This document shows, one piece after another, positions 1 to 64,000 of a stretch of 64,000 nucleotides of DNA. The position numbers and the translations under genes are program-made. Origin of the DNA: Sedimenticola hydrogenitrophicus (GTDB lineage Bacteria; Pseudomonadota; Gammaproteobacteria; Chromatiales; Chromatiaceae). Each line of letters begins with the position of its first letter. Position 1 is the first letter of the stretch. Under the pieces are notes generated by a model. It saw nothing but the letters and a program-made list of their open reading frames with translations. It searched no databases and had not been told where the DNA came from. The stretch lies in assembly GCF_029017505.1 (NCBI RefSeq), contig NZ_JAQGEI010000002.1, positions 62,001 to 126,000 on the forward strand, in the 5' to 3' direction.

Positions 1-2
1 AT

Positions 3-2921
3 CTGGCCACGGACGGCAACGCCCTGTGGGGGCAGGTGGAGGACCCGGAGTGCGAAGAACCCCTCTCCGTCGACCTGAGCTACAACGACAGCGGCAACCT
101 GCAGGTGGAGTGTCTGTGCGAGCCGGCCGAGGACGCACCCTGCGCCCACGCGGTAGCCCTGTTGTGCGCCCATGCCGCCAACACCGATGGCACCGATCTG
201 GCGTTCCTCAGCGCCCGCGAAGGCGCTCTGGCCGAGCGACGCAAGGCGGGCCGTTCCGAGGTGCGGGTGAGACACCTGGGGGGCGAGCCCTGGTTCGGCA
301 CCTGGCGCGCCCGTTCGGTGGACGCGGACCCACGCTTCGGCCGCAGCTACCAGGTGCATATCCGCTCGCTGCACGAGCCGACCAACTACTGCACCTGCCC
401 CGACTTCGCGGTCAACCAACTCGGCACCTGTAAACACATCGAAGCGGCCCTGCACCGCATCAGCAAGCGCAGGGACTACCGACGGCTGGCCGACCAGACA
501 GCACCACACCCCTATATCTACCTGGACTGGAATACCCCCGAGGCACCGCGCATCCGCCTGTTCCGCGGCGCGGTCAAGGGTAAGAAGCTGCAGGTACTGC
601 TGGCCGCCTGGTTCGACGCCGAGGGCCTGTTCAGCGGCCGTCTGCCGGAGGACTTCTTCCGCCTGAGCGAAGCACTGGCGGGGCGCGCCGACATTGATCT
701 CGGCGACGACGCCCAGGCGCATGCCCAACGCCTGGCCGAGCAGGCGGCCCGTCGGGTGCGGGCGGCGGAAATCCGCGAGCGCATCGCCGAGACCGGCGGC
801 CGTCTGCCGGGGATCAGGGCCACCCTCTACCCCTACCAGATGGAGGGGGTGGCCTTCCTGGCCGCCAACGGTCGCGCCCTGCTGGCGGATGACATGGGCC
901 TGGGCAAGACCCTACAAGCCATCGCCGCCGCCAGCTGGCTGCACCGCCACGAGGGGGTGGAACGCACCCTGGTGATCTGCCCCGCCTCCCTCAAGCACCA
1001 GTGGGCGCGGGAGATCGAGCGCTTCACCAGCCTGCCGGTGCAAATCGTGCAGGGCCCGGCGGCCCAGCGCCGGGCCCAGTACCGCAAGCTGGAGTGCTTC
1101 ACCGTGCTGAACTACGAGCTGGCGCTGCGCGACCTGTCGGAAATCAACGAGATCCTCTGCCCGGACCTGCTGATCCTCGACGAGGCCCAACGGATCAAGA
1201 ATTGGCGCACCAAGATCGCCACCGCGGTGAAGCGCATCCCGTCCCGCTACGCCTTCGTGCTGACAGGCACCCCGCTGGAGAACCGGCTGGAGGACCTCTA
1301 CAGCCTGATGCAGGTGGTGGATCAGCGCCTGCTCGGCCCGCTGTGGCGCTACCTGGCCGACTTCCACGTCACCGACGAGCGCGGCAAGGTGCTGGGCTAC
1401 CGCAACCTCAGCGAGCTGCGCCGCCGCCTGGCCCCGGCCATGCTGCGCCGCGATCGGCGCCTGGTCGCCGATCAACTGCCGGCGCGCATCGAACAGCGCC
1501 TGGACGTGGAGATGACGCCCACACAGTGGGCGCTGCACGACGACGCGGCAGCCAACGCCGGACGCCTGGCCATGATCGCCCAACGCCGTCCCCTGACCCC
1601 CAGCGAGCAGAACCGCATGATGGCCGCCATGCAGGCCGCGCGCATGGCCTGCAACGCCGCCGGCCTGGTGGACAAGGTGACCGAGGGTTCGCCCAAGATC
1701 GACGAACTGGCCCAGCTGCTGGACGAGCTCTGCCTGCAAGGCGGTCTCAAGGCGGTGGTGTTCTCCCAGTGGGAGCGCATGACCGCCATGGTGGAGGAGC
1801 GGCTGCGCGGGCTCGGCCTGGGCTGCGTGCGCCTGCACGGCGGCGTGCCGACCGCCAAGCGGGGCGATCTGACGGACCGTTTCCGCGATGACGACGCGGT
1901 GCAGGTGTTCATCTCCACCGATGCCGGCGGCTCCGGCCTGAACCTGCAGAGCGCCTCGGTGCTGGTCAACCTGGATGTGCCCTGGAACCCGGCGATACTG
2001 GACCAGCGCATCGCCCGGGTGCACCGCCTGGGACAAAAGGAAAAGGTCCAAGTGATCCTGATGGTGGCTCCCGACTCCTACGAGGAGCGGGTGATGCGGC
2101 TGGTGGCCGGAAAGCGCGACCTGTTTGACAACGTGGTGGACCCGGAGGCAACCGCGGACACGGTAGGCGTCTCCAAGCGCCTGTTGGAAGCACTGGCGGA
2201 AGAGCTGGCGGGGCAGCCCCCGCAGGCCGACAGCCAGGATTCTGAAGCACCCGTGCCCGAAACAGAGGGACCGACAACCCCCGTACCCGCGGCGCACGGA
2301 AACGGGGAAGCGTCGGAAGAGCCCCCGTTACTGGCCCACTGCATCGAGGCCCTGCAACGGGAACTGGGCCCACGCATCGAACGCATCCTCGGCATCGGCG
2401 GACGCCTGCTGGTGGTGATCGACCGGGTGGACGAAGCGGCCTCACGTCTCGCCGAGACACTGTCGCAACACATCCCCGTAGCCCTGGTGGACCCCCTCAC
2501 GCTGACCGGCCTGCAACGCCTGGGCGACGCCTTCCCCTTCGCCGTGGGCCAGGTGCACTATGACGCCGCCGCCCAGCCGCAGCCGCAAGGCCCCTCCCTG
2601 CTGCGCCGCCAGGCCGAGGAGCGCCTGGAGGCCGCACGCCTGTTGCTGGAACAGGGGAGCCGAGGCCCCGCGGTGGAACTGCTGCTGTCCGCCATGCTGG
2701 CCGCCGCCGCGGACCTGGCCGGCGAGACCAGCGCGCCCACGGCCCAGCAGGCCGCGGTGTGGCTCTACGGTGAAGCACTTCCCAGGGGGTTGCTGGAAGA
2801 GGGGCAGGCCGCGATCCTGATACGGGCCCTGGCCTTGGCCCAAGCGCCGGAGCTGCCGCAATCGATGCTGGAGGCGATGTTAACGGATGCACAAACCCTT
2901 ACTTCTACTTTGTTAGATTAA
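3..2921 (+). CDS. SWIM zinc-finger SNF2-family helicase (5' end outside window)
   Basis: Superfamily-2 DNA-dependent ATPase of the bacterial SNF2/RapA type, expected to remodel protein-DNA or RNA polymerase complexes. The frame is open to the first bases of the window, so the true start probably lies upstream; an internal GTG at 36 is the first candidate inside. Counting from that GTG, two CxC...CxH SWIM-like motifs occur (C26/C28/C36/H38 and C119/C121/C132/H134). Helicase motifs follow: Walker A DDMGLGKT (K291), DEAQ box at 382-385, TGTPLENRLEDLYSL, and the C-terminal lobe with STDAGGSGLNLQ and QRIARVHRLGQ. After the helicase core there is a variable Pro/Glu linker and an alpha-helical tail of about 200 residues with no family I recognise. 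The stop codon overlaps the convergent RES toxin gene by 9 bases. Family assignment is secure; the substrate is unknown. Confidence 0.93.
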   Translation: MATDGNALWGQVEDPECEEPLSVDLSYNDSGNLQVECLCEPAEDAPCAHAVALLCAHAANTDGTDLAFLSAREGALAERRKAGRSEVRVRHLGGEPWFGTWRARSVDADPRFGRSYQVHIRSLHEPTNYCTCPDFAVNQLGTCKHIEAALHRISKRRDYRRLADQTAPHPYIYLDWNTPEAPRIRLFRGAVKGKKLQVLLAAWFDAEGLFSGRLPEDFFRLSEALAGRADIDLGDDAQAHAQRLAEQAARRVRAAEIRERIAETGGRLPGIRATLYPYQMEGVAFLAANGRALLADDMGLGKTLQAIAAASWLHRHEGVERTLVICPASLKHQWAREIERFTSLPVQIVQGPAAQRRAQYRKLECFTVLNYELALRDLSEINEILCPDLLILDEAQRIKNWRTKIATAVKRIPSRYAFVLTGTPLENRLEDLYSLMQVVDQRLLGPLWRYLADFHVTDERGKVLGYRNLSELRRRLAPAMLRRDRRLVADQLPARIEQRLDVEMTPTQWALHDDAAANAGRLAMIAQRRPLTPSEQNRMMAAMQAARMACNAAGLVDKVTEGSPKIDELAQLLDELCLQGGLKAVVFSQWERMTAMVEERLRGLGLGCVRLHGGVPTAKRGDLTDRFRDDDAVQVFISTDAGGSGLNLQSASVLVNLDVPWNPAILDQRIARVHRLGQKEKVQVILMVAPDSYEERVMRLVAGKRDLFDNVVDPEATADTVGVSKRLLEALAEELAGQPPQADSQDSEAPVPETEGPTTPVPAAHGNGEASEEPPLLAHCIEALQRELGPRIERILGIGGRLLVVIDRVDEAASRLAETLSQHIPVALVDPLTLTGLQRLGDAFPFAVGQVHYDAAAQPQPQGPSLLRRQAEERLEAARLLLEQGSRGPAVELLLSAMLAAAADLAGETSAPTAQQAAVWLYGEALPRGLLEEGQAAILIRALALAQAPELPQSMLEAMLTDAQTLTSTLLD

Positions 2922-3677
2922 CTCTGACCGACTTCCTGCGGGCCGGGGAAGCTTCCCGGCGATCAGGTATCTTTCGAGTGGGAAGTGGTGACCGAGGCCC
3001 ATCGCCCTGTAAGTGACCATATGGGCATCGACCGAGCAGATGCCCTGCTCCACTTGGTGGACCAAGGGGTTGGCCAGCGCCTCGGGAGAGGAGAGTGCAA
3101 CATTGAGCCCCTGATCCGGGTCCCTCGCGGAGATGTACTCAAACGCCAGCACACCGTCCGCGCGCATGGCCATCCCCAGCGCCTGGGTTGTCGAGTAGTC
3201 TTCCGGATGCCTCAAAATTTCGCTATGCAGCGCGAACGGCTCCAACTGAAGCTGGATGCCACAATCAGTGCGGTAGTCGAAGCCAAACTGGGTGTGCTGC
3301 GTAGTCCAGACACGCCCAGGTGCCAGATCGACGGCGTCCTGAAACAGGAAGTGCCGATAGAAAGCAAATTCCTCCATCGCGGTCTGGATGGCAAGCGCGC
3401 CGTAGAGGTAGCCGGGCTCCCGGGTTGAGCCAAAACGGCTTCCCCACTCGAGCGGGGGATAACGGAAGGGTGACTGCAGCAGGTAGTGCAGGGCCCCGCT
3501 TCCGGGACGCTTTCGGGGCTTGGAGTCATCCAGCAGGCTCTCAAGCAGATCCTGGGCATCCAGCGATGAGACGATCTCCGTGGTGGCGGCCTGTTCTTGT
3601 GTTTCTACGATCCGATAGCCACGTCCGGCAATGGGCCGCACACACTTCCGGCCGCCATCCGACCAGATATCGCTCAA
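2913..3677 (-). CDS. RES-domain toxin of a RES/Xre toxin-antitoxin pair
   Basis: RES-domain toxins of this family degrade or modify NAD+ in the host cell; that is family knowledge, not visible here. The protein (254 aa from the chosen start) has the typical opening RIVETQEQAATTEIVSSLD, the LLDDSKP segment, LHYLLQSPFRYPPLEWGSRFG and EPGYLYGALAIQTAMEEFAFYR, which carry the conserved Arg and Glu of the fold. The frame is open up to 3788, but homologues begin close to the segment SDIWSDGG, and a TTG at 3677 overlaps the antitoxin stop codon (TTGA), so translational coupling from that TTG is the preferred start; a GTG at 3641 is an alternative. It is second in an antitoxin-first operon. The start codon is the uncertain point, the family is not. 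Confidence 0.85.
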   Translation of the reverse strand: MSDIWSDGGRKCVRPIAGRGYRIVETQEQAATTEIVSSLDAQDLLESLLDDSKPRKRPGSGALHYLLQSPFRYPPLEWGSRFGSTREPGYLYGALAIQTAMEEFAFYRHFLFQDAVDLAPGRVWTTQHTQFGFDYRTDCGIQLQLEPFALHSEILRHPEDYSTTQALGMAMRADGVLAFEYISARDPDQGLNVALSSPEALANPLVHQVEQGICSVDAHMVTYRAMGLGHHFPLERYLIAGKLPRPAGSRSELI

Positions 3678-4036
3678 ACACGACCCCGCATCGCATCCAG
3701 ATAGCGGGTTAGCGTCACCAGCCCGTCGATACGGTGCATCATGTCGGCCGGAACGGCCTGCAATGAACGAATAGGGGAGCGCATCCACTCCCGCAAGTGC
3801 GTTTCGTCACGGCCGATCAAGGCATACAGCGAGCGATACACCCGCACCACCATGAGGGCGATTTCGCCGCTCTTGGAGTGTGGATCAACCCCATTGCGGG
3901 TGATCGTGGTACGGCTCCGGCCGATGATGTTGCCGACTTCGTCACCGCTAAAGCCGAGCTTCCTGCCAGCGTTGATTACGGCCTCGCCGAGTACGGCGGA
4001 CTCGTCTAAAGCGTCTTGTCGCCTGCTGTGGGCCAT
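3674..4036 (-). CDS. Xre/MbcA/ParS-type antitoxin
   Basis: Antitoxin partner of the downstream RES toxin; it should bind the toxin and autoregulate the operon. The 120-aa protein has an N-terminal helix-turn-helix-like region (LGFSGDEVGNIIGRSRTTITR) and a C-terminal Xre/MbcA toxin-binding region (VRVYRSLYALIGRDETHLREWMRSP, ending in VTLTRYLDAM). An upstream in-frame ATG at 4063 would add nine residues, but that ATG lies inside a perfect TATAAT -10 box and has no Shine-Dalgarno sequence. The ATG at 4036 is preceded by GGAG at good spacing, so it is the chosen start. Its stop overlaps the toxin TTG start. Confidence 0.87.
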   Translation of the reverse strand: MAHSRRQDALDESAVLGEAVINAGRKLGFSGDEVGNIIGRSRTTITRNGVDPHSKSGEIALMVVRVYRSLYALIGRDETHLREWMRSPIRSLQAVPADMMHRIDGLVTLTRYLDAMRGRV

Positions 4037-4061
4037 ATCCGTCTCCGATTGTGTATTTGTC

Positions 4062-4090
4062 ATTATAATAGCATTTTATGTGCAAATGAA
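4062..4090 (-). promoter_or_regulatory. Promoter of the Xre-RES operon
   Basis: Read on the minus strand: a TTCATT -35 (4085-4090), a 17-bp spacer and a perfect TATAAT -10 (4062-4067). The -10 overlaps the upstream ATG at 4063, so transcription would begin after that codon; this supports the downstream start at 4036. Imperfect CATTT/AAATG arms in the spacer could be an autoregulatory operator, but this is weak. Confidence 0.6.
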
Positions 4091-4129
4091 CATGGCGTGA
4101 ATGGGTGCTTGTCTAACAGCGAAAAGACC

Positions 4130-4154
4130 GGGGTCATCGGTAACCGATGACCCC
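4130..4154. promoter_or_regulatory. Perfect 12-bp-arm palindrome upstream of nifJ
   Basis: The arms GGGGTCATCGGT (4130-4141) and ACCGATGACCCC (4143-4154) are exact inverted copies around one base, 66 bp before the nifJ start codon. This could be an operator for a dimeric regulator or a leader hairpin. No T-tract follows it, so it is not a typical terminator. Confidence 0.55.
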
Positions 4155-4220
4155 CTGGGTCTAGGCTATGCTTCCATTCAGGGACGGAGACAACGCCCCG
4201 CTCAGTAACGGGAGAAACAC

Positions 4221-7200
4221 ATGCAGCACCAGGCCACCATCGACGGCAACGAAGCCGCCGCCATCATCGCCCACCTGACCAACGAAGTCATCGCCATCTA
4301 CCCCATCACCCCTGCCTCGCCCATGGGCGAGCACGCCGACGCGTGGTCGGCGCAGGGGCGCCGCAACCTGTGGGGCACGGTGCCCGGCATTATCGAGATG
4401 CAGAGCGAGGGCGGCGCCGCCGGCGCCCTGCACGGCGCCCTGCAGGGCGGGGCGCTGTGCACCAGCTTCACCGCCTCCCAGGGCCTGCTGCTGATGATCC
4501 CCAACCTGTACAAGATCGCCGCCGAACTGACACCGATGGTGCTGCACGTGGCATCGCGCTCCCTGGCGGCCCAGGCCCTCTCCATCTTTTGCGACCACGC
4601 CGACGTGATGGCGGCGCGCGGCACCGGGTTCGCCATGCTGTGCGCCAACTCGGTCCAGGAGGTCCACGACCTGGCGCTGATCGCCCAGGCGGCGACCCTG
4701 GAGGCCCGGGTACCGATCATCCATTTCTTCGACGGCTTCCGCACCTCCCACGAGGTGGCCAAGATCGAGACCATCGGCACCGAGGTGGTGCGGGAGCTGA
4801 TCCGCGACGAGCTGGTGCAGGCACACCGCGCCCGCGCCCTCAACCCGGAGCGTCCGGTGCTGCGCGGCAGCTCGCAGAACCCCGATGTCTATTTCCAGGG
4901 GCGCGAGAGCGTCAACTCCTGGTACCTGAAGATGCCCGCTATCGTACAGGGGGTGATGGATCGCTTCGCGGCGCTCACCGGCCGCCAGTACCGGCTGTTC
5001 GATTATGTAGGCGCCGCTGATGCCGAACAGGTGCTGGTGCTGATGGGCTCCGGCGCCGAGACGGCGCACGAGACCGTCGACCACCTGCTGGCCCGGGGTG
5101 AAAAGGTGGGGCTGCTCAAGGTGCGTCTGTATCGCCCGTTCGATGCCGCTGCCCTGCTCGCCGCCCTGCCCGCCACGGTACGCCGCATTGCCGTGCTCGA
5201 CCGCACCAAGGAGCCGGGCGCCGACGGCGAACCGCTGTACAAGGACGTGCTCGGCGCGGTCGCCTATGCCTTCGCCGCCGGAGAGTCGCCCCTCGGTCAA
5301 CTGCCGCTGGTGATCGGCGGACGCTACGGCCTCTCCTCCAAGGAGTTCACCCCGGGCATGGTCAAGGCGGTGTTCGACGAGCTGGACCGGGAGCGGCCGA
5401 AAAACGGATTCACCATCGGCATCCACGACGATGTCACCCACACCAGCCTGGATTGGGATGCCGGCTTTCGTAGCGATGCGGCAGGGGAGGTCAACTGCGC
5501 CCTGTTCTACGGTCTCGGCTCCGACGGCACCGTCAGCGCCAACAAGAACAGCATCCGGATCATCGGCGAGACCACCGACCTGCAGGCCCAGGGCTATTTC
5601 GAATACGATTCCAGGAAGGCCGGTGCCGTCACCATCTCCCATCTGCGCTTTGGTAAGCAACCGATCCGCTCCAGCTACCTGATCGGCGACGACCAGGCCC
5701 AGTTCATCGGCTGCCACCAGACCATATTCCTGGAACGCTACGACCTGCTGGACAAGGCCGCAGCGGGCGCGGTGTTCCTGCTCAACACCACCGCCACGCC
5801 GGAAACGGCCTGGGACACCCTGCCGCGACGCATGCAGCAGCAGATCATCGACAAGCAGCTGCGTTTCTTCGTCATCGATGCCTACCGGGTGGCGCAGGAG
5901 AGCGGGATGCAGCGGCGCATCAACACCATCATGCAGACCTGCCACTTCGCCATCTCCGGGCTGTTACCGCGCGATCAGTCAATCCAGGCCATCAAGGACG
6001 CGGTGGAGAAGAGCTACGGCGGCAAGGGCGACCGGATCGTGGAACTCAACTTCCGTGCCATCGACGACGCCCTGGCCAACCTGCATGAGGTCAATATCCC
6101 GGACCGGGTAACCTCGACTTTCGAGCGTCCGCCGGCGGTGGCGGCCAACGCCCCGCCCTTCGTGCAGCAGGTGACCGCGCGCCTGATCGCCGGACAGGGC
6201 GACCGGCTGCCGGTCAGCGCCATGCCCGCCGACGGCACCTGGCCCACCGCCACCACGCGCTGGGAGAAACGCAACATCGCCCTGGAGATCCCGGTCTGGG
6301 ACGAGAACCTCTGCATCGCCTGCGGCAAGTGCCCCTTCGTCTGCCCGCACACGGCGATCCGCAGCAAGCTGTTCGATCCCGCCCGGGTCAGCGACCTGCC
6401 GCCCACCTTCCGGCACATGCCGGTCAAGGGCAAGGAGTTCCCCGAGGGTGCGCATATCGTCTACCAGGTAGCAGCGGAGGACTGCACCGGCTGCGGCCTG
6501 TGCGTGGACATCTGCCCGGCCAAGGACAAGGAGAACCCGGGCCGGCGCGCCCTCAACATGGCGCCCCAGCCGCCGCTGCGCGAACAGGAGCGGGTCAATT
6601 TCGAGTACTTCCTCGCCCTGCCCGAATTCGACCGGCGCGAGGTGCGCAACACGGTGATGAAAAGCGCCATGCTGCTGCAGCCGCTGTTCGAGTTCTCCAG
6701 TGCCTGCCCCGGTTGCGGCGAAACGCCCTATCTGCGCCTCGCCTCGCAGCTGTTCGGCGACCGCATGCTGGTGGCCAACGCCACCGGCTGCTCCTCCATC
6801 TACGGCGGCAATCTGCCCACGACGCCCTGGGCGCAGGACAGCCAGGGCCGCGGACCGGCCTGGAACAACTCACTGTTCGAGGACAATGCCGAGTTCGGCC
6901 TCGGCATGCGCATCGCCGTCGACAAGCAGCGGGAGCAGGCCATCGAACTGCTCGACCGGCTCGCATCCCATGTCGACGCGGCGCTGTTGCGGGGGTTGCT
7001 CGACGCCGGGCAGGGGGACGAGGCCGGCATCCACGAACAGCGCGAACGCGTCGCCAGGCTGCGTGAAGCGCTGCAACCGCTGGACCTCCCCGAAGCCCGC
7101 CAGCTGGAGAGCCTGGCCGACAGTCTGGTGAAGCGCAGCGTCTGGATCGTCGGCGGCGACGGCTGGGCCTATGACATCGGCTTCGGCGGTCTCGACCATG

Positions 7201-7820
7201 TGCTCTCCTGCGGCCGCGATGTCAACATCCTGGTGCTGGACACCGAGGTTTACTCCAACACCGGCGGCCAGACCTCGAAGGCGACACCGCGCGGGGCGGT
7301 GGCCAAATTCTCCGCCGGCGGCAAGCCGACGGCGAAAAAGGACCTGGCGATGATCGCCATGGCCTACGGTGACGTCTACGTGGCGCAGGTGGCCTACGGC
7401 GCCAAGGATGTGCAGACCCTCAAGGCCTTCATGGAGGCCGAGTCCTGGCCCGGGGTCTCCCTGATCATCGCCTACAGCCCCTGCACCGCCTGGGGCACCG
7501 ACATGGCGAACAATCACGCCATGCAGGACCGCGCCGTGCGCAGCGGTCACTGGCCGCTGTTCCGCTATGACCCGCGCCGCGCCGCAAGCCAGGAAAACCC
7601 GTTGCAGCTGGACTCCAGGGAGCCGTCGATCGCCTACCGTGATTTTGTCAGCCAGGAGACCCGCTTCAGCATGCTGTGGCGCAGCGATCCGGAGGCCGCC
7701 GAGCGCTACCTTGGCGTGGCCCAGCAACACGCCCTCGACAACTACCGCCATTACCGCCAGCTGGCGGACCTGAGCTACGCCACCCCGGGCGCGGAGAAGC
7801 CCGGCCAGGCGAAGGAGTGA
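4221..7820 (+). CDS. nifJ: Pyruvate:ferredoxin (flavodoxin) oxidoreductase
   Basis: Cytoplasmic single-chain PFOR (1199 aa, the usual full length) that interconverts pyruvate + CoA and acetyl-CoA + CO2 with reduced ferredoxin or flavodoxin. The N-terminal TPP-dependent domain starts TIDGNEAAA and has YPITPASPMGE; the gamma-like region follows. Two 4Fe-4S motifs are clear: CIACGKCPFVCP and CTGCGLCVDICP. The C-terminal TPP domain has SACPGCGETPYLRL, NATGCSSIYGG, the GGDGWAYDIGFGGLDHVL pyrophosphate motif and TEVYSNTGGQTSKATPRG. The start is an ATG preceded by GGGAGA. The downstream DHOD-like gene begins two bases after the stop, so the two are cotranscribed. The gene indicates fermentative, reductive or anaerobic central metabolism beside citrate synthase in the same window. 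Confidence 0.97.
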   Translation: MQHQATIDGNEAAAIIAHLTNEVIAIYPITPASPMGEHADAWSAQGRRNLWGTVPGIIEMQSEGGAAGALHGALQGGALCTSFTASQGLLLMIPNLYKIAAELTPMVLHVASRSLAAQALSIFCDHADVMAARGTGFAMLCANSVQEVHDLALIAQAATLEARVPIIHFFDGFRTSHEVAKIETIGTEVVRELIRDELVQAHRARALNPERPVLRGSSQNPDVYFQGRESVNSWYLKMPAIVQGVMDRFAALTGRQYRLFDYVGAADAEQVLVLMGSGAETAHETVDHLLARGEKVGLLKVRLYRPFDAAALLAALPATVRRIAVLDRTKEPGADGEPLYKDVLGAVAYAFAAGESPLGQLPLVIGGRYGLSSKEFTPGMVKAVFDELDRERPKNGFTIGIHDDVTHTSLDWDAGFRSDAAGEVNCALFYGLGSDGTVSANKNSIRIIGETTDLQAQGYFEYDSRKAGAVTISHLRFGKQPIRSSYLIGDDQAQFIGCHQTIFLERYDLLDKAAAGAVFLLNTTATPETAWDTLPRRMQQQIIDKQLRFFVIDAYRVAQESGMQRRINTIMQTCHFAISGLLPRDQSIQAIKDAVEKSYGGKGDRIVELNFRAIDDALANLHEVNIPDRVTSTFERPPAVAANAPPFVQQVTARLIAGQGDRLPVSAMPADGTWPTATTRWEKRNIALEIPVWDENLCIACGKCPFVCPHTAIRSKLFDPARVSDLPPTFRHMPVKGKEFPEGAHIVYQVAAEDCTGCGLCVDICPAKDKENPGRRALNMAPQPPLREQERVNFEYFLALPEFDRREVRNTVMKSAMLLQPLFEFSSACPGCGETPYLRLASQLFGDRMLVANATGCSSIYGGNLPTTPWAQDSQGRGPAWNNSLFEDNAEFGLGMRIAVDKQREQAIELLDRLASHVDAALLRGLLDAGQGDEAGIHEQRERVARLREALQPLDLPEARQLESLADSLVKRSVWIVGGDGWAYDIGFGGLDHVLSCGRDVNILVLDTEVYSNTGGQTSKATPRGAVAKFSAGGKPTAKKDLAMIAMAYGDVYVAQVAYGAKDVQTLKAFMEAESWPGVSLIIAYSPCTAWGTDMANNHAMQDRAVRSGHWPLFRYDPRRAASQENPLQLDSREPSIAYRDFVSQETRFSMLWRSDPEAAERYLGVAQQHALDNYRHYRQLADLSYATPGAEKPGQAKE

Positions 7821-7822
7821 TC

Positions 7823-8827
7823 ATGGACCTGCGTACCACCTATCTCGGCCTGACCCTGAAAAACCCACTGGTGCCGTCCGCCTCGCCGCTCTCCCGCAGC
7901 CTTGACACGGCGAAACAACTGGAGGACGCGGGGGCCGCCGCCCTGGTGATGTACTCGCTGTTCGAGGAGGAGCTGCAGCATGATCAGGAGGTGATGGACG
8001 ACTACCTGCACAACCAGGCCCTGGGCCATGCCGAAGCGACCAGCTTTCTACCGCTGCACGACAGCATGCGCTCCCGGCAAGCGTCTTATCTGGAGCAGTT
8101 ACAACGCCTGAAACAGGCGCTGGAGATCCCCGTCATCGCCAGTCTCAACGGCGTCACCCCGGGCGGCTGGGTGGAGCATGGCAAGGCGTTGCAGCAGGCT
8201 GGGGCCGACGCGTTGGAGCTGAACGTCTATTACATTGCCGGCGACATGACGGTGAGCGGCGCCGAGGTGGAGCGCCGCTATATCGACCTGCTCCATGAAC
8301 TGCGTCAGCACGTCAGCCTGCCCATTGCCATGAAGCTGTCGCCCCAGTTCAGCTCCATTGCCAACCTGGTCGGCCACCTGGAGCGGGTCGGGGCCGCCGG
8401 CGTCAGCCTGTTCAACCGCTTCTACCAGCCGGATATCGATATCGACAGCCTGCGGGTGATGCCGCAACTGCGCCTCTCCAGCCCGGCGGAATCCCTGCTG
8501 GCGATGCGCTGGATCGCCATGCTCCACGGCCGGGTGAAACTGAGCCTGGCCGCCACCGGCGGCATCCACGACCATACGGGCGCACTGAAGATGCTCCTTG
8601 CCGGGGCCGACGTGGTCCACCTGTGCAGCACCCTGCTGCTGCACGGACCGCAGCGATTGACACAGATACTGCGGGATATGGAGGCGTGGCTGGAAGAGAG
8701 CCCCTACGAATCCGTGGAGCAGCTCAAGGGCGTGCTCAGCCAACGCCATGCCGGCGACGCCTCGGCCTATGCCCGGGCCAATTACCTGCAGCTACTGAAT
8801 AGCTACCTGCCCGGCATGGATACCTGA
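7823..8827 (+). CDS. Dihydroorotate dehydrogenase-like FMN protein
   Basis: TIM-barrel flavoprotein of the class 1 dihydroorotate dehydrogenase/PreA superfamily (334 aa). It opens MDLRTTYLGLTLKNPLVPSA, and has VIASLNGVTPGGWVEHGKAL, DALELNVYYIAGD, the AMKLSPQF strand and a phosphate-binding LAATGGIHDHTGALKMLLAGADVVHLCS near the C-terminus. The frame extends upstream into nifJ, but the ATG directly after the nifJ stop with GAAGGAG before it is the real start. This gene often sits next to nifJ in bacteria. It lacks an obvious orotate-specific context (no other pyr genes), so its substrate may be another pyrimidine or an unrelated enone; a role tied to ferredoxin-level electrons is inference. Confidence 0.85.
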   Translation: MDLRTTYLGLTLKNPLVPSASPLSRSLDTAKQLEDAGAAALVMYSLFEEELQHDQEVMDDYLHNQALGHAEATSFLPLHDSMRSRQASYLEQLQRLKQALEIPVIASLNGVTPGGWVEHGKALQQAGADALELNVYYIAGDMTVSGAEVERRYIDLLHELRQHVSLPIAMKLSPQFSSIANLVGHLERVGAAGVSLFNRFYQPDIDIDSLRVMPQLRLSSPAESLLAMRWIAMLHGRVKLSLAATGGIHDHTGALKMLLAGADVVHLCSTLLLHGPQRLTQILRDMEAWLEESPYESVEQLKGVLSQRHAGDASAYARANYLQLLNSYLPGMDT

Positions 8828-8927
8828 CATGCGAGTCCTATTTTTGGCGGTGTGGGTGGAACCGGATTGAAGCGGGGAATTTTCGAGGGCGGCGGGTCAG
8901 GGGTCTGTCGGCTTGACCAACAGGCTC

Positions 8928-9338
8928 CTAGGAGGTGCCATACTCGCGGCGGAACTGGTCCTGGGCATCGACCTTGGGATTGACCGAACTCACCTTGTTG
9001 ATCTCGAGGTTGTCGCGGCGCTTGTCATGTTCCGGGCGAAATCCCTCGACCTGGCGTTTACGCTCCATGAACTCTCGGGCGAACAACAGCTTTCCATGCA
9101 GCCGCTGCTCCTTGAAATGGGCGATCAGCCAGGCCCCCGCCGCATCCGGGTAGACGGAGACCAGCCCGTGGTACTCCACCACCCCGCGGTCATCGCGAAA
9201 GCGCAGCAGCTCACAACTGCCGATGGTGGGCCGCCGGGTGAACGGAAAATGGAACTTCTGTTCCAACAGCCGCTCAATCAGCCGCCGCAGTTCACGGCTG
9301 CTGGTCACCGGCGGTACCCGGGGGATGAATATCTTCAT
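8928..9338 (-). CDS. Conserved small protein, possibly RRM-like
   Basis: A 136-aa soluble protein. The first 90 residues (MKIFIPRVPPVTSSRELRRL... to HGLVSVYPDAAGAWLIAHFK, then LHGKLLFAREFMERKR) have the beta-alpha-beta-beta-alpha-beta rhythm and the closing basic R-E-F/Y-x-x-R pattern of RNA-recognition-motif proteins, though the RNP motifs are not classical. The C-terminal 40 residues are charged and probably disordered (RPEHDKRRDNLEINKV). A longer frame reaches 9380, but the ATG at 9338 fits the fold and is preceded by AAAGGG. It is divergent from the pentapeptide-repeat gene. RNA binding is a guess from pattern only. Confidence 0.7.
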   Translation of the reverse strand: MKIFIPRVPPVTSSRELRRLIERLLEQKFHFPFTRRPTIGSCELLRFRDDRGVVEYHGLVSVYPDAAGAWLIAHFKEQRLHGKLLFAREFMERKRQVEGFRPEHDKRRDNLEINKVSSVNPKVDAQDQFRREYGTS

Positions 9339-9494
9339 GAAGCCATTTCCCTTTAGTATTTTGAAGCATATTAAACACAATGAATACGGTTCGCAATGAC
9401 TAAACTCTCTACTATAATGTTCTGCGACACAAGCCTACCCCTATTTCGTGTGGCGTCGGCGCTTCTCAACAGCAACCACAGAACGATAAACAGT

Positions 9495-9833
9495 ATGACC
9501 ACACCCACCATCAAAGACGACCCGCTCTACCAGATGCTCCGCGAGGGTCACGTCGAGCAGTTCAATCAGCACCGCCAGTCCGGGACCCCCTGCGACCTGA
9601 GGAGGGCGGATCTGCGCGCCCTGGACCTGCGCAAGCTGGAGGTAAAGCATCTCGACCTGGGGGACTGCTACCTGCGCCAGGCGGATCTGCGCGGCCTGGA
9701 CCTCTCCGAGACCAACCTCGACGGGGCCAGCATCAGCGGCGCCAAGATTTCCGGCACCCTGTTTCCCAGCCAGCTGTCGGCCGAGGAGATCACCCTCTCC
9801 CTGGTGCACGGCACACGCATGCGCTACCGCTGA
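9495..9833 (+). CDS. Pentapeptide-repeat protein
   Basis: A 112-aa protein whose residues 29-85 form A(D/N)LxX-type pentapeptides (RRADLRALDLRKLEVKHLDL, RQADLRGLDL, TNLDGASISGAKISG), the sequence of a right-handed quadrilateral beta helix. The N-terminal 25 residues (DDPLYQMLREGHVEQFNQHR) are a short helical region. The frame is open back to 9396, but the ATG at 9495 begins the family-like start; its Shine-Dalgarno is weak. Function unknown; small members are structural or protein-binding. Confidence 0.75.
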   Translation: MTTPTIKDDPLYQMLREGHVEQFNQHRQSGTPCDLRRADLRALDLRKLEVKHLDLGDCYLRQADLRGLDLSETNLDGASISGAKISGTLFPSQLSAEEITLSLVHGTRMRYR

Positions 9834-9889
9834 GCACTGCGGTGCCTCACCGGCAGCCCCCGGCATTCTACTCTGGACATCGTAGCTTG

Positions 9890-10047
9890 TAGCCTGGATG
9901 GAGCCCACTTCATGGGAGCTTAACGGGCGCACAGCCCCGGACGGGCGAAATCCGGGATGGTGTCGGTCGAAGTTTGTTCCCCGGATTCCGCCACTGCTGG
10001 CGCATACGGATCCCCTGTTTGGGGGGTTAGCGGCTCCATCCAGGCTA
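9890..10047. repeat. REP-like element with 16-bp perfect terminal inverted repeats
   Basis: TAGCCTGGATGGAGCC (9890-9905) recurs exactly inverted at 10032-10047. The interior contains ATCCGGG/CCCGGAT-type halves of the common GTAGCCTGGATG...CATCCAGGCTAC intergenic repeat. It fills most of the gap between the pentapeptide gene and tatC; nothing else recognisable lies between 9834 and 10188. Confidence 0.75.
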
Positions 10048-10188
10048 CGGTGCTGAGCAGTGTTTTGTCGGTGACCTAGATGTGGTGCGTGAAACCAACC
10101 GCATCGGACACGGTTGATGCACATGGTATGTTCAGGCAGGGTTACGCCCTATGTCGATTGATTCTGAACGGGCGTGCGCGGTGGGCGC

Positions 10189-11361
10189 TCAATAATCCTC
10201 GTCCAGCTGATTGAGGATGTTGCGGGCCACCTTGGCTTGTTCGGGGCCGGCCTCACCCAGGATCTCGTACAGCAGTCCCCGGGCCTTGACCTCCTCGTTC
10301 TGATCGCGCAGCTCCTGGACCCGCCGCAGCTTCTCCTCGATCACCTCGTCATACATCCCGGCATCGTCGGACTCGCCCAGGTCACCCGCCTCTTCCTCGG
10401 CCTCGATGGCGTTCAGTTCGGCCTCCAGCTCGGCCTCGGTCAGCGGCTTGAAGCGCTCCGGGTCCAGCGTCGTGTCATCCACCTCAAAGGCGGGGTCGGT
10501 GACAAACGCCGGCGCGCCCGCCGTTGGCCCCGGCTGCTTCGGCGCCGCGTCGGTAGCGCCATCCGGCTGACCATCGGTGTCTGCATCATCCTGCGCTTCG
10601 GCCTCGCGTTCACGCCGCTCCTTCTCGCGCAAGACCATGCGCGAGAAGAAGACGCCGATCTCGAACAGTATCCACATCGGCAAGGCCAGCAGGGTCTGGG
10701 AGATCACGTCGGGCGGGGTCAGCAGCATACCGGCAGCGAAGGCGCCGACGATGATGTAGGGCCGCTTCTCGGTCAGGCTATCCGGTGTGGTCATGCCCAT
10801 GGCGACCAGGATGATGGTGGCGATCGGCACCTCGAAGGCGATGCCGAAGGCGAAAAACAGGCTGAGGACGAAATCGAGATATTTGGCGATGTCGGTCGCC
10901 ATCACCACGCCCTCGGGGGTGGTGCTGGCCATGAAGGCGAACACCAGCGGGAAGACAACGAAATAGGCGAACAGCACCCCGACGTAGAACAGCAGCGCGC
11001 TGGAGGCCACCAGCGGTATCATCAGCCGCTTCTCGTGCTTGTACAGCCCCGGCGCGATAAAGGCCCAGAGCTGGTAGAGAATGAACGGCATGCCGATAAA
11101 GATCGACGACATCAGGGTCAGCTTGAACGGGGTCAGGAAGGGCGAGGCCACCTCGGTGGCGATCATCGACGAGCCTGCCGGCAGATGGGCCATCAGCGGC
11201 CCGGCCACCATCTGGTAGATGTCATTGCTGAAGTAGAACAGGGAGGCGAAGATGACACCCACGACGATCACCGCCCGCAACAGCCGATCACGCAGCTCCA
11301 GCAGATGGGTTACAAAGGGTTGTTCTGTCAGGGCGTCCACCCCGTCATTCTCTGTGGTCAT
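10189..11361 (-). CDS. tatC: Sec-independent translocase TatC with long acidic C-terminal extension
   Basis: Core receptor subunit of the inner-membrane twin-arginine translocase, which with TatB recognises RR signal peptides. Residues about 1-250 are canonical, with [12 protein letters not shown] at the N-terminus, [34 protein letters not shown], and six membrane segments. The protein is 390 aa, about 130 longer than E. coli TatC. The extra part is acidic ([19 protein letters not shown]) and ends in an amphipathic segment, [20 protein letters not shown], that resembles the C-terminal motif of FimV-type proteins. Last gene of the tatABC set behind the his genes. The periplasmic cytochromes elsewhere in the window use Sec-type leaders, so the Tat substrates are elsewhere. 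Confidence 0.95.
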
Positions 11362-11376
11362 GGGGTTTCGTTGCGG

Positions 11377-11730
11377 CTATTTCGGGGTATCATCGGAGCG
11401 GTCCTGCGAAGGTTCCCCGGTAGTGGGCTGCTGTTCCAGCTCGCGGACCGACTTGTTGGCTTCCTGGGTAAAATCGCGCAGGGTTTCACTGGTCTCTTCG
11501 ACGATCTCTTCCAGGGGGTTGAGCTGTTTTTTCTGCTCTTCGAGGATCTCTTTCAACTCCTCCGCCTTCATCTCCTTGTCGATCTCGTTTTTCACCTGCT
11601 GCAGCATCTTGCGGCCCTTGCCCAGCCACTTGCCGGCGGTATAGGCCAGTTTCGGAAGACGCTCCGGTCCGACTACCAGCAGCGCCACCAGGGCGATGAT
11701 TGCCAACTCCCAGAAGCCGATATCAAACAT
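11377..11730 (-). CDS. tatB: Sec-independent translocase TatB
   Basis: Single-span inner-membrane protein (117 aa) that forms the TatBC receptor. It has the N-terminal membrane helix MFDIGFWELAIIALVALLVV followed by the hinge GPERLPKLAYTAGKWLGKGR, then a long charged amphipathic helix and a disordered tail. The Phe-Asp-Ile-Gly-Phe opening and the Gly-Pro-Glu hinge separate it from TatA. It lies 41 bp after tatA and 15 bp before tatC. Confidence 0.95.
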   Translation of the reverse strand: MFDIGFWELAIIALVALLVVGPERLPKLAYTAGKWLGKGRKMLQQVKNEIDKEMKAEELKEILEEQKKQLNPLEEIVEETSETLRDFTQEANKSVRELEQQPTTGEPSQDRSDDTPK

Positions 11731-11771
11731 AGTTCAAACAACCTGGCATGCAGTCAACACGGGCCGGCAGA

Positions 11772-12020
11772 TCAGGATTTCTTGGAGCTGGAGGGCTCTT
11801 CCTTGTTGGTCACCTCACCTTCAATAATCTTCTCTTCATCGGCCTGTTCCAGACGGGCGCTGTCGTCACCCTTCTTTTCGTCCTTCATGGCACCCTTGAA
11901 GCCCTTCACCGCGTTACCCAGATCAGAACCGATGTTCTTGAGCCGTTTGGTTCCAAACAGCAGCAGCACAATTACCAGAACGATCAACAACTGCCAGATA
12001 CTGATTCCGCCAAAACCCAT
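11772..12020 (-). CDS. tatA: Sec-independent translocase TatA
   Basis: Pore-forming component of the Tat system (82 aa). It has the membrane helix [18 protein letters not shown], the TatA hinge [13 protein letters not shown] and the amphipathic helix [13 protein letters not shown], then a charged tail ending in SSSKKS. An in-frame start at 12041 would add seven residues; the ATG at 12020 ([10 protein letters not shown]) matches the family and has a GGAG Shine-Dalgarno. First gene of tatABC, 139 bp after hisE. Confidence 0.95.
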
Positions 12021-12159
12021 ACTCTTCTCCACTCGAAACAACGGCCCTTAAACTCAAAAGGCCTACGAAACAATCGCCTCACCGGCGGAAGGGGATCCGC
12101 CATAAGAGTTCGATAATAACTGAAAATAACCCGGGACGCAGGGTTTTTAACAGCCCCGG

Positions 12160-12473
12160 TTACTTCCCACGCCGGGCCTTCTCCTCCAGACCGGAGAGGC
12201 CGAAACGGCGATCCAGTTCATCCAGCACGTCCTGGGGTTTCAACCCCTGGTGAGCCAGCAGGACCAGGCTGTGAAACCACAGATCGGCAATCTCGTAGAC
12301 CAGCTTTTCCCGTTCCCCGTCCTTGGCGGCCATCACCGTTTCGGTGGCCTCTTCGCCGATTTTTTTCAGGATGGCGTCCAGCCCCTTGTCGTAAAGCCGG
12401 GCCACATAGGAGGAATCGGGATCGGCCCCCTTGCGCGCCTCCAGCACCTCGGCCAGGCGTGCCAGCAGATCGC

Positions 12474-12477
<4 letters not shown>
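12160..12477 (-). CDS. hisE: Phosphoribosyl-ATP pyrophosphatase
   Basis: Second enzyme of histidine synthesis; hydrolyses phosphoribosyl-ATP to phosphoribosyl-AMP and pyrophosphate. The 105-aa all-alpha MazG-like protein shows [20 protein letters not shown], the acidic metal-binding [13 protein letters not shown] and [17 protein letters not shown]. It starts at a GTG that overlaps the hisF stop (GTGA), so it is translationally coupled. It is not fused to HisI as in enteric bacteria, and no hisI lies next to it in this operon. Confidence 0.95.
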
Positions 12478-13244
<767 letters not shown>

Positions 13245-13252
13245 GGTTTCTG

Positions 13253-13458
13253 ATCTCTGGTTGGAATGGCACTAAGTTAAGGCAGGAGTCCATTTTTTCG
13301 TCATTCCGGCGCAGGCCGGAGGAGTGGTGCAGGGATGCACCGTTTACGGACCTAAGGATGGAATCCATAAACTCACCGCGGATGCGGATTCTGGATCCCG
13401 GCCTGCGCCGGGATGACGGGGCTCGGGGCTTAACTTAGTGCCATTCATCTCTGGTTGG
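13253..13458. mobile_element. MITE with 17-bp inverted repeats and 12-bp target duplication, hisA-hisF gap
   Basis: The element (13265-13446) begins AATGGCACTAAGTTAAG and ends with its exact complement (13429-13445) plus one C. It is bounded by a perfect 12-bp direct repeat, ATCTCTGGTTGG (13253-13264 and 13447-13458). The interior carries inverted CGTCATTCC/GGATGACG arms and a module reading GGTGCAGGGATGCACCGTTT. A longer relative with the same ends and the same kind of duplication lies upstream of ilvD (21712-21998). No ORF inside. Confidence 0.8.
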
Positions 13459-13471
13459 GGTCCCGCGGAAT

Positions 13472-14209
13472 TCAGCCGCTCAGGCGATCGGCCAGGGCCT
13501 GGCCCGCGGCAAAGTCCAGGGTGCCCTCATAGATGGCGCGGCCGGTGATGGCGCCCATGATGTTGTCGGTGTCCGCCTTGCAGAGCGCTTCGATATCGCC
13601 GATATCGGTGATGCCGCCGGAGGCCACGATGGGGATGCTGACCGCATTGGCCAGTGCGGCGGTGGCCTGTACATTGGGTCCGCTGAGCATACCGTCGCGG
13701 CCGATGTCGGTGTAGACGATGGCGGAGACGCCGTCCTGCTCGAAGCGGCGCGACAGTTCGGTCACCTCCTGGTCGGTCACGGTGGCCCAGCCGTCGATCG
13801 CCACCATCCCCTCCTTGGCGTCCAGGCCGACGATCACATGGCCCGGAAAGGCGGAGCAGGCGCGGCCGACAAAGGCCGGCTCCTTGACCGCCTGGGTGCC
13901 GATAATGACAAAGTTCACGCCGGCATCCAGGTAGGCCTGGATGGTGCGCTCGTCGCGGATGCCGCCGCCCACCTGGATCGGCAGCTCGGGATAGGCGGCA
14001 GCGATCGCCCGGATCACCCCGCCGTTGACCGGCTCGCCGGCGAAGGCGCCGTTCAGGTCCACCAGATGCAGGCGGCGGGCGCCCGCCTCGACCCAGCGCC
14101 CGGCCACCTCGACCGGATCGTCGGAGAAGATGGTCTCATCCTCCATGCGGCCCTGGCGCAGCCGCACGCAGCGGCCATCCTTCAGATCAATTGCGGGTAT
14201 CAGTAACAC
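13472..14209 (-). CDS. hisA: Phosphoribosylformimino-AICAR ribotide isomerase HisA
   Basis: Fourth-step isomerase of histidine synthesis, converting ProFAR to PRFAR (245 aa). TIM barrel with [20 protein letters not shown] (catalytic Asp8), [15 protein letters not shown], the second catalytic Asp region [15 protein letters not shown], and [10 protein letters not shown]. It sits between hisH (41 bp) and the MITE-lengthened gap to hisF. Confidence 0.96.
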
Positions 14210-14250
14210 GTTCGGTACCTATATAAAGTCAATGGCAGGTTCGGGTGCCG

Positions 14251-14892
14251 TCAGGGCTGCCAGTTTACGAAGTTACGCAGCAGCCGCAGGCCGGCATCAG
14301 CGCTCTTCTCCGGGTGGAACTGAGTGGCGAACAGGTTGTCCCGGGCGATCACGCTGGTGAACCGTATGCCGTAGTCGGTGGTGCCCGCCACCAGTTCCGG
14401 CTGTTCCGGATCGACATAATAGCTGTGCACGAAATAGAACCGGGTCTGGTCCTCGATCCCCTCCCACAGCGGGTGGGGACGGGTCTGGCTGACCCGGTTC
14501 CAGCCCATCTGGGGGATCTTCAGGCGCACCCCCTGGGCGTCCCGGGACTCGGAAAAGTGTCTCACCTGGCCGGGAAACAGCCCCATCAGTTGGGTGCCCT
14601 GGTTCTCCTCGCTGAAGCTCATCAGTACCTGCATGCCCATACAGATACCGAGAAACGGCTTGCTGCTGGCGGCCTCCAGCACGGCCCGGTTGAGGTGGTG
14701 GTTGGAGATCGCGGCCATGCAGTCGCGGGCCGCGCCCTGCCCCGGAAACACCACCCGGTCGGCCTGCAGGATCAGCTCGGGATCATCGGTCACATGGATC
14801 CGGTCATCCGCCGCCGCCACATGCTCGATCGCCTTGGAGACCGAGCGCAGGTTGCCCATGCCATAATCAATGACTGCGATGGTTTTCGACAT
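14251..14892 (-). CDS. hisH: Imidazole glycerol phosphate synthase glutamine amidotransferase HisH
   Basis: Class I glutaminase subunit of IGP synthase (213 aa). It has IAVIDYGMGNLRSVSKAIEH, the oxyanion strand VVFPGQGAARDCM, the nucleophile elbow FLGICMGMQVL (Cys in GICMG) and the C-terminal ATQFHPEKS with the catalytic His and Glu. It supplies ammonia to HisF. Confidence 0.96.
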   Translation of the reverse strand: MSKTIAVIDYGMGNLRSVSKAIEHVAAADDRIHVTDDPELILQADRVVFPGQGAARDCMAAISNHHLNRAVLEAASSKPFLGICMGMQVLMSFSEENQGTQLMGLFPGQVRHFSESRDAQGVRLKIPQMGWNRVSQTRPHPLWEGIEDQTRFYFVHSYYVDPEQPELVAGTTDYGIRFTSVIARDNLFATQFHPEKSADAGLRLLRNFVNWQP

Positions 14893-14919
14893 AGCTTCAG
14901 ACTGCCAGCGTGTAGAGGA

Positions 14920-15510
14920 TTAAAGGCTGCCCTTGGTGGAGGGGATCACCCCCGCCATCCGCGGATCGGCTTCCAGGGCCATGCGCAATGCCCGGCCAAA
15001 CGCCTTGAACACGGTCTCGGCGATGTGGTGGCTGTTGCGGCCGCGCAGATTGTCCACGTGCAGGGTCACCCCGGCGTGATTGACGAAGCCCTGGAAGAAC
15101 TCGTAGAACAGGTCGGTATCGAAGGCACCGATCATGGCGCGCGGAAAGGCCACGTCGAACTCCAGACCGGGGCGGCCGGAGAAATCGAGCACTACCCGGC
15201 TCAGCGCCTCGTCCAACGGCACATAGGCGTGACCGTAGCGGCGGATCCCCTTCTTGTCACCGACCGCCTGGGCCACCGCCTGACCGATGGTAATACCGAT
15301 ATCCTCGGCCGAGTGGTGTCCATCGATGTGCAGATCACCCTGGGCACTGACCTCAAGATCGATCAGGCCGTGCCGCGCCACCTGGTCCAGCATGTGTTCG
15401 AGGAATGGCATGCCGGTTTCCAGGCTCGATGCGCCCGTGCCGTCCAGGTTCAGCTTGACCCGGATGCGGGTCTCCAGGGTATTGCGTTCGATCTCAGCTT
15501 GACGCTGCAT
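14920..15510 (-). CDS. hisB: Imidazoleglycerol-phosphate dehydratase (monofunctional HisB)
   Basis: Dehydrates imidazole glycerol phosphate to imidazole acetol phosphate (196 aa). The two Mn-binding repeats are visible: [15 protein letters not shown] with [13 protein letters not shown], and FEFFQGF-like [17 protein letters not shown] with [19 protein letters not shown]. There is no histidinol-phosphatase domain, unlike the enteric bifunctional HisB. First gene of the his-tat run. Confidence 0.96.
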
Positions 15511-15677
15511 GGGTCGACTCCAGCGGGTTCAAATCGCGTCCGTGGTTGGATTTGCGCTGCCGGTTCCGACTACTCCGGACCCGGCAGGGGACCGCATCAC
15601 CACGGTCAATAGCGCATTCTATGGGAAATGCCTGATTTGTCCAAGGATGGACTTATGCCGCGAAGGCCAGGGATGGA

Positions 15678-15753
15678 GTAGGGGCAACCCCCCGTGGTTG
15701 CCCGCGCTCTCCGGGCATCTGCGATTCGGGCAGGCACGGGGGCCTGCCCCTAC
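15678..15753. repeat. Bipartite two-hairpin REP element (GTAGGGGCA...TGCCCCTAC)
   Basis: GTAGGGGCA (15678-15686) and TGCCCCTAC (15745-15753) bound two internal hairpins: GGGCAACC/GGTTGCCC and GGGCAGGC/GCCTGCCC. A full copy in the other orientation lies at 53773-53849 and a half copy at 19768-19793. Between hisB and dtd (15511-15923) only this and the next element are seen. Confidence 0.8.
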
Positions 15754-15816
15754 GACGACAATCAGGAGAGCCGGGAGCGGCAATATTTGAGATCCGGCCC
15801 ACACCAACCACAGCAT

Positions 15817-15893
15817 GTAGGGTGCCGGTGAGCTTGCGAACCGCACCAACCGCACTCAGATCGATGCGGTTCGCACCGCTCACCACATCCTAC
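15817..15893. repeat. REP-like element, GTAGGGTGC...TACGATG-type family
   Basis: GTAGGGTGCCGGTGAGC...GCTCACC.CATCCTAC arms surround GCGAACCGCACC/GGTTCGC halves. A relative in the opposite orientation lies at 25221-25312. It lies just downstream of dtd and could end its transcript, but there is no T-tract. Confidence 0.7.
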
Positions 15894-15923
15894 GGCATCG
15901 ATGGTGAGCAGCACAGCCCAATC

Positions 15924-16361
15924 TCACACCTGCAGCCAGAAGGTGACCGGGCCGTCGTTGGTCAGGCTCACCTGCATGTCGGCACCAAATTGACCACAGC
16001 CGACCGGCGCATAGCTGGCCGCCGCCTGGCCGCACAGATAGTCGAACAGGCGCGCCCCGCTTTCCGGATCGGCGGCAGTGGAGAAACCGGGACGGGTCCC
16101 CTTACGGGTGTCGGCCGCCAGGGTGAACTGGGGCACCAGCAACAGTCCGCCGCCGATCTCCCGCAGGCTCCGGTTCATACGCCCCTCGGCATCGGGAAAC
16201 ACCCGGTAACCAAGCAGCCGCTCCAGCAGCCGGTCCGCCTGTCGCTCGCCGTCCTCGGGCTCGACCCCCACCAGCACCAACAGGCCACGATCTATCTGCG
16301 CGACACGCCGGCCGGCAATTGCCACATGGGCCGTTGAGACTCGTTGTAACAGACCGATCAC
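15924..16361 (-). CDS. dtd: D-aminoacyl-tRNA deacylase
   Basis: Hydrolyses D-aminoacyl-tRNAs (D-Tyr, and Gly mischarged on tRNA-Ala), 145 aa. The family features are LLQRVSTAHVAI at the start, GLLVLVGVEPEDG, the GNGRS-like region NRSLREIGGGLLLVPQFTLAAD (SQFT-type motif as PQFTLA) and the C-terminal cross-subunit NDGPVTFWL (GP motif NxGPVTxxx). A GTG at 16367 is in frame, but the GTG at 16361 has GGGGA six bases before it and gives the normal M-I-x-L-x-Q-R-V opening. Confidence 0.93.
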   Translation of the reverse strand: MIGLLQRVSTAHVAIAGRRVAQIDRGLLVLVGVEPEDGERQADRLLERLLGYRVFPDAEGRMNRSLREIGGGLLLVPQFTLAADTRKGTRPGFSTAADPESGARLFDYLCGQAAASYAPVGCGQFGADMQVSLTNDGPVTFWLQV

Positions 16362-16485
16362 GTCCACTCCCCGTCATATCCCGCCGCTCCGCAGGCCTTG
16401 CCGTAACGCCGATGACACACAAACTACCCGTGCTTCAGATTTATCCTACACGGGCCGGGGATTCAGCGCACAACAAAACCCCGGC

Positions 16486-16635
16486 TACGGTGGCAACCTA
16501 TAGCTGTCGCCAAAACAACGGACTGCCAACGGATCGGCAACACACATCACGGATGATTCCACGGACTGGAACCCTTTGCCAACCAAGCCCGGCGACATGC
16601 CCCGACAGCAGGGAAGGCTGCCGGGGTTTTTTATT
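16486..16635 (+). ncRNA. Candidate CsrB/RsmZ-like sRNA with GGA-loop hairpins
   Basis: In the 286-bp gap between dtd and bipA the plus strand holds four successive hairpins, each with GGA in its loop: TGCC-AACGGATC-GGCA (16524-16539), ATCA-CGGA-TGAT (16546-16557), TTCC-ACGGACT-GGAA (16557-16571) and the terminator stem with loop AGGGAAG (16610-16616). A further ACGGA is unpaired at 16518-16522. Loop-displayed GGA repeated before a Rho-independent terminator is the hallmark of RNAs that sequester CsrA/RsmA. The 5' end and promoter were not identified; a 7-bp stem GCCGGGG/CCCCGGC (16454-16485) lies immediately upstream and may belong to it. Both flanking genes run on the other strand. Confidence 0.5.
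16600..16635 (+). terminator. Rho-independent terminator (plus strand)
   Basis: A 10-bp stem CCCCGACAGC/GCTGCCGGGG with one mismatch, a 7-base loop and the tract TTTTTTATT. Only the plus strand has the T-tract, although dtd and bipA are both on the minus strand, so it must end a plus-strand transcript. Confidence 0.8.
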
Positions 16636-16647
16636 GCCCGCGCAATC

Positions 16648-18468
16648 TCAGTCCGAACTGGTCACCCGTGAGGCCCGCTTCCGCTCATGCTCCTTCAGAT
16701 GACGTTTGCGGATGCGGATCGCGCTCGGCGTCACCTCCACCAGCTCATCATCCTCAATAAACTCCAGCGCCTGCTCTAGGGAGAAGCGGACCGGCGGGGT
16801 AAGAATGATGTTCTCATCGCTGCCGGCGGCGCGGATATTGGTCAGCTGCTTGCCCTTCAGCGGGTTCACCGTCAGGTCATTGGCCCGCGAGTGGATACCG
16901 ATCACCTGCCCCTCGTAGACCGCCATACCATGCTCGATGAACAGGCGTCCCCGCTCCTGCAGATTGAACAGGGCATAGCCCAGCGCCTTGCCGGTGGAGT
17001 TGGCGATCAGCACGCCGTTGTTGCGCGGCGCAATGCCGCCGTGCTGGGCCGGACCGTAATGGTCAAATACATGGTAGATCAGCCCGGAACCGGAGGTGAG
17101 GGTCATGAATTCGGTCTGGAAACCGATCAGGCCACGCGACGGGATGATGTAATCCAGGCGCACCCGCCCCTTGCCGTCCGGCACCATATCCTGCAGATCG
17201 CCCTTGCGGCTACCGAGGGCCTCCATGATACCGCCCTGGTCGTCTTCTTCGACATCCACGGTGAGCTGTTCGTAGGGCTCGCACACTTCACCGTCCACCT
17301 CGCGGAAGATCACCTCTGGGCGCGAGACGGCCAGCTCGTAGCCCTCGCGGCGCATGGTCTCCAGCAGGATCGAGAGGTGCAGTTCGCCACGCCCGGAGAC
17401 GCGGAATTTTTCCGGATCGGTGCCCTCTTCCACCCGCAGCGCCACGTTGTGGATCAGCTCCCTCTCCAGCCGCTCCTTCAACTGCCGGGAGGTCAGGTAC
17501 TTGCCCTCCTTGCCGGCGAACGGCGAGGTGTTGACCTGGAAGGTCATGCTCACCGTCGGTTCGTCCACGGTCAGTGGGGACATGATCTGTGGATGCTCGG
17601 GATCACACAGGGTATCGGAAACATTGGGCGCGGCGATACCCGACAGGGCGATGATATCGCCGGCCGAGGCGCTCTCCACCTCCACCCGATCCAGGCCCAG
17701 GAAACCGAATACCTTGCCGATCTTCTCCCGGCGCTGGTCGCCGTCCCGGGTAATGAGGGTGATCGGCATGTTGCGCCGTACCGTGCCGCGGGTGATGCGG
17801 CCCACCGCGATGGCCCCCACATAGCTGTTGTAGGCCAGGGTCGAGACCTGCATCTGGAACGGGCTGTCAGGGTCCACGTCCGGGGCCCTGCAGTTTTTGA
17901 CGATGGCCTCGAACAGCGGGGTCATATCCCCTTCACGCGCGTCACTGCTTTCACTGGCATAGCCATTGATGGCGGAGGCGTAGATAATGGGGAAGTCGAG
18001 CTGCTCGTCGGTGGCACCGAGGCGGTCGAACAGCTCGAAGGTCTGATCGATCACCCAGTCAGGACGCGCCCCTTCACGGTCGATCTTGTTCACCACCACG
18101 ATCGGTTTCAGGCCGTGCTGGAACGCCTTCTGGGTGACGAAGCGGGTCTGGGGCATCGGCCCCTCCACCGCATCCACCAGCAGCAGCACCGAGTCCACCA
18201 TGGAGAGCACCCGCTCCACCTCGCCACCGAAATCGGCGTGGCCCGGGGTGTCGACGATGTTGATCCGGTAGTCATTCCAAGTGATCGAGGTGTTCTTGGA
18301 GAGGATGGTGATGCCCCGCTCCTTCTCCAGATCATTGGAGTCCATCAGCCGTTCCAGTGGTCCGAAGCGATCGCCGAGGGTGCCGGACTGCTGCAGCAGC
18401 TTGTCGACCAGGGTGGTTTTGCCATGATCGACGTGGGCGATGATGGCGATATTACGTAACTGTTTCAT
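16648..18468 (-). CDS. typA: Ribosome-associated GTPase BipA/TypA
   Basis: Translational GTPase (606 aa) that binds the 70S ribosome and helps large-subunit assembly and stress or low-temperature growth. G-domain motifs: G1 [18 protein letters not shown]3 [17 protein letters not shown]4 [13 protein letters not shown]. Then EF-G-like domains II-III and V ([34 protein letters not shown]) and the BipA-specific C-terminal domain ([20 protein letters not shown]). Full length, ATG start, expressed away from the SH3 gene. Confidence 0.97.
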
Positions 18469-18978
18469 GTGCGGGACCGCGAACCAAGGTAGATTAAAGG
18501 CGGCGCATTATATACAACTTCAGGATGGCTGGCTCATCTATCCTCTGTATGAGGTCATATTTCTGGGCTTCACGCGCAGAGTCAGTAGGTTAGGTACACT
18601 TCATAAGGAACAGCATGCAACAAAAGTGACATCCGCCTGTCACAGAAGCTGTTTGCCGGTTACTCACAGAACCTGTGGATAACTTTGTGGACAAATTCTG
18701 GGTAACCGGCGCGAGGCCGCAACAACAGTGTATTTGGGTTAAATTGATAATTTTTCATACAGTTATTTATTTTCTTTATAATCAATGCGTTACAAATAAA
18801 GCAGAAAATACGGCAGGGCTGTTGACAGCATATTCCAACTGCGTTAGGGAGAGACAAATCGATGTGCATAACAGGCGCCGGCAGGCCCGGACAACGAGGG
18901 ATTTGTGATCTCCGGCTTGGACAGGCGGCAGCCTATCTGAAAGAATGCGCGAAAATTTCCACCCACACAGAGGCGAGC
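18469..18978. other. AT-richer intergenic region between bipA and the SH3 gene
   Basis: A 510-bp divergent promoter region, noticeably AT-rich from 18741 to 18810. It contains two DnaA-box-like sites (18674-18694, listed separately). No convincing ORF was found; frames reading through it start without a Shine-Dalgarno sequence. Confidence 0.5.
18674..18694. promoter_or_regulatory. Pair of DnaA-box-like sites
   Basis: TGTGGATAA (18674-18682, exact complement of TTATCCACA) and TGTGGACAA (18686-18694, one change) are in direct orientation with a 3-bp gap between them. There is no origin-type gene context (no dnaA, dnaN or gidA), so a DnaA-titrating or DnaA-regulated site is more likely than oriC, or it may be chance. 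Confidence 0.4.
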
Positions 18979-19647
18979 GTGAAAAGATACCTGATCCCCC
19001 TGGTACTGCTGACGGCGATGTCCGGTCTGCATGCCGAGTCCCGTTACGTCACCGACCAGTTCAAGATCACCCTGCGTTCCGGAGAGAGCACATCACACAA
19101 GATTATCAGCATGCTCCCCAGCGGTGATCAGGTCGAAATAATCAACTCCAACAGCGAAAACGGCTACTCCCAGGTAAGGACCCGTGATGGCACCACCGGC
19201 TATGTCCTCACCCGGCAGCTGATGGCGACCCCGAGCGCCCGGGACCGCCTGGTGTCGGCGGAAGCCAAATTGGCCGAGCTGCAGGAGGCACCGGAACTGC
19301 TGAGCGCCAAGCTGAGCAAGCTGCAGGACGAATACCAGACCCTCACCGGCCAGCGCGACCAGCTGCAGCAGCAGAAACAGGCCCTGGATGACGAGCTGCA
19401 GTCGATCAAGCGTACCGCCGCCAACGCGGTGCGCATCGCCGACGAGCGCAACGAGCTGCGCAAACAGGTCGCCACCCTGACCCGGGAAGCCGAGGAGCTG
19501 AAGCAGACCAATCGCGAGCTGGGTAACGACAGCGCCCAGCGCTGGTTCCTGATCGGCGGCGGCGTGGTGGTCGGCGGCATCATCCTGGGACTGATCCTGC
19601 CGAGTCTGCGGGTACGCAGGCGCAAGAGCTCCTGGGGATCGCTCTAA
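18979..19647 (+). CDS. SH3-domain, coiled-coil, membrane-anchored protein (YgiM type)
   Basis: A 222-aa envelope protein of the bacterial SH3/anchor family (TIGR04211-like). Order of parts: signal peptide MKRYLIPLVLLTAMSGLHAES; bacterial SH3 domain about residues 22-85 (ITLRSGESTSHKIISMLPSG, NGYSQVRTRDGTTGYVLTRQL); long coiled coil about 95-185; C-terminal membrane helix WFLIGGGVVVGGIILGLILP and basic tail RVRRRKSS. An upstream frame reaches 18862, but the GTG at 18979 gives the proper signal peptide. The orientation implied is a periplasmic SH3 and coiled coil held by a C-terminal anchor, likely binding peptidoglycan or its peptides. Confidence 0.88.
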   Translation: MKRYLIPLVLLTAMSGLHAESRYVTDQFKITLRSGESTSHKIISMLPSGDQVEIINSNSENGYSQVRTRDGTTGYVLTRQLMATPSARDRLVSAEAKLAELQEAPELLSAKLSKLQDEYQTLTGQRDQLQQQKQALDDELQSIKRTAANAVRIADERNELRKQVATLTREAEELKQTNRELGNDSAQRWFLIGGGVVVGGIILGLILPSLRVRRRKSSWGSL

Positions 19648-19666
19648 GGTACGGTATTCAAGAATC

Positions 19667-19736
19667 AGGTGTCGGAGTCAGGTCGCCCAAGTTTTCAAAA
19701 AGGACAACAGCACACTACGGCCTGACTCCGACACCT
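19667..19736. repeat. 16-bp perfect inverted repeat (GTCGGAGTCA family)
   Basis: AGGTGTCGGAGTCAGG (19667-19682) is exactly inverted at 19721-19736 with a 38-bp spacer. A relative with GGTCGGAGTCAAATGG arms lies at 23844-23911. Both follow the 3' end of a plus-strand gene. The next 100 bp also hold half of the GGGGCAGG two-hairpin family (19768-19793). Confidence 0.75.
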
Positions 19737-19767
19737 TGCTTTCGTGGGCGGCGTTCTATTGGGAAAA

Positions 19768-19793
19768 GGGCAGGCACGGGGGCCTGCCCCTAC
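19768..19793. repeat. Half copy of the two-hairpin REP family
   Basis: A single hairpin GGGCAGGC-ACGGGG-GCCTGCCC followed by CTAC, identical to the right half of the element at 15678-15753. It sits 32 bp beyond the ilvD stop and could stabilise or end that transcript. Confidence 0.7.
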
Positions 19794-19824
19794 GACAACT
19801 TAACGGCTCAGGCGTGGAACGGCA

Positions 19825-21675
19825 TCAGCGCTTCAACTGGCTGACGTCGCGCACCGCCCCACGGGCGGCACTGGTGGTCAGGGCGGCATAGGCCTGCAGC
19901 GCCTGGGAGACCACCCGTTCACGGTTAACCGGCTGCCAGGCCTGCTCCCCCTTCGCCTCCATCGCCGCGCGGCGTGTTGCCAACTCCGCTTCCGGGACCG
20001 CCAGCTGGATGGTGCGGCCGGGGATATCGATCTCGATCCGGTCGCCCTCTTCCACCAGGCCGATGGCGCCGCCCTCGGCCGCCTCCGGTGAACAGTGGCC
20101 GATGGAGAGCCCCGAGGTGCCACCGGAGAAGCGGCCGTCGGTGATCAGGGCACACGCCTTGCCCAACCCCTTGGATTTCAGGTAGCTGGTGGGATAGAGC
20201 ATCTCCTGCATGCCGGGGCCGCCCTTGGGCCCCTCGTAGCGGATCAGCACCACGTCACCGGCCTGAATCCGGTCATGCAGGATCGCCTCCACCGCCGCCT
20301 CCTGGCTCTCGAAAATGCGCGCCGGACCGCTGAACTGGAGGATCGACTCGTCCACCCCGGCGGTCTTGACGATACAGCCGGCCTCGGCCAGGTTGCCGTA
20401 GAGCACCGCCAGGCCGCCATCGCGGCTGTAGGCGTGTTCGATATCGCGGATACAGCCCCCCGCCCGGTCCAGGTCCAGATCCGGCCAGCGGGTCGCCTGG
20501 CTGAACGCGGTCTGGGTGGGAATCCCGGCGGGTCCCGCCAGGTAGCGGGTGCGGGCGGTCTCGTCGCTGCTGCGGCCGATATCCCATTTTTCGATCGCCT
20601 GGCCCAGGGTGCCACTGTGCACGCTACCCGCGTCCGTATGAATCAGTCCGCCCTTGGCCAACTCGCCCAGGATGCTGATCACGCCGCCGGCGCGATGCAC
20701 ATCCTCCATGTGGTAGAGCGGGGTGGAAGGGGCCACCTTGCTCAGGTGCGGCACCCGGCGCGACAGCCGGTCGATGTCGGCCATGGTGAAGTCCACGCCG
20801 GCCTCGTGGGCCGCCGCCAGCAGGTGCAGTACGGTGTTGGTGGAGCCGCCCATGGCGATATCCAGGCACATGGCGTTCTCGAACGCATCGAAACTGGCGA
20901 TGGAGCGGGGCAGCACCGCCGCCTCGTCCTGCTCGTAATAGCGGCGAGCGATATCCACCACCAGGCGGCCCGCCTCCAGGAACAGCTCGCGGCGGTCGGC
21001 GTGGGTGGCCAGCAGCGAGCCGTTGCCCGGCAGGCTCAGCCCCAGCGCCTCGGTCAGGCAGTTCATGGAGTTGGCGGTGAACATGCCGGAGCAGGAGCCG
21101 CAGGTGGGGCAGGCGGAGCGCTCGATGGCATCCACGTCCTCGTCCGACTCCTTGTCATCCACCGCCATCACCATGGCGTCCACCAGGTCCAGCTTCAGAT
21201 CCTTGCCGTGCAGCCGGGTCTTGCCCGACTCCATCGGGCCGCCGGAGACGAACACCGCCGGGATATTGAGGCGCAGGGCGGCCATCAGCATCCCCGGGGT
21301 GATCTTGTCGCAGTTGGAGATGCAGACCATGGCATCGGCACAGTGGGCGTTGACCATGTACTCCACCGAGTCGGCGATGATCTCCCGCGACGGCAGCGAG
21401 TAGAGCATGCCGCCGTGGCCCATGGCGATACCGTCATCCACGGCGATGGTGTTGAACTCCTTGGCCACCCCGCCGGCCTTTTCGATCTCGCGGGCCACCA
21501 GTTGGCCCATGTCCTTGAGGTGGACATGCCCCGGCACGAACTGGGTAAAGGAGTTGACCACGGCGATGATCGGCTTGTCGAAATCCCCGTCGGTCATGCC
21601 TGTGGCGCGCCACAGGGCGCGGGCGCCGGCCATGTTGCGGCCATGAGTAGTGGTACGGGAACGGTATTGGGGCAT
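19825..21675 (-). CDS. ilvD: Dihydroxy-acid dehydratase
   Basis: Fe-S dehydratase of branched-chain amino acid and pantothenate precursor synthesis (616 aa), converting dihydroxyvalerate and dihydroxymethylvalerate to the 2-oxo acids. It has [20 protein letters not shown], the cluster cysteines in [14 protein letters not shown] and [35 protein letters not shown] and the C-terminal [15 protein letters not shown]. Full length for the 4Fe-4S-type (E. coli-like) enzyme. A 287-bp MITE sits 36 bp upstream of the start codon. Confidence 0.97.
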
Positions 21676-21699
21676 GTGCTTCTCCAGATGAATCGGTAA

Positions 21700-22010
21700 A
21701 TATCTGTACCGAATGGCACTTAAGTCAAGGCGAATTGCAGGATTTTCGTCATTCCATCCTTAGGTCCGTAACCGGTGCATCCATGCACCACTTCTCCGGC
21801 GCAGGCCGGACAAAAGCGCGAAGCGCATTGAACGACTGAAAGTCGGCCCGAAGGGTGAGCGAAGCGAATAATCCAGGAATACCTCCACCATCAAGCAAGC
21901 TGGATGCCATCCTTAGGTCCGTAAACGGTGCATCCCTGCACCACTCCTCCGGCCTGCGCCGGGATGACGGTAGTTCTTGGCATAAGTAAGTGTCATTCAT
22001 ATCTGTATCA
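21700..22010. mobile_element. 287-bp MITE with 12-bp target duplication upstream of ilvD
   Basis: Element at 21712-21998 starts AATGGCACTTAAGT and ends AAGTAAGTGTCATT plus C, the same termini as the element upstream of hisF. It is flanked by ATATCTGTACCG (21700-21711) and ATATCTGTATCA (21999-22010), 10 of 12 identical. Inside are two inverted copies of the GGTGCATCCxTGCACC module with CGTCATTCC and GGGATGACGG ends. It fills the 373-bp ilvD to sugar-dehydrogenase gap; no ORF. Confidence 0.78.
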
Positions 22011-22048
22011 ATTATCCACCATTTGGCCCGTTCCGGCACCCCTCAGGA

Positions 22049-23131
22049 CTAAGGGTTATAGGATATCCGGTAAACCACCCCGGCATGGTCGTCCGACACC
22101 AGCAGCGAACCGTCCGGCGCCACCAGCAGGTCCACCGGGCGGCCGCTCACCCCCTCGGCACCCAGCCAGCCCTCGGCAAAGGGGGAGTAGGAGACCACCC
22201 GGCCCTCCTCGATGCGCGCCAGGCCGAGGCGGTAGCCCACCGGCTCGCTGCGGTTCCAGGAACCGTGTTCGGCGATAAACAGCTGGCCCCGGTACGCTTC
22301 GGGAAACTGTTTCCCGGTATAGAAGCGCACCCCCAGTGCGGCCACGTGGGCACCCAGATTCAGCGCCGGCGGGGCGAACTCCTCGCAGCGGCGCGCACGA
22401 CCATACAGCGGATCGGGGATCTCGCCGCCGTGACAGAAGGGATAGCCGAAGTGCAGCCCCGGTTGCGGCGCCCGGTTCAGCTCGTCCGGCGGCCGGTCGT
22501 CGCCGAGCCAGTCGCGGCCGTTGTCGCTGAACCAGAGCTCCCCGGTTTCCGGCTGCCAGTCGAAGCCGACCGAGTTGCGCACCCCGGCGGCCATCACCTC
22601 GCGCTCGCTGCCATCCGCGCGCATGCGCACAATGGTGGCAAAGCCCGGCTCGTCGCAGATGTTGCAGGGGGCGCCGATGGCCACGTAGAGCCGGCCGTCG
22701 GGGCCGAATGCCAGGTAGCGCCAGCCGTGGTGCGTCTCGGTGGGCAGACGCGCCAGCAGCACCGGCTCGGGGGGTGATTGCAGGCGCTGTTCTATGCCGT
22801 CGTAACGCACGATGCGGTGGTTCTCCGCCACGTAGAGCGCCCCCTCATGGATGGCGATGCCGTTGGGCATGCGCAGCCCATCGAGCAGGACGCGCGGCGG
22901 GTCGAAACGGCCATCGCCGTCGCGGTCGGTCACCGCGTAGACCCGCCCGCCGCGGCGGGTGGCGATGAACAGGGTGCCCCGCTCCCCCAGCGCCAGGGAG
23001 CGGGCATCCGTCACGTCGGCGACCGCCACCTCGATCCGGAACCCGTCCGGCAAGCGGATCTCTCCCAACTCCAGCGCCGCCACTCCCCCGCCACACAGCA
23101 GCAGCATCAACCCCAAAGCCATCCGTCGCAT
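22049..23131 (-). CDS. PQQ-type glucose/sorbosone dehydrogenase family protein
   Basis: Periplasmic six-bladed beta-propeller of the soluble aldose sugar dehydrogenase/L-sorbosone dehydrogenase family (360 aa). After a signal peptide (ALGLMLLLCGGGVAALE) it has LPDGFRIEVAVADVTDARSL, MPNGIAIHEGALYVAEN, the calcium/PQQ-region THHGWRYLAFGPDGRLYVAI, AAGVRNSVGFDWQPETGELW with FSDNGRDWLGDD, and IAEHGSWNRSEPVGYRL. PQQ use is family knowledge; no pqq genes are in this window. Divergent from the TetR regulator gene, which may control it. Confidence 0.87.
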   Translation of the reverse strand: MRRMALGLMLLLCGGGVAALELGEIRLPDGFRIEVAVADVTDARSLALGERGTLFIATRRGGRVYAVTDRDGDGRFDPPRVLLDGLRMPNGIAIHEGALYVAENHRIVRYDGIEQRLQSPPEPVLLARLPTETHHGWRYLAFGPDGRLYVAIGAPCNICDEPGFATIVRMRADGSEREVMAAGVRNSVGFDWQPETGELWFSDNGRDWLGDDRPPDELNRAPQPGLHFGYPFCHGGEIPDPLYGRARRCEEFAPPALNLGAHVAALGVRFYTGKQFPEAYRGQLFIAEHGSWNRSEPVGYRLGLARIEEGRVVSYSPFAEGWLGAEGVSGRPVDLLVAPDGSLLVSDDHAGVVYRISYNP

Positions 23132-23235
23132 AAGCCGCTCCCGTAGTCAGCAATAATTAATTAGCATAGTCGATTCCATTTCCGGCAAAAATTTAGGACT
23201 ATAATCCAAACCACGATTGGAGCACGGTCCCCACT

Positions 23236-23814
23236 ATGGCCACCAAAAGCGAACGCACCCAGCAACGCATCATCGATGCCGCCAACCAGCTGTTCTACCG
23301 CAAGGGCTACAACCGCACCTCCTTCACCGATGTGGTGGACGAGGCGGAGGTGCCGCGGGGGAATATCTACTACTATTTCAAGACCAAGGAAGAGATGCTG
23401 AAAGCGGTGATCAAGCACCGCATGGAGACCACCACCCTGATGCTGTCGGAGTGGGAGAAGAGCATCAAGACCCCGCTCGACCGGCTGGAGCGGTTCGTGC
23501 AGATCATGTACGACAGCACCCCGGCGCTGCTCCGTTCCGGCTGCCCCATGGGCTCGCTGAATGTGGAGCTGGCCAAGGACCAGCCGGAGCTGAAGAGCGA
23601 CGCCAAGCAGCTGTTCGACCTGTTCCAGCAGTGGCTGGCGAAACAGTTCGCCCAGATGGGCTATCCGGAAGAGGCGCGGGAGCTCTCCCTGGAGCTGCTG
23701 GCCCGGGGCCAGGGGATCATCGTCATCGCCCAGGTCTATCAGGATCCCGGATTTCTCGAACGCGGCACCAAGGAGATCAACCGCTGGCTGGAGAACCTCG
23801 ACCGCTACGCCTGA
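23236..23814 (+). CDS. TetR/AcrR-family transcriptional regulator
   Basis: A 192-aa repressor-type protein. The N-terminal helix-turn-helix is clear (TQQRIIDAANQLFYRKGYN, RTSFTDVVDEAEVPRGNIYY, YFKTKEEMLKAVIKHR). The ligand domain resembles the NemR/AcrR-C group (GCPMGSLNVELAKDQPELKS). It starts at the ATG 104 bp from the divergent PQQ-type dehydrogenase gene, a likely target. Ligand unknown. Confidence 0.9.
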   Translation: MATKSERTQQRIIDAANQLFYRKGYNRTSFTDVVDEAEVPRGNIYYYFKTKEEMLKAVIKHRMETTTLMLSEWEKSIKTPLDRLERFVQIMYDSTPALLRSGCPMGSLNVELAKDQPELKSDAKQLFDLFQQWLAKQFAQMGYPEEARELSLELLARGQGIIVIAQVYQDPGFLERGTKEINRWLENLDRYA

Positions 23815-23843
23815 AGCTTGTGAAAGCGCCTGATTCTCCAACA

Positions 23844-23911
23844 GGTCGGAGTCAAATGGGTTTAGGCCCCGCCAGCTCGGACCCGGCATCCAGTGCCATT
23901 TGACTCCGACC
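23844..23911. repeat. 16-bp perfect inverted repeat (GTCGGAGTCA family)
   Basis: GGTCGGAGTCAAATGG (23844-23859) and its exact complement (23896-23911) with a 36-bp spacer, 30 bp after the TetR gene. Its relative is at 19667-19736. Confidence 0.75.
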
Positions 23912-23991
23912 CCTGTACGAAATTCGAGTGCGCATATCCACCCCGCTCCGGCATCCCTTACTTCCATTAGCAGACCCGATTAAGAGAACCT

Positions 23992-25137
23992 ATGTCCACA
24001 CCCGCCCTGATCCCGATGATCGAACAACTGATCGCCGCCCCCTCGGTGAGCAGTATCAGCCCGCAGTGGGACCAGTCCAACGAGCAGGTGATCCAACACC
24101 TGGCCGACTGGTGCCGCGCCGCCGGCTTCCGCGTGGAGGTGCTGCCGATCCCCGGCCACACCAGCAAGTTCAACCTGGTGGCCAGTGCCGGCAGCGGACC
24201 GGGCGGACTGGTCCTCTCCGGCCACACCGACACCGTCCCCTATGATGAGCAGCGCTGGCAGAGCGACCCGTTCCGCCTGGTCGAGCGGGACAACCGGCTC
24301 TACGGCCTCGGCACCTCGGACATGAAGGCGTTCTTCGCCCTGGTGCTGGAGGCGGTACGGGAAATAGACCTGAACCGGCTGAAGCACCCCCTCACCCTGC
24401 TCGCCACGGCCGATGAGGAGAGCAACATGTGCGGCGCCCAGGCGCTGCTGGAGACCCACCGCCGGCTCGGCCGCTACGCGGTGATCGGCGAGCCCACCGG
24501 ACTCCGCCCGGTGCGCATGCACAAGGGGATCGGCATGGAGGTGATCCGCCTGCACGGGCGTTCCGGCCACTCCAGCAACCCGGCCCTCGGGGTGAGCGCG
24601 CTGGAGGGGATGTACCGGGTGATCGGCGCCATCCTGGCCTGGCGCGATGAGCTGCAGGCGCGCCATAAAAACCCGCTGTTCGAGGTGGAGGTGCCGACCC
24701 TCAACCTGGGGCACATCCACGGCGGCGACAATCCCAACCGCATCTGCGCCAGTTGCGAACTGCAGATCGACCTGCGGCCGCTGCCGGGCATGGTGCTGCA
24801 GGATTTGCACGACGAACTGGCGCGGCGGCTGGAGCGGTTGATGGAGGGCAGCGGCCTGCACCTGGAGATCATCACCCCGTTTCCCGGCATCCCGTCGCTA
24901 GAGACCGCCGCCGACAGCGAGATCGTGCGCACCGCCGAACGGCTCACCGGCCACAGCGCCGGTTCGGTCGCCTTCGGCACCGAGGGCCCCTATCTGCAAC
25001 AGCTCGGCATGGAGACCCTGATCCTGGGACCGGGGGATATCGACCAGGCGCACCAGCCGAACGAGTTTATCGGCCTGGAGCGCATCCAGCCGATGCTCAA
25101 CCTGCTGCAGGGGCTGATCCGCCACTTCTGTCTTTGA
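23992..25137 (+). CDS. argE: Acetylornithine deacetylase
   Basis: M20-family zinc hydrolase (381 aa) that deacetylates N-acetylornithine in the linear arginine pathway. Metal and catalytic motifs: LVLSGHTDTVPYD (His, Asp), GTSDMKAFFALVLEA, TADEESNMCGAQALLE (Glu pair), IGEPTGLRPVRMHKG, and the dimerisation-domain RSGHSSNPALGVSALEGMYR. The C-terminus has FGTEGPYLQQLGMETLILGPG. argA lies 2.9 kb downstream on the same strand, which fits a linear (ArgA/ArgE) rather than cyclic pathway. Confidence 0.94.
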   Translation: MSTPALIPMIEQLIAAPSVSSISPQWDQSNEQVIQHLADWCRAAGFRVEVLPIPGHTSKFNLVASAGSGPGGLVLSGHTDTVPYDEQRWQSDPFRLVERDNRLYGLGTSDMKAFFALVLEAVREIDLNRLKHPLTLLATADEESNMCGAQALLETHRRLGRYAVIGEPTGLRPVRMHKGIGMEVIRLHGRSGHSSNPALGVSALEGMYRVIGAILAWRDELQARHKNPLFEVEVPTLNLGHIHGGDNPNRICASCELQIDLRPLPGMVLQDLHDELARRLERLMEGSGLHLEIITPFPGIPSLETAADSEIVRTAERLTGHSAGSVAFGTEGPYLQQLGMETLILGPGDIDQAHQPNEFIGLERIQPMLNLLQGLIRHFCL

Positions 25138-25220
25138 TGCCAGCGCTCGGAGTTCAGTTTCAGGCACCAGGCGGACCAATCACCCCGTGAGTGATTGGCT
25201 TCAACATTGACATTCAACTC

Positions 25221-25312
25221 GTAGGATGCGGTGAGTAAGACGAACCGCATCAGGGCGCTTGCGCCGTTTCCAGCGACGGTTGGTGCGGTTCGCAAGCTCA
25301 CCGGCACCCTAC
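25221..25312. repeat. REP-like element between argE and the DUF192 gene
   Basis: GTAGGATGCGGTGAG...AAGCTCACCGGCACCCTAC with internal GAACCGCA/TGCGGTTC halves; inverted relative of the element at 15817-15893. The remaining part of the 302-bp gap (25138-25439) shows nothing recognisable. Confidence 0.7.
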
Positions 25313-25439
25313 GTCCGAAAAGTGGCATCGCCTGATCTCGGTGTCTCTCTGGCGTGGATAGGGGCAGGCGGTTTCGTCGGGCACGAAAATTCTGCCACCC
25401 CACCAGCTGTATGCTGCGATGCGTCTGGCTGGCCGCCGC

Positions 25440-25880
25440 TCACTCGCCGGTCATGGCATAGGGCAACTTGAGGCGCGCCCCCGGGGCCAGGGCGTAGCGG
25501 GCGAACCAGCCGCGGTTCATCTCCAGGGCGTAGCGGGTGTCCGGCGGCGAGTGGTAGAGCTGCTTGCCCCCGTCCGGCTGCATGCTCACCACCGCGCGCA
25601 GCACCCCTTGATCATCAAAAAAGCCCACATCCAGAGGTATCCGGGTATTGAGCATCCACAGGCTCACCTCCTGGGGTTCGGGGAAGATCATCAGCAGCCC
25701 CTCGTCCTTGCCCATGGATTCGCGATACATCAGGCCACGTTGACGTGCTTTGGGAGAGGCCGCCACCTCTACCCGGGCGTTGATATTGTCCACCAGCAGC
25801 GACACCTGGCGGGACTCCAGGCAACCCGTCAGCAGGAGGGTGAATAGCAGCAGTGTGGTATGTCGCAGGGTCGGTCTCAA
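25440..25880 (-). CDS. DUF192 lipoprotein
   Basis: A 146-aa protein with a lipobox signal (LLLFTLLLTGC) and a single DUF192 domain: VEVAASPKARQRGLMYRESM, LLMIFPEPQEVSLWMLNTRI, PLDVGFFDDQGVLRAVVSM and ALEMNRGWFARYALAPGARL. This matches the whole domain. The family is widespread, envelope-located and of unknown function. Tail end faces argE; upstream it shares a region with the LysR-type gene on the same strand. Confidence 0.88.
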   Translation of the reverse strand: MRPTLRHTTLLLFTLLLTGCLESRQVSLLVDNINARVEVAASPKARQRGLMYRESMGKDEGLLMIFPEPQEVSLWMLNTRIPLDVGFFDDQGVLRAVVSMQPDGGKQLYHSPPDTRYALEMNRGWFARYALAPGARLKLPYAMTGE

Positions 25881-25953
25881 TTCAGCAGCTTCGTTTTCGA
25901 TGGTCGATATCCGGCTGAAGACGATTCTAGTCCCTGCCGGCGGGCGAAAACAA

Positions 25954-26823
25954 TCATTCGGCGACCGTCTCCTCCATGACCTCAGCGGCCACCCGATGCA
26001 GGCGCGCCACGGTCGGGGCGATCAGCGGATTGTTGCCCGCCCCGGGATAGACCACGTAGGCCGGCAACTGGAAACTCGGTGCCCCGGCCACCCGGTATAA
26101 CCGCTCCTGCCGGATCAGCTCCCGCACCAGGCGGTACGGAAAATAGCCCGCCCCGCCGTCCGTGAGGATCAGCTGCAGCCCCAGCCAGCTGATGCCCACG
26201 ATTACCCGGGGGCTGCTCAGCTCCGGCAGGCTGCCGCTCAACTGGGCCAGGAACTCCGGCCCCCAGTCCACATGCACATAGCTGTCCGGATCGGGCAGCT
26301 GCCGCCCCTGCCGGTGGCTGCTCACCAGCACCAGCTCCTCTTCCAGCAACCGCTCGACCTGCAGTGCCGGGCGGTTCTGGGGTGTGTACATGATGCCGAT
26401 ATCCAGGCTGCCATCCACCAGGGCCTGCATCAACCCCTCCTCGAAACCGATCTGGGCACGTATCTGGATATCGGACCGCTCCGCGCGCATGCGCTCCAGC
26501 AGCCGCAGCAGCAGCCCGTCCCACAGGCCGAAGCGGCCACCGATGGTCAATGAGCCGTTGAATTCGCGCGCCACGCCGATCTCGTGCCGGGCGCGCTCCA
26601 GGGTCTGCACCATATTGGCGGCATAGCGCAGGAAGCGCCGGCCGCTGGGGGTCAGGACGGCGCCGGCCTTGTTGCGGACAAACAGCTCGCAGCCGAGGTA
26701 CTCCTCCAGGGTACGGATCCGCCGGCTTACCGCCGCCTGGGTGACATGCAGCGCCCGGGCGGCGCGGATAAAACTGCCGGTATCCACCACTTTCAAAAAG
26801 GTACGTGCAAATTCGATATTCAT
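25954..26823 (-). CDS. LysR-family transcriptional regulator
   Basis: A 289-aa LTTR. The winged helix-turn-helix is at residues 1-60 (NIEFARTFLKVVDTGSFIRA, ARALHVTQAAVSRRIRTLEE) and the rest is the periplasmic-binding-like effector domain (SLDIGIMYTPQNRPALQVER). A start ten residues upstream (26853) is possible, but the ATG at 26823 gives the usual LTTR beginning and has GGGGG before it. It is divergent from the hemerythrin gene with a 204-bp gap, so control of that gene is plausible. Effector unknown. Confidence 0.9.
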   Translation of the reverse strand: MNIEFARTFLKVVDTGSFIRAARALHVTQAAVSRRIRTLEEYLGCELFVRNKAGAVLTPSGRRFLRYAANMVQTLERARHEIGVAREFNGSLTIGGRFGLWDGLLLRLLERMRAERSDIQIRAQIGFEEGLMQALVDGSLDIGIMYTPQNRPALQVERLLEEELVLVSSHRQGRQLPDPDSYVHVDWGPEFLAQLSGSLPELSSPRVIVGISWLGLQLILTDGGAGYFPYRLVRELIRQERLYRVAGAPSFQLPAYVVYPGAGNNPLIAPTVARLHRVAAEVMEETVAE

Positions 26824-27027
26824 GGTGCCCCCAGAGCCTGTGTGCCGCGCCAATAATATTACAATAGGTAATATGAACAGTGATTATTTATCGTTTGTGT
26901 AATCAAAGGCGCTGAGCTAGGGTGAATTAAGTTGCAAAATTCACGGGAAGGAAGACCAGCGTCCCGTTCGGTGGATCGCCCCTCCTTCACCTCTCCCGGT
27001 CAGATCACGCAGCGGGGTACGACTCTA

Positions 27028-27519
27028 ATGAAGCATCTGCTCGAATTACTGAAGTGGGATCACCTGCGTTTTACGGCACTGCTAAACTACCTGGTAGGCA
27101 TTTTTGAGGGTTTAGAGCGTGACGAGGAACCGGATTACGCGGAGTTCATCGAGCTGATCACCTACCTCAAGCCCGCCTTGAAGGGCAGCCACCAGGCGGA
27201 AGAGTTGGCGCTGTGGCAGAGACTTTCACAATACGCCGGCCCCCAACACGGGACAGTGAAGCGGATGGAGACGCTCCATCGGGCGGTGGTTGACAAGGGG
27301 ATGGCCCTGGAAAGCGGGGTGCGTGCCGCCCAAGCGGGCGCCCGACTCCCAGTGGAACGGCTGCAGAGGCTCGCCGATGATTTTGTCAGCGCGTTCCGCG
27401 AGCAGATGGCGATCGAGGAACAGACCATCTTTCCGCTGCTGGAGTCGGTGGTGCCTGAGCACGAGTGGTGCAGCGATGCCGCCAGCGCAGCAAACAGCGA
27501 CCAACCAAGGGGAGAATAG
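27028..27519 (+). CDS. Hemerythrin-like domain protein
   Basis: A 163-aa four-helix protein with the HHE/hemerythrin pattern: WDHLRFTALLNYLVGIFEGL, KGSHQAEELALWQRLSQYAG, MKRMETLHRAVVDKG-type helix and FREQMAIEEQTIFPLLESVV, giving spaced His and Glu residues for a di-iron site. Proteins of this type bind O2 or NO or store iron; which applies here is not visible. The frame is open to 26932, but the ATG at 27028 starts the domain. The small membrane-protein gene follows 55 bp downstream and may be cotranscribed. Confidence 0.82.
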   Translation: MKHLLELLKWDHLRFTALLNYLVGIFEGLERDEEPDYAEFIELITYLKPALKGSHQAEELALWQRLSQYAGPQHGTVKRMETLHRAVVDKGMALESGVRAAQAGARLPVERLQRLADDFVSAFREQMAIEEQTIFPLLESVVPEHEWCSDAASAANSDQPRGE

Positions 27520-27574
27520 AGGCGCCGTCGTTAACGGCAATACTCAACAGCGACACAGAAAGGAGTAACCAACC

Positions 27575-27853
27575 ATGTCCCGCAAATCCCCCCCGCTCAC
27601 CACCCCGCACCCGGCCCATACTGTCGAGGAGCGTCTGCTGGCGCTGTTCAAAGGTTACGATGGATTCGGCATGATCCTCTACTTTTGGGCGCTCATCGGA
27701 TCCTTTATCGCCGCCCTCGCGCTGATTGCCGCCGGCTTCGCGTTGTGGAACTGGTGGCTGCTGTTCCTGGGGCTGCTCGCGGTACGCAGCTACGCCTACC
27801 TGGGGCGGATCGGGCGGGAGTTGCTCGACCGGATCTCACCCTACGACGGTTAG
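27575..27853 (+). CDS. Small two-span inner-membrane protein
   Basis: A 92-aa protein with a short polar N-terminus (HPAHTVEERLLALFKGYDGF), two hydrophobic segments (MILYFWALIGSFIAALALIA and FALWNWWLLFLGLLAVRSYA) and a charged end (YLGRIGRELLDRISPYDG). The ATG has AAAGGAG upstream. I do not recognise a family. It follows the hemerythrin gene in what looks like a two-gene unit. Confidence 0.75.
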   Translation: MSRKSPPLTTPHPAHTVEERLLALFKGYDGFGMILYFWALIGSFIAALALIAAGFALWNWWLLFLGLLAVRSYAYLGRIGRELLDRISPYDG

Positions 27854-28013
27854 CCACAGGACCGTAGCGCAAGGCACTCCCGGCAGCGGCCGGCCAGACG
27901 CGCCATTATCTCCGGTTAGCACTCGAATTATTCCGTAATGCGGTTTACATTAGGGCACTCCAGGCCGGGCCTGGAGCTTTACCCTGGATGTCGGCCCAAC
28001 GGAAACAGTACGC

Positions 28014-29342
28014 GTGGCAAAAAACAGCAAAAACAAACATGACCCTTTCGTCGATTGGTTTCGCAACTCCTCCCCCTATATCCATGCCCACCGCGGCAAG
28101 ACGGTGGTTATCCTGTTCGGCGGCGAGGCGGTGGCCGAGGAGAGCTTTGCCGACCTGATCCACGACATCTCCCTGTTGCACGGGCTCGGCATCAAGCTGG
28201 TGCTGGTGCACGGGGCGCGTCCGCAGATCGAGGAGCGGCTCGGCCTGCACCAGACCGAAATGCAGTATATCAACGGCCTGCGGGTGACCGATGAGGCGGC
28301 GCTGGGCTGTGTCAAGGACGCCACCGGCGCGGTGCGGGTGGAGATCGAGGCACGCCTCTCCATGGGGCTGGCCAACTCGCCCATGGCCGGGGTGCATATC
28401 CGCGTGGTCTCCGGCAACTTCGTCACCGCCCAGCCGATCGGTATCCGCGACGGTATCGACTACGGCCACACCGGCATGGTGCGGCGTATCGACGCACAGG
28501 CAATCCAGCGCGTGGTGGATGCCGGGGCGATTGCCCTGGTACCCTCGCTCGGCTACTCGCCCACCGGCGAGGTATTCAACCTCGGCGCGGCCGACGTGGC
28601 CAGTGCCGTGGCCATCGCCCTCGGCGCCGACAAGCTGATCATGCTGGTCGAAGGTAAAGGCCTCACCGACACCCGGGGCAAGGTGCGGACCAACGTGATA
28701 CCGCGCGAGGTGGAGTCGATCCTGCAGCGACGCAGAAGCCTGCCGGAGGAGCTGGTGCAGCAACTGAACCACGCGGTGAAGGCGTGCCGGGGGGGCGTGA
28801 AACGGACCCACCTGGTCGACCGCCAGATGGATGGCGCCCTGCTCAAGGAGCTGTTCACCCGCGACGGTGTCGGCACCCTGTTGACCGCCGAACCCTACGA
28901 GGAGATCCGCGGCGCGCGCATCGACGACATCGGCGGCATCCTGGAGCTGCTCGGACCGCTGGAGGCCAACGGCACCCTGGTGCGGCGCTCACGCGACCTG
29001 CTGGAGACCGAGATCGAACGCTTCACCGTGGTGGAGCTGGACGGCACGATCATCGGCTGCGCCTCCCTGCACCCCTATCCCGAGGAACGGATCGGCGAGC
29101 TGGCCGGGGTCGCCGTGCACCCGGACTACCGCAACAGCGGGCGCGGCGATGCCCTGCTCGCCCACATGGAGAAGCGGGCACTGACTGCCGGTATCGAGCG
29201 CCTGTTCGTGCTCACCACCCAGACCGCCCACTGGTTCAGGGAGCGGGGCTTCGTCCCGACCCAGGTCAACACCCTGCCGCTGGCCAGGCAGCAGCTGTAC
29301 AACTACCAGCGCAACTCCAAAGTCTTCATCAAGGGCCTGTGA
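28014..29342 (+). CDS. argA: Amino-acid N-acetyltransferase (N-acetylglutamate synthase)
   Basis: First enzyme of the arginine pathway (442 aa), acetylating glutamate from acetyl-CoA. The N-terminal amino-acid-kinase-like domain has YIHAHRGKTVVILFGGEAVA, LVLVHGARPQIEERL, VPSLGYSPTGEVFNLGAADV and DKLIMLVEGKGLTD; the C-terminal GNAT domain (about 300-442) has LAGVAVHPDYRNSGRGDALL and FVLTTQTAHWFRERGF. This is the classical ArgA architecture. The apparent start at 28014 is a GTG. Confidence 0.94.
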   Translation: MAKNSKNKHDPFVDWFRNSSPYIHAHRGKTVVILFGGEAVAEESFADLIHDISLLHGLGIKLVLVHGARPQIEERLGLHQTEMQYINGLRVTDEAALGCVKDATGAVRVEIEARLSMGLANSPMAGVHIRVVSGNFVTAQPIGIRDGIDYGHTGMVRRIDAQAIQRVVDAGAIALVPSLGYSPTGEVFNLGAADVASAVAIALGADKLIMLVEGKGLTDTRGKVRTNVIPREVESILQRRRSLPEELVQQLNHAVKACRGGVKRTHLVDRQMDGALLKELFTRDGVGTLLTAEPYEEIRGARIDDIGGILELLGPLEANGTLVRRSRDLLETEIERFTVVELDGTIIGCASLHPYPEERIGELAGVAVHPDYRNSGRGDALLAHMEKRALTAGIERLFVLTTQTAHWFRERGFVPTQVNTLPLARQQLYNYQRNSKVFIKGL

Positions 29343-29504
29343 ACGAGTCTCCCCCCTGAGCCCCGCCTGACACCCCGCCTGACACCCCGCCGGGCTGGGA
29401 GGGCGGCGCACCGCCCCTCTACACTCGAAAAGAGCAACCGCCTGCCCGGCAGGCGCCGCGATCAACCCAACCCCTGTCGACCGACCGGCAAAGAAGCGCG
29501 AATC

Positions 29505-30866
29505 ATGAGCAGCGAACTCGAAACCACACCATCCCAGACCCAGTTACTGGATCAGGTGATTGCCGACCTGGAGAGCGGCAGCCAGGAGGCGCTGACCCGC
29601 ACCCTGCTCGCCACCCACCCGGCCGAGGTCGCCAGCCTGCTCGAATCCCTGCCGCCGGAACAGCGCAGCGACCTGTGGGAAGCGGTGCCGGTGGCGCAGG
29701 AGAGCGAGGTACTCTCGTTTCTGCACGACGAGGCGCGTACCAGCATCGTCGACGAGATGGATCAGGGCGAACTGGTGGCCGCCGCCGGCTCGATGGCCCC
29801 GGAGGACCTGGCCGAGTTCATCGATGAGCTGCCGGAGGATCTGACCGCCGCACTGCTGCTGGCACTGGATGCAGACCACCGCAAACGCCTGAACAGCGTG
29901 CTCAACTACGAGGAGGGGAGCGCCGGGCGGCTCATGAGCACCGACGTCATCAGTGTGCGTCCGGACGTCTGCATCGCGGTGGTGATGCGCTGGCTGCGCC
30001 GCCACGAGTCGCTGCCGCTCCATACCGACAGCCTGATGGTGATCGATGACGATGGCGGCTATCTCGGCAAGCTGGATGTCGCCGACTTGCTCACCAGCAA
30101 TCCCTCCACCCGGGTGGAGGCGGTGATGCAGCCGGAGGCCGCCACGGTGCGCGCCGACCTCAGCGAGCATGACGTGGCCGCCCTGTTCGAGCGCCGCGAC
30201 CTGATCTCGGTAGCCGTGCTGGACGCGGCCGGCAAGCTGCTCGGGCGCATCACCATCGACGACATCGTCGACGTCATCCGTGAGGAGTCCGACCGCACCC
30301 TGCTGCGCAGTGCCGGCCTGAATGACGAGGAGGACATGTTCGCCCCGGTGCTGCCCAGCGCCCGGCGCCGCGGCGTCTGGCTGGGGATCAATCTCATCAC
30401 CGTGTTTGCCGCCGCCTGGGTGATCGGCCGCTTCGAGCAGGCGCTGGACCAGATCGTCGCCCTGGCGGTGCTGATGCCGATCGTCGCCAGCATGGGCGGC
30501 ATCGCCGGCAGCCAGACCCTGACCCTGACCATCCGCAGCCTGGCCCTGAACCAGATCGCCAGCGCCAACGTGCGCTGGCTCACCATCAAGGAGCTGCTGG
30601 TGGGGGCGGTCAACGGCCTGGTCTGGGCCCTGGTGGTCTCCCTGGTTACCTACCTCTGGTTCGGCGACCCGGGTATCGCGCTGATCATCGGCGCGGCGCT
30701 GGTGCTCAACCTGCTGGCGGCGGCCCTCTCCGGTATCGCCATCCCGCTGCTGCTGCACCGCTGGGGTATCGATCCGGCGCTGTCGGGCGCGGTGATCCTG
30801 ACCACGGTCACCGACGTCATCGGTTTTCTCAGCTTCCTCGGCCTGGCGACGCTGTTCCTGATCTGA
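29505..30866 (+). CDS. mgtE: MgtE-family magnesium transporter
   Basis: Inner-membrane Mg2+ channel (453 aa). It shows the N-terminal helical MgtE_N superhelix (HPAEVASLLESLPPEQRSDL, ELPEDLTAALLLALDADHRK), the paired CBS sensing domains (YEEGSAGRLMSTDVISVRPD to ITIDDIVDVIREESDRTLLR), the connecting plug helix and five membrane spans with the pore signature MPIVASMGGIAGSQTLTLTI. Complete. No Mg2+ riboswitch-like structure was recognised in the 162-bp gap upstream, which holds only short CGCCTGACACCC duplicates. Confidence 0.95.
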   Translation: MSSELETTPSQTQLLDQVIADLESGSQEALTRTLLATHPAEVASLLESLPPEQRSDLWEAVPVAQESEVLSFLHDEARTSIVDEMDQGELVAAAGSMAPEDLAEFIDELPEDLTAALLLALDADHRKRLNSVLNYEEGSAGRLMSTDVISVRPDVCIAVVMRWLRRHESLPLHTDSLMVIDDDGGYLGKLDVADLLTSNPSTRVEAVMQPEAATVRADLSEHDVAALFERRDLISVAVLDAAGKLLGRITIDDIVDVIREESDRTLLRSAGLNDEEDMFAPVLPSARRRGVWLGINLITVFAAAWVIGRFEQALDQIVALAVLMPIVASMGGIAGSQTLTLTIRSLALNQIASANVRWLTIKELLVGAVNGLVWALVVSLVTYLWFGDPGIALIIGAALVLNLLAAALSGIAIPLLLHRWGIDPALSGAVILTTVTDVIGFLSFLGLATLFLI

Positions 30867-30961
30867 TCCTGATTTGATCAGGGCCACGGCCCGGGGAGGC
30901 AACCATCCGCCCCGCCGGGGGTCTGTTCAGTCATAGGTTTATTTCAGCCAAGGAGTCACCC

Positions 30962-31735
30962 ATGCCGTCCCGCTACCCCGCCCTGTTCATCTCCCACGGA
31001 GCCCCCGATTTCATCCTCACGGAGCAGGCGGCGGTCACGGCGCTGCGCCAACTGGGCGAGCGCTACCCGCAGCCGCGGGCAATTGTCGTCGTCTCCGCCC
31101 ACTGGATCCGCCGGCCGATCGGCGTCACCGCGGGCGAGGCCCACGGCACCATCCACGACTTCAGCGGCTTTGCCGAGGCGCTGTACCAACTGACCTATCC
31201 GGCGAAAGGCGACCCGGGACTGGCGGCAAACATTGCCGACCAGCTGAGCGCCCATGGCATCGAGAGTGAACTGATTCCGGACCGGGGACTCGATCACGGC
31301 GCCTGGATACCGCTGCTGCTGAGCCATCCACAGGCGCGGGTCCCGGTGATCCAGGTCTCGCTGCCGTCCGCGGATCTGCCGGAGTGCGCCGGCCTGGGTG
31401 AGGCGCTGGGGCCGCTGCGCGATGAGGAGGTACTGATCATCGGCTCCGGCGGCTCGGTGCACAATCTACGCGCCATGAACCGCGAGGAGCGGACCGACGC
31501 CTGGGCCAGCGGCTTTGAGCAATGGCTGCGGGAGACCGTGGAAGGCAACCGCTTCGAGGAGTTGCTGAGCGCCGAACAGTCCAGCCCACTGTTTCCCGCC
31601 GCCCATCCGACCAGCGAGCACTTCGCCCCACTGCTGACCGCCTGGGCGGCGGGCGATCGCCACCGTCCCGGCCGCCGCTTCCACCACAGCTACAGCTACG
31701 GCAACCTCGGCATGTCGATGTTTGAATTCGGCTGA
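30962..31735 (+). CDS. LigB-type (class III) extradiol dioxygenase, YgiD/DODA-like
   Basis: Zinc or iron-dependent aromatic ring-cleaving oxygenase of the 4,5-DOPA-dioxygenase type (257 aa). Motifs: LFISHGAPDFILTEQ (metal His), AIVVVSAHWIRRP, PDRGLDHGAWIPLLL (metal His), VPVIQVSLP, LIIGSGGSVHNLRAM and SYGNLGMSMFEFG at the end. The E. coli relative YgiD is zinc-dependent, and here the gene lies directly upstream of a Zur-box operon, though its own promoter has no obvious Zur site. Substrate unknown. Confidence 0.9.
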   Translation: MPSRYPALFISHGAPDFILTEQAAVTALRQLGERYPQPRAIVVVSAHWIRRPIGVTAGEAHGTIHDFSGFAEALYQLTYPAKGDPGLAANIADQLSAHGIESELIPDRGLDHGAWIPLLLSHPQARVPVIQVSLPSADLPECAGLGEALGPLRDEEVLIIGSGGSVHNLRAMNREERTDAWASGFEQWLRETVEGNRFEELLSAEQSSPLFPAAHPTSEHFAPLLTAWAAGDRHRPGRRFHHSYSYGNLGMSMFEFG

Positions 31736-31779
31736 CCGGTGGCCATCGACAGCGGCGGGAGGGTCGCCGGGAAACCGCA

Positions 31780-31812
31780 TTGCCCCGCGTGAAGATGTTA
31801 TGTTATAACATC
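31780..31812 (+). promoter_or_regulatory. Zur-box promoter of the zinc operon
   Basis: GATGTTATGTTATAACATC (31794-31812) has perfect 8-bp arms GATGTTAT/ATAACATC around GTT and matches the gammaproteobacterial Zur-box core TGTTATA-TATAACA. A TTGCCC -35 (31780-31785) and TATAAC -10 (31804-31809) with 18-bp spacing place the box over the -10, as expected for repression when zinc is replete. Confidence 0.82.
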
Positions 31813-31851
31813 ACGTCAAATTGACATCACAGACGCACCCGGAAGCCTGCC

Positions 31852-32430
31852 ATGCCAATACCCCCCATACCAATACAGGGAATCGCCCTGACGATCGCCG
31901 CGCTGGCGATGCTCCAGACCACCGGCAATCTGGCTGCGGCGGAACAGGAACATGAACAATACGCCGCCCATATGCATGGCGAGGCGCACCTCCTGGTGGC
32001 CCTGGAGGGGGACCTGCTGGAGATCGAACTGGACAGCCCGGCCATGAACATCGTCGGCTTTGAGCACAATCCCAGAGACCCCGGGCAGGAAAAGATCATC
32101 CAGCAGGCCGCCGCGCAGCTGCGACAACCCGACCGGCTGTTCACCCTGCCCGCGTCGGCAGGCTGTGTTGTGGAAGTTGTGGAGCTCCATTTCCCCCAGT
32201 CGGAAACGCCGGCGGCGGGCGATGCCGGGGAGGATCCCCCGGACGAGGCGCATCAGGATATCGAGGCCCACTACCGCTACCGCTGCGCAACGGCGGCGCA
32301 GCTGAAACAGATCACCCTCAATCTGTTCAACCTGTTTCCGGCAACCGAAGCGGTGGAGGCCCAGGTGATCTCCCCCGGCGGACAGCGCCAGCTGGAGCTG
32401 ACCAAACAGCGGAACACGCTTGAACTCTAG
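31852..32430 (+). CDS. zrgA: ZrgA-family (DUF2796) periplasmic zinc protein
   Basis: A 192-aa secreted protein of the DUF2796/ZrgA family, known from the Zur-regulated zrg zinc-uptake locus of Vibrio cholerae. After the signal peptide (residues 1-24) come HEQYAAHMHGEAHLLVALEG, LEIELDSPAMNIVGFEHNPR, DEAHQDIEAHYRYRCATAAQ and LFNLFPATEAVEAQVISPGG. The His clusters near the mature N-terminus fit zinc binding, but the long His-Asp-rich loop of some members is short here. First gene behind the Zur box; the ABC ATPase starts 7 bp after it. Confidence 0.9.
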   Translation: MPIPPIPIQGIALTIAALAMLQTTGNLAAAEQEHEQYAAHMHGEAHLLVALEGDLLEIELDSPAMNIVGFEHNPRDPGQEKIIQQAAAQLRQPDRLFTLPASAGCVVEVVELHFPQSETPAAGDAGEDPPDEAHQDIEAHYRYRCATAAQLKQITLNLFNLFPATEAVEAQVISPGGQRQLELTKQRNTLEL

Positions 32431-32437
32431 GCGCGAG

Positions 32438-33157
32438 ATGCCGGCAGGCGACACCCCGGCGGCCATCCAGATCCGCGACCTGCGTTTCCGCTGGCGCCCG
32501 GGCCTGGCCGAAGTGCTCGCCATCCCTCGGTTCCAGGTCGCACGGGGCGAGCACCTGTTTATCCGCGGTGCCAGCGGCAGCGGCAAAAGCACCCTGCTGA
32601 GCCTGCTGGCCGGGGTCAATGCGCCCTCCGCCGGGGAGATAAGGGTACTGGACCAGCCGCTCCACCGGCTCTCCGGGGTGCAACGGGATCATTTTCGCGC
32701 CGACCATATCGGCTTCGTCTTCCAGCTGTTCAATCTGATCCCCTACCTGTCGGTGCTGGAGAATGTCACCCTGCCCTGTCGCTTCTCGAAACTGCGCACC
32801 CGCCGCGCGACCGCCGCGGGCCACTCCCTGGATAGCGAGGCGCGGCGTCTGCTGGCGCACCTGGAGATGAACTCGGACGAGCTGATCCACCGCCGGGTCA
32901 CGGAGCTGAGCGTCGGCCAGCAGCAGCGGGTCGCCACGGCCCGGGCGCTGATCGGCGCCCCGGAGATCCTGATCGCCGATGAACCCACCTCGGCGCTCGA
33001 CAGCGACCTGCGGGAAAACTTTATCCGGCTGCTGTTCCAGGAGTGCGCGGCGACCGGCTCCACCCTGCTGTTCGTCAGCCACGACCGGCAGCTGGAGGGG
33101 CTGTTCGGGCACCACGTTGCCATGGACGAGCTCAACCGGACAGGGCGGGGGGGCTGA
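32438..33157 (+). CDS. ABC transporter ATP-binding protein (LolD/MacB type)
   Basis: A 239-aa ATPase with Walker A GASGSGKSTLLSLLAG, the Q-loop FVFQLFNLIPYLSVLENVTL, signature TELSVGQQQRVATARALIG, Walker B ILIADEPTSALD and switch FVSHDRQLEG. The sequence type is the LolD/MacB/MlaF-like class that powers FtsX-like permeases rather than a ZnuC importer ATPase. A TTG at 32420 is in frame, but the ATG at 32438 after the zrgA stop is better. The next gene overlaps its stop (TGATG). Substrate inferred to be zinc-related from the operon only. Confidence 0.9.
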   Translation: MPAGDTPAAIQIRDLRFRWRPGLAEVLAIPRFQVARGEHLFIRGASGSGKSTLLSLLAGVNAPSAGEIRVLDQPLHRLSGVQRDHFRADHIGFVFQLFNLIPYLSVLENVTLPCRFSKLRTRRATAAGHSLDSEARRLLAHLEMNSDELIHRRVTELSVGQQQRVATARALIGAPEILIADEPTSALDSDLRENFIRLLFQECAATGSTLLFVSHDRQLEGLFGHHVAMDELNRTGRGG

Positions 33158-34416
33158 TGCCGATTCTCTCACTGGCCCTGAAAAGCCTGCTCAACCGCCG
33201 CTTCACCGTGGGCCTGATGCTGATCAGCATCGCCCTGAGCGTGGCCCTGCTGCTGGGCGTGGAACGCCTGCGCACCGAATCGCGCAGCAGCTTCGCCAAT
33301 ACCATCTCCGGCACCGACCTGGTGGTGGGGGCGCGCAGCGGCGCCATCAATCTGCTGCTCTATTCGGTGTTCCGCATCGGTGACGCCACCAACAACATCT
33401 CCTGGAAGAGTTACCAGGCGTTCGCCGCGCACCGGCTGGTGGAGTGGACCATCCCCATCTCCCTCGGCGATTCCCACCGCGGCTATCGGGTGATGGGTAC
33501 CAGCGGCGATTATTTCCGCCATTACCGCTATGCCGGCACCCGCCCCCTGGCGTTCCGCCAGGGCCAGGCGTTCGAGCAGGTCTATGAGGCGGTGCTGGGC
33601 GCGGAGGTGGCGGACAAACTGGGCTATCGGCTGGGGCAAGAAATCGTCGTCGCCCACGGCGCCGGCAAGACCAGCTTCAACCGCCATGACGACAAACCGT
33701 TCACCGTCAGCGGCATCCTCAAACCGACCGGTACCCCGGTGGACCGCACGGTGCATATCCCACTGGCCGGGATCGAGGCGATCCACGTCGACTGGGTGCA
33801 GGGCCGGCAGGTGCCGGGCGTGCGCATCGACGCCGAGGCGGCGCTGGAGAAAGATCTCACGCCGAAGGCGATCACCGCCTTCCTGGTCGGCCTGAAGAGC
33901 AAGATCGCCACCTTCCGGGTGCAGCGCGAGATCAATGATTACCGCCGCGAACCCCTGCAGGCCATACTCCCCGGGGTAGCGTTGCAGCAGCTCTGGGACC
34001 TGATGTCGGTGGCCGAGAACGCCCTGCTGATCATCAGTGGACTGGTGGTGGCGGTCGGCTTGGCCGGGATGCTCACGGTGATGCTGGCGGGACTCAACGA
34101 GCGGCGCCGGGAGATGGCCATCCTCCGCTCCGTCGGCGCCCGTCCGCTGCATATCCTGACCCTGATCACCGGTGAGAGCCTGGCATTGAGCCTGCTGGGA
34201 TCGGGCCTCGGCCTGTTCCTGCTCTATGCCACCCTGCTGCTGGTCCGACCCGTGATCGAAGCCCGCTTCGGCCTTCATCTTTCGATCGATCTGCCCTCCC
34301 TTCGCGAGTATATTATGCTGGGTCTGGTCAACGCCTCCGGGGTGCTGATCGGCCTGATCCCGGGTTATCGCGCCTATCGTTACTCGCTGGCCGATGGCAT
34401 GAACATCCGCATCTAG
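33157..34416 (+). CDS. FtsX-like ABC transporter permease
   Basis: Four-span MacB/FtsX-family permease (419 aa). It has an N-terminal span (LLNRRFTVGLMLISIALSVA), a periplasmic MacB-PCD domain (FANTISGTDLVVGARSG to about 270), then spans near 290-310 (LLIISGLVVAVGLAGMLTVM with the NERRREMAILRSVGARPLHI coupling motif), 345-370 and 385-410. The start overlaps the ATPase stop, so the two are coupled. This family moves lipoproteins, peptides or performs mechanical transmission, so how it would serve zinc uptake is open. Confidence 0.9.
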   Translation: MPILSLALKSLLNRRFTVGLMLISIALSVALLLGVERLRTESRSSFANTISGTDLVVGARSGAINLLLYSVFRIGDATNNISWKSYQAFAAHRLVEWTIPISLGDSHRGYRVMGTSGDYFRHYRYAGTRPLAFRQGQAFEQVYEAVLGAEVADKLGYRLGQEIVVAHGAGKTSFNRHDDKPFTVSGILKPTGTPVDRTVHIPLAGIEAIHVDWVQGRQVPGVRIDAEAALEKDLTPKAITAFLVGLKSKIATFRVQREINDYRREPLQAILPGVALQQLWDLMSVAENALLIISGLVVAVGLAGMLTVMLAGLNERRREMAILRSVGARPLHILTLITGESLALSLLGSGLGLFLLYATLLLVRPVIEARFGLHLSIDLPSLREYIMLGLVNASGVLIGLIPGYRAYRYSLADGMNIRI

Positions 34417-34427
34417 GTTACCGTCCG

Positions 34428-34952
34428 ATGAAAAACTGGTTATTGCTTGTCGCCCTGCTTGTCACCGCCATCCCCGCCGGGGTGGGGGCGCTGGAGCCGC
34501 CGCTGGAGCTTGAGTGGGACAACATGATTCCGGACGACTACCGCCCGGACAAGATCATGAGCCAGTTCGGCGATATCCAGGAGCTGGAAGACGACGACCC
34601 CCGGGCACAGCAGGTGTTGAAGGAGCTGGAGGCGGCCTGGAGCGAGGCACCGGTGGTGGAATCGTTGGACGGCAAGCGAATCAAGCTACCCGGGTTTGTG
34701 GTCCCCCTGGAGGGCGACGGGAAAAACCTCAGCGAATTCCTCCTGGTGCCCTACTACGGCGCCTGCATCCATGTGCCACCCCCGCCCGCCAACCAGACGG
34801 TGTATGTAAAGGTCCCCAAGGCCGATGCGCAGATACGCAACGCCTTCGACACCGTCTGGGTGACCGGCGTCATGAGCGCCAAGCCCATCACCAGCGATCT
34901 GGCCACCGCCGGCTACCAGATAGAGGCGGAAGAGATAACCCCCTACGAATGA
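34428..34952 (+). CDS. DUF3299 periplasmic protein of the zinc operon
   Basis: A 174-aa secreted protein: signal peptide to about residue 20 (LLVALLVTAIPAGVGA), then LEWDNMIPDDYRP and the family signature LPGFVVPLEGDGKNLSEFLL, VPYYGACIHVPPPPANQTVY. The Cys and His in YYGACIHVPPPP could bind metal. DUF3299 members recur beside ZrgA-type and FtsX-type genes. The next gene starts inside its stop codon (ATGA). Confidence 0.88.
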   Translation: MKNWLLLVALLVTAIPAGVGALEPPLELEWDNMIPDDYRPDKIMSQFGDIQELEDDDPRAQQVLKELEAAWSEAPVVESLDGKRIKLPGFVVPLEGDGKNLSEFLLVPYYGACIHVPPPPANQTVYVKVPKADAQIRNAFDTVWVTGVMSAKPITSDLATAGYQIEAEEITPYE

Positions 34953-35412
34953 AGCGATCCGTTGTCCCGTTGCTGCTGTGCGTCGCTACGCTGGGCCTGA
35001 TAACCGGCAGCAACGGCCATGCGGAAACGGCGACCTGTCACCTGCACGTGCCGGACGATTTCCCCAAATTCAGCAACCAACCCCTGGTCTTTCCCGCCGT
35101 CGGCGACCCATCGCAGTGCGCTAGCAGCCTGTCGGGCTTGACCGATCGTAGCGAGGGAAAGCCGATTTGAGACAGATTTTTCGATCTTTCGAGGCCAATA
35201 GTGGACCTATTAAACGAGAAAGATCGGAAAATATGGCCAAATCCGGCTTTTCCGCAGTAGATCAGCGTTAAGTCCGACAGGCTGCTGGCCTCAACCACCA
35301 GCGGTTCGCCAACCGGGGCCGCTGCCACTGCACTAGCGACCGCCGCAACGGCGGCGGACCGCTGGTGGCGGATCCGCCAGCCGATTTCCCATCGCCCGGC
35401 GGGCTGCCCTGA
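34949..35412 (+). pseudogene. Cys/His-rich secreted protein split by a MITE
   Basis: The frame opens MKRSVVPLLLCVATLGLITG (signal peptide), continues TATCHLHVPDDFPKFSNQPL and VFPAVGDPSQCA, then enters a 160-bp palindromic element at 35125 and stops at 35170 after 73 residues. Removing the element and one copy of the 4-bp target (35125-35288) rejoins an uninterrupted 99-codon frame: ...DPSQC-AGLNHQRFANRGRCHC-TSDRRNGGG... ending at TGA 35410-35412. The restored C-terminal half has the CxHC-rich ending expected of a metal-binding accessory. It overlaps the DUF3299 stop, so it was the fifth gene of the Zur operon. The truncated product may still be made. Confidence 0.85.
35121..35288. mobile_element. 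160-bp full-length-palindrome MITE with CTAG/CTGG target duplication
   Basis: Left end CAGCCTGTCGGGCTTGAC (35125 on) and right end, complemented, CAGCCTGTCGGACTTAAC match at all but two positions. The arms stay complementary inward (GGGAAAGCCG/GGAAAAGCCG, CGATCTTTC on both), so the element folds into one long hairpin. It is bounded by CTAG (35121-35124) and CTGG (35285-35288). A 4-bp CTAG-like target is typical of IS5-group elements; no transposase is present. Confidence 0.83.
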
Positions 35413-35512
35413 GACACGGTCGAACGAACAACGGACCCGCAGTGTCGAAACTTGCAAAGCATCCCCGTTTGCACAACCCTCATCCTTAGGGACAGACTCT
35501 CGGTAAATCCGG

Positions 35513-36478
35513 ATGAACCAATCGCTGACCGCTGAACACAGGCTGCGCAATCTGCTCCATACCCTGTTGTTGATCGGGGGCATGGCGCTGTTGCTGGCGC
35601 TGATCAGCGGAGTGCTGTTCGGCAAGGGGGTCTGGCCCTGGGTGTTTGTCGGGGTGATCCTCGCCATGAGCACCCTGCCCGATATCTCACCCCACTGGCT
35701 GTTGCGGCTCTACCACGCACGTCGGCTCCACCCCCAACAGGCCCCGGACCTGACCCGCCTGATGGAGCAGATCGGCCACCGTGCCGGCGTCACTCCGACC
35801 CCGGCTCTCTACTGGATACCCAGCAGCGCCATCAACGCCTTCTCCGTCGGCAGCCGCGACGAGGCGGCCATCGCCCTGACCGACGGCCTGCTGCAGTTGC
35901 TGAGCCCGCGGGAGCTGGCCGGGGTGCTGGCCCATGAGACCAGCCACATCGCCAATCACGACATGCGCCTGATGAATCTGGCGGACGTGATCAGCCGCCT
36001 CACCCACATGCTGTCGCTGACGGGCATCCTGCTGGCGTTGATCTCGCTGCCGCTGGTGTTGCTGGGCATGGCCCCGCTGCCGCTGCTCGGCCTGTTGCTG
36101 CTGATCGCCGCGCCCACCCTGAGCGCCCTGCTGCAGCTCGGCCTCTCCCGGGTGCGAGAGTTCCAGGCCGACCTGAGTGCGGCGCACATCACCGGTGATC
36201 CGGTGGGGCTGGCCTCGGCCCTGGGCAAGATCGAGTACCGGCAAACCAGCCTGTGGCGGCGTATCCTGCTGCCGGGCTACCGCGACCCGGAGCCCTCGCT
36301 GCTGCGCACCCACCCGGAAACCGCCGAGCGGGTGTGGCGGCTGCTGGAACTGCGGGACGACCCGGAGATGCCGAACTACCCGATACTCCCGGACGATGTC
36401 CGGGGTGGCCGGTTGCCGGGGGACTTCGGCCGGGTGCGGTCGCCCCGTCACCGGCTGTTTTTCCGCATCTGGCGCTGA
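35513..36478 (+). CDS. HtpX-like M48 membrane zinc metalloprotease
   Basis: A 321-aa inner-membrane protease. Two N-terminal spans (LLHTLLLIGGMALLLALISG, WPWVFVGVILAMSTLP) precede the catalytic domain with SSAINAFSVGSRDEAAIALT and the zinc site VLAHETSHIANHDM (HExxH as HETSH) and the third ligand in REFQADLSAAHITG (E in EFQAD). Two more spans lie between (LTGILLALISLPLVLLGMAP). It probably degrades damaged membrane proteins. It follows the MITE-split gene by 100 bp in the same direction, and may once have been read from the zinc operon. Confidence 0.9.
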   Translation: MNQSLTAEHRLRNLLHTLLLIGGMALLLALISGVLFGKGVWPWVFVGVILAMSTLPDISPHWLLRLYHARRLHPQQAPDLTRLMEQIGHRAGVTPTPALYWIPSSAINAFSVGSRDEAAIALTDGLLQLLSPRELAGVLAHETSHIANHDMRLMNLADVISRLTHMLSLTGILLALISLPLVLLGMAPLPLLGLLLLIAAPTLSALLQLGLSRVREFQADLSAAHITGDPVGLASALGKIEYRQTSLWRRILLPGYRDPEPSLLRTHPETAERVWRLLELRDDPEMPNYPILPDDVRGGRLPGDFGRVRSPRHRLFFRIWR

Positions 36479-36539
36479 CCCCAACCGGCCCCCAGGTCAG
36501 GGCCACGTCATCTAAACGCGTAAATACTTGAAAGTTAGG

Positions 36540-36636
36540 ATCTGCCTGCTTGCTTGCCGGGACGCCGTAAACCCATCCCTGGGGGCTTGCCGCGGCCATC
36601 CATGGCCGCGGACACCCGCCAAGCAAGCAGTCAGAT
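36540..36636. repeat. Nested palindrome between HtpX-like and GGDEF genes
   Basis: Outer arms ATCTGCCTGCTTGCTTG and CAAGCAAGCAGTCAGAT (one mismatch) enclose a perfect hairpin CCGCGGCCAT-CC-ATGGCCGCGG (36590-36611). The genes on either side converge here, so it may act as a bidirectional transcript end, but it lacks T-tracts. Confidence 0.7.
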
Positions 36637-36682
36637 CCTCGCCCGCCCGGAGTTAGCTGACGTCGTCCTGGCCCCCAGGCGG

Positions 36683-38509
36683 TCAGGCCTTGCGCAGCAG
36701 GTTGACGATCTCCCCGGCCGGTAGCGGCCGGCTGAAGAAGAAGCCCTGCACGGTATCGCAACCGTGCTTTTTCAGGTACTCCAGCTGCTCCCGGGTCTCC
36801 ACCCCTTCCGCGACCACCTCCATACCCAGCACGTGCCCCATGTCGATGATGGTCTTCACCAGGCCGGTCTCGGCATCGCGCACCTGGATATCCTGGATGA
36901 AACTCCGGTCGATCTTCAACACGTCGATCGGAAACTGTTTCAGATAGCCCAGGGAGGAGTAGCCGGTGCCGAAGTCATCCATGCTCAGCTTGATATTCAT
37001 CGCCTTGATATCGCCCAGGGTGAGCAGGGTCTGCTCGCGGTTGAACAGCAACGAGGACTCGGTGATCTCGATCCCCAGCAGATCGGTATCGATTCCGGTC
37101 GTCTCCAGCAGCTCCACCAGATAGTCGGTGAATTCATGGTTCTGCAGATGCTTGCCGGAGAGGTTGACGGAGATCCGTACCGGCTCATAGCCCTGGCGCT
37201 GCCACGCCAGTGACTGCTCAATGGCGCGGCTGATCACCCACTCGCCGATGCGAATGATCTGACCGCTCTCCTCGGCAATGGGAATGAAAATATCTGGCGG
37301 CACGCCCCCCAGTTCCGGATGCCGCCAACGCAGCAACGCCTCCAAGCCGACCAGGCGCTCGCTGGCCAGGTCGATCTGTGGCTGGTAATAGAGTTCGAAC
37401 TCGCCCTTTTCCAGCGCCCGGCGCAGGCCGGTCTCCAGCAACAGCCGCTCCATGGAGACCTTGTTCAACTGCTCGGTGAAGAACTGGAAGTTGTTCTTGC
37501 CCAGATCCTTGGCGTGGTACATTGCCGCGTCCGCGTTCTTGATCAGCTGGTCGGCGTCCTCGCCATCCTGCGGATAGACCGCAATGCCCATGCTGGAGGA
37601 GATCACCAGCTCCTGATCGCCCAGCAGCAGCGGTTGGGCTATGGTCGAGGTGATGCGCGGCAGGATGCGGGTGATGTGAGACACCTGTTCCACGTCATCG
37701 AACAGGATGGTGAACTCGTCACCGCCCAGCCGGGCCACATGCTGCGCCTCCGTCAGGTCGCTGGAGCGCAGACACTCCAGCAGCCGTCCGGCAATCTCCT
37801 TCAGCAGCAGATCGCCGATCGGGTGCCCCATGGTGTCGTTGATCAACTTGAAGCCGTCCAGGTCGAGAACCAGCACCGCCACCTTCCGGTCATGGCGCCG
37901 GGCGTTGATGATGGCCTGATCGACCCGCTCGCCGAACAGCCGCTTGTTGGGCAGCCCGGTGAGGCTATCGTGGTAGGCCAGCCAGGCGATCTGCTCCTCC
38001 GACAGCTTGCGCTTGGTGATGTCGCGGGTGAGGGCCAGCACCCGGTCATTCTGCACCGGCACCAGCCTCGCCTCGTAGTAGAGATTTGTGTCACCGTCCG
38101 GAAAGCTGAACTCAAACTCCACCGGTTGCCGGCTGCGCAGGACCTCGATCAGGGCACTGTCGTACTGCTCGGCCACATCCTGGACGAACACCTCATACAG
38201 CCCACTGCAGCTCGCGCTGTGGCAGAGCATGAAGGGCGGATGGTTGTTGATGGTACGGTGCCTGACCCGCTTGTCGGCACTGAATTCATAGATGTCATCC
38301 GGGATCGAATCCAGGATCAGCTTCAGGCTCTTGTTGGCGCTGGTCAGTTCCCCCGAACTGAGATCCATGGCCCGCTCCAGCAGGGTGCGGTCCTGGTCAT
38401 GCTGCGCGTAGGCTATGTCGATCGCCTCCAGCAGTCCGCGTAACTCAGGCTTTTCCAGCCACTCCGGCGGGAGGTGTCGGCGCAGCTGTCTGGTCAACAG
38501 TTTGTGCAT
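36683..38509 (-). CDS. PAS-GGDEF-EAL cyclic-di-GMP enzyme
   Basis: A 608-aa soluble c-di-GMP enzyme. Order: N-terminal helical part, PAS sensor about 60-165 (LILDSIPDDIYEFSADKRVR), GGDEF domain with intact active site VARLGGDEFTILFDDVE, and EAL domain with LVGLEALLRWRHPELGG and the DFGTGYSSLGYLKQFPIDVL, KIDRSFIQDIQ and EVVAEGVETREQL motifs. Both catalytic motifs look complete, so either or both activities are possible. It starts in the stop codon of the FIST gene (TGATG), which suggests the FIST protein supplies its signal. Confidence 0.93.
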   Translation of the reverse strand: MHKLLTRQLRRHLPPEWLEKPELRGLLEAIDIAYAQHDQDRTLLERAMDLSSGELTSANKSLKLILDSIPDDIYEFSADKRVRHRTINNHPPFMLCHSASCSGLYEVFVQDVAEQYDSALIEVLRSRQPVEFEFSFPDGDTNLYYEARLVPVQNDRVLALTRDITKRKLSEEQIAWLAYHDSLTGLPNKRLFGERVDQAIINARRHDRKVAVLVLDLDGFKLINDTMGHPIGDLLLKEIAGRLLECLRSSDLTEAQHVARLGGDEFTILFDDVEQVSHITRILPRITSTIAQPLLLGDQELVISSSMGIAVYPQDGEDADQLIKNADAAMYHAKDLGKNNFQFFTEQLNKVSMERLLLETGLRRALEKGEFELYYQPQIDLASERLVGLEALLRWRHPELGGVPPDIFIPIAEESGQIIRIGEWVISRAIEQSLAWQRQGYEPVRISVNLSGKHLQNHEFTDYLVELLETTGIDTDLLGIEITESSLLFNREQTLLTLGDIKAMNIKLSMDDFGTGYSSLGYLKQFPIDVLKIDRSFIQDIQVRDAETGLVKTIIDMGHVLGMEVVAEGVETREQLEYLKKHGCDTVQGFFFSRPLPAGEIVNLLRKA

Positions 38510-39639
38510 CAGCGCTCCGACAGGGCGGTAATGGTCATGGTCTGGTTGTGCAGTTCACAGCGCGCATCCGGGGTGAAGGGGGAGATCTCGCCGTAGGAGT
38601 AAAACCCGGTGTACACGGCCTGGTCACCCAGCACCTCGTGCACCGCCTCCACCTCCTCCTCGACCCGCTGTTTCAGGATCAGTTTTCTGCCGACACAGCT
38701 GATCAGGATGGCCAGTTCCGGGGCACCCTGGCGCAAGCCGTGGCCGGCGGTCTCCGCCGCCCCGAGCGCGCCATCCACCAGGCGGTCGAAATTAGCCTTC
38801 ATCAGCCGCACATAACAGCCCTGCGGAATGTCCCCGGCAAAGGTCATGCTCTGTTCCTTCTCGTCCACCGCCAGTATGGAGCGCACGATCGGCTTCTCGT
38901 TCTCCGGCAGGCGCAGGCTGAGGGGGAACATCAGGCCGGTGGCGGGCAGCCCCACGGCGTGTTCGCCCAGGTAGGTCTTGTACAGATTCAGGGCCGACTG
39001 CCCATCCAGTTCGTAGAGCACATTGCCGCTGGCGCGGGTGATCAGCCGCTCCGGCCCGAAGCTGTCCCAGCCGCCCAGCGATCCGCAGCCCACCGAGATA
39101 TGTTCACCATACAGCCCGATGGCCGAAATCTGCCGCTCCCGGATCTCCTCGTCCCAGACCACCAGGGTCTGTTCGAAGCGGTCGCCATCACCCGACAGGC
39201 CACCGGTGACCGTGACCCCCGCCGGGAGGTGTTCGGTAACCCCCCGGACCAGTTCACTACCGTTGATATTCAGGCCATCGGAGAGCACGAACAGGTGTTT
39301 CAGGTCGTCCGCCGCCAGCTGGCGGGCCAGCTCCCGGCCCGCGGTGTGGCTCTCGGCGGCATGCTCCACCCGCACCCGAGCTCCCTTGACCCGGGTCTTC
39401 TCGAACTCTACCGCGGTCAGGCAGAGGGTGTCGTCATAGACGTGCAGCCCCATGATCTCGCCGGCGGTGGAGCAGCCGATGATCAGGGCGGACGGATAGG
39501 CGCGCCGTACTTCTCGCAGCAGATTAACGGCTAGCAGGCGCCTGGCCGAAAAGACCAACAACAGCTGACTTCTGTTGCGCTCTCCCAGCGGCCGCAGCCA
39601 GCCGTGCTCCGGTTGCCAGCGATTCTGTACGATATGCAT
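38509..39639 (-). CDS. FIST-domain sensor protein
   Basis: A 376-aa protein with FIST_N (GWLRPLGERNRSQLLLVFSA, LIIGCSTAGEIMG, HLFVLSDGLNINGSELVRGV, VTVTGGLSGDGDRFEQTLVV) and FIST_C domains (DGQSALNLYKTYLGEHAVGL, ILISCVGRKLILKQRVEEEV, VYTGFYSYGEISPF). FIST proteins are proposed small-molecule sensors, possibly for amino acids. Translationally coupled to the downstream PAS-GGDEF-EAL gene, a recurrent pairing. No signal peptide or membrane span. Confidence 0.93.
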   Translation of the reverse strand: MHIVQNRWQPEHGWLRPLGERNRSQLLLVFSARRLLAVNLLREVRRAYPSALIIGCSTAGEIMGLHVYDDTLCLTAVEFEKTRVKGARVRVEHAAESHTAGRELARQLAADDLKHLFVLSDGLNINGSELVRGVTEHLPAGVTVTGGLSGDGDRFEQTLVVWDEEIRERQISAIGLYGEHISVGCGSLGGWDSFGPERLITRASGNVLYELDGQSALNLYKTYLGEHAVGLPATGLMFPLSLRLPENEKPIVRSILAVDEKEQSMTFAGDIPQGCYVRLMKANFDRLVDGALGAAETAGHGLRQGAPELAILISCVGRKLILKQRVEEEVEAVHEVLGDQAVYTGFYSYGEISPFTPDARCELHNQTMTITALSER

Positions 39640-39811
39640 CAGCCCCCCTTTGCCAGATTTGATGGGCGTTCACCATGCTATAGCGGCAAATGTTCCCGGG
39701 CCTAAAGGGCCGGGGCGGGGAGCCGGCGCCATTTTCAGCTTCAATTCATGCGGCCGTGCCAGAATCCCTCTCAAGAATTAACCACCCAGTCGCCTGATGG
39801 ACGGATAACAG

Positions 39812-41032
39812 ATGACAACCGGCACCCTCGCATTAATCATCCTGGCTGCGCTCGGCCTGCAGGTCGGCCTATTCGCCCTGAACGCGCTGAATCGTCGGCG
39901 CGCCCGGTTTTGTGCGGCCACGGCCGTACCGACCGCCACCGACGCGACCGCCTGGAAAGGCTTTCGGGAGTTTGTGGTACAGCGCCGTGTCACCGAGGAT
40001 GCGCAGGGCACCATCTGCTCCTTCTATCTGCGCCCGGTGGACGGCCGGCCGCTCCCCCCATTCAAGCCGGGCCAGTTCCTGACCTTCCGGCTGCCCGTGG
40101 ACGACCCGGCCGGCAGCCGAAACGGATCCGTGATCCGCTGCTACTCCCTGTCCGACGCCCCCCATCCGGACTATTACCGGGTCACGATCAAACGGGTACC
40201 GGCACCGCCCGGACAGCCGGCGCTGCCATCGGGGGTCGCTTCCAACTTTTTCCATGACCGGGTGACGGAGGGCTCGCGTCTAGAGGTCCGCGCCCCCGCC
40301 GGCCATTTCCATCTGCAGGAGCAGGATCAGTCGCCGGTAGTACTGATCGGCGGCGGCATCGGCATCACGCCGATGCTGAGCATGCTCAACCGGCTGCTGG
40401 AGAGCGGCAGCCCGCGCGAGATCTGGCTCTTCTACGGCATACGCAACGGCCGCGAGGAGATCATGGGGGATCACCTCCGATCCCTGGCCGAACAGCACGC
40501 CAACTTCCACCTGTACTGCTGCTACAGCGCTCCGACCGACGGTGAAGCCGCGGGGCTCGATTTTCAACATCGCGGCCGGGTGGATGTGCCGTTGCTGCGT
40601 GCCACCCTGAAACCGGCGTACTACCAGTTCTACCTGTGCGGCCCCCCGGCCATGATGGAGAGCCTGGCGCCCGGCCTGGAAGAACTGGGTATTGGCGACA
40701 TCTTCTACGAATCCTTCGGGCCCGCCACGCTCGCCCGGCCTGGTGCGACGGAGAGGCAATCAGAGACGGCCGCCGCGGAGATCAGCGTCACCTTCGGCCG
40801 ATCCGGCAGGCAGATCGCCTGGGACCGGCAGGCCGGCTCCCTGCTGGAGTTCGCCGAGGCCCAGGGTATCGAGGTGGACGCGGGCTGTCGTGCCGGCAGT
40901 TGCGGCGGCTGCCAGACCCCCATTGAATCGGGTGACGTGGTGTACGACCAGCCGGCCGTCGCCGAGGTGGAGCCCGGCCACTGCCTGCTGTGTATCACCC
41001 GGCCGAAAAACGACCTGACCCTGGCCGCCTAG
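39812..41032 (+). CDS. NAD(P)H flavoprotein / 2Fe-2S reductase with N-terminal anchor
   Basis: A 406-aa electron-input protein. One N-terminal membrane span (LALIILAALGLQVGLFAL), then an FAD domain (GQFLTFRLPV, RCYSLSDAPHPDYYRVTIKR), NAD(P)-binding domain (VVLIGGGIGITPMLSMLNRL, YLCGPPAMMESLAPGLEELG) and a C-terminal plant-type 2Fe-2S domain with CRAGSCGGC and a distal CLLC cysteine. This is the layout of Hcr/NADH:ferredoxin-type reductases, turned toward the cytosol. It heads a seven-gene run of redox genes; the next gene starts 9 bp after it. Likely role: feed NAD(P)H electrons to the following b-type cytochrome. Confidence 0.87.
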   Translation: MTTGTLALIILAALGLQVGLFALNALNRRRARFCAATAVPTATDATAWKGFREFVVQRRVTEDAQGTICSFYLRPVDGRPLPPFKPGQFLTFRLPVDDPAGSRNGSVIRCYSLSDAPHPDYYRVTIKRVPAPPGQPALPSGVASNFFHDRVTEGSRLEVRAPAGHFHLQEQDQSPVVLIGGGIGITPMLSMLNRLLESGSPREIWLFYGIRNGREEIMGDHLRSLAEQHANFHLYCCYSAPTDGEAAGLDFQHRGRVDVPLLRATLKPAYYQFYLCGPPAMMESLAPGLEELGIGDIFYESFGPATLARPGATERQSETAAAEISVTFGRSGRQIAWDRQAGSLLEFAEAQGIEVDAGCRAGSCGGCQTPIESGDVVYDQPAVAEVEPGHCLLCITRPKNDLTLAA

Positions 41033-41041
41033 AGAATCGCC

Positions 41042-41620
41042 ATGCAACGCTCCCTGGTACGCAAAGAAGTGCTCCCCTTCCTGCTGATGTTCGGCTCACT
41101 GATCCTGGCCACCATCATCGCCGATGCCCTGCTGCACCTGTTCGGACTGGCCTGGATCGGTCGCTGGCTCGGCATACCCGGTACATTGCTGATCCTGTCA
41201 TCCTTCCTCTACTCGCTGCGCAAGCGAAAAAAGATCCATTTCGGCAAACCCAAGACGCTGCTCGTCCTGCACGAAACCCTGACCTGGGTGGGTGCCCTGT
41301 TTGTCCTGGTGCACGCCGGCATTCACGTGTATGCCATTCTGCCCTGGCTCGCCCTGATCGCCATGTTGATCAACATCATCAGCGGCATGACCGGCAAGTA
41401 CCTCCTGGATCGCTCGCGCAGCTTCCTGGCGCGGAAAAAAGAGCTGTATCTGCAGGAGGGGCTGACCGAGGCAGAGGTTGAGAAGCGGCTGTTCTGGGAC
41501 GCCACCACCTACGACCTGATGAAACAGTGGCGCACGGTCCACCTGCCGATCACCCTGGCCTTCGCCGTGCTGGCAAGTACGCACATCCTCGGCATCTTCC
41601 TTTTCTGGCAATGGCGATGA
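41042..41620 (+). CDS. Four-span membrane b-type cytochrome (predicted diheme)
   Basis: A 192-aa integral membrane protein. Spans fall near 10-30, 40-58, 75-112 (two) and 165-190. Two helices each carry histidines 14 residues apart, H77/H91 and H167/H181, with H95 beside one pair. This HX13H pattern on two helices is how bc1, ferric-reductase and NADPH-oxidase proteins hold two stacked hemes, so two b hemes across the membrane are predicted. No Pfam-type name is certain. It lies between the flavoprotein and the octaheme cytochrome, and its stop overlaps the start of the latter (ATGA). Confidence 0.72.
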   Translation: MQRSLVRKEVLPFLLMFGSLILATIIADALLHLFGLAWIGRWLGIPGTLLILSSFLYSLRKRKKIHFGKPKTLLVLHETLTWVGALFVLVHAGIHVYAILPWLALIAMLINIISGMTGKYLLDRSRSFLARKKELYLQEGLTEAEVEKRLFWDATTYDLMKQWRTVHLPITLAFAVLASTHILGIFLFWQWR

Positions 41621-42408
41621 ACAAAAAACTGATCACCCGCATCGTCGCGGCGAATCTGTTTGTCCTAGTCCTGCTGGCGATCTTCGCGCCGCAATGGATG
41701 ATCAGCCCGGGCAAACCGATCGCAGCCCACGGTGAGCTTACAAACGACTGCTTTGCCTGTCATGTCCCCTTCATTGGTAGCCGCCCACAGCGGTGCATCA
41801 CCTGCCACCAGGTCGCGGAGATCGGACTGAAGACCACCCGGGGGATCGCTATCGACAAGGAGCAGAAGAACGTCGCCTTCCATCAGGAGCTGGTCGAAGA
41901 TGATTGCATGGCTTGCCACAGCGAACACAAGGGGGTGCAGCCGTTCCGGCCCATCGGCCGATTCTCCCATGAACTGCTGCGGGCATCGGTGCAGGAGCGG
42001 TGCGACAGTTGCCACAGCAACCCCGGAGACGCCCTGCACCGGAAGATCAAGGGCGGTTGTGCTCAGTGCCACAGCAACGACGCCTGGCGGCCGGCCACCT
42101 TTGATCATCGAGAGTATTTCCGATTCGATCGACACCATGACACCGAGTGCGCCACCTGCCACGTCAACGACGACTATGCCAAATACACCTGCTACGGCTG
42201 TCACGAGCACTCCCGTTCGAAGATCCGCGAGGAGCATTTCGAGGAGGGTATCCGGGACTACGAGAACTGCACCGAGTGCCATCGCAGCGGCGACGAGGAC
42301 GAGGCCAAGCGGATCTGGCGATCCGGAGGCTACAGGAGCGGATTGCGCCAGCCGGAAAACGGCGGATGGCAACCCTGGCAGAACCGAAGCCGTGAGCATG
42401 ATGACTGA
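41617..42408 (+). CDS. Membrane-anchored octaheme cytochrome c
   Basis: A 263-aa periplasmic multiheme protein with an N-terminal uncleaved anchor (ITRIVAANLFVLVLLAIFAP) and eight CxxCH sites in order: CFACH, CITCH, CMACH, CDSCH, CAQCH, CATCH, CYGCH, CTECH. Extra His residues could serve as distal ligands. It resembles the cytochrome c3/c7-type modules rather than octaheme nitrite or tetrathionate reductases: there is no CxxCK site. The frame runs further upstream, but the ATG overlapping the previous stop (41617) is the natural start. Predicted to accept electrons from the b hemes. Confidence 0.87.
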   Translation: MNKKLITRIVAANLFVLVLLAIFAPQWMISPGKPIAAHGELTNDCFACHVPFIGSRPQRCITCHQVAEIGLKTTRGIAIDKEQKNVAFHQELVEDDCMACHSEHKGVQPFRPIGRFSHELLRASVQERCDSCHSNPGDALHRKIKGGCAQCHSNDAWRPATFDHREYFRFDRHHDTECATCHVNDDYAKYTCYGCHEHSRSKIREEHFEEGIRDYENCTECHRSGDEDEAKRIWRSGGYRSGLRQPENGGWQPWQNRSREHDD

Positions 42409-42433
42409 CCGACCCACAGACAGGAGCATTGCC

Positions 42434-42748
42434 ATGATTTTGAAACCTTACTCCCAGCTGCTGAAATCCATCCTCCTGGCGGGCAGCATCGCGCTGTCGC
42501 TGGCATCCATCCAACCGGTCGCCGCCGATGGCGGCGGGACCTACTCGGGTTATGACGCCAACCGGGACGGTTACCTGGACAGGGACGAGTTCGAACCGTT
42601 CGCGCAGGCCCGGCGCAAACGCTCGGCCAGTCCGGACATCTGGGCGTTCGAAAGCGTGGACAGCGACACGGACGGGCGTATATCCGAACAGGAGATGGTG
42701 AACGCGCTGATACGCGAGGTGGCGCAGAAACAGCGCCGAAACCGGTGA
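42434..42748 (+). CDS. Secreted two-EF-hand calcium-binding protein
   Basis: A 104-aa protein with a signal peptide (LKSILLAGSIALSLASI) and two EF loops: DANRDGYLDRDEF and DSDTDGRISEQEM, each with Asp/Asn-x-Asp-x-Asp-Gly and the closing Glu. The ATG at 42434 has AGGAG upstream; it lies 25 bp after the octaheme gene in the same operon. It may sense Ca2+ or hold the periplasmic cytochromes together; that is inference from position. Confidence 0.88.
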   Translation: MILKPYSQLLKSILLAGSIALSLASIQPVAADGGGTYSGYDANRDGYLDRDEFEPFAQARRKRSASPDIWAFESVDSDTDGRISEQEMVNALIREVAQKQRRNR

Positions 42749-42867
42749 TTTCCGCTCACTGACGGATCGCAGTACGGAAGATAACACCGCCGTTTTCAGC
42801 TCATGTTTTAAGTTTGGTTTCAGCTTCCGCTGTTAGGCTTCCCGCAACTCAATGATGGAGAGACCCG

Positions 42868-43449
42868 ATGAACACATCACTTCCCGACAACGAGATCAAG
42901 GTCTGGGATCTGCCGACCCGCGTTTTCCACTGGACACTCGCCGGCAGCTTCATGATCGCCTACCTCACCGAGGACGATTTCATCGCCCTGCACACCCTGG
43001 CCGGCTATACGATTATCGGCCTGATCCTGTTCCGGCTGGTGTGGGGAGTCGTCGGCCCGCGCCATGCCCGCTTCAGCGACTTCGCCCATCCACCCGGGAG
43101 CGTGCTGGCCTACCTGAAACAGGTGATCCGCTTCCGCGCGGAGCGCTACCTCGGCCATAATCCGGCCGGCGGCGCCATGGTGTTCGCCCTGCTGATCGCC
43201 CTGATCCTGACCATCGTCTCGGGCCTGGTCACCTATGGCGCCGAGCAAGCGGCCGGTCCGCTGGCCGGGGTGATGAACGACCTGCCAGCCTATATCGGCA
43301 AGGCCGCCGAGGAGGTCCACGAGTTCTTCGCCAACGTCACCCTGCTGCTGGTGCTGCTGCACCTGGCCGGGGTTCTTGTGGCGAGCCTGCAGCACGGCGA
43401 GAACCTGGTCCGCTCGATGATTAATGGGCGCAAGCAGGCGCCGCGCTGA
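42868..43449 (+). CDS. Cytochrome b561-family membrane protein
   Basis: Four-span b-type cytochrome (193 aa) of the bacterial cytochrome b561 group: opening IKVWDLPTRVFHWTLAGSFM, LHTLAGYTIIGLILFRLVWG, LLIALILTIVSGLVTYG and ANVTLLLVLLHLAGVLVASL provide the His ligands. It is the membrane partner usually found next to SHP and the diheme cytochrome in Rhodobacter and Shewanella. It lies 119 bp after the EF-hand gene and 20 bp before the SHP gene; a separate promoter is possible. Confidence 0.9.
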   Translation: MNTSLPDNEIKVWDLPTRVFHWTLAGSFMIAYLTEDDFIALHTLAGYTIIGLILFRLVWGVVGPRHARFSDFAHPPGSVLAYLKQVIRFRAERYLGHNPAGGAMVFALLIALILTIVSGLVTYGAEQAAGPLAGVMNDLPAYIGKAAEEVHEFFANVTLLLVLLHLAGVLVASLQHGENLVRSMINGRKQAPR

Positions 43450-43469
43450 TACACACAGGAGACACAACG

Positions 43470-43871
43470 ATGCGCTTTAAAACTTTTACCGGCCTGCTAC
43501 TGCTGACGGCTACCACCCAGCTCTTCGCGGCGGCGGAACAGTCACTCAACGACTACCGGAGCCTGGGAGCCGGGCCGTTCGATGCACAGGCCGGCCGAAG
43601 GCTCTGGCTCAGCAGTAACCGGCCGGATACCGGTGGCAACGAACGGAGCTGCAGCGATTGTCACGGACAGAACCTGGCACTCCCCGGCAAACATATCCGC
43701 ACCGGCAAGGTGATCGAGCCGATGAATCCGGCGGTTACTCCACAACGCCTGGCGGACAGTGAAAAGATCGAGAAGTGGTTCCTGCGTAACTGCAAGTGGA
43801 CCTTCGACAGGGAGTGCACGGCGCAGGAAAAGGGTGACCTGATCCTTTTTATTCAACAACCGGGCAAGTAG
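43470..43871 (+). CDS. shp: SHP-type (DUF1924) high-spin cytochrome c
   Basis: Periplasmic cytochrome c homologous to the sphaeroides heme protein, a monoheme protein whose iron is held by His and Asn and which opens to bind O2 or NO. The 133-aa precursor has a signal peptide (FTGLLLLTATTQLFAAA), one heme site CSDCH (61-65), the SHP-like HIRTGKVIEPMNPAVTPQRL, Asn107 in FLRNCKW at the position of the SHP Asn ligand, and Cys108/Cys116 as the conserved disulfide. Flanked by its usual partners, b561 and the diheme cytochrome. Confidence 0.9.
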   Translation: MRFKTFTGLLLLTATTQLFAAAEQSLNDYRSLGAGPFDAQAGRRLWLSSNRPDTGGNERSCSDCHGQNLALPGKHIRTGKVIEPMNPAVTPQRLADSEKIEKWFLRNCKWTFDRECTAQEKGDLILFIQQPGK

Positions 43872-43907
43872 GGATTGCACCGGGAAGACAACATGAGAGG
43901 TAACAAC

Positions 43908-44477
43908 ATGAAAAAAAAATATTGGCTGATCGCCGGCGTGCTGGCGGTGCCGCTTTTGACCACGGCCGGCGTGGCGTTGAGCGATGGTGATAACCGCCAT
44001 AAATCGCTGCTCTCCTGGTTTACCAACACCAACCCGGGGATCGACCCAAAGACGACCCAACTCTATACCGATGAGTGCGGCGGCTGCCATTTTCCCTATC
44101 AGCCCGGCCTGCTGCCCGCCAACTCCTGGGAACAGATCATGGGCCGCCTGGATGACCATTTCGGGGAGAATGCGGAGTTGACCGAGAGTAACCGCGATGC
44201 CATCCGTAACTTCCTGCTCAACAACGCCGCCGGCCGCGCCAACTATGGCCTGCCGAACAAGATCATGGCGGCCCAGGGCGACCGCTCGCTGCCGCTGCGC
44301 ATCACCGAAATGCGCTACTTCACCTATGAACACAGCGAGCTGCAACCGGCGATGGTCCGGGACAATCCCGAGGTCGGATCGTTCAGCAACTGCGACAGCT
44401 GTCACCAGAGCGCCAAACAAGGGCTGTATGATGAACATGATGTCAGGATTCCCGGCTTTGGCCGCTGGGAGGATTAA
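43908..44477 (+). CDS. dhc: Diheme cytochrome c (DHC), SHP partner
   Basis: A 189-aa periplasmic cytochrome with a signal peptide (KKKYWLIAGVLAVPLLTTAG) and two heme sites, CGGCH and CDSCH, in the DHC framework (LYTDECGGCHFPYQPGLLPA, SWEQIMGRLDDHFGENAEL, FSNCDSCHQSAKQGLYDEHD). DHC is the electron donor to SHP in the known systems. A TTG at 43875 is in frame, but the ATG at 43908 has AGAGG and gives a clean leader. Last gene of the redox run. Confidence 0.9.
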   Translation: MKKKYWLIAGVLAVPLLTTAGVALSDGDNRHKSLLSWFTNTNPGIDPKTTQLYTDECGGCHFPYQPGLLPANSWEQIMGRLDDHFGENAELTESNRDAIRNFLLNNAAGRANYGLPNKIMAAQGDRSLPLRITEMRYFTYEHSELQPAMVRDNPEVGSFSNCDSCHQSAKQGLYDEHDVRIPGFGRWED

Positions 44478-44571
44478 GCCCATCAATACGTTCACCCCGG
44501 CCGCGGCCACTGCCATGCGGGTTCACACGCCGGCCATGACGGTGGCTGTCGCACCCAACATCGGCAGTGTG

Positions 44572-44709
44572 CTAATCGTCCTCGCACGGTTTTTTGTGCG
44601 CGATACCCTTGTGACAATCGATACAGGTTTTGCCATCCCGCAGCCCCTGTTCCATTTTCTCCCAGGCCCGGCGCGACTGCTTGTGAAAGTCCATCCGGGA
44701 CTGCCGTGA
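44572..44709 (-). pseudogene. C-terminal remnant of a NapC/NirT cytochrome
   Basis: The minus strand encodes SRMDFHKQSRRAWEKMEQGL then RDGKTCIDCHKGIAHKKPCE, the last heme region and end of a NapC/NirT-type quinol dehydrogenase. It aligns to the end of the intact gene at 46478-47068 (EGKTCIDCHRGLTHQLP) but differs enough to be an older paralogue. The first three heme sites and the membrane anchor are absent, and residues before 44709 show no similarity. No start signal. Confidence 0.82.
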
Positions 44710-44900
44710 ACCTGATGGGTGACTGATGCGCCTCGGTTTATGGCGACATCGACTGTAGAAAATCGGGGTGCACATTAAGCGACCCTATGCACGAGGATTA
44801 ACTTATGGCGCAAGACGCCAGATTGTTTATCGTGCTATTGACCGGAGCCGGCTTATGGGCGTCACCTTTTACAACTCACGTTTCGGAATTCGCAGTACTT

Positions 44901-45060
44901 GTAGGGTGGATAAGCTTGCGCATCCACCGCCATCCGATTCATGGTGAGGAGTGGTACATGGATGTACCGTTTACGGACCTGAGGATGGCATGCGCTGACG
45001 CTTATCCACCCTACGAATTCAGCGATTCGGGCTTTGTGAAATGAACTCCGAAACTTGAGT
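44901..45060. repeat. GTAGGGTGGATAAG...CTTATCCACCCTAC element with conserved right flank
   Basis: GTAGGGTGGATAAGC (44901 on) and GCTTATCCACCCTAC (to 45014) enclose a copy of the GTGGTACATGGATGTACCGT module also found in the hisF and ilvD MITEs. The right flank ATTCGGGCTTTGTGAAATGA then ACTCCGAAACTTG recurs at 60938-61160, where it is interrupted by a MITE. This copy is therefore a natural empty site. Confidence 0.75.
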
Positions 45061-45121
45061 TACATCGGTTTTATCCCGCCTTTTATCATCCATCTAAAAA
45101 GGTGGAAGGGGCTGGCTGATA

Positions 45122-46444
45122 TCAACGGCCCTCCGGCAGCGTCTGCAGATAGGCGAGTATATCCACTAGAAGCTGATCATCAAGCACCTGCAGTGCCGGC
45201 ATCGGTTCATTAGGGTGCCCATTGCGGATTTTGTGCAAAGCCTCCCACGGACTCTCCTTTGCAAGACGTCCCAATGGGACAGTATTCATGATTCCACGCC
45301 CATCGCGACCATGACAAGTGGCACAGATCGTACCAAAGTAATCCGTGGCACGCGCCGCATCACCCTGGACGCGCCGGGTTTCGCGTTCAATCATCGTATC
45401 CATATCCAGCTGCCCCATGCTGATGAAACGGGCCAGGTCAACAAGATCTCCGTACTTCAGTACTGCCCCGTAACGATGAGTCGGGTTTCGCAGCAGTTCG
45501 ATAATCACTTCCGGCCTGGAGCCCGCATACACTTGTATGCCCGTTATCCCGGTGGCATGCGGGCCACTGCCATAACTGCCGTCCCGTCCACGGTAATCCC
45601 AGCCGTGGCACTCCTTGCAGCGCCAGGTTCTGGGGGCATCCTCGGCATAGCCGGCATCGGTGGGGTAGGCAGGGTGTGGGACGGGCGGCGGTAGCGCCTG
45701 CAACTCCTGCTGCCAGTTGTCGTAGAGGCGGCCGCCCCGAACAATGGATGCGGCCAGATTCTGGGCGGGGAGTTGCCGAAGATAGGCCAGCATGCCGGCA
45801 GCATTGGTGGTACCCAGTACCCGCAGTGGTGGCATATTGCCCCCGGGATGGCCATTGAGGATCATGTGCAACGCCTCGCGTGGCCGATCCCTCGCCACCT
45901 CCCCCAGTGGTGGCACCTCACGTACCCGCTTGCCGCTATGCCCATGGCAACCCGCGCAGATGGTGGCGAAGCGATCTTCATGGGAGGCCACACCCGGTGC
46001 TGTATCGGCCGTCCCGGATTGAATCAGTGCAGCCATATCCACCTGACCGGCACTGACGAAGTGGCCAAGGGCGAGCAGCTCCTCGGGACGCAAAATATCC
46101 CCATAAGCATGTCCGGCCGAGGTCAGTATAGTGACAACGACCTCGGGATCGGCACCTTGGTAGCGTTCGATTCCGGGCATCCCGTTGATACCCCGGTAGT
46201 CCCAGCCATGGCAAGAGGTGCAGCGCCAGGGTTCAGCAATATCACTGGCGGCATCAGGGCGTTTCGCCAGCAGCGGATGCGGACTCCGGGGCGGCTGCAG
46301 ATGCAGCTCCCGGTACCAGTTATCATAAAGTCTGCCGCCCCGGACTACCGCATTAGCGTCGGCCTGGGCGGTAGCGGTAGTCGTCACCCCAAAAAACAGG
46401 ATTCCGGTGATACTCACCAGCAGGACAATGAACCACCTGTTCAT
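45122..46444 (-). CDS. Tetraheme cytochrome c made of two diheme modules
   Basis: A 440-aa periplasmic protein with a signal peptide (WFIVLLVSITGILFFGVTTT) and two similar halves of about 200 residues. Each begins VRGGRLYDNW, has a CxxCHGWDYRG heme (CTSCH, CKECH) and ends with a second heme in CxxCHGxxGxx (CAGCH, CATCH) plus PMPALQVLDDQL-type or MPPLRVLGTTN. The same single module forms the 47151-47873 protein, so this gene arose by internal duplication. Third in the minus-strand operon after the diheme protein and NapC/NirT. Substrate unknown. Confidence 0.88.
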   Translation of the reverse strand: MNRWFIVLLVSITGILFFGVTTTATAQADANAVVRGGRLYDNWYRELHLQPPRSPHPLLAKRPDAASDIAEPWRCTSCHGWDYRGINGMPGIERYQGADPEVVVTILTSAGHAYGDILRPEELLALGHFVSAGQVDMAALIQSGTADTAPGVASHEDRFATICAGCHGHSGKRVREVPPLGEVARDRPREALHMILNGHPGGNMPPLRVLGTTNAAGMLAYLRQLPAQNLAASIVRGGRLYDNWQQELQALPPPVPHPAYPTDAGYAEDAPRTWRCKECHGWDYRGRDGSYGSGPHATGITGIQVYAGSRPEVIIELLRNPTHRYGAVLKYGDLVDLARFISMGQLDMDTMIERETRRVQGDAARATDYFGTICATCHGRDGRGIMNTVPLGRLAKESPWEALHKIRNGHPNEPMPALQVLDDQLLVDILAYLQTLPEGR

Positions 46445-46477
46445 ACCAATCTCCTTGATTCCGATAACGGTGCTTGA

Positions 46478-47068
46478 TCAATCATCACGCGGCGGTAATT
46501 GATGGGTAAGCCCACGATGGCAGTCGATACAGGTTTTGCCTTCCTGAATAGCCTCGGGATGGCGTTGCTGGGCCCGTGGCCGCTGATCCGTTATCTGCAT
46601 GGTGTCGAAGTCATGGCAGTTGCGACACTCACGAGAACCGGTTTCGCGCATACTCGCCCACACCCGCTCGGCGAGTTCGGCGCGATGCTCCTCGAATTTT
46701 TCCGGGGTATCAATGGTACCCACGAGCTTATGGTAGATCTCACCGCTCGCCTTTATCTTGCGCCACACCTTGGCGCCCCACGCTTTCGGCACATGGCAAT
46801 CCGAGCAGATGGCGCGCACACCGGAGGGATTTTTATAATGTGTTGATTGGATATATTCCTGGTAGACGGTCTGCTCCATTTCATGGCAAGAGATGCAGAA
46901 CTCCAGGGTATTGGTTTTTTCCATACCCCAGTTGAAACCACCCCACAAGAGGATGCCAAACACAGCCCCAAAAATAGCCAACCCTGCGATGGAGAAGCGC
47001 TTCGAGGGCTTCCAGAGCGCACGCCATATGCGCCCCAGGCCGGATCGCCCGCTTTCATTTGACGTCAT
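46478..47068 (-). CDS. NapC/NirT-family tetraheme quinol dehydrogenase
   Basis: A 196-aa inner-membrane cytochrome c that takes electrons from quinol to periplasmic redox partners. One N-terminal anchor (RFSIAGLAIFGAVFGILLWG) and four hemes: CISCH, CSDCH, CRNCH, CIDCH, with the NapC features FCISCHEMEQTVYQEY, THYKNPSGVRAICSDCHVP and GSRECRNCHDFDTM. It sits between the diheme and tetraheme soluble cytochromes, which are its probable electron acceptors. No nap, nir or tor catalytic subunit is in the window. Confidence 0.93.
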   Translation of the reverse strand: MTSNESGRSGLGRIWRALWKPSKRFSIAGLAIFGAVFGILLWGGFNWGMEKTNTLEFCISCHEMEQTVYQEYIQSTHYKNPSGVRAICSDCHVPKAWGAKVWRKIKASGEIYHKLVGTIDTPEKFEEHRAELAERVWASMRETGSRECRNCHDFDTMQITDQRPRAQQRHPEAIQEGKTCIDCHRGLTHQLPPRDD

Positions 47069-47150
47069 TCAAACTCTCCTTGGTCAAGGCAGAACAGGAC
47101 CCCGCCGCACGGCATAATATCCGCGCGGCGGACGTCGATCCCGGGATCGA

Positions 47151-47873
47151 TCAGCGGGGTAGCGTCTGCAGGTGAGCGACGATATCGGTCACAATCTGGT
47201 GGTCGAGGGCGCGCAACGCAGGCATCGGCTCCTTGGGCTGTCCATTGAGCACCTTCATCATCATCTCCACGCCATTGCCGGCTACAGTGCCGATAGGGTC
47301 GGCGTCGGCAACCTTCTTGCCATCAATACCGTGGCAACCGGCGCAGATGGTATCGAAGTAGACCTTGCCCTTGGCTGCGTCACCCTTGGATTTGAGCGAG
47401 GGATATTCAATATACTGAGTCATGTCGATTTGCCCATTGGCAACAAAGTTCGCTAGATCCGCGACATCGGCATCGGTCAGCATGGCAGGGGTATAACGAT
47501 GGGTATCATCACGAATAATGGCAGCGATAGCTGCCGGATCCTTCCCGGCAGCCCCATTCACTCCCTTGATGCCGGTCGCATGCTTCCCCTTGCTGTAGGC
47601 ACCGTCCTTGCCCTGCATGTCCCAGCCGTGGCACTCCTTGCAGCGCCAGGTGGCATCACCCTTGTAATTTTTCCCGGGATAGGCCGGATGAGTGTCGGCC
47701 GGTTTCTCGGCCCCATTTTCGTTCCACCACTTGTCATAAAGACGACCGCCGCGGGCGATGGACGCCTCGTCTGCCAGGGCAGTGGCCATGGTCCCGACCA
47801 GGAGTCCCCCGGCAGCGACGACAGAGATACAAAATTTCAGCATGGACGGTGAAAAAATCCTATGTTTGTTCAT
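47151..47873 (-). CDS. Diheme cytochrome c, single-module paralogue
   Basis: A 240-aa periplasmic cytochrome with a signal peptide (KFCISVVAAGGLLVGTMATA) and the module ARGGRLYDKWWNENGAEKPA, CKECHGWDMQGKDGAYSKGK and CAGCHGIDGKKVADADPIGT, ending EPMPALRALDHQIV. The frame is open to 47996, but the ATG at 47873 has AAGGAA and starts the leader. First gene of the three-cytochrome operon; AT-rich DNA upstream probably holds the promoter. Homologous to each half of the tetraheme protein. Confidence 0.9.
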   Translation of the reverse strand: MNKHRIFSPSMLKFCISVVAAGGLLVGTMATALADEASIARGGRLYDKWWNENGAEKPADTHPAYPGKNYKGDATWRCKECHGWDMQGKDGAYSKGKHATGIKGVNGAAGKDPAAIAAIIRDDTHRYTPAMLTDADVADLANFVANGQIDMTQYIEYPSLKSKGDAAKGKVYFDTICAGCHGIDGKKVADADPIGTVAGNGVEMMMKVLNGQPKEPMPALRALDHQIVTDIVAHLQTLPR

Positions 47874-48390
47874 GGCGAATTCCTTATTTAGGTGAATTTT
47901 TATTCTTAATCCAGAAGACAGAGAGATATAACTACTTTTTAGCAAAGTTAGTATGGGTGACAATTCTAAAAAAAACAAACGCCCTTCCCGCCCCACAATC
48001 GATAAAGCGGCATGAGCATGAGTCCCGCCAAAATCGAACCACAGGCCCTGAGACCGATTAACACACTGATAGTAAGCTTTATTTCTTAAGCATTTCTTAA
48101 GAAAGATGAGCCCGGTGGACCGGGGGCATTAGCAGGGCTATGGGCGGGTGGGTTAGGAGGCGCCTTGCATGGGGGTGGCCGGTTACATTGCACCGTGCGC
48201 GCCATAACCCACCCCACGAGACTGTAGCCATATTCGCGTTTATTCGCGTTTATTCGCGTTTATTCGCGTTTATTCGCGTTTATTCGCGTTTATTCGCGTT
48301 TATTCGCGTTTATTCGCGGCTTATATTCTTCATGAGCACGACTGAGTTAGATGGGTAATCGGGCAGAACAGGGCGGATACCCGGCACGGA
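47874..48390. other. 517-bp gap between cytochrome operon and RimK-like gene
   Basis: The first 130 bp (to about 48000) are AT-rich and must hold the cytochrome promoter. CTTAAG-containing repeats (TTTCTTAAG twice) occur at 48086-48110, and a 10-bp tandem array lies at 48231-48318. No gene is seen. Confidence 0.55.
48231..48318. repeat. 10-bp tandem repeat, eight perfect copies of TATTCGCGTT
   Basis: Eight exact copies of TATTCGCGTT run from 48231 to 48310 and a partial ninth (TATTCGCG) to 48318. The absence of any change between copies indicates recent expansion. Any frame through it (YSRLFAFIRV repeated) is a by-product of the repeat. Confidence 0.95.
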
Positions 48391-49875
48391 TCAGCCACGG
48401 CCACCGGTAGCCGGACTCTTGCCCACCTCGATACGCGCCAGGAACTCCGCCATGATCTCGTCATACAGGGTATCACCCAGCACCTGGTCCTCGACCCCGG
48501 CCTCGATGCTCGGGTTGTCATTCACCTCGATCACCACCACCCCCTCGCTGGTCTCCTTCAGATCCACGCCGTAGAGGCCGTTGCCGACCAGGTTGGCCGC
48601 CTTGAGCGCGGTCGCCACCACCTTTTTCGGCGCCTCGCTCACCGCAAAGGTGCGGAAATCCCCCTCCTTCTCCTGGCTCGCATGGTCATAGATCTGCCAA
48701 TGATCCTTGGACATGAAGTACTGACAGACATAGAGCGGCTTGCGATTGAGGATGCCGACCCGCCAGTCGAACGGGGTGTAGGTGTAGGCCTGGCCCAGCA
48801 GCAGGTCCGAGTCCTTGAACAGGCGCCGCGCGACCTGCTCCAGCTGCTGCCGGTTCTCCACCTTGTACACCCCCAGGGAGAACGAGCCGTCCGGCACCTT
48901 GAGCACGATCGGATAGTCCAGCCGCTGCTCCAGTTCATCCAGACCGCCGGCGCGCACCACCACGGTCTCGGGGGTGGAGATGCGATTGGATTTCAACAGT
49001 TCCGCCAGATAGATCTTGTTGGTACAGCGCAGGATGGAATCGGGATCGTCGATCACCACCAGCCCCTCCGAGGCGGCCTTGCGGGCGAAGCGGTAGGTAT
49101 GGTGGTCGATGGCCGTGGTCTCACGGATGAACAGGGCGTCGAATTCACTGAGACGACTGAAATCCCGGGGCGAGATCAGCTCCGCGTCCAGGCCGTACTT
49201 TTTTGCCGCGCGGACAAACTTCTTCAGCGCCTTCGGGTCGGATGGCGGCATCGCCTCCCGGGGATTGTGCAGGATGGCCAGGTCGTAGCGGCCCTGGCGT
49301 CGCTGGCGCGGTGCCTGCCAGCGCTTGCTGAGGTAGCCCGTAAGCGCCTCGCCGAACGCCTCATCCTGTTCATCACTGAGATCCTGGATGCCCAGCGCGC
49401 GGATACCGGTAATGTGCCACTCCCCCTTCTTTTCGAACGCCACCCGCATCAGCGGCGCACGGAACAGCTCGAACAGCTCGCGCCCCAGGGCCTGGAAATC
49501 GCGCAGCGGCGAGTTGCCGAACATCATGGTGACACTGAAGGAGGTGGTCTCCACCCCCCTGTGACGGCGTCCCAGGATGCGCTGTACCTGCTTGTCCAGG
49601 TCCTCCGTCTCCAGCGAGTAAAGCGACTTGCGGCTCAGGTCACGCAGCGTTCGCACCGAGGGGATCACCTTGTGACCACGCGCCTCGGCCAGCAACGAAC
49701 AGTAGTAGCCCTCGCCGAGATAGCGCTGGGATCGGCACAGGTTGACAATGCGCAACCCCTTCTTCTGCTGCCACAGCGGGTCGGTCAGGTACTCCGCGGC
49801 GGTCACCACCGGGCAGCCCTCGATCGGCTCCTTCCAGTGACTGCGCCTTTCCACCAGGATGAGATGTTCAGCCAT
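48391..49875 (-). CDS. RimK-like ATP-grasp ligase with N-terminal extension
   Basis: A 494-aa member of the ATP-grasp amide ligases. The N-terminal half (residues 1-290) has a family-specific domain (LCRSQRYLGEGYYCSLLAEA, RTLRDLSRKSLYSLETED) and a RimK-type pre-ATP-grasp segment (SEFDALFIRETTAIDHHTYR). The ATP-grasp core follows: YPIVLKVPDGSFSLGVYKVE, FDWRVGILNRKPLYVCQYFM and the Mg-binding VVVIEVNDNPSIEAGVED. It would form a peptide or amide bond on an amino acid or peptide carboxylate. Last gene of a conserved trio with GNAT/C39 (25 bp upstream) and RMD1. Confidence 0.9.
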   Translation of the reverse strand: MAEHLILVERRSHWKEPIEGCPVVTAAEYLTDPLWQQKKGLRIVNLCRSQRYLGEGYYCSLLAEARGHKVIPSVRTLRDLSRKSLYSLETEDLDKQVQRILGRRHRGVETTSFSVTMMFGNSPLRDFQALGRELFELFRAPLMRVAFEKKGEWHITGIRALGIQDLSDEQDEAFGEALTGYLSKRWQAPRQRRQGRYDLAILHNPREAMPPSDPKALKKFVRAAKKYGLDAELISPRDFSRLSEFDALFIRETTAIDHHTYRFARKAASEGLVVIDDPDSILRCTNKIYLAELLKSNRISTPETVVVRAGGLDELEQRLDYPIVLKVPDGSFSLGVYKVENRQQLEQVARRLFKDSDLLLGQAYTYTPFDWRVGILNRKPLYVCQYFMSKDHWQIYDHASQEKEGDFRTFAVSEAPKKVVATALKAANLVGNGLYGVDLKETSEGVVVIEVNDNPSIEAGVEDQVLGDTLYDEIMAEFLARIEVGKSPATGGRG

Positions 49876-49900
49876 GTGTCGTTACCGCTCCGAAGTCAAG

Positions 49901-51022
49901 TCAGTCATGATAGAGCACCACCATCGCCTGCAGGCCGACCCGCCCATAGCGGGCCATGCTGGCAAATTTGTCCTTGAGGATGGGCATGTGTATGGAGTCG
50001 ATCAGGGTCTCCCCCTCTTCGCGATCGACAAACGGGTCGTTCACATAGATGAAATTTTCATCCGAGCCGGTCACCACCACCCAGTGCGGCACCCGCGCCT
50101 TGTAGATCTGCCAGGAGCTGATCAGCACCAGGGGTATACCGCCACGCCCCAGACACTCCTCGATGGTCTCCACGGTGACCCCGGTACAGTTGATCGGCAC
50201 CCCCAGTGACTGCAGCTGCTGGTACATATCCTCCTGCACCAGGCGCATCACCTCGCGCTTGTGTTCGCTGCGTACCGAGTCGCCCAGATGGGTACCCTCG
50301 TCGCTGACGTAGACATCGATCCCGTAACCACGCTTGACCGCAGCCAGCGCCAGGCCATAGGGGCCACAGCCGCCATGCCCCGATGTCATGAAGATAGTGG
50401 TCGCCTCGCGCCACAGACGCAGCTCCAGGGTGCGGGAAAATTCCAGCGGCGGGGTCAACGCCTTCATCGCCATCATCAATGAAGCGGCGCCGCAGGTGAA
50501 TTCCAGGCTCTGTTCATAGAAGGGGACTTGGGCCAGGTCCGGATGCAGGTCCGGCGCCAGCGATTTCTCCAGGCGCCAGGCATCCATGTGGTCCTGGTAG
50601 TAGTCGGGGAACTCGCCCAGGCGGCGATAACCCAGCGACTCGTAGAGGCGCACCGCGTCCCGGTTATCCTTGCGCACCTCCAGCCGCAGATAGGCCCGGT
50701 GATGTTCCCAGGCGGCGTTTTCCGCCGCCTTCATCAGGCTGCGCCCGAGCCCCTTGCCGCGCGCCTCGGCGATCACCGCGATCGAGTAGAGCCGGGCCAC
50801 CGAGGTGGCGCGCGAGTACAGCAGCACCACGTCGCCCTGCAACCGGCCGTTCGCTTCGGCCACCAGGATCGAGGCGTTGCCCTTGGTCAGGAGGTAACGG
50901 AACTGGCGTTGCGAGATGCGGTCGCTGTCGAAACAGCGCTGCTCCAGCGCCACCAGGGCGGCCAGGTCTTCGGGCAGCGCCTTGCGTATCCGCACACCGC
51001 CGATTGGGGTTGCCTGGTTCAT
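49901..51022 (-). CDS. GNAT acetyltransferase fused to C39-like peptidase
   Basis: A 373-aa two-domain protein. The N-terminal GNAT domain (about 8-155) has RKALPEDLAALVALEQRCFD, ARLYSIAVIAEARGKGLGRS and YESLGYRRLGEFPDYYQDHM, similar to RimI. The C-terminal domain (about 165-373) is a C39-type papain-like fold with Cys in PFYEQSLEFTCGAASLMMAM, the active-site His in VPHWVVVTGSDENFIYVNDP and the Asp in NDPFVD. The peptide chemistry implied is acetylation plus cleavage. Its start overlaps the RMD1 stop by 4 bases. Confidence 0.9.
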   Translation of the reverse strand: MNQATPIGGVRIRKALPEDLAALVALEQRCFDSDRISQRQFRYLLTKGNASILVAEANGRLQGDVVLLYSRATSVARLYSIAVIAEARGKGLGRSLMKAAENAAWEHHRAYLRLEVRKDNRDAVRLYESLGYRRLGEFPDYYQDHMDAWRLEKSLAPDLHPDLAQVPFYEQSLEFTCGAASLMMAMKALTPPLEFSRTLELRLWREATTIFMTSGHGGCGPYGLALAAVKRGYGIDVYVSDEGTHLGDSVRSEHKREVMRLVQEDMYQQLQSLGVPINCTGVTVETIEECLGRGGIPLVLISSWQIYKARVPHWVVVTGSDENFIYVNDPFVDREEGETLIDSIHMPILKDKFASMARYGRVGLQAMVVLYHD

Positions 51023-51873
51023 TCGGCATGCCTGAAAAACAGCTCATACAGGGTGAGGACGATTTCCACCACGATCAGGATGACGATATACCACTCCACC
51101 CGCAGGGTGCGGCGGTCCTGCAACAGCCCGAGCAGGGTCTCGGCGGTATTGCTGATCAGGTCCAGCTTGCGCTCCAGGGCGATCTGCCGCTCGCCGATCT
51201 CGTACTCGTTCTCCAGTCGTTTCCAGATCCGCTCCAGCTCCGGATGGTCCCACAGGATATCGGGCTTCTCGCCGACCTGGGCACGTCCCACCATGCGGTG
51301 CTGGATCTGCAGGATCTCGCCTACGTGGCGCAGCAGCTCATTCACCTGGCGGGGCAGACGGCCGCCGGACTGCATGCGTTCCGCCAGCGGTTCGATACGA
51401 TCGAACGCCCCGGCGGCTCGCTTCTCGTAATCATCCAGCACCAGGCTCTTGGCCAGGATGTCCGCCACCACCTGGAGCAGCGGAAGATCGGCCTCCGGCA
51501 GGATCAGCCGCCCCTCCTCCAGCCGTTCGGCGGCATCGGGCACCACCTCGATATCCAGGGATTCCACCGTCAGGCTGTCGTAGGGCTCGATCACAAAATC
51601 GCGCAGCCGTTGCAGGAAGGAGGCTTCGGCCAGGGCCGCCACGTTGAACAGCACCACCACGCCAAAGCGGAACAGCACGGCGTAGCCGCCCTCCTCCACC
51701 TCGATGGTGGTGGGATCGCGCGACAGGATCTTAACCTGGTGGAGGCGGCGCAGCTCGATCCCCTGCCCGACCAGAAGTGAACGCACTGTGGTGATGGATT
51801 GCAGCATGAGGCGGTCCCGGTCAGTACGATTCTTGGCTGTTGCGGCTAGGGGCGCCCCGCCGGCATCAGTCAT
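51019..51873 (-). CDS. RMD1/DUF155-family membrane protein
   Basis: A 284-aa protein of the RMD1/YagE (DUF155) family. The body is soluble (EEGGYAVLFRFGVVVLFNVA, EPYDSLTVESLDIEVVPDAA, LPLLQVVADILAKSLVLDDY, ALERKLDLISNTAETLLGLL) and the protein ends with a membrane helix (VEWYIVILIVVEIVLTLYEL). Eukaryotic members act in mitochondria, but no bacterial function is established. First gene of the RMD1-GNAT/C39-RimK operon, overlapping the second gene. Confidence 0.88.
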   Translation of the reverse strand: MTDAGGAPLAATAKNRTDRDRLMLQSITTVRSLLVGQGIELRRLHQVKILSRDPTTIEVEEGGYAVLFRFGVVVLFNVAALAEASFLQRLRDFVIEPYDSLTVESLDIEVVPDAAERLEEGRLILPEADLPLLQVVADILAKSLVLDDYEKRAAGAFDRIEPLAERMQSGGRLPRQVNELLRHVGEILQIQHRMVGRAQVGEKPDILWDHPELERIWKRLENEYEIGERQIALERKLDLISNTAETLLGLLQDRRTLRVEWYIVILIVVEIVLTLYELFFRHAE

Positions 51874-52078
51874 GGTTTTTCTTTATCCTGGAATGTCACA
51901 CCGCCCGGAGCCGGTTCAACACTGCCCCCGCTGTTTATTAGAGTGCACCGGGGCGGCTGTGGCAAGGAACATATCCCGCGCCCGGCCAACGCGGTCGGGG
52001 GCAGGTTTTCGGCAGAGTCCCAAAGAAACCCCGGGCGAGCACGATGACCGGCAGGGGAACCCCCTTGCCGGGTGATCA

Positions 52079-52252
52079 TCAATCGTCGTCGTGACCGCGC
52101 CGTGCCGGTCGGGTACGGTTTCGGTTGTGGCTGCGCGGCCGTTCCTCCTCGGCCAACCGGTCACGATTCCGGCCGTCACGATTGCGCTGAAACGACCGAT
52201 ACCCCGGCTCATCGAACTCATCGACGAACCCCTTCCGCACCCTTCTGCTCAC
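52079..52252 (-). CDS. Small charged protein, 57 aa
   Basis: Starts at a GTG preceded by AGGAG nine bases away and reads MSRRVRKGFVDEFDEPGYRS, then a string of Arg/Asp/Asn (RNRDGRNRDRLAEEERPRSH) to RRGHDDD. A TTG at 52276 would add eight residues without a Shine-Dalgarno. Short MSRR...EFDE... proteins of this kind occur in gammaproteobacteria, but I know no function. Probably disordered. It lies 205 bp upstream of the RMD1 trio on the same strand and diverges from gltA. Confidence 0.6.
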   Translation of the reverse strand: MSRRVRKGFVDEFDEPGYRSFQRNRDGRNRDRLAEEERPRSHNRNRTRPARRGHDDD

Positions 52253-52483
52253 AACAGCGATCTCCTGTCCGGTCAATGATGCCCCGCGGGCATCCGCGGC
52301 GCAGAGATTTAAACCAATCCCTGACGCTTGAGAAACAAATTTTTTTTGTCGCGCCGGTGAAAAAGTTTTGTTGTGAAACGCTTCCTGACAGCCCGCTGTG
52401 GCCTCAACATAGGCCGATGACGGCAGCGCGTTCCAGCGCGGCCGGCGCCAACCCGATTTACCCCTATTCCCCGGGAGCTACCC

Positions 52484-53746
52484 ATGTCTGACACTGCAAA
52501 ACTGATCTACAAAGGGGCGGAGTACGAGCTGCCGCTGATCTACGGTACCGAGGGCGATGACGCCATCGATATCCGCAACCTGCGCAACCAGAGCGGCCTG
52601 ATCACCTTCGATCCCGGCCTGGGGAACACCGGCAGTTGCCAGAGCGAAGTGACCTTTATCGACGGCGAAAAGGGCATCCTCCGCTATCGCGGCATCTCCC
52701 TGGATGCACTGGAGCACCACCCCAACTTTGTCGAGGTCGCCCTGATGCTGATCTTTGGCGAACTGCCCAGCAAGGCGCAATACGAACGCTTCAGCACCAG
52801 CCTCACCAACAATGCCAACCTGGATGAGGACATGAAGCACCACTTTGCCGGCTTTCCCCGCTCGGCACCACCTATGGCCGTGCTCTCCGCCATGATCTCC
52901 ACCCTCTCCTGTTTCCACCCCGAATTCCTGGAGCTGGAAGACGCCACCCAGGTGGAGCGGGTGGCGGCGCGGCTGATCAGCAAGGTGCGCACCCTGGCCG
53001 CCTATGCCTATCGGCGCTCGCTCGGCCTCCCCTACAACTACCCCGACCCGTCGCTGCCCTATGTGTCCAACTTCCTGCACATGATGTTCTCCGAGCCCTA
53101 TCGGCAGTACAGCATCGACGATGAAGTGCTGGCGGCCCTGAACATGGTGCTGATCCTGCACGCCGATCATGAACAGAACTGCAGCACCTCCACGGTGCGC
53201 ATGGTCGGCTCCAGCGGCGCCAACCTGTTCGCCTCCTGCGCGGCCGGGGTCAGCGCCCTCTGGGGACCGCTGCACGGCGGCGCCAACATGGCGGTGATCG
53301 AGATGCTGGAGGCGATCCATAACGGCAACATGACCACGGAGGAGTATGTGGCGCTGGCCAAGGACAAGGATAGCCCGGTGCGGCTGATGGGCTTTGGCCA
53401 CCGGGTCTATCGAAACTTCGACCCGCGCGCCACCATCCTGCGTGAAGTAAGCGAAAAGCTGCTGGAGCGGATGGGCCGGAAGGATCCGCTGTTGAGCATC
53501 GCCCGCAAGCTGGAGGAGATCGCCCTCAAGGACAGCTATTTCATCGAGCGCAAACTCTATCCGAACGTGGATTTCTACAGCGGCATCATCCTGCGCGCCA
53601 TCGGCATCCCGACCAACATGTTTACGGTCATCTTCGCCATCGGCCGACTGCCCGGCTGGATCGCCCACTGGTATGAACAGAAACGCCAGGTCTATACCGG
53701 CAACAAGCAGAGCGCCTATACCGTGCGCACCAAACGTGGCTGGTAG
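52484..53746 (+). CDS. gltA: Citrate synthase (type II)
   Basis: Condenses acetyl-CoA and oxaloacetate (420 aa, typical of the hexameric proteobacterial type). Motifs: FDPGLGNTGSCQSEVTFIDG, GILRYRGISLDALEHHPNFV, HADHEQNCSTSTVRMVGSSG (catalytic His), WGPLHGGANMAVIEMLEAI and GFGHRVYRNFDPRATI (second His), with NVDFYSGIILRAIGIPTNMF near the end. Complete, with GGGAG before the ATG. Divergent from the small charged-protein gene. Confidence 0.97.
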   Translation: MSDTAKLIYKGAEYELPLIYGTEGDDAIDIRNLRNQSGLITFDPGLGNTGSCQSEVTFIDGEKGILRYRGISLDALEHHPNFVEVALMLIFGELPSKAQYERFSTSLTNNANLDEDMKHHFAGFPRSAPPMAVLSAMISTLSCFHPEFLELEDATQVERVAARLISKVRTLAAYAYRRSLGLPYNYPDPSLPYVSNFLHMMFSEPYRQYSIDDEVLAALNMVLILHADHEQNCSTSTVRMVGSSGANLFASCAAGVSALWGPLHGGANMAVIEMLEAIHNGNMTTEEYVALAKDKDSPVRLMGFGHRVYRNFDPRATILREVSEKLLERMGRKDPLLSIARKLEEIALKDSYFIERKLYPNVDFYSGIILRAIGIPTNMFTVIFAIGRLPGWIAHWYEQKRQVYTGNKQSAYTVRTKRGW

Positions 53747-53772
53747 GCCGCCGGAATACTGAATGGCCAGTC

Positions 53773-53849
53773 GTAGGGGCAGGCCCCTGTGCCTGCCCTG
53801 GCCGATGGGCGGCCCGTCGATCCGGGCAACCACGGGGGGTTGCCCCTAC
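53773..53849. repeat. Two-hairpin REP element, second full copy
   Basis: Inverted relative of the element at 15678-15753: GTAGGGGCA (53773-53781) to TGCCCCTAC (53841-53849), with GGGCAGGC and GGGTTGCCC stems in reverse order. It lies 27 bp after the gltA stop. The gltA-HIT gap (53747-54242) contains this, the following repeat and nothing else recognisable. Confidence 0.8.
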
Positions 53850-54000
53850 GCCCGTCCCGGCATTGCCCATCGGACCGGAACATCAGCGCCCGCCGTCGGT
53901 GCCCACGGGGCGCCCTATGATTGCAATCACCTCCGGTGCGTTGGTGGACGCCAGAGAGGTAAGGCACAACGGACAAGTTCAAAATGGGCGGGACCCGGGT

Positions 54001-54081
54001 GAACCACGGATTCACACAGATAAACACGGATTCAAGATTCTGATCTCCTGTCTGTGTGAATCTGTGTCCATTCGTGGTTCC
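54001..54081. repeat. Palindromic GAACCACGGATTCACACAGA...TTCGTGGTTC repeat
   Basis: Left GAACCACGGATTCACACAGA and right, complemented, GAACCACGAATGGACACAGA match at most positions, with AAACACGGATT inside. The family recalls the short CACGGAT/CACAGAT intergenic repeats of many bacteria. Its function is unknown. Confidence 0.65.
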
Positions 54082-54242
54082 TTACTCACCGCGCTGGGAT
54101 AACTAAACGGCTATTGAAAGCCATACATAGAATTGCTGCCTGCCCCACATCGCCTTCGCATCCAGGGTAGCGATGGGCTAAACTGCGCAGCAAATAGCGG
54201 AGCAGGCGCTCCGCACCACCGCATTGACCCTGGAGGCCAGCC

Positions 54243-54611
54243 ATGTCCTATGATCCCAACAACATCTTTGCCCGGATTCTGCGCGGCGAAATCCCGTGCA
54301 ACAAAGTATACGAAGACGAATACGCCCTGGCCTTCCACGACATCGCCCCCCAGGCACCGGTGCATGTACTGGTGATCCCCAAGGGCGAGTACATCTCGTT
54401 CGATGACTTCTCCCGCACCGCCCCGGTCGAGGCCATGGCCGGTTTCTACCGTGCCGCCCGGCAGGTAACGGAGCTCCTGGGGCTGCAGGCGGACGGCTAC
54501 CGCATCCTGGCCAATACCGGCGCCGATGCCCACCAGGAGGTGGCGCATTATCACCTGCATATCTTTGCCGGCTGCGACCTCGGCCGGATGATCAAGCCGG
54601 GGCTGGTGTGA
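54243..54611 (+). CDS. HIT-family (histidine triad) nucleotide-binding protein
   Basis: A 122-aa HINT-type protein, a nucleoside phosphoramidase or acyl-AMP hydrolase. It has IFARILRGEIPCNKVYEDEY, FHDIAPQAPVHVLVIPKGEY and the triad AHYHLHIFAGCDLGRM (HxHxH). Full length, with a strong GGAGG Shine-Dalgarno. Confidence 0.95.
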   Translation: MSYDPNNIFARILRGEIPCNKVYEDEYALAFHDIAPQAPVHVLVIPKGEYISFDDFSRTAPVEAMAGFYRAARQVTELLGLQADGYRILANTGADAHQEVAHYHLHIFAGCDLGRMIKPGLV

Positions 54612-54967
54612 TAAATAAACCCACAATCAGACGCGAATTGGACTATATTAAGCAAGTGGGCAGTCCCTTTTTTGAATAATGGTCCGTCGGCCGGCATGAT
54701 CGGGTAAAGGATTTACCTTCTGACATCGTCCGCTGCAGAGAAGTCTGATCGCGTAAATCGCGATCCCATCCCGCTCGCCTGATCAATAAATTCCGTATCG
54801 TCCATACGCCATGACCGATGCGCAGATGCAAGGAGGTCAACGGCACACCCGCTCCACCGCCCCATGCAATCCGCACTCCTGCCTGGATGAAGGAAGCCGA
54901 TAACACCTCCGGCTCACGCATTATCATCCATCAGGCGCCACAGCCACTCCACCAGGAAGATATCACC
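54612..54967. other. 356-bp gap with one short palindrome
   Basis: Contains GATCGCG-TAAAT-CGCGATC (54747-54765), a 7-bp-arm palindrome that could be an operator. No gene with a Shine-Dalgarno sequence is seen; an AGGAGG at 54830 is not followed by a start codon at a usable distance. Confidence 0.4.
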
Positions 54968-55096
54968 ATGAGCAAGGGCCAACACAGCAACAAGGAAGCA
55001 AAGAAAAAACCGACTTTGACACTGCAAGAGAAGCGTGCCGCGAAGAAATCCAAAAAAGAGGTCCAGCCTTTTTTGAGCCATGAGCGGGCGCGTTGA
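54968..55096 (+). CDS. Small Lys-rich protein, 42 aa
   Basis: Reads MSKGQHSNKEAKKKPTLTLQ, EKRAAKKSKKEVQPFLSHER, A, R, stop. Very basic and probably helical. Proteobacteria carry many such short M-S-K-G...K-K proteins with a T-L-x-E-K-R-A-x-K core. The ATG has AGGAAG eight bases upstream. No function known; nucleic-acid or ribosome binding is a guess from charge. Confidence 0.7.
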   Translation: MSKGQHSNKEAKKKPTLTLQEKRAAKKSKKEVQPFLSHERAR

Positions 55097-55193
55097 TTTT
55101 ATATGCGCGGTCTTTCCGCCCCGGTATGGGCAATTCTCAGCATGCGCTGCCGGCAATTAACGGAGCACATGACATCAGCCATCAGGAGTCAAC

Positions 55194-55493
55194 ATGCTAC
55201 TGACCCGTCATCAAACACCCGTAACAGGAGATACCGTGATCTCGTTCCCCAAGCTTGAATGTTGGAATGCACACACAAAAGTGGCGACTGTCGCCGCGGA
55301 TGTAAACAAAAAACGGGTGTTGTGCCGGATTCCGCTGGATTTGTTGCGCGACCGATTCGGGGCGTCACTGGAAGAGCCCATGCGCTCCGTCACCAAACAC
55401 CGACTGACCATCCAGGCGGCAGCGCGTAAGCTGATCGAAAACGAGGAATTTGAAGAAGACGGTTCGGTCTGGATCGGCGCCCAGGATATCTAG
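55194..55493 (+). CDS. DUF1488-family protein
   Basis: A 99-aa protein matching the DUF1488 family from residue 15 on: ISFPKLECWNAHTKVATVAA, RVLCRIPLDLLRDRFGASLE, RLTIQAAARKLIENEEFEED. Two starts are possible, each with its own Shine-Dalgarno: the ATG at 55194 (CAGGAG) and a GTG at 55236 (ACAGGAG), the latter beginning MISFP as most homologues do. Function unknown. Confidence 0.82.
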   Translation: MLLTRHQTPVTGDTVISFPKLECWNAHTKVATVAADVNKKRVLCRIPLDLLRDRFGASLEEPMRSVTKHRLTIQAAARKLIENEEFEEDGSVWIGAQDI

Positions 55494-55514
55494 TCTACTT
55501 CAATACCGCGGCAA

Positions 55515-55599
55515 CGGTGGATGCGCCTACCGGCTTATCCACCCTACGAATGCCACAAGATGCTCGAATGTAGGGGGGATAAGCGACAGCGCATCCACC
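55515..55599. repeat. Half-inverted GTAGGGTGGATAAG repeat cluster
   Basis: GGATGCGCCTACCGGCTTAT followed by CCACCCTAC, then GTAGGGGGGATAAGC and GCGCATCCACC: two halves of the family at 44901 and 60858, arranged outward. Intergenic between DUF1488 and dusA genes. Confidence 0.65.
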
Positions 55600-55725
55600 A
55601 ATCAGCCAGGCACAGCCCCCGCCCACTGTAGCGAAAAGTCACACACCGGGACCGCCCGGCGCGGATTGGTATCGCCGGCGCAACCGGATACAATCCGGTT
55701 TTTTACCAGCCGTTGACCACCGCCG

Positions 55726-56694
55726 ATGATTGACCGCCGCCTCTGCATTGCCCCGATGCTGGACTGGACCGACCGTTACTGTCGCTACTTCCTGCGTCTG
55801 ATCACCCGCCACGCCCTACTCTATACCGAAATGGTGACCACCGGTGCCCTGCTGCACGGCAACCAGCCGCGCCATCTCGATTTCGATCCCGCCGAACACC
55901 CGGTGGCACTGCAACTGGGCGGCAGCGATCCGCACGAGCTGGCGGCCTGTGCCCGCCTGGCCGAACATTGGGGTTATGACGAGGTCAACCTGAACGTCGG
56001 CTGCCCCTCCGACCGGGTGCAGTCGGGCCGCTTCGGCGCCTGTCTGATGGCCACCCCCGGGGTGGTCGCCGACGGGGTCGCCGCGATGCGCGCCGCCACC
56101 TCCCTGCCGGTCACGGTCAAGCACCGCATCGGCATCGATGAGCTGGACAGCTATGAGCTGCTGGTCGACTTCGTGGCCACCGTGGCCGAGGCCGGCTGCG
56201 AGACCTTCATCATTCACGCCCGCAAGGCGTGGCTGAACGGCCTCAGCCCGAAAGAGAATCGAGAGATCCCGCCGCTGCGCTATGACGTGGTGCACCGGAT
56301 CAAGCACGACTTCCCCCACCTGGAGATCATCATCAACGGCGGCATCGCCGGCCTGGATCAGGCCGCGGCGCAACTGCAACAGGTGGATGGGGTGATGATC
56401 GGGCGCGAGGCCTACCAGAACCCCTGGATCTTGGCCGAGGCCGATCGCCGGCTCTACGGCGACGACCACCCGGTCCCCAGTCGCCATGAGATCATCGAGC
56501 GGCTGATGCCGTTCGCCGAGCAGGTCCATGCCGAGGGGGCGCCGGTCAACCGCATCAGTCGGCATATCCTGGGGCTGTTCCAGGGCCAGCCACGGGCTCG
56601 GGCCTGGCGTCGGCACATCAGTGAGAACGCCCACCGGGACGGCGCCACCCCCGAGGTGATTAGGGAAGCGGCGCGCCGGGTGCCGGCATGCTGA
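55726..56694 (+). CDS. dusA: tRNA-dihydrouridine(20/20a) synthase
   Basis: FMN enzyme reducing uridines 20/20a of the tRNA D-loop (322 aa). It has [39 protein letters not shown], the catalytic Cys in [54 protein letters not shown] and [20 protein letters not shown]. The DRVQ and GLSPKENR features identify the DusA group. The following cupin gene overlaps the stop codon by 7 bases. Confidence 0.95.
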
Positions 56695-57047
56695 AAAGCG
56701 CAAAACAGCGTATTCCGCCCTATCAAACGAAGGACGGCTCCTGGATTCGCGAGCTGCTGCACCCGGACCATCACGCGGCGAGAAACCAGAGCCTGGCGGA
56801 GGCCGGCGTTCCGCCCGGAGTGACCACTCACCTGCACCGGCACCGGTTATCGGAAGAGATCTACCACATCACCCAGGGCAGCGGGGTGATGCGCCTGGGC
56901 GCGGAGGAGTTCCCGGTCCAGCCCGGGGACAGCATCCTGATCCCGCCCGGTACACCGCACGCCATCCGCAACAGCGGGGAGGCCGAACTGCTGATCCTCT
57001 GCTGCTGCGCGCCGCCCTACCGGCACGAGGACACCGAACTGCTGTAG
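56688..57047 (+). CDS. Single cupin-domain protein
   Basis: A 119-aa beta-barrel protein with both cupin motifs: motif 1 [20 protein letters not shown] (metal His and Glu) and motif 2 [19 protein letters not shown]. Overlaps the end of dusA, so it is cotranscribed. Small cupins include isomerases, dioxygenases and binding proteins; the substrate here is unknown. Confidence 0.88.
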
Positions 57048-57060
57048 ACGGCCTGTGCCT

Positions 57061-58650
57061 TTACGAAGCGTCAGGCCACTTCAGCCGTGCCAGTATCTCA
57101 TCCATGGGTAAGTGGTCACTCTCCACCGCCACCACGGATTTCAGCTCATCCGCCGTCAGGGGTTCCGCCGTGGCGAGTTGCCGTTCCAGCACCACAAGGG
57201 TCGCCTCCGAGGGGTCGCCACCGTGCTGTCGGCGTTGCTCAATGCGCTGGCGCAGCAGCGCCTCCGGTAGCCGAAAGTCGAGCATCAGAAAGGGGATGCC
57301 CAGCTCCTCGGCCTGCCGCCTGAAGTGTTGCCGATCCGTCCGGCGCAGGAAGGTGGCATCCACTATCGCCACCAGTCCCGCCGCTATGATCACACCAGCC
57401 AGCTTCCGCAGCCGCTGGTAGGTGCGCGTCGACAGATCCGCCGTGTAGATCCCGCCACCCAGCGCTGAACCGCTCGACCCGACGGCCGCGATACCCGCCA
57501 GCCGACGGCGCTCCAGATCCGAGCGGAGCCGGACCGCCGGGAACTGTTCGACGCAGGCCAGGGTCTGGGTGCTCTTGCCGGAGCCGGAGAGCCCGTGGGT
57601 GATGATCAGGCCCGGGTGTGCGGGCGCGGTGTAGCGCAGAGCCAGCTGCAGGTAGCTGTTGAACCAGGCTGCCAGCCGCCCCTGTTCATCGCTCGTGATG
57701 TCCGCCTGGGCCAGGCGGATCGCCGTCACCTTGGCCCGCACCATGGCGCGGTAGACCTGGTAGAAGCGCAGCAGCGGCAGCGCGGCATAGTCCCCGCTCA
57801 GCTCCAGGTAGCGGTTAAGCAGCCGTCGCGCGTACCCGTCCAGCCCCTTTTCATCCAGATCCATCAGCAGGAACGCCAACTCGCTGATCACGTCGATCCA
57901 GCGCAGCGCCGGATTGAACTCGATGCCGTCGAAGATCAACAGCTCAGCGCCATCCAGGGCGATGTTGCCCAGGTGCAGATCCCCGTGGCACTCGCGGATA
58001 AACCCGTCGGCCTTGCGCTGTCGCAACAGCGGCTGCAGCCGCACGGCCTGCGCCTCGGTCCAGCGGGCGATCCGATCCAGCAGGGGCGATACCCGGGGGG
58101 CAGCGACCAGCGGACGAATCTGGGCGAAATTCTCGCGCATGGGAAGGATCACCACCTCGGGACCACCGAATGGCGCCGAGCCGTCCGCCACCGCGATCCC
58201 GGCATGGAACGCCGCCAGGCGCTCGGCCAGATCATCCACCCGCGATGGCGAGACCAGTTCCAAGTGTTCGGACAGCAGACCCTCCGAGTCGAAGCGGCGC
58301 ATGCGCACGGCATACTCGATGGCCGGGCCCGCGTCGAAGGGTCGGGGGGCGTCCGGCGAGCCGCCGATCGGGATCACATCGAGGTAGACATCCGGCGCTA
58401 GGCGGCCGTTGAGGCGGATCTCCTCCGCACAGAAATGCCGCCGCCGCTCCAGGGTGGAGAAGTCGAGAAAACCGAGATCCAGCGGCTTCTTGATCTTGTA
58501 GGCGTGTTCACCCACCAGCAGCACGCTGGAGATATGGGTCTCGATCACCCGGTCTGGCCCGACGCCGTCAGGCCAGCATGCCGGTTGCCGCAACCGCTCG
58601 ATCAGCCGTGCATGACGCTCTCCGGATGGGCTCAAGCACCTCGTATCCAT
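57061..58650 (-). CDS. Aminoglycoside-kinase-like and P-loop kinase fusion protein
   Basis: A 529-aa two-domain protein. The N-terminal half (about 1-340) is an APH/protein-kinase-like domain with FIRECHGDLHLGNIALDGAE (HGD catalytic loop) and LLIFDGIEFNPALRWIDVIS (metal-binding Asp). The C-terminal part (about 350-525) is an AAA-type P-loop kinase with GLIITHGLSGSGKSTQTLAC, LRSDLERRRL, IVDATFLRRTDRQHFRRQAE and the small-molecule kinase LMLDFRLPEALLRQRIEQR. This fusion is widespread, also in phage-free bacteria, and of unknown substrate. Convergent with the cupin gene. Confidence 0.88.
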   Translation of the reverse strand: MDTRCLSPSGERHARLIERLRQPACWPDGVGPDRVIETHISSVLLVGEHAYKIKKPLDLGFLDFSTLERRRHFCAEEIRLNGRLAPDVYLDVIPIGGSPDAPRPFDAGPAIEYAVRMRRFDSEGLLSEHLELVSPSRVDDLAERLAAFHAGIAVADGSAPFGGPEVVILPMRENFAQIRPLVAAPRVSPLLDRIARWTEAQAVRLQPLLRQRKADGFIRECHGDLHLGNIALDGAELLIFDGIEFNPALRWIDVISELAFLLMDLDEKGLDGYARRLLNRYLELSGDYAALPLLRFYQVYRAMVRAKVTAIRLAQADITSDEQGRLAAWFNSYLQLALRYTAPAHPGLIITHGLSGSGKSTQTLACVEQFPAVRLRSDLERRRLAGIAAVGSSGSALGGGIYTADLSTRTYQRLRKLAGVIIAAGLVAIVDATFLRRTDRQHFRRQAEELGIPFLMLDFRLPEALLRQRIEQRRQHGGDPSEATLVVLERQLATAEPLTADELKSVVAVESDHLPMDEILARLKWPDAS

Positions 58651-58657
58651 TTCTGAA

Positions 58658-58685
58658 TTGACATAATATTAGTATATGCTAATGT
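58658..58685 (+). promoter_or_regulatory. Promoter with ATTAG-ATAT-CTAAT dyad before the YgaP-like gene
   Basis: TTGACA (58658-58663) with a 16-bp spacer to TAATGT (58680-58685). A near-perfect AT-rich palindrome ATTAGTATATGCTAAT (58668-58683, 14 of 16 symmetrical) lies between them. Its position suggests a repressor site; an ArsR-type regulator such as BigR/YgaV, which controls YgaP-like genes elsewhere, is inferred. Confidence 0.5.
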
Positions 58686-58739
58686 ACTGTAGTTTTTAGG
58701 GTAATGATCGCCCTTCGATCCAACAGTATGAGGTATAGC

Positions 58740-58946
58740 ATGACCATCGACCGTATGATTCTCGCCTTCGCCGGCTTTTTCATCCTGCTCAGCCTGGCAC
58801 TCGGCTGGGAACGGAGCCCGATCTTCCACAACACCCACTGGCACTGGTTTACCGCCTTCGTCGGGTTGAACCTGTTTCAGTCGGCCTTCACCGGGTTCTG
58901 CCCGTTAGCCAGCATCCTCAAGCTGCTGGGGGTAAAAAACGCCTGA
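58740..58946 (+). CDS. DUF2892/YgaP-type membrane protein, 68 aa
   Basis: Two short hydrophobic segments ([37 protein letters not shown]) and the ending [13 protein letters not shown] match the C-terminal membrane part of YgaP, where it follows a rhodanese domain. Here it stands alone without the rhodanese. A frame beginning 12 residues earlier is possible, but the ATG at 58740 gives the family start. In related proteins the unit is linked to sulfide or sulfur transfer. Confidence 0.8.
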
Positions 58947-58992
58947 TTGCCGGGCTTCGGCCACCCGGCGCTTCCAGGTGGCCACTCCGGAC

Positions 58993-60312
58993 TTACAGCA
59001 CCGGCTCGGCGTACAGATCGTGGGCATCCGAGCCGGTGATCTTCACCTCGACAAAGTCACCCGGCTCCAGGTCCCAGCCCCCGCCGATCAGCACATTGCC
59101 GTCGATCTCCGGGGCATCCGCCGAACTGCGGGCGATCACCGCCTCCTCGGTCACTCCATCCACCAGCACGATCATCTGCCGGCCGACCTTCTCGGCCAGA
59201 CGGTCGCGGCTGATCTGCTCCTGTACCGCCATGAACCGCTCCAGGCGCTCCTGCTTCAGCGACTCCGGCACCGGGTCCGGCAGGGCGTTGGCCGTGGCAC
59301 CCTCCACGGGGGAATAGGTAAAGCAGCCGACCCGGTCCAACCGCGCCTCCTGCAGAAACCCCAGCAGCTCATCGAATGATGCCTCGGTCTCCCCAGGGAA
59401 CCCGACGATAAAGGTGCTGCGCAGGGTCAGGTCGGGACAGATCTGGCGCCAGCGGTGGATTCGCTCCAGCACCTTCTCACTGGCCGCCGGGCGTTGCATG
59501 GCCTTGAGGATAGCGCGATTGGCGTGCTGCAGCGGCATATCCAGATAGGGCAGGATGAGGCCCTCCGCCATCAGCGGGATCAGGTCGTCCACGCTGGGGT
59601 AGGGGTAGACATAGTGCAGGCGGGTCCAGGCCGGCAGATCCCCCAGGGCCGTCGCCAGCTCCTTCAGCCGCGTCTTCAGCACCTTGCCGCCGACCAGATC
59701 GCTACGGTATTTGAGATCCACCCCGTAGGCGCTGGTGTCCTGTGACACCACCAGCAGTTCGCGCACCCCGGCAGTGACCAGATTCTCCGCCTCGCTGATC
59801 ACCTCCCCCACCGGCCGGCTCACCAGGTCGCCGCGCAACTGCGGAATGATGCAGAAGCTGCAGCGGTGATTGCAGCCCTCGGAGATCTTCAGGTAGGCAT
59901 AGTGACGCGGTGTCAGCTTGACCCCCTGGGGCGGAACCAGGCTGACGTAGGGATCATGGGGCGCTGGCAGGTGGGCATGCACCGCCGCCATCACCGCCTC
60001 GTAGGCGTGCGGACCGGTCACCGCCAGCACACCCGGGTGTACCGCGCGCACCGCGTCCTCCTTGACCCCGAGACAGCCGGTGACGATCACCCGGCCATTC
60101 TCGCTCAGCGCCTCGCCGATAGTCTCCAACGACTCTTCCACCGCCGCGTCGATAAAGCCGCAGGTGTTGACCACCACCAGATCGGCCCCCTCGTAGTTGT
60201 AGGCGATGGCGTACCCCTCGGCCCGGAGCTGGGTCAGGATACGCTCGGAGTCGACCAGATTCTTGGGGCAGCCGAGGCTGACAAAACCGATTTGGGGTGA
60301 CGGGCTGTTCAT
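58993..60312 (-). CDS. rimO: Ribosomal protein S12 methylthiotransferase
   Basis: Radical-SAM enzyme (439 aa) adding a methylthio group to Asp88 of ribosomal protein S12. It has the N-terminal cluster domain [20 protein letters not shown] with [11 protein letters not shown] and VTGCLGV (three Cys), the radical-SAM [40 protein letters not shown] and a C-terminal TRAM domain ([20 protein letters not shown]). The CPKNLVDSE opening distinguishes RimO from MiaB. Confidence 0.96.
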
Positions 60313-60317
60313 GGCAA

Positions 60318-60662
60318 TCAGTTGAGTTTCGGGGCCAGCAGGTCGGTCAGGGCGACCGCCTGGGACTCCTGGCGGATCTGCAGCACGATGCGCTCCTCCA
60401 GGGCCAGATCGCCACTGACGATATGGGGCAGCAGCTGGTCGGCAAACTGATAGATGATTGCCATGCCGGCCCGGTTCCGCTCATCGACGGCATCCTCCGA
60501 CTCGATATGCCGGGACAGCAGCTGCATATAGTCCCGAAACTGTCGCCCCTGCTCGTCCAGGGTCAGCGCCTGGAACTCCGGGGTAAACAGGATCACCAGC
60601 ACCTTGCCCTGACCGTCCGCCGGATCGGAAATAGTGATATTCATTGGCCCTTCGATCAGCAT
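60318..60662 (-). CDS. Conserved hypothetical protein, 114 aa
   Basis: Small soluble protein: [80 protein letters not shown]. It looks like mixed beta strand then helices. The ATG has GAGGAG at good spacing; a second ATG six codons in is also possible. It precedes rimO by 5 bp and is probably cotranscribed. I do not recognise a family; a link to rimO or S12 modification is only positional. Confidence 0.72.
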
Positions 60663-60857
60663 CTTTTGCTCCTCGCTGCGATTCGGTTCTGCTCCGCCCG
60701 GCTGTTCAGCGGCGGTTGGCGGACAATTCTACCCCATCAGGCCGCTGATAATAGCCTTTCGGGGAGTACGGAGTTGCAGTTGGTGTTTTTCCAAGGCCCG
60801 GCACCATTGGACTATGCAACGGCCGTGGGGGAAGAATGCCGCATATAAACCAGTTTT

Positions 60858-60927
60858 GTAGGGTGGATAAGCCGGTAGGCGCATCCACCATTGCTGCGGT
60901 GGATGCGCTGTGGCTTATCCACCCTAC
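60858..60927. repeat. GTAGGGTGGATAAGCC...GGCTTATCCACCCTAC element
   Basis: Near-perfect palindrome: GTAGGGTGGATAAGCC and GGCTTATCCACCCTAC with internal GCGCATCCACC/GGTGGATGCGC halves. Same family as 44901-45014; its right flank carries a MITE (next entry). The rest of the 60663-61302 gap holds no gene. Confidence 0.8.
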
Positions 60928-60946
60928 AAACTCAGCTATTCGGGCT

Positions 60947-61143
60947 TTGTGAAACCTGATTATCAATGAACTTCAGCTACGCGTGTCTGAGCGGACCATC
61001 AGCACCCGTCATTCCCGCTGCCTCCGTCATTCCCGCGAAGGCGGGAATCCAGGGTTTGCGGGCACCTCGGGTTGCGGCTGGATTCCCGCTTCCGCGGGAA
61101 TGACGGAACTTGGCTGACCTTTCTTTCTAATCAGGTTGTGAAA
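60947..61143. mobile_element. 181-bp MITE with 8-bp inverted ends and 8-bp target duplication
   Basis: Element 60955-61135 starts CCTGATTA and ends TAATCAGG, and is bounded by TTGTGAAA on both sides (60947-60954 and 61136-61143). Inside are inverted CGTCATTCCCGC...GCGGGAATGACG palindromes. The uninterrupted version of the flank, CTTTGTGAAATGAACTCCGA, exists at 45033-45051. Confidence 0.8.
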
Positions 61144-61302
61144 TGAACTCCGACACTTGGATTGATAAATATAACTTATCGATAAATAAGTTATTATGCG
61201 GGTAATTCTCCCCACAATGTATGAGAGGATATTTCGCCACGGCGAGCCTGATGCCACCACAAAACGGGGCCCGGCGCCTAGGCAGTTGACGAGGTATACC
61301 GA

Positions 61303-61443
61303 TTGAAAAATTGCAAGTTGTGTGGTTTCAGTAAAGCGTGTAACAGCCTTCCGGGCATCTGTATCATCCTTCAATACGCCAGTATCGCGGTCCTGCTCGG
61401 CGTTCTCGGCTATCTCTTCGTCACCCAGGAACTGCTCTCCTGA
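61303..61443 (+). CDS. Small Cys-motif membrane protein, 46 aa
   Basis: Starts at a TTG with GAGG upstream and reads MKNCKLCGFSKACNSLPGIC, then IILQYASIAVLLGVLGYLFV and TQELLS. It has CxxC and C...C cysteines at the N-terminus (C4, C7, C13, C20) and one membrane helix. The composition is protein-like in this frame and the Cys spacing suggests a metal or Fe-S site at the membrane face. I recall similar short CxxC...C-membrane proteins in respiratory bacteria but no name. It is too short to stand out, and uses a non-ATG start. Confidence 0.62.
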   Translation: MKNCKLCGFSKACNSLPGICIILQYASIAVLLGVLGYLFVTQELLS

Positions 61444-61475
61444 GCGCACCGAGCGCGGCCTCCCGCTTTTTCGCG

Positions 61476-61670
61476 TTATACAGCGGCCGGCATGGGTCCG
61501 GGGGCGCTGAACCACAGCGCTCGACGGGGCTGGACGAGGGCGGTCTCATGCACCCGCTGCAGCAAAGTCTCCTTTTCCGCCGCCAGTACCAGGAGCGCCT
61601 CTTCCACGCTTAACTCCTTGACCTCGTAGAGAGGGAGATGGTCGATACTGCTGTTTTCTTTTAAAAACAT
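61476..61670 (-). CDS. Possible small protein, 64 aa
   Basis: Reads MFLKENSSIDHLPLYEVKEL, SVEEALLVLAAEKETLLQRV, HETALVQPRRALWFSAPGPM, PAAV. The middle is a plausible amphipathic helix. No good Shine-Dalgarno precedes the ATG, and the family is unknown. It converges with the Cys-motif gene, 32 bp apart, and diverges from the adenosyltransferase gene. Confidence 0.45.
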   Translation of the reverse strand: MFLKENSSIDHLPLYEVKELSVEEALLVLAAEKETLLQRVHETALVQPRRALWFSAPGPMPAAV

Positions 61671-61848
61671 CGCATTATCACATTATTATGAGTTATTGGA
61701 CGAACTATAGTATAAACCATATTCAGGGTTTGGCAATAGCTTAAATCCTGCGCGTCGCGAACACAACCTATTTAGCGAATCCGCGATCCAAAGACGCCCC
61801 GCCACTCTCTTGCTATAATCTGGCCTTTTCCCACGGCAGACTCGCGTT

Positions 61849-62400
61849 ATGGGCTACAGACTCTCCAAGATTTACACCCGCACCGGCGACAAGGGCACCA
61901 CCGGGCTGGGCGATGGCCGCCGGGTGGACAAGGACAGTGCCCGTATCGAGGCGATCGGCACCATTGACGAGCTGAACTGCCTGATCGGCATCCTGATTAC
62001 CCAAAACCCGCCGGAGGAGATTGCCCAGCTGCTGACCGGAATCCAGCATCGCCTGTTCGACCTGGGCGGTGAGCTGGCCATGCCCGGTTACAGCGTATTG
62101 GGCGACCCGTCGGTCACCGATCTCGAACAGCACCTGGACCGACTGAACGCGGAGCTCCCGCCATTGCAGGAGTTCATCCTCCCCGCCGGCAACCCGCTGG
62201 CGGCCAGCTGCCACCACGCCCGGGCGGTCTGCCGGCGTGGCGAACGGCGCCTGACCCAGCTCGCCCGGGACGACAATGAACAGGTCAACCGCACCAGCCT
62301 CAAGTACCTCAACCGCCTGTCGGACCTGCTGTTCGTCATCGCCCGCGTCCTGGCAAGGCAGAATGGCGGGGAAGAGGTATACTGGCGCAAGGGGGTTTAG
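61849..62400 (+). CDS. Cob(I)alamin adenosyltransferase, PduO type
   Basis: Converts cob(I)alamin and ATP to adenosylcobalamin (183 aa). PduO-type signature: SKIYTRTGDKGTTGLGDGRR, VDKDSARIEAIGTIDELNCL, LFDLGGELAMPGY, EFILPAGNPLAASCHHARAV, CRRGERRLTQLARDD and LKYLNRLSDLLFVIARVLA. Trimeric four-helix family. No cobalamin riboswitch was recognised upstream. Confidence 0.94.
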   Translation: MGYRLSKIYTRTGDKGTTGLGDGRRVDKDSARIEAIGTIDELNCLIGILITQNPPEEIAQLLTGIQHRLFDLGGELAMPGYSVLGDPSVTDLEQHLDRLNAELPPLQEFILPAGNPLAASCHHARAVCRRGERRLTQLARDDNEQVNRTSLKYLNRLSDLLFVIARVLARQNGGEEVYWRKGV

Positions 62401-62479
62401 GGCCGCGCCACTGACCCTGACCCTAACCCTGACCGACCGATGCACTCAATGACACGCCAACCAAAACGGAATCACCACC

Positions 62480-62941
62480 TTGTCTGACCAAATCCGGGAA
62501 ATCACCCCCAGGGAAATCACCCATAGCGGCGAAGTGACCCTGCACTTCGCCATTGCCCTCTGCGACGGCACCGTGATCACCACCACCTTCGAAGGCGAGC
62601 CGGTCACCCTCACCCTGGGCAGCGGCGACCTGACGGAAAACCTCGAAAAGACCCTCTACGGCCTGAAGCCGGGGGAGAAGCAGTCGCTGATCCTGGAGGC
62701 GGATAACGCCTTTGGACCGCGCGACGAGGCAAAGGCCTACTTCATGCCGCGCAGCTCCTTCCCGCCGGAGATGGAACTGGAGCCGGAACTGGTCATCAGC
62801 TTCGCCACACCCGCCGGTGATGAACTGGCCGGTATCGTCCAGGAGCTGGACGAGGCGCAGGTAAAGGTCGATTTCAACCATCCGCTGGCCGGTCACGACA
62901 TCGTCTTTACCGTCGAGATCATCAGCGTCAACCACCCGTAA
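62480..62941 (+). CDS. fkpB: FKBP-type peptidyl-prolyl isomerase (SlpA/FkpB)
   Basis: Cytoplasmic SlyD/FkpB-group prolyl isomerase (153 aa): [60 protein letters not shown] (the IF-domain start) and [20 protein letters not shown]. It begins at a TTG; no ATG lies nearby in frame and the upstream Shine-Dalgarno is weak. It lies 20 bp before ispH, the same pairing as in E. coli. Confidence 0.93.
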
Positions 62942-62961
62942 AGGCCCTGCCGGACAACCGC

Positions 62962-63906
62962 ATGGAAATACTGCTCGCCAATCCCCGTGGTTTCTGCGCC
63001 GGGGTCGACCGCGCCATCGAGATCGTGGAACGGGCCCTGCAGATTTTCGGTGCCCCGATCTACGTGCGCCATGAAGTGGTGCACAACCGCTACGTGGTGG
63101 ACAGCCTGAAACGCGCCGGCGCCATCTTCGTCGATGAGCTGGACGAGATTCCCGAGGACAGCACCGTGATCTTCAGCGCCCACGGCGTCGCCCAGGCGGT
63201 CAGGGAAGAGGCGGAGCGGCGCCAGCTGCAGGTGTTCGACGCCACCTGCCCGCTGGTCACCAAGGTGCACCTCGAGGTGGCCCGGCACAGCCGCAACGGC
63301 CACGAGGTGGTCCTGATCGGCCACCGCGGTCACCCGGAAGTGGAGGGCACCATGGGACAGTACAGCACCCAGGGTGACCGGGGCGGCATCTACCTGGTGG
63401 TCACCGCCGATGACGTGGCGGAGCTGCGGATCAAGAACCCCAACAACCTCGCCTTCGTCACCCAGACCACCCTCTCCATGGACGACACCGCCAAGGTGAT
63501 CGAGGCCCTGAAGGCGCGTTTCCCGAGGATCCAGGGACCAAAACAGAACGACATCTGCTATGCCACCCAGAACCGCCAGGACGCGGTCAAGGAGCTGGCC
63601 AAGCAGTGCGACCTGGTGCTGGTGGTCGGCTCACCCAACAGCTCCAACTCCAACCGGCTACGGGAACTGGCCCTGCAGTCCGACACCCCCGCCTACCTGA
63701 TCGACCGGGCCGATGACATCGACCCGGCCTGGCTGGACGGCGTCAGCATGGTCGGCCTCACCGCCGGCGCTTCCGCTCCCGACCTGCTGGTCAACGAGGT
63801 GATCGAGAAACTCCAGGAACGCGGCGCGACCTCGGTCCGGACCCTGAGCGGGCAGGAAGAGCATGTGACGTTTTCTTTGCCGCGAGCGTTGCAGCGGCCT
63901 GCCTAA
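62962..63906 (+). CDS. ispH: 4-hydroxy-3-methylbut-2-enyl diphosphate reductase
   Basis: Final enzyme of the MEP isoprenoid pathway (314 aa), an Fe-S reductase forming IPP and DMAPP. It has [20 protein letters not shown] (cluster Cys12 in GFCAGV), [20 protein letters not shown] (second Cys), [34 protein letters not shown] (third Cys) and [20 protein letters not shown]. Complete; the last 94 bases of the window after its stop contain nothing recognisable. Confidence 0.97.
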
Positions 63907-64000
63907 CCCAGCAACACAACGAATATCGATATGCCCGAATGGCACCGCTGAATCACCTGGTCGAGTGAGAGGCGGGTTGAGAATGTTATTCCTTCATCTG

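Follow-up and report, generated by a model that had tools for sequence, protein, structure and literature searches.

A recurrent second gene module beside the SHP genes of Sedimenticola hydrogenitrophicus and its possible role as an NAD(P)H-linked electron source

Seven genes in two modules

Seven open reading frames, all on the + strand, lie within positions 39812 to 44477 of the window (the entire 64,000-nucleotide stretch of Sedimenticola hydrogenitrophicus DNA that was analyzed), and Pfam matches together with CXXCH counts uphold the presence and types of the seven same-strand genes of the original prediction made for this DNA. They form two modules: module A (genes 1 to 4, 39812 to 42748) encodes an anchored FAD/2Fe-2S reductase, a five-helix b-type membrane protein, an octaheme cytochrome c, and an EF-hand protein, and module B (genes 5 to 7, 42868 to 44477) is the known b561-SHP-DHC set. 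This sulfur-sediment bacterium carries a second conserved gene set beside the genes for a rare O2/NO-binding periplasmic heme protein, a pairing that recurs in other bacteria.

Within module B, gene 5 (42868 to 43449) was assigned to cytochrome b561 from its match to PF01292 (Ni_hydr_CYTB; 1.8e-27). Gene 6 (43470 to 43871), which has one CXXCH motif and matches the SHP profile (DUF1924, PF09086; 1.5e-34), aligns to R. sphaeroides SHP (1dw0; 1.3e-21) with Trp103, Asn107, Cys108, and Cys116 at the positions of SHP W84, N88, C89, and C97. The SHP features given in the consulted parts of PMC2909971 (the Asn sixth ligand, Trp84, Cys89, and Cys97) are all retained. Gene 7 (43893 to 44477, with 43875 and 43908 as further candidate starts) encodes the diheme cytochrome c DHC, as judged from its PF09626 profile match (6.3e-35), its two CXXCH motifs, and a match to PDB 3u99 (5.7e-35).

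The adjacency of b561, SHP, and DHC is shared with the SHP operons of Rhodobacter, Rhodospirillum, Shewanella, and Allochromatium as described in the sections of Meyer et al. 2010 (PMC2909971) available to us. According to the same sections, an SK1-type kinase, a response regulator, and Orf1 are found in the SHP clusters of many species, though not all, and CzcD in some, so the original prediction was too narrow in restricting the known SHP systems to b561, SHP, and DHC. No Orf1/RR/SK1 genes were found among the ORFs around the window cluster; unlike in the published operons, the kinase system of this genome sits on another contig, and the window adds the reductase, the second b protein, the octaheme cytochrome, and the EF-hand protein. 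Module A is not described in the portion of the SHP literature surveyed, and as far as that portion goes, the window cluster is a previously undescribed version of the SHP system.

The spacing is tight at five junctions, as originally proposed: genes 1 and 2 are separated by 9 bp, genes 2 and 3 overlap by ATGA, and the gaps between genes 3 and 4, 5 and 6, and 6 and 7 are 28, 20, and 21 bp, the last for the gene 7 start at 43893. The proposal fails between genes 4 and 5, where a 119-bp gap contains a conserved operator-like direct repeat (TTAAG-N6-TTCAG, 42808 to 42823, + strand) starting 60 bp before gene 5, the same 16-mer being present in loci L039 and L042. A related repeat (TTCAG-N6-TTCAT, 39734 to 39749, + strand) starts 78 bp before gene 1. 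Because each module has its own box, an arrangement as two co-regulated units is more probable than a single operon, and the seven-gene operon of the original prediction is not established. A scan for sigma-70 promoters and terminators gave no excess over shuffled sequences.

Module A as a putative transmembrane reductase

Gene 1 (39812 to 41032) encodes a reductase with an N-terminal hydrophobic stretch (residues 5 to 23), an FAD/NAD(P) portion, and a C-terminal 2Fe-2S ferredoxin domain. It matches NAD_binding_1 (2.3e-18) and Fer2 (1.2e-9) in Pfam, with FAD_binding_6 (0.0006) just under the family cut-off. Its nearest PDB chain is flavohemoglobin 1cqx (3.6e-48), and the match spans the reductase domain of that chain; gene 1 itself has only the FNR and Fer2 parts and no globin domain.

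Gene 2 (41042 to 41620) encodes a membrane protein with five predicted helices that had no match in Pfam, in NCBIfam, or in a profile search of the PDB, and no significant match in a structure search with its AF2 model (pLDDT 83). Across 65 sequences, His 77, 91, 95, 167, and 181 are invariant, and they include two His pairs, each 14 residues apart, on two helices. This pattern fits two bis-His hemes, and gene 2 is probably a diheme cytochrome b; it defines a membrane cytochrome b family with no match among the Pfam models. This spacing of the His pairs, together with the FAD/NAD(P) partner, is reminiscent of the transmembrane cytochromes of NOX and ferric reductases. The profile of that transmembrane family was not matched in Pfam, however, the fold match to NOX5 was nonsignificant (E 0.43), and the window reductase, unlike that of NOX and ferric reductases, is a separate protein with a 2Fe-2S domain.

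Gene 3 (41617 to 42408) encodes an N-terminally anchored cytochrome c with eight CXXCH motifs. Nine His residues beyond those motifs are invariant in 57/57 sequences, and since these suffice for eight bis-His hemes, a role as a catalytic reductase was set aside. Its profile matched three other multiheme chains in the PDB, and a structure search returned nothing significant from a weak query model (pLDDT 70). In resembling a multiheme c3-like wire it recalls the MtrA/DmsE decaheme cytochromes, from which it differs in having an N-terminal anchor and eight CXXCH motifs rather than ten (TIGR03508 scored 22.3 bits against a cut-off of 192.2); ten are present in 11 of 64 relatives. Gene 4 (42437 to 42748) matches EF-hand_7 (2.8e-12) and has an N-terminal hydrophobic stretch, and its product is probably exported.

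The topology of these proteins suits a path from NAD(P)H through FAD/2Fe-2S and b hemes to periplasmic c hemes, in keeping with the transmembrane route of the original prediction, and NAD(P)H electrons probably cross the inner membrane through module A. In the proposed mechanism, the cytosolic gene 1 reductase, of the flavohemoglobin-like FNR class, would reduce the bis-His diheme b protein, which would pass electrons outward to the anchored octaheme wire, so that genes 1 to 3, with the EF-hand gene 4, would constitute a transmembrane NAD(P)H:periplasmic cytochrome c reductase. The known b561-DHC-SHP set of module B would be quinol linked. Most likely, module A would supply low-potential electrons, without involving quinol, to DHC (termed low-redox-potential in the title of a cited paper) and from there to SHP, which could thereby be kept ferrous for turnover of O2 or NO. 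R. sphaeroides SHP is reported to be an NO dioxygenase in the consulted parts of PMC2909971. That electrons from NAD(P)H would reach SHP is the interpretation we favor, and we place about even confidence in the whole proposal, namely, an extended SHP system of two co-regulated modules in which module A is an NAD(P)H:periplasmic cytochrome c reductase most likely feeding DHC and SHP.

A more specific version draws on the flavohemoglobin (Hmp) NO dioxygenase, whose reductase domain is closest to gene 1 and whose O2/NO-binding heme would correspond to the proposed end point here. Unlike Hmp, the window cluster has no globin, its heme is c type and periplasmic, and electrons would need to cross the membrane via genes 2 and 3. 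The cluster might thus be a split, membrane-spanning flavohemoglobin counterpart in which an Hmp-like reductase, the new b family, and the octaheme cytochrome feed SHP, which would act in the periplasm as an NO dioxygenase or an O2-reducing enzyme driven by NAD(P)H and governed by a PepSY two-component sensor, a version that we advance tentatively and regard as rather unlikely in full.

Distribution of modules A and B

The original prediction had proposed a search for the same seven-gene order elsewhere. In the loci that were examined, this precise order was seen again only in S. hydrogenitrophicus, and it is the pairing of the two modules that recurs in other genomes. Within the family, SHP lies less than 10 kb from module A in 10 of the 46 module-A genomes, under six genus labels and mostly in reversed order (chance expectation, about 20 kb in 4.5 Mb), and the two are also paired in three betaproteobacterial loci. 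Because this linkage recurs, the lack of co-occurrence between the first four genes and the last three that would speak against the original prediction was not found. Module A precedes module B in Sedimenticola, follows it (or SHP-DHC) in L131 to L137, and follows SHP-DHC-b561 in L067 and L073; in L052 and L088, the opposite strand carries module B. With its longest possible start, gene 1 of L132 directly abuts the DHC stop. A chance neighborhood of two unrelated operons, as might be read from the 119-bp interval, bearing a separate operator-like box, that divides genes 4 and 5, is contradicted by these comparative data, and we give it almost no weight.

Some comparative data speak against the two-module SHP system. 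In the remaining 36 of the 46 genomes, no SHP was found on the module A contig at a distance of 10 kb or less, a count in which contig ends hide some cases; in Sedimenticola selenatireducens (L042) and G545 (L148), the cluster retains b561 and DHC, and SHP is on other contigs. Of the 64 loci that have gene 2, 8 showed no detected gene 1, and one of these 8 lies at a contig edge. In favor of the two-module system, SHP is present in 44/46 family genomes with module A versus 87/164 without it (Fisher p 1e-8, kinship ignored). That so many genomes have SHP without module A, and that the proposed quinol route to SHP requires only b561 and DHC according to the available parts of PMC2909971, would fit modules that share regulation and location only, with the window SHP quinol driven via b561 and DHC and module A serving an unrelated carrier. 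The recurrent joint clusters and the close packing of DHC and gene 1 in L132 count against this arrangement, which we consider improbable.

Also against that system, module A occurs without SHP in 2/46 genomes of the family and in 3/8 module-A genomes of a class sample, two of those three being incomplete (73% and 87%). SHP is absent from G502, and G018 has module A beside PepSY-RR-kinase genes in a genome with no SHP and no DHC match. CzcD-type cation-efflux and P-type ATPase genes also recur in the neighborhoods. The G018 arrangement and the recurrence of these cation-transport genes would suit a different role, in which module A acts on its own as a periplasmic reductase (of ferric iron, for example, or of some other metal or oxidant) that belongs to the same cation-stress regulon as SHP and does not feed it. 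The 44/46 co-occurrence, the repeated placement of module A beside b561-SHP-DHC in differing orders, and the lack of any sign of an open catalytic heme in the octaheme protein argue against such a role; we regard it as a genuine possibility that falls short of being probable.

Operator-like boxes and candidate regulation

A PepSY/response regulator/SK1-like two-component system, whose genes lie outside the window, would probably switch on both modules of the proposed SHP system. The 16-mer at 39734 is identical to one upstream of PepSY-RR-kinase genes on contig C13 of the same genome, which show variant forms of the SK1 motifs. A box pattern gave six matches in this genome (control, 0), having been drawn after three of them were known (39734, 42808, and C13); the other three (C6, C16, and C23) have no clear relation to the SHP/module A system. 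In motif tests that excluded duplicates (L021 to L025, L028, L030, L131, and L144 to L146) and L139, which has no upstream sequence, the gene 1 box was found at ≤1 mismatch in 22/62 upstream regions in the sense orientation, versus 0.76 in shuffles and 6/62 antisense, and in 1/83 and 0/82 control regions upstream of genes 2 and 3; P values ignore kinship, and the set is still partly redundant (L026 and L052 being one and the same contig). At this threshold, 40/62 gene 1 heads lack the box, and SHP was preceded by an exact match in 0/15 cases. Pentamer repeats ahead of gene 1 most commonly have a period of 11 (27/62). The period test was weaker before b561 (11/19 at period 11, 9 at 12, and 8 at 14) and before PepSY (7/18 versus 5), and coding controls peak at other periods (gene 2 upstream, 30/83 at 9 and at 15).

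The combination of PepSY-RR-kinase genes with a putative operator of the pentamer-N6-pentamer form resembles the DbfQRS/BqsRS systems. Both window boxes are related to, and depart from, the BqsR operator TTAAG-N6-TTAAG, which belongs to an Fe2+-responsive system according to the consulted parts of PMC4682146 and PMC12666569. This likeness is in line with the independent reductase, as is strong induction of the SHP cluster along with FieF in Allochromatium vinosum on pyrite, reported in the portion of PMC11267869 available to us. The BqsS ExxE motif, however, could not be clearly recognized in the kinases examined by eye (the own-genome kinase has ExxxE, and the first Glu is missing in L052), which counts against the independent reductase and does not favor a direct Fe2+ sensor role for the own-genome kinase. 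With a conserved partner module, its dedicated NAD(P)H-type reductase, and a shared box linked to PepSY genes, SHP becomes open to direct tests of what supplies its electrons, which signal induces it, and what physiological role it plays.

A second type of box was found in a betaproteobacterial group assigned by hand from record titles, where 10/19 gene 1 heads have upstream, at ≤1 mismatch, an FNR/DNR-like box (shuffle, 0.04). Outside this group, the box was found at the same threshold in 2/43 gene 1 heads (shuffle, 0.24) and also in 3/56 gene 2 upstream regions. The frequency in the betaproteobacterial group suggests that gene 1 may be under O2 or NO control in these bacteria.

Gene content and a proposed electron path

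The predicted seven same-strand genes were all present among the window's ORFs, on the + strand between 39812 and 44477. Gene 1 (39812-41032; 406 aa) matches the Pfam domains NAD_binding_1 and Fer2, with an FAD_binding_6 match slightly below the cut-off, and has a single hydrophobic stretch at its N-terminus. Its nearest solved structures are flavohemoglobins, over the reductase domain (1cqx, 3.6e-48), and its top NCBIfam model is flavohemoprotein (229.5 bits across the reductase part, under the cut-off of 432). Gene 2 (41042-41620) encodes a 192-aa membrane protein, for which Pfam and NCBIfam searches gave no matches; gene 3 (41617-42408), overlapping it by ATGA, encodes eight CXXCH motifs, and gene 4 (42437-42748) an EF-hand protein. 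We refer to genes 1 to 3, with gene 4, as module A. Module B consists of genes 5 to 7, identified with Pfam as b561 (42868-43449), SHP (43470-43871) and DHC (43893, start uncertain, to 44477). Aligned to R. sphaeroides SHP (1dw0), the window SHP retains the Trp, the ligand Asn and both Cys that are typical of SHP (PMC2909971). The flanking genes lie on the - strand: upstream of gene 1, a divergent pair (36683-39639), one with a FIST domain and the other of PAS-GGDEF-EAL type, and three more cytochrome c genes, one a NapC/NirT tetraheme, just downstream (45122-47876).

In gene 2, His 77, 91, 95, 167 and 181 are unchanged across the alignment (65 relatives), and the AlphaFold model (pLDDT 83) places His 77/91 and His 167/181 on two long helices, with a 14-residue spacing within each pair. 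We infer five membrane helices, by the positive-inside rule, and two stacked hemes, the inner held by 77/167 and the outer by 91 or 95 with 181. We take this arrangement to resemble that of NOX/ferric reductases; neither profile searches (Pfam, PDB) nor a fold search established kinship with them. Remote gene 2 relatives (31-35% identity) at loci L035, L036, L037 and L038 adjoin arrays of octaheme-like matches, possibly another conduit type. Among 64 gene 3 relatives, 53 have eight CXXCH motifs and 11 have ten, and nine His outside CXXCH are invariant in an alignment of 57 sequences, so the supply suffices for eight bis-His hemes. The structure model is weak overall, the N-terminal helix being its best part. 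We read gene 3 as a wire anchored in the membrane, without a free catalytic heme. Asp or Glu is the last residue in 54 of 57 octaheme relatives (DDD in 22, HDD in 10), and EF-hand genes lie close to octaheme genes with this acidic, possibly metal-binding tail in several loci.

For SHP systems, a route from quinol through b561 and DHC to SHP has been proposed, and NO dioxygenase activity of SHP cited (PMC2909971); "reductase", "octaheme" and "NADH" do not occur in the available part of that text. Among the titles and abstract starts of open-access literature, we found no joint description of modules A and B. In the path that we propose as the best reading, electrons would pass from NAD(P)H via FAD and 2Fe-2S to the inner and then the outer b, on to the octaheme, and by way of DHC to SHP, and b561 would be a second, quinol-linked entry point. 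The first steps are drawn from family knowledge and inferred topology; the transfer to DHC/SHP we infer from linkage and co-occurrence.

Distribution of module A and SHP

A gene 2 scan over genome contigs yielded 64 loci, 55 of which carried genes 1, 2 and 3 together (tblastn). Genes 1-3 therefore form a module of their own, spanning Gamma-, Beta- and Alphaproteobacteria by record titles. With tblastn, gene 1 was not detected in eight of the 64 loci (L056, L061, L079, L094, L097, L099, L100 and, where a contig breaks off, L098), nor gene 3 in two (L050, close to a contig end, and L100). SHP was present in six (L039, L052, L059, L067, L073 and L088); contig ends truncate many of the 64 loci. 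The window's order, module A-EF-module B, recurred in L039; elsewhere the order was different, with SHP-DHC immediately before A (L059), SHP-DHC-b561 and then A (L067, L073), or module B on the strand opposite to A (L052, L088). In L042, A is followed by EF, b561 and DHC, without SHP; a relative of the NapC/NirT tetraheme also follows this DHC. The L052 DHC gene (7605-8159) contains an in-frame TAA and is either a pseudogene or affected by a sequence error. Nine betaproteobacterial loci have cation P-type ATPase genes near module A (L068, L069, L073, in pieces, L077, L078, L086, L088, L092 and L101).

Across 210 genomes of the GTDB family, gene 2 was strong in 46 (a 47th, G450, matched weakly and was dropped from the counts) and SHP was found in 131, two with E above 1e-4. 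SHP occurred in 44 of the 46 gene 2 genomes versus 87 of the 164 others (Fisher p 1e-8, kinship not corrected). It lay within 10 kb of module A on the same contig in 10 of the 46 (G000, G001, G017, G402, G407, G477, G489, G481, G482 and G483), so module A and SHP genes pair up in other genomes too; 36 had no SHP within that distance on the same contig. A sample of 369 genomes from across the class contained eight with a strong gene 2 (a ninth, G066, matched weakly) and 58 with SHP (57 over the cut-off); five of the eight had both. Leaving out the window genome, SHP occurred in 4/7 genomes with gene 2 versus 53/361 without (p 0.013); none of those four had both on the same contig.

Several loci share the single-strand order b561-SHP-DHC-gene 1-gene 2-gene 3 (L132, L135-L137), with DHC doubled in L134; b561 is a fragment in L133, and in L131 SHP-DHC lies ahead of A with b561 5 kb away. 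A divergent kinase-response regulator-PepSY set precedes the clusters of L131, L132 and L135-L137; L133 has only its PepSY, and none was seen in L134. L131, L132 and L134 have EF-hand genes downstream of gene 3, and CzcD follows the cluster in L131, L132 and L135-L137.

The 36 family genomes without SHP nearby speak against a fixed link, as do some individual cases. Module A adjoins the PepSY set in G018, which has neither an SHP nor a DHC match, and is present in G502, where no SHP was found; in G003 (S. selenatireducens, L042) and G545 (L148), b561 and DHC adjoin A and SHP lies on another contig. In the chief rival, module A would be a separate periplasmic reductase within the same cation-stress regulon as SHP, a possible reading that we place on the doubtful side.

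Candidate operators and expected transcription units

The BqsR operator is TTAAG(N)6TTAAG (PMC4682146). We searched the sense strand of upstream regions for TTMAG-N6-TTMAG, scoring exact boxes and those with ≤1 mismatch against shuffles. Ahead of gene 1, 10/62 regions had an exact box and 22/62 one with ≤1 mismatch (shuffles, 0.04 and 0.76); the antisense strand gave 2/62 and 6/62. The box also occurred upstream of b561 (4/19), PepSY (4/18) and, with one mismatch, SHP (3/15; exact, 0/15). It was absent upstream of CzcD (0/13) and EF (0/11), and the control regions gave 0/83 exact and 1/83 with a mismatch for gene 2 and 0/82 for gene 3. When any repeated pentamer was allowed, period 11 was commonest ahead of gene 1 (27/62), followed by period 9 (14); the signal was weaker ahead of b561 and PepSY, and coding controls peaked at other periods.

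The window has boxes at 39734 and 42808. Contig C13 of the same genome carries PepSY and a kinase together with a response regulator that shares 67% identity with the L052 regulator. In a box scan of this locus, the 16-mer ahead of PepSY was identical to that ahead of gene 1, and a further box preceded an EF-hand gene whose loops, counted by eye, number four. Because of the two window boxes and the PepSY-linked 16-mer, we expect two co-regulated transcription units in place of the single seven-gene operon originally predicted.

PepSY-response regulator-kinase modules include PA2658/BqsS (PMC12714742), and BqsS is reported to sense Fe2+ (PMC12666569). SK1 motifs were named for kinases of SHP clusters (PMC2909971), and the kinases compared here bear variants of them. 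In A. vinosum on pyrite, the SHP cluster was induced (log2FC: SHP, 7.10; FieF, 3.51; regulator, 4.15; kinase, 2.18; PMC11267869).

Among 19 betaproteobacterial gene 1 heads, 10 had a TTGAT-N4-ATCAA-like box at ≤1 mismatch, against 0.04 in shuffles, and in 2 the match was exact. This pattern, which we take to be the FNR/DNR-type consensus, suggests FNR/DNR-type control in these heads. In L131, a Thiocystis-type cluster, two stretches of the reverse complement (~2860-3070 and 8500-8690), one before b561 and one before the displaced SHP, are alike and promoter-like, each with a GTCAG-containing repeat followed by a CCCGTWATCTGC-like sequence.
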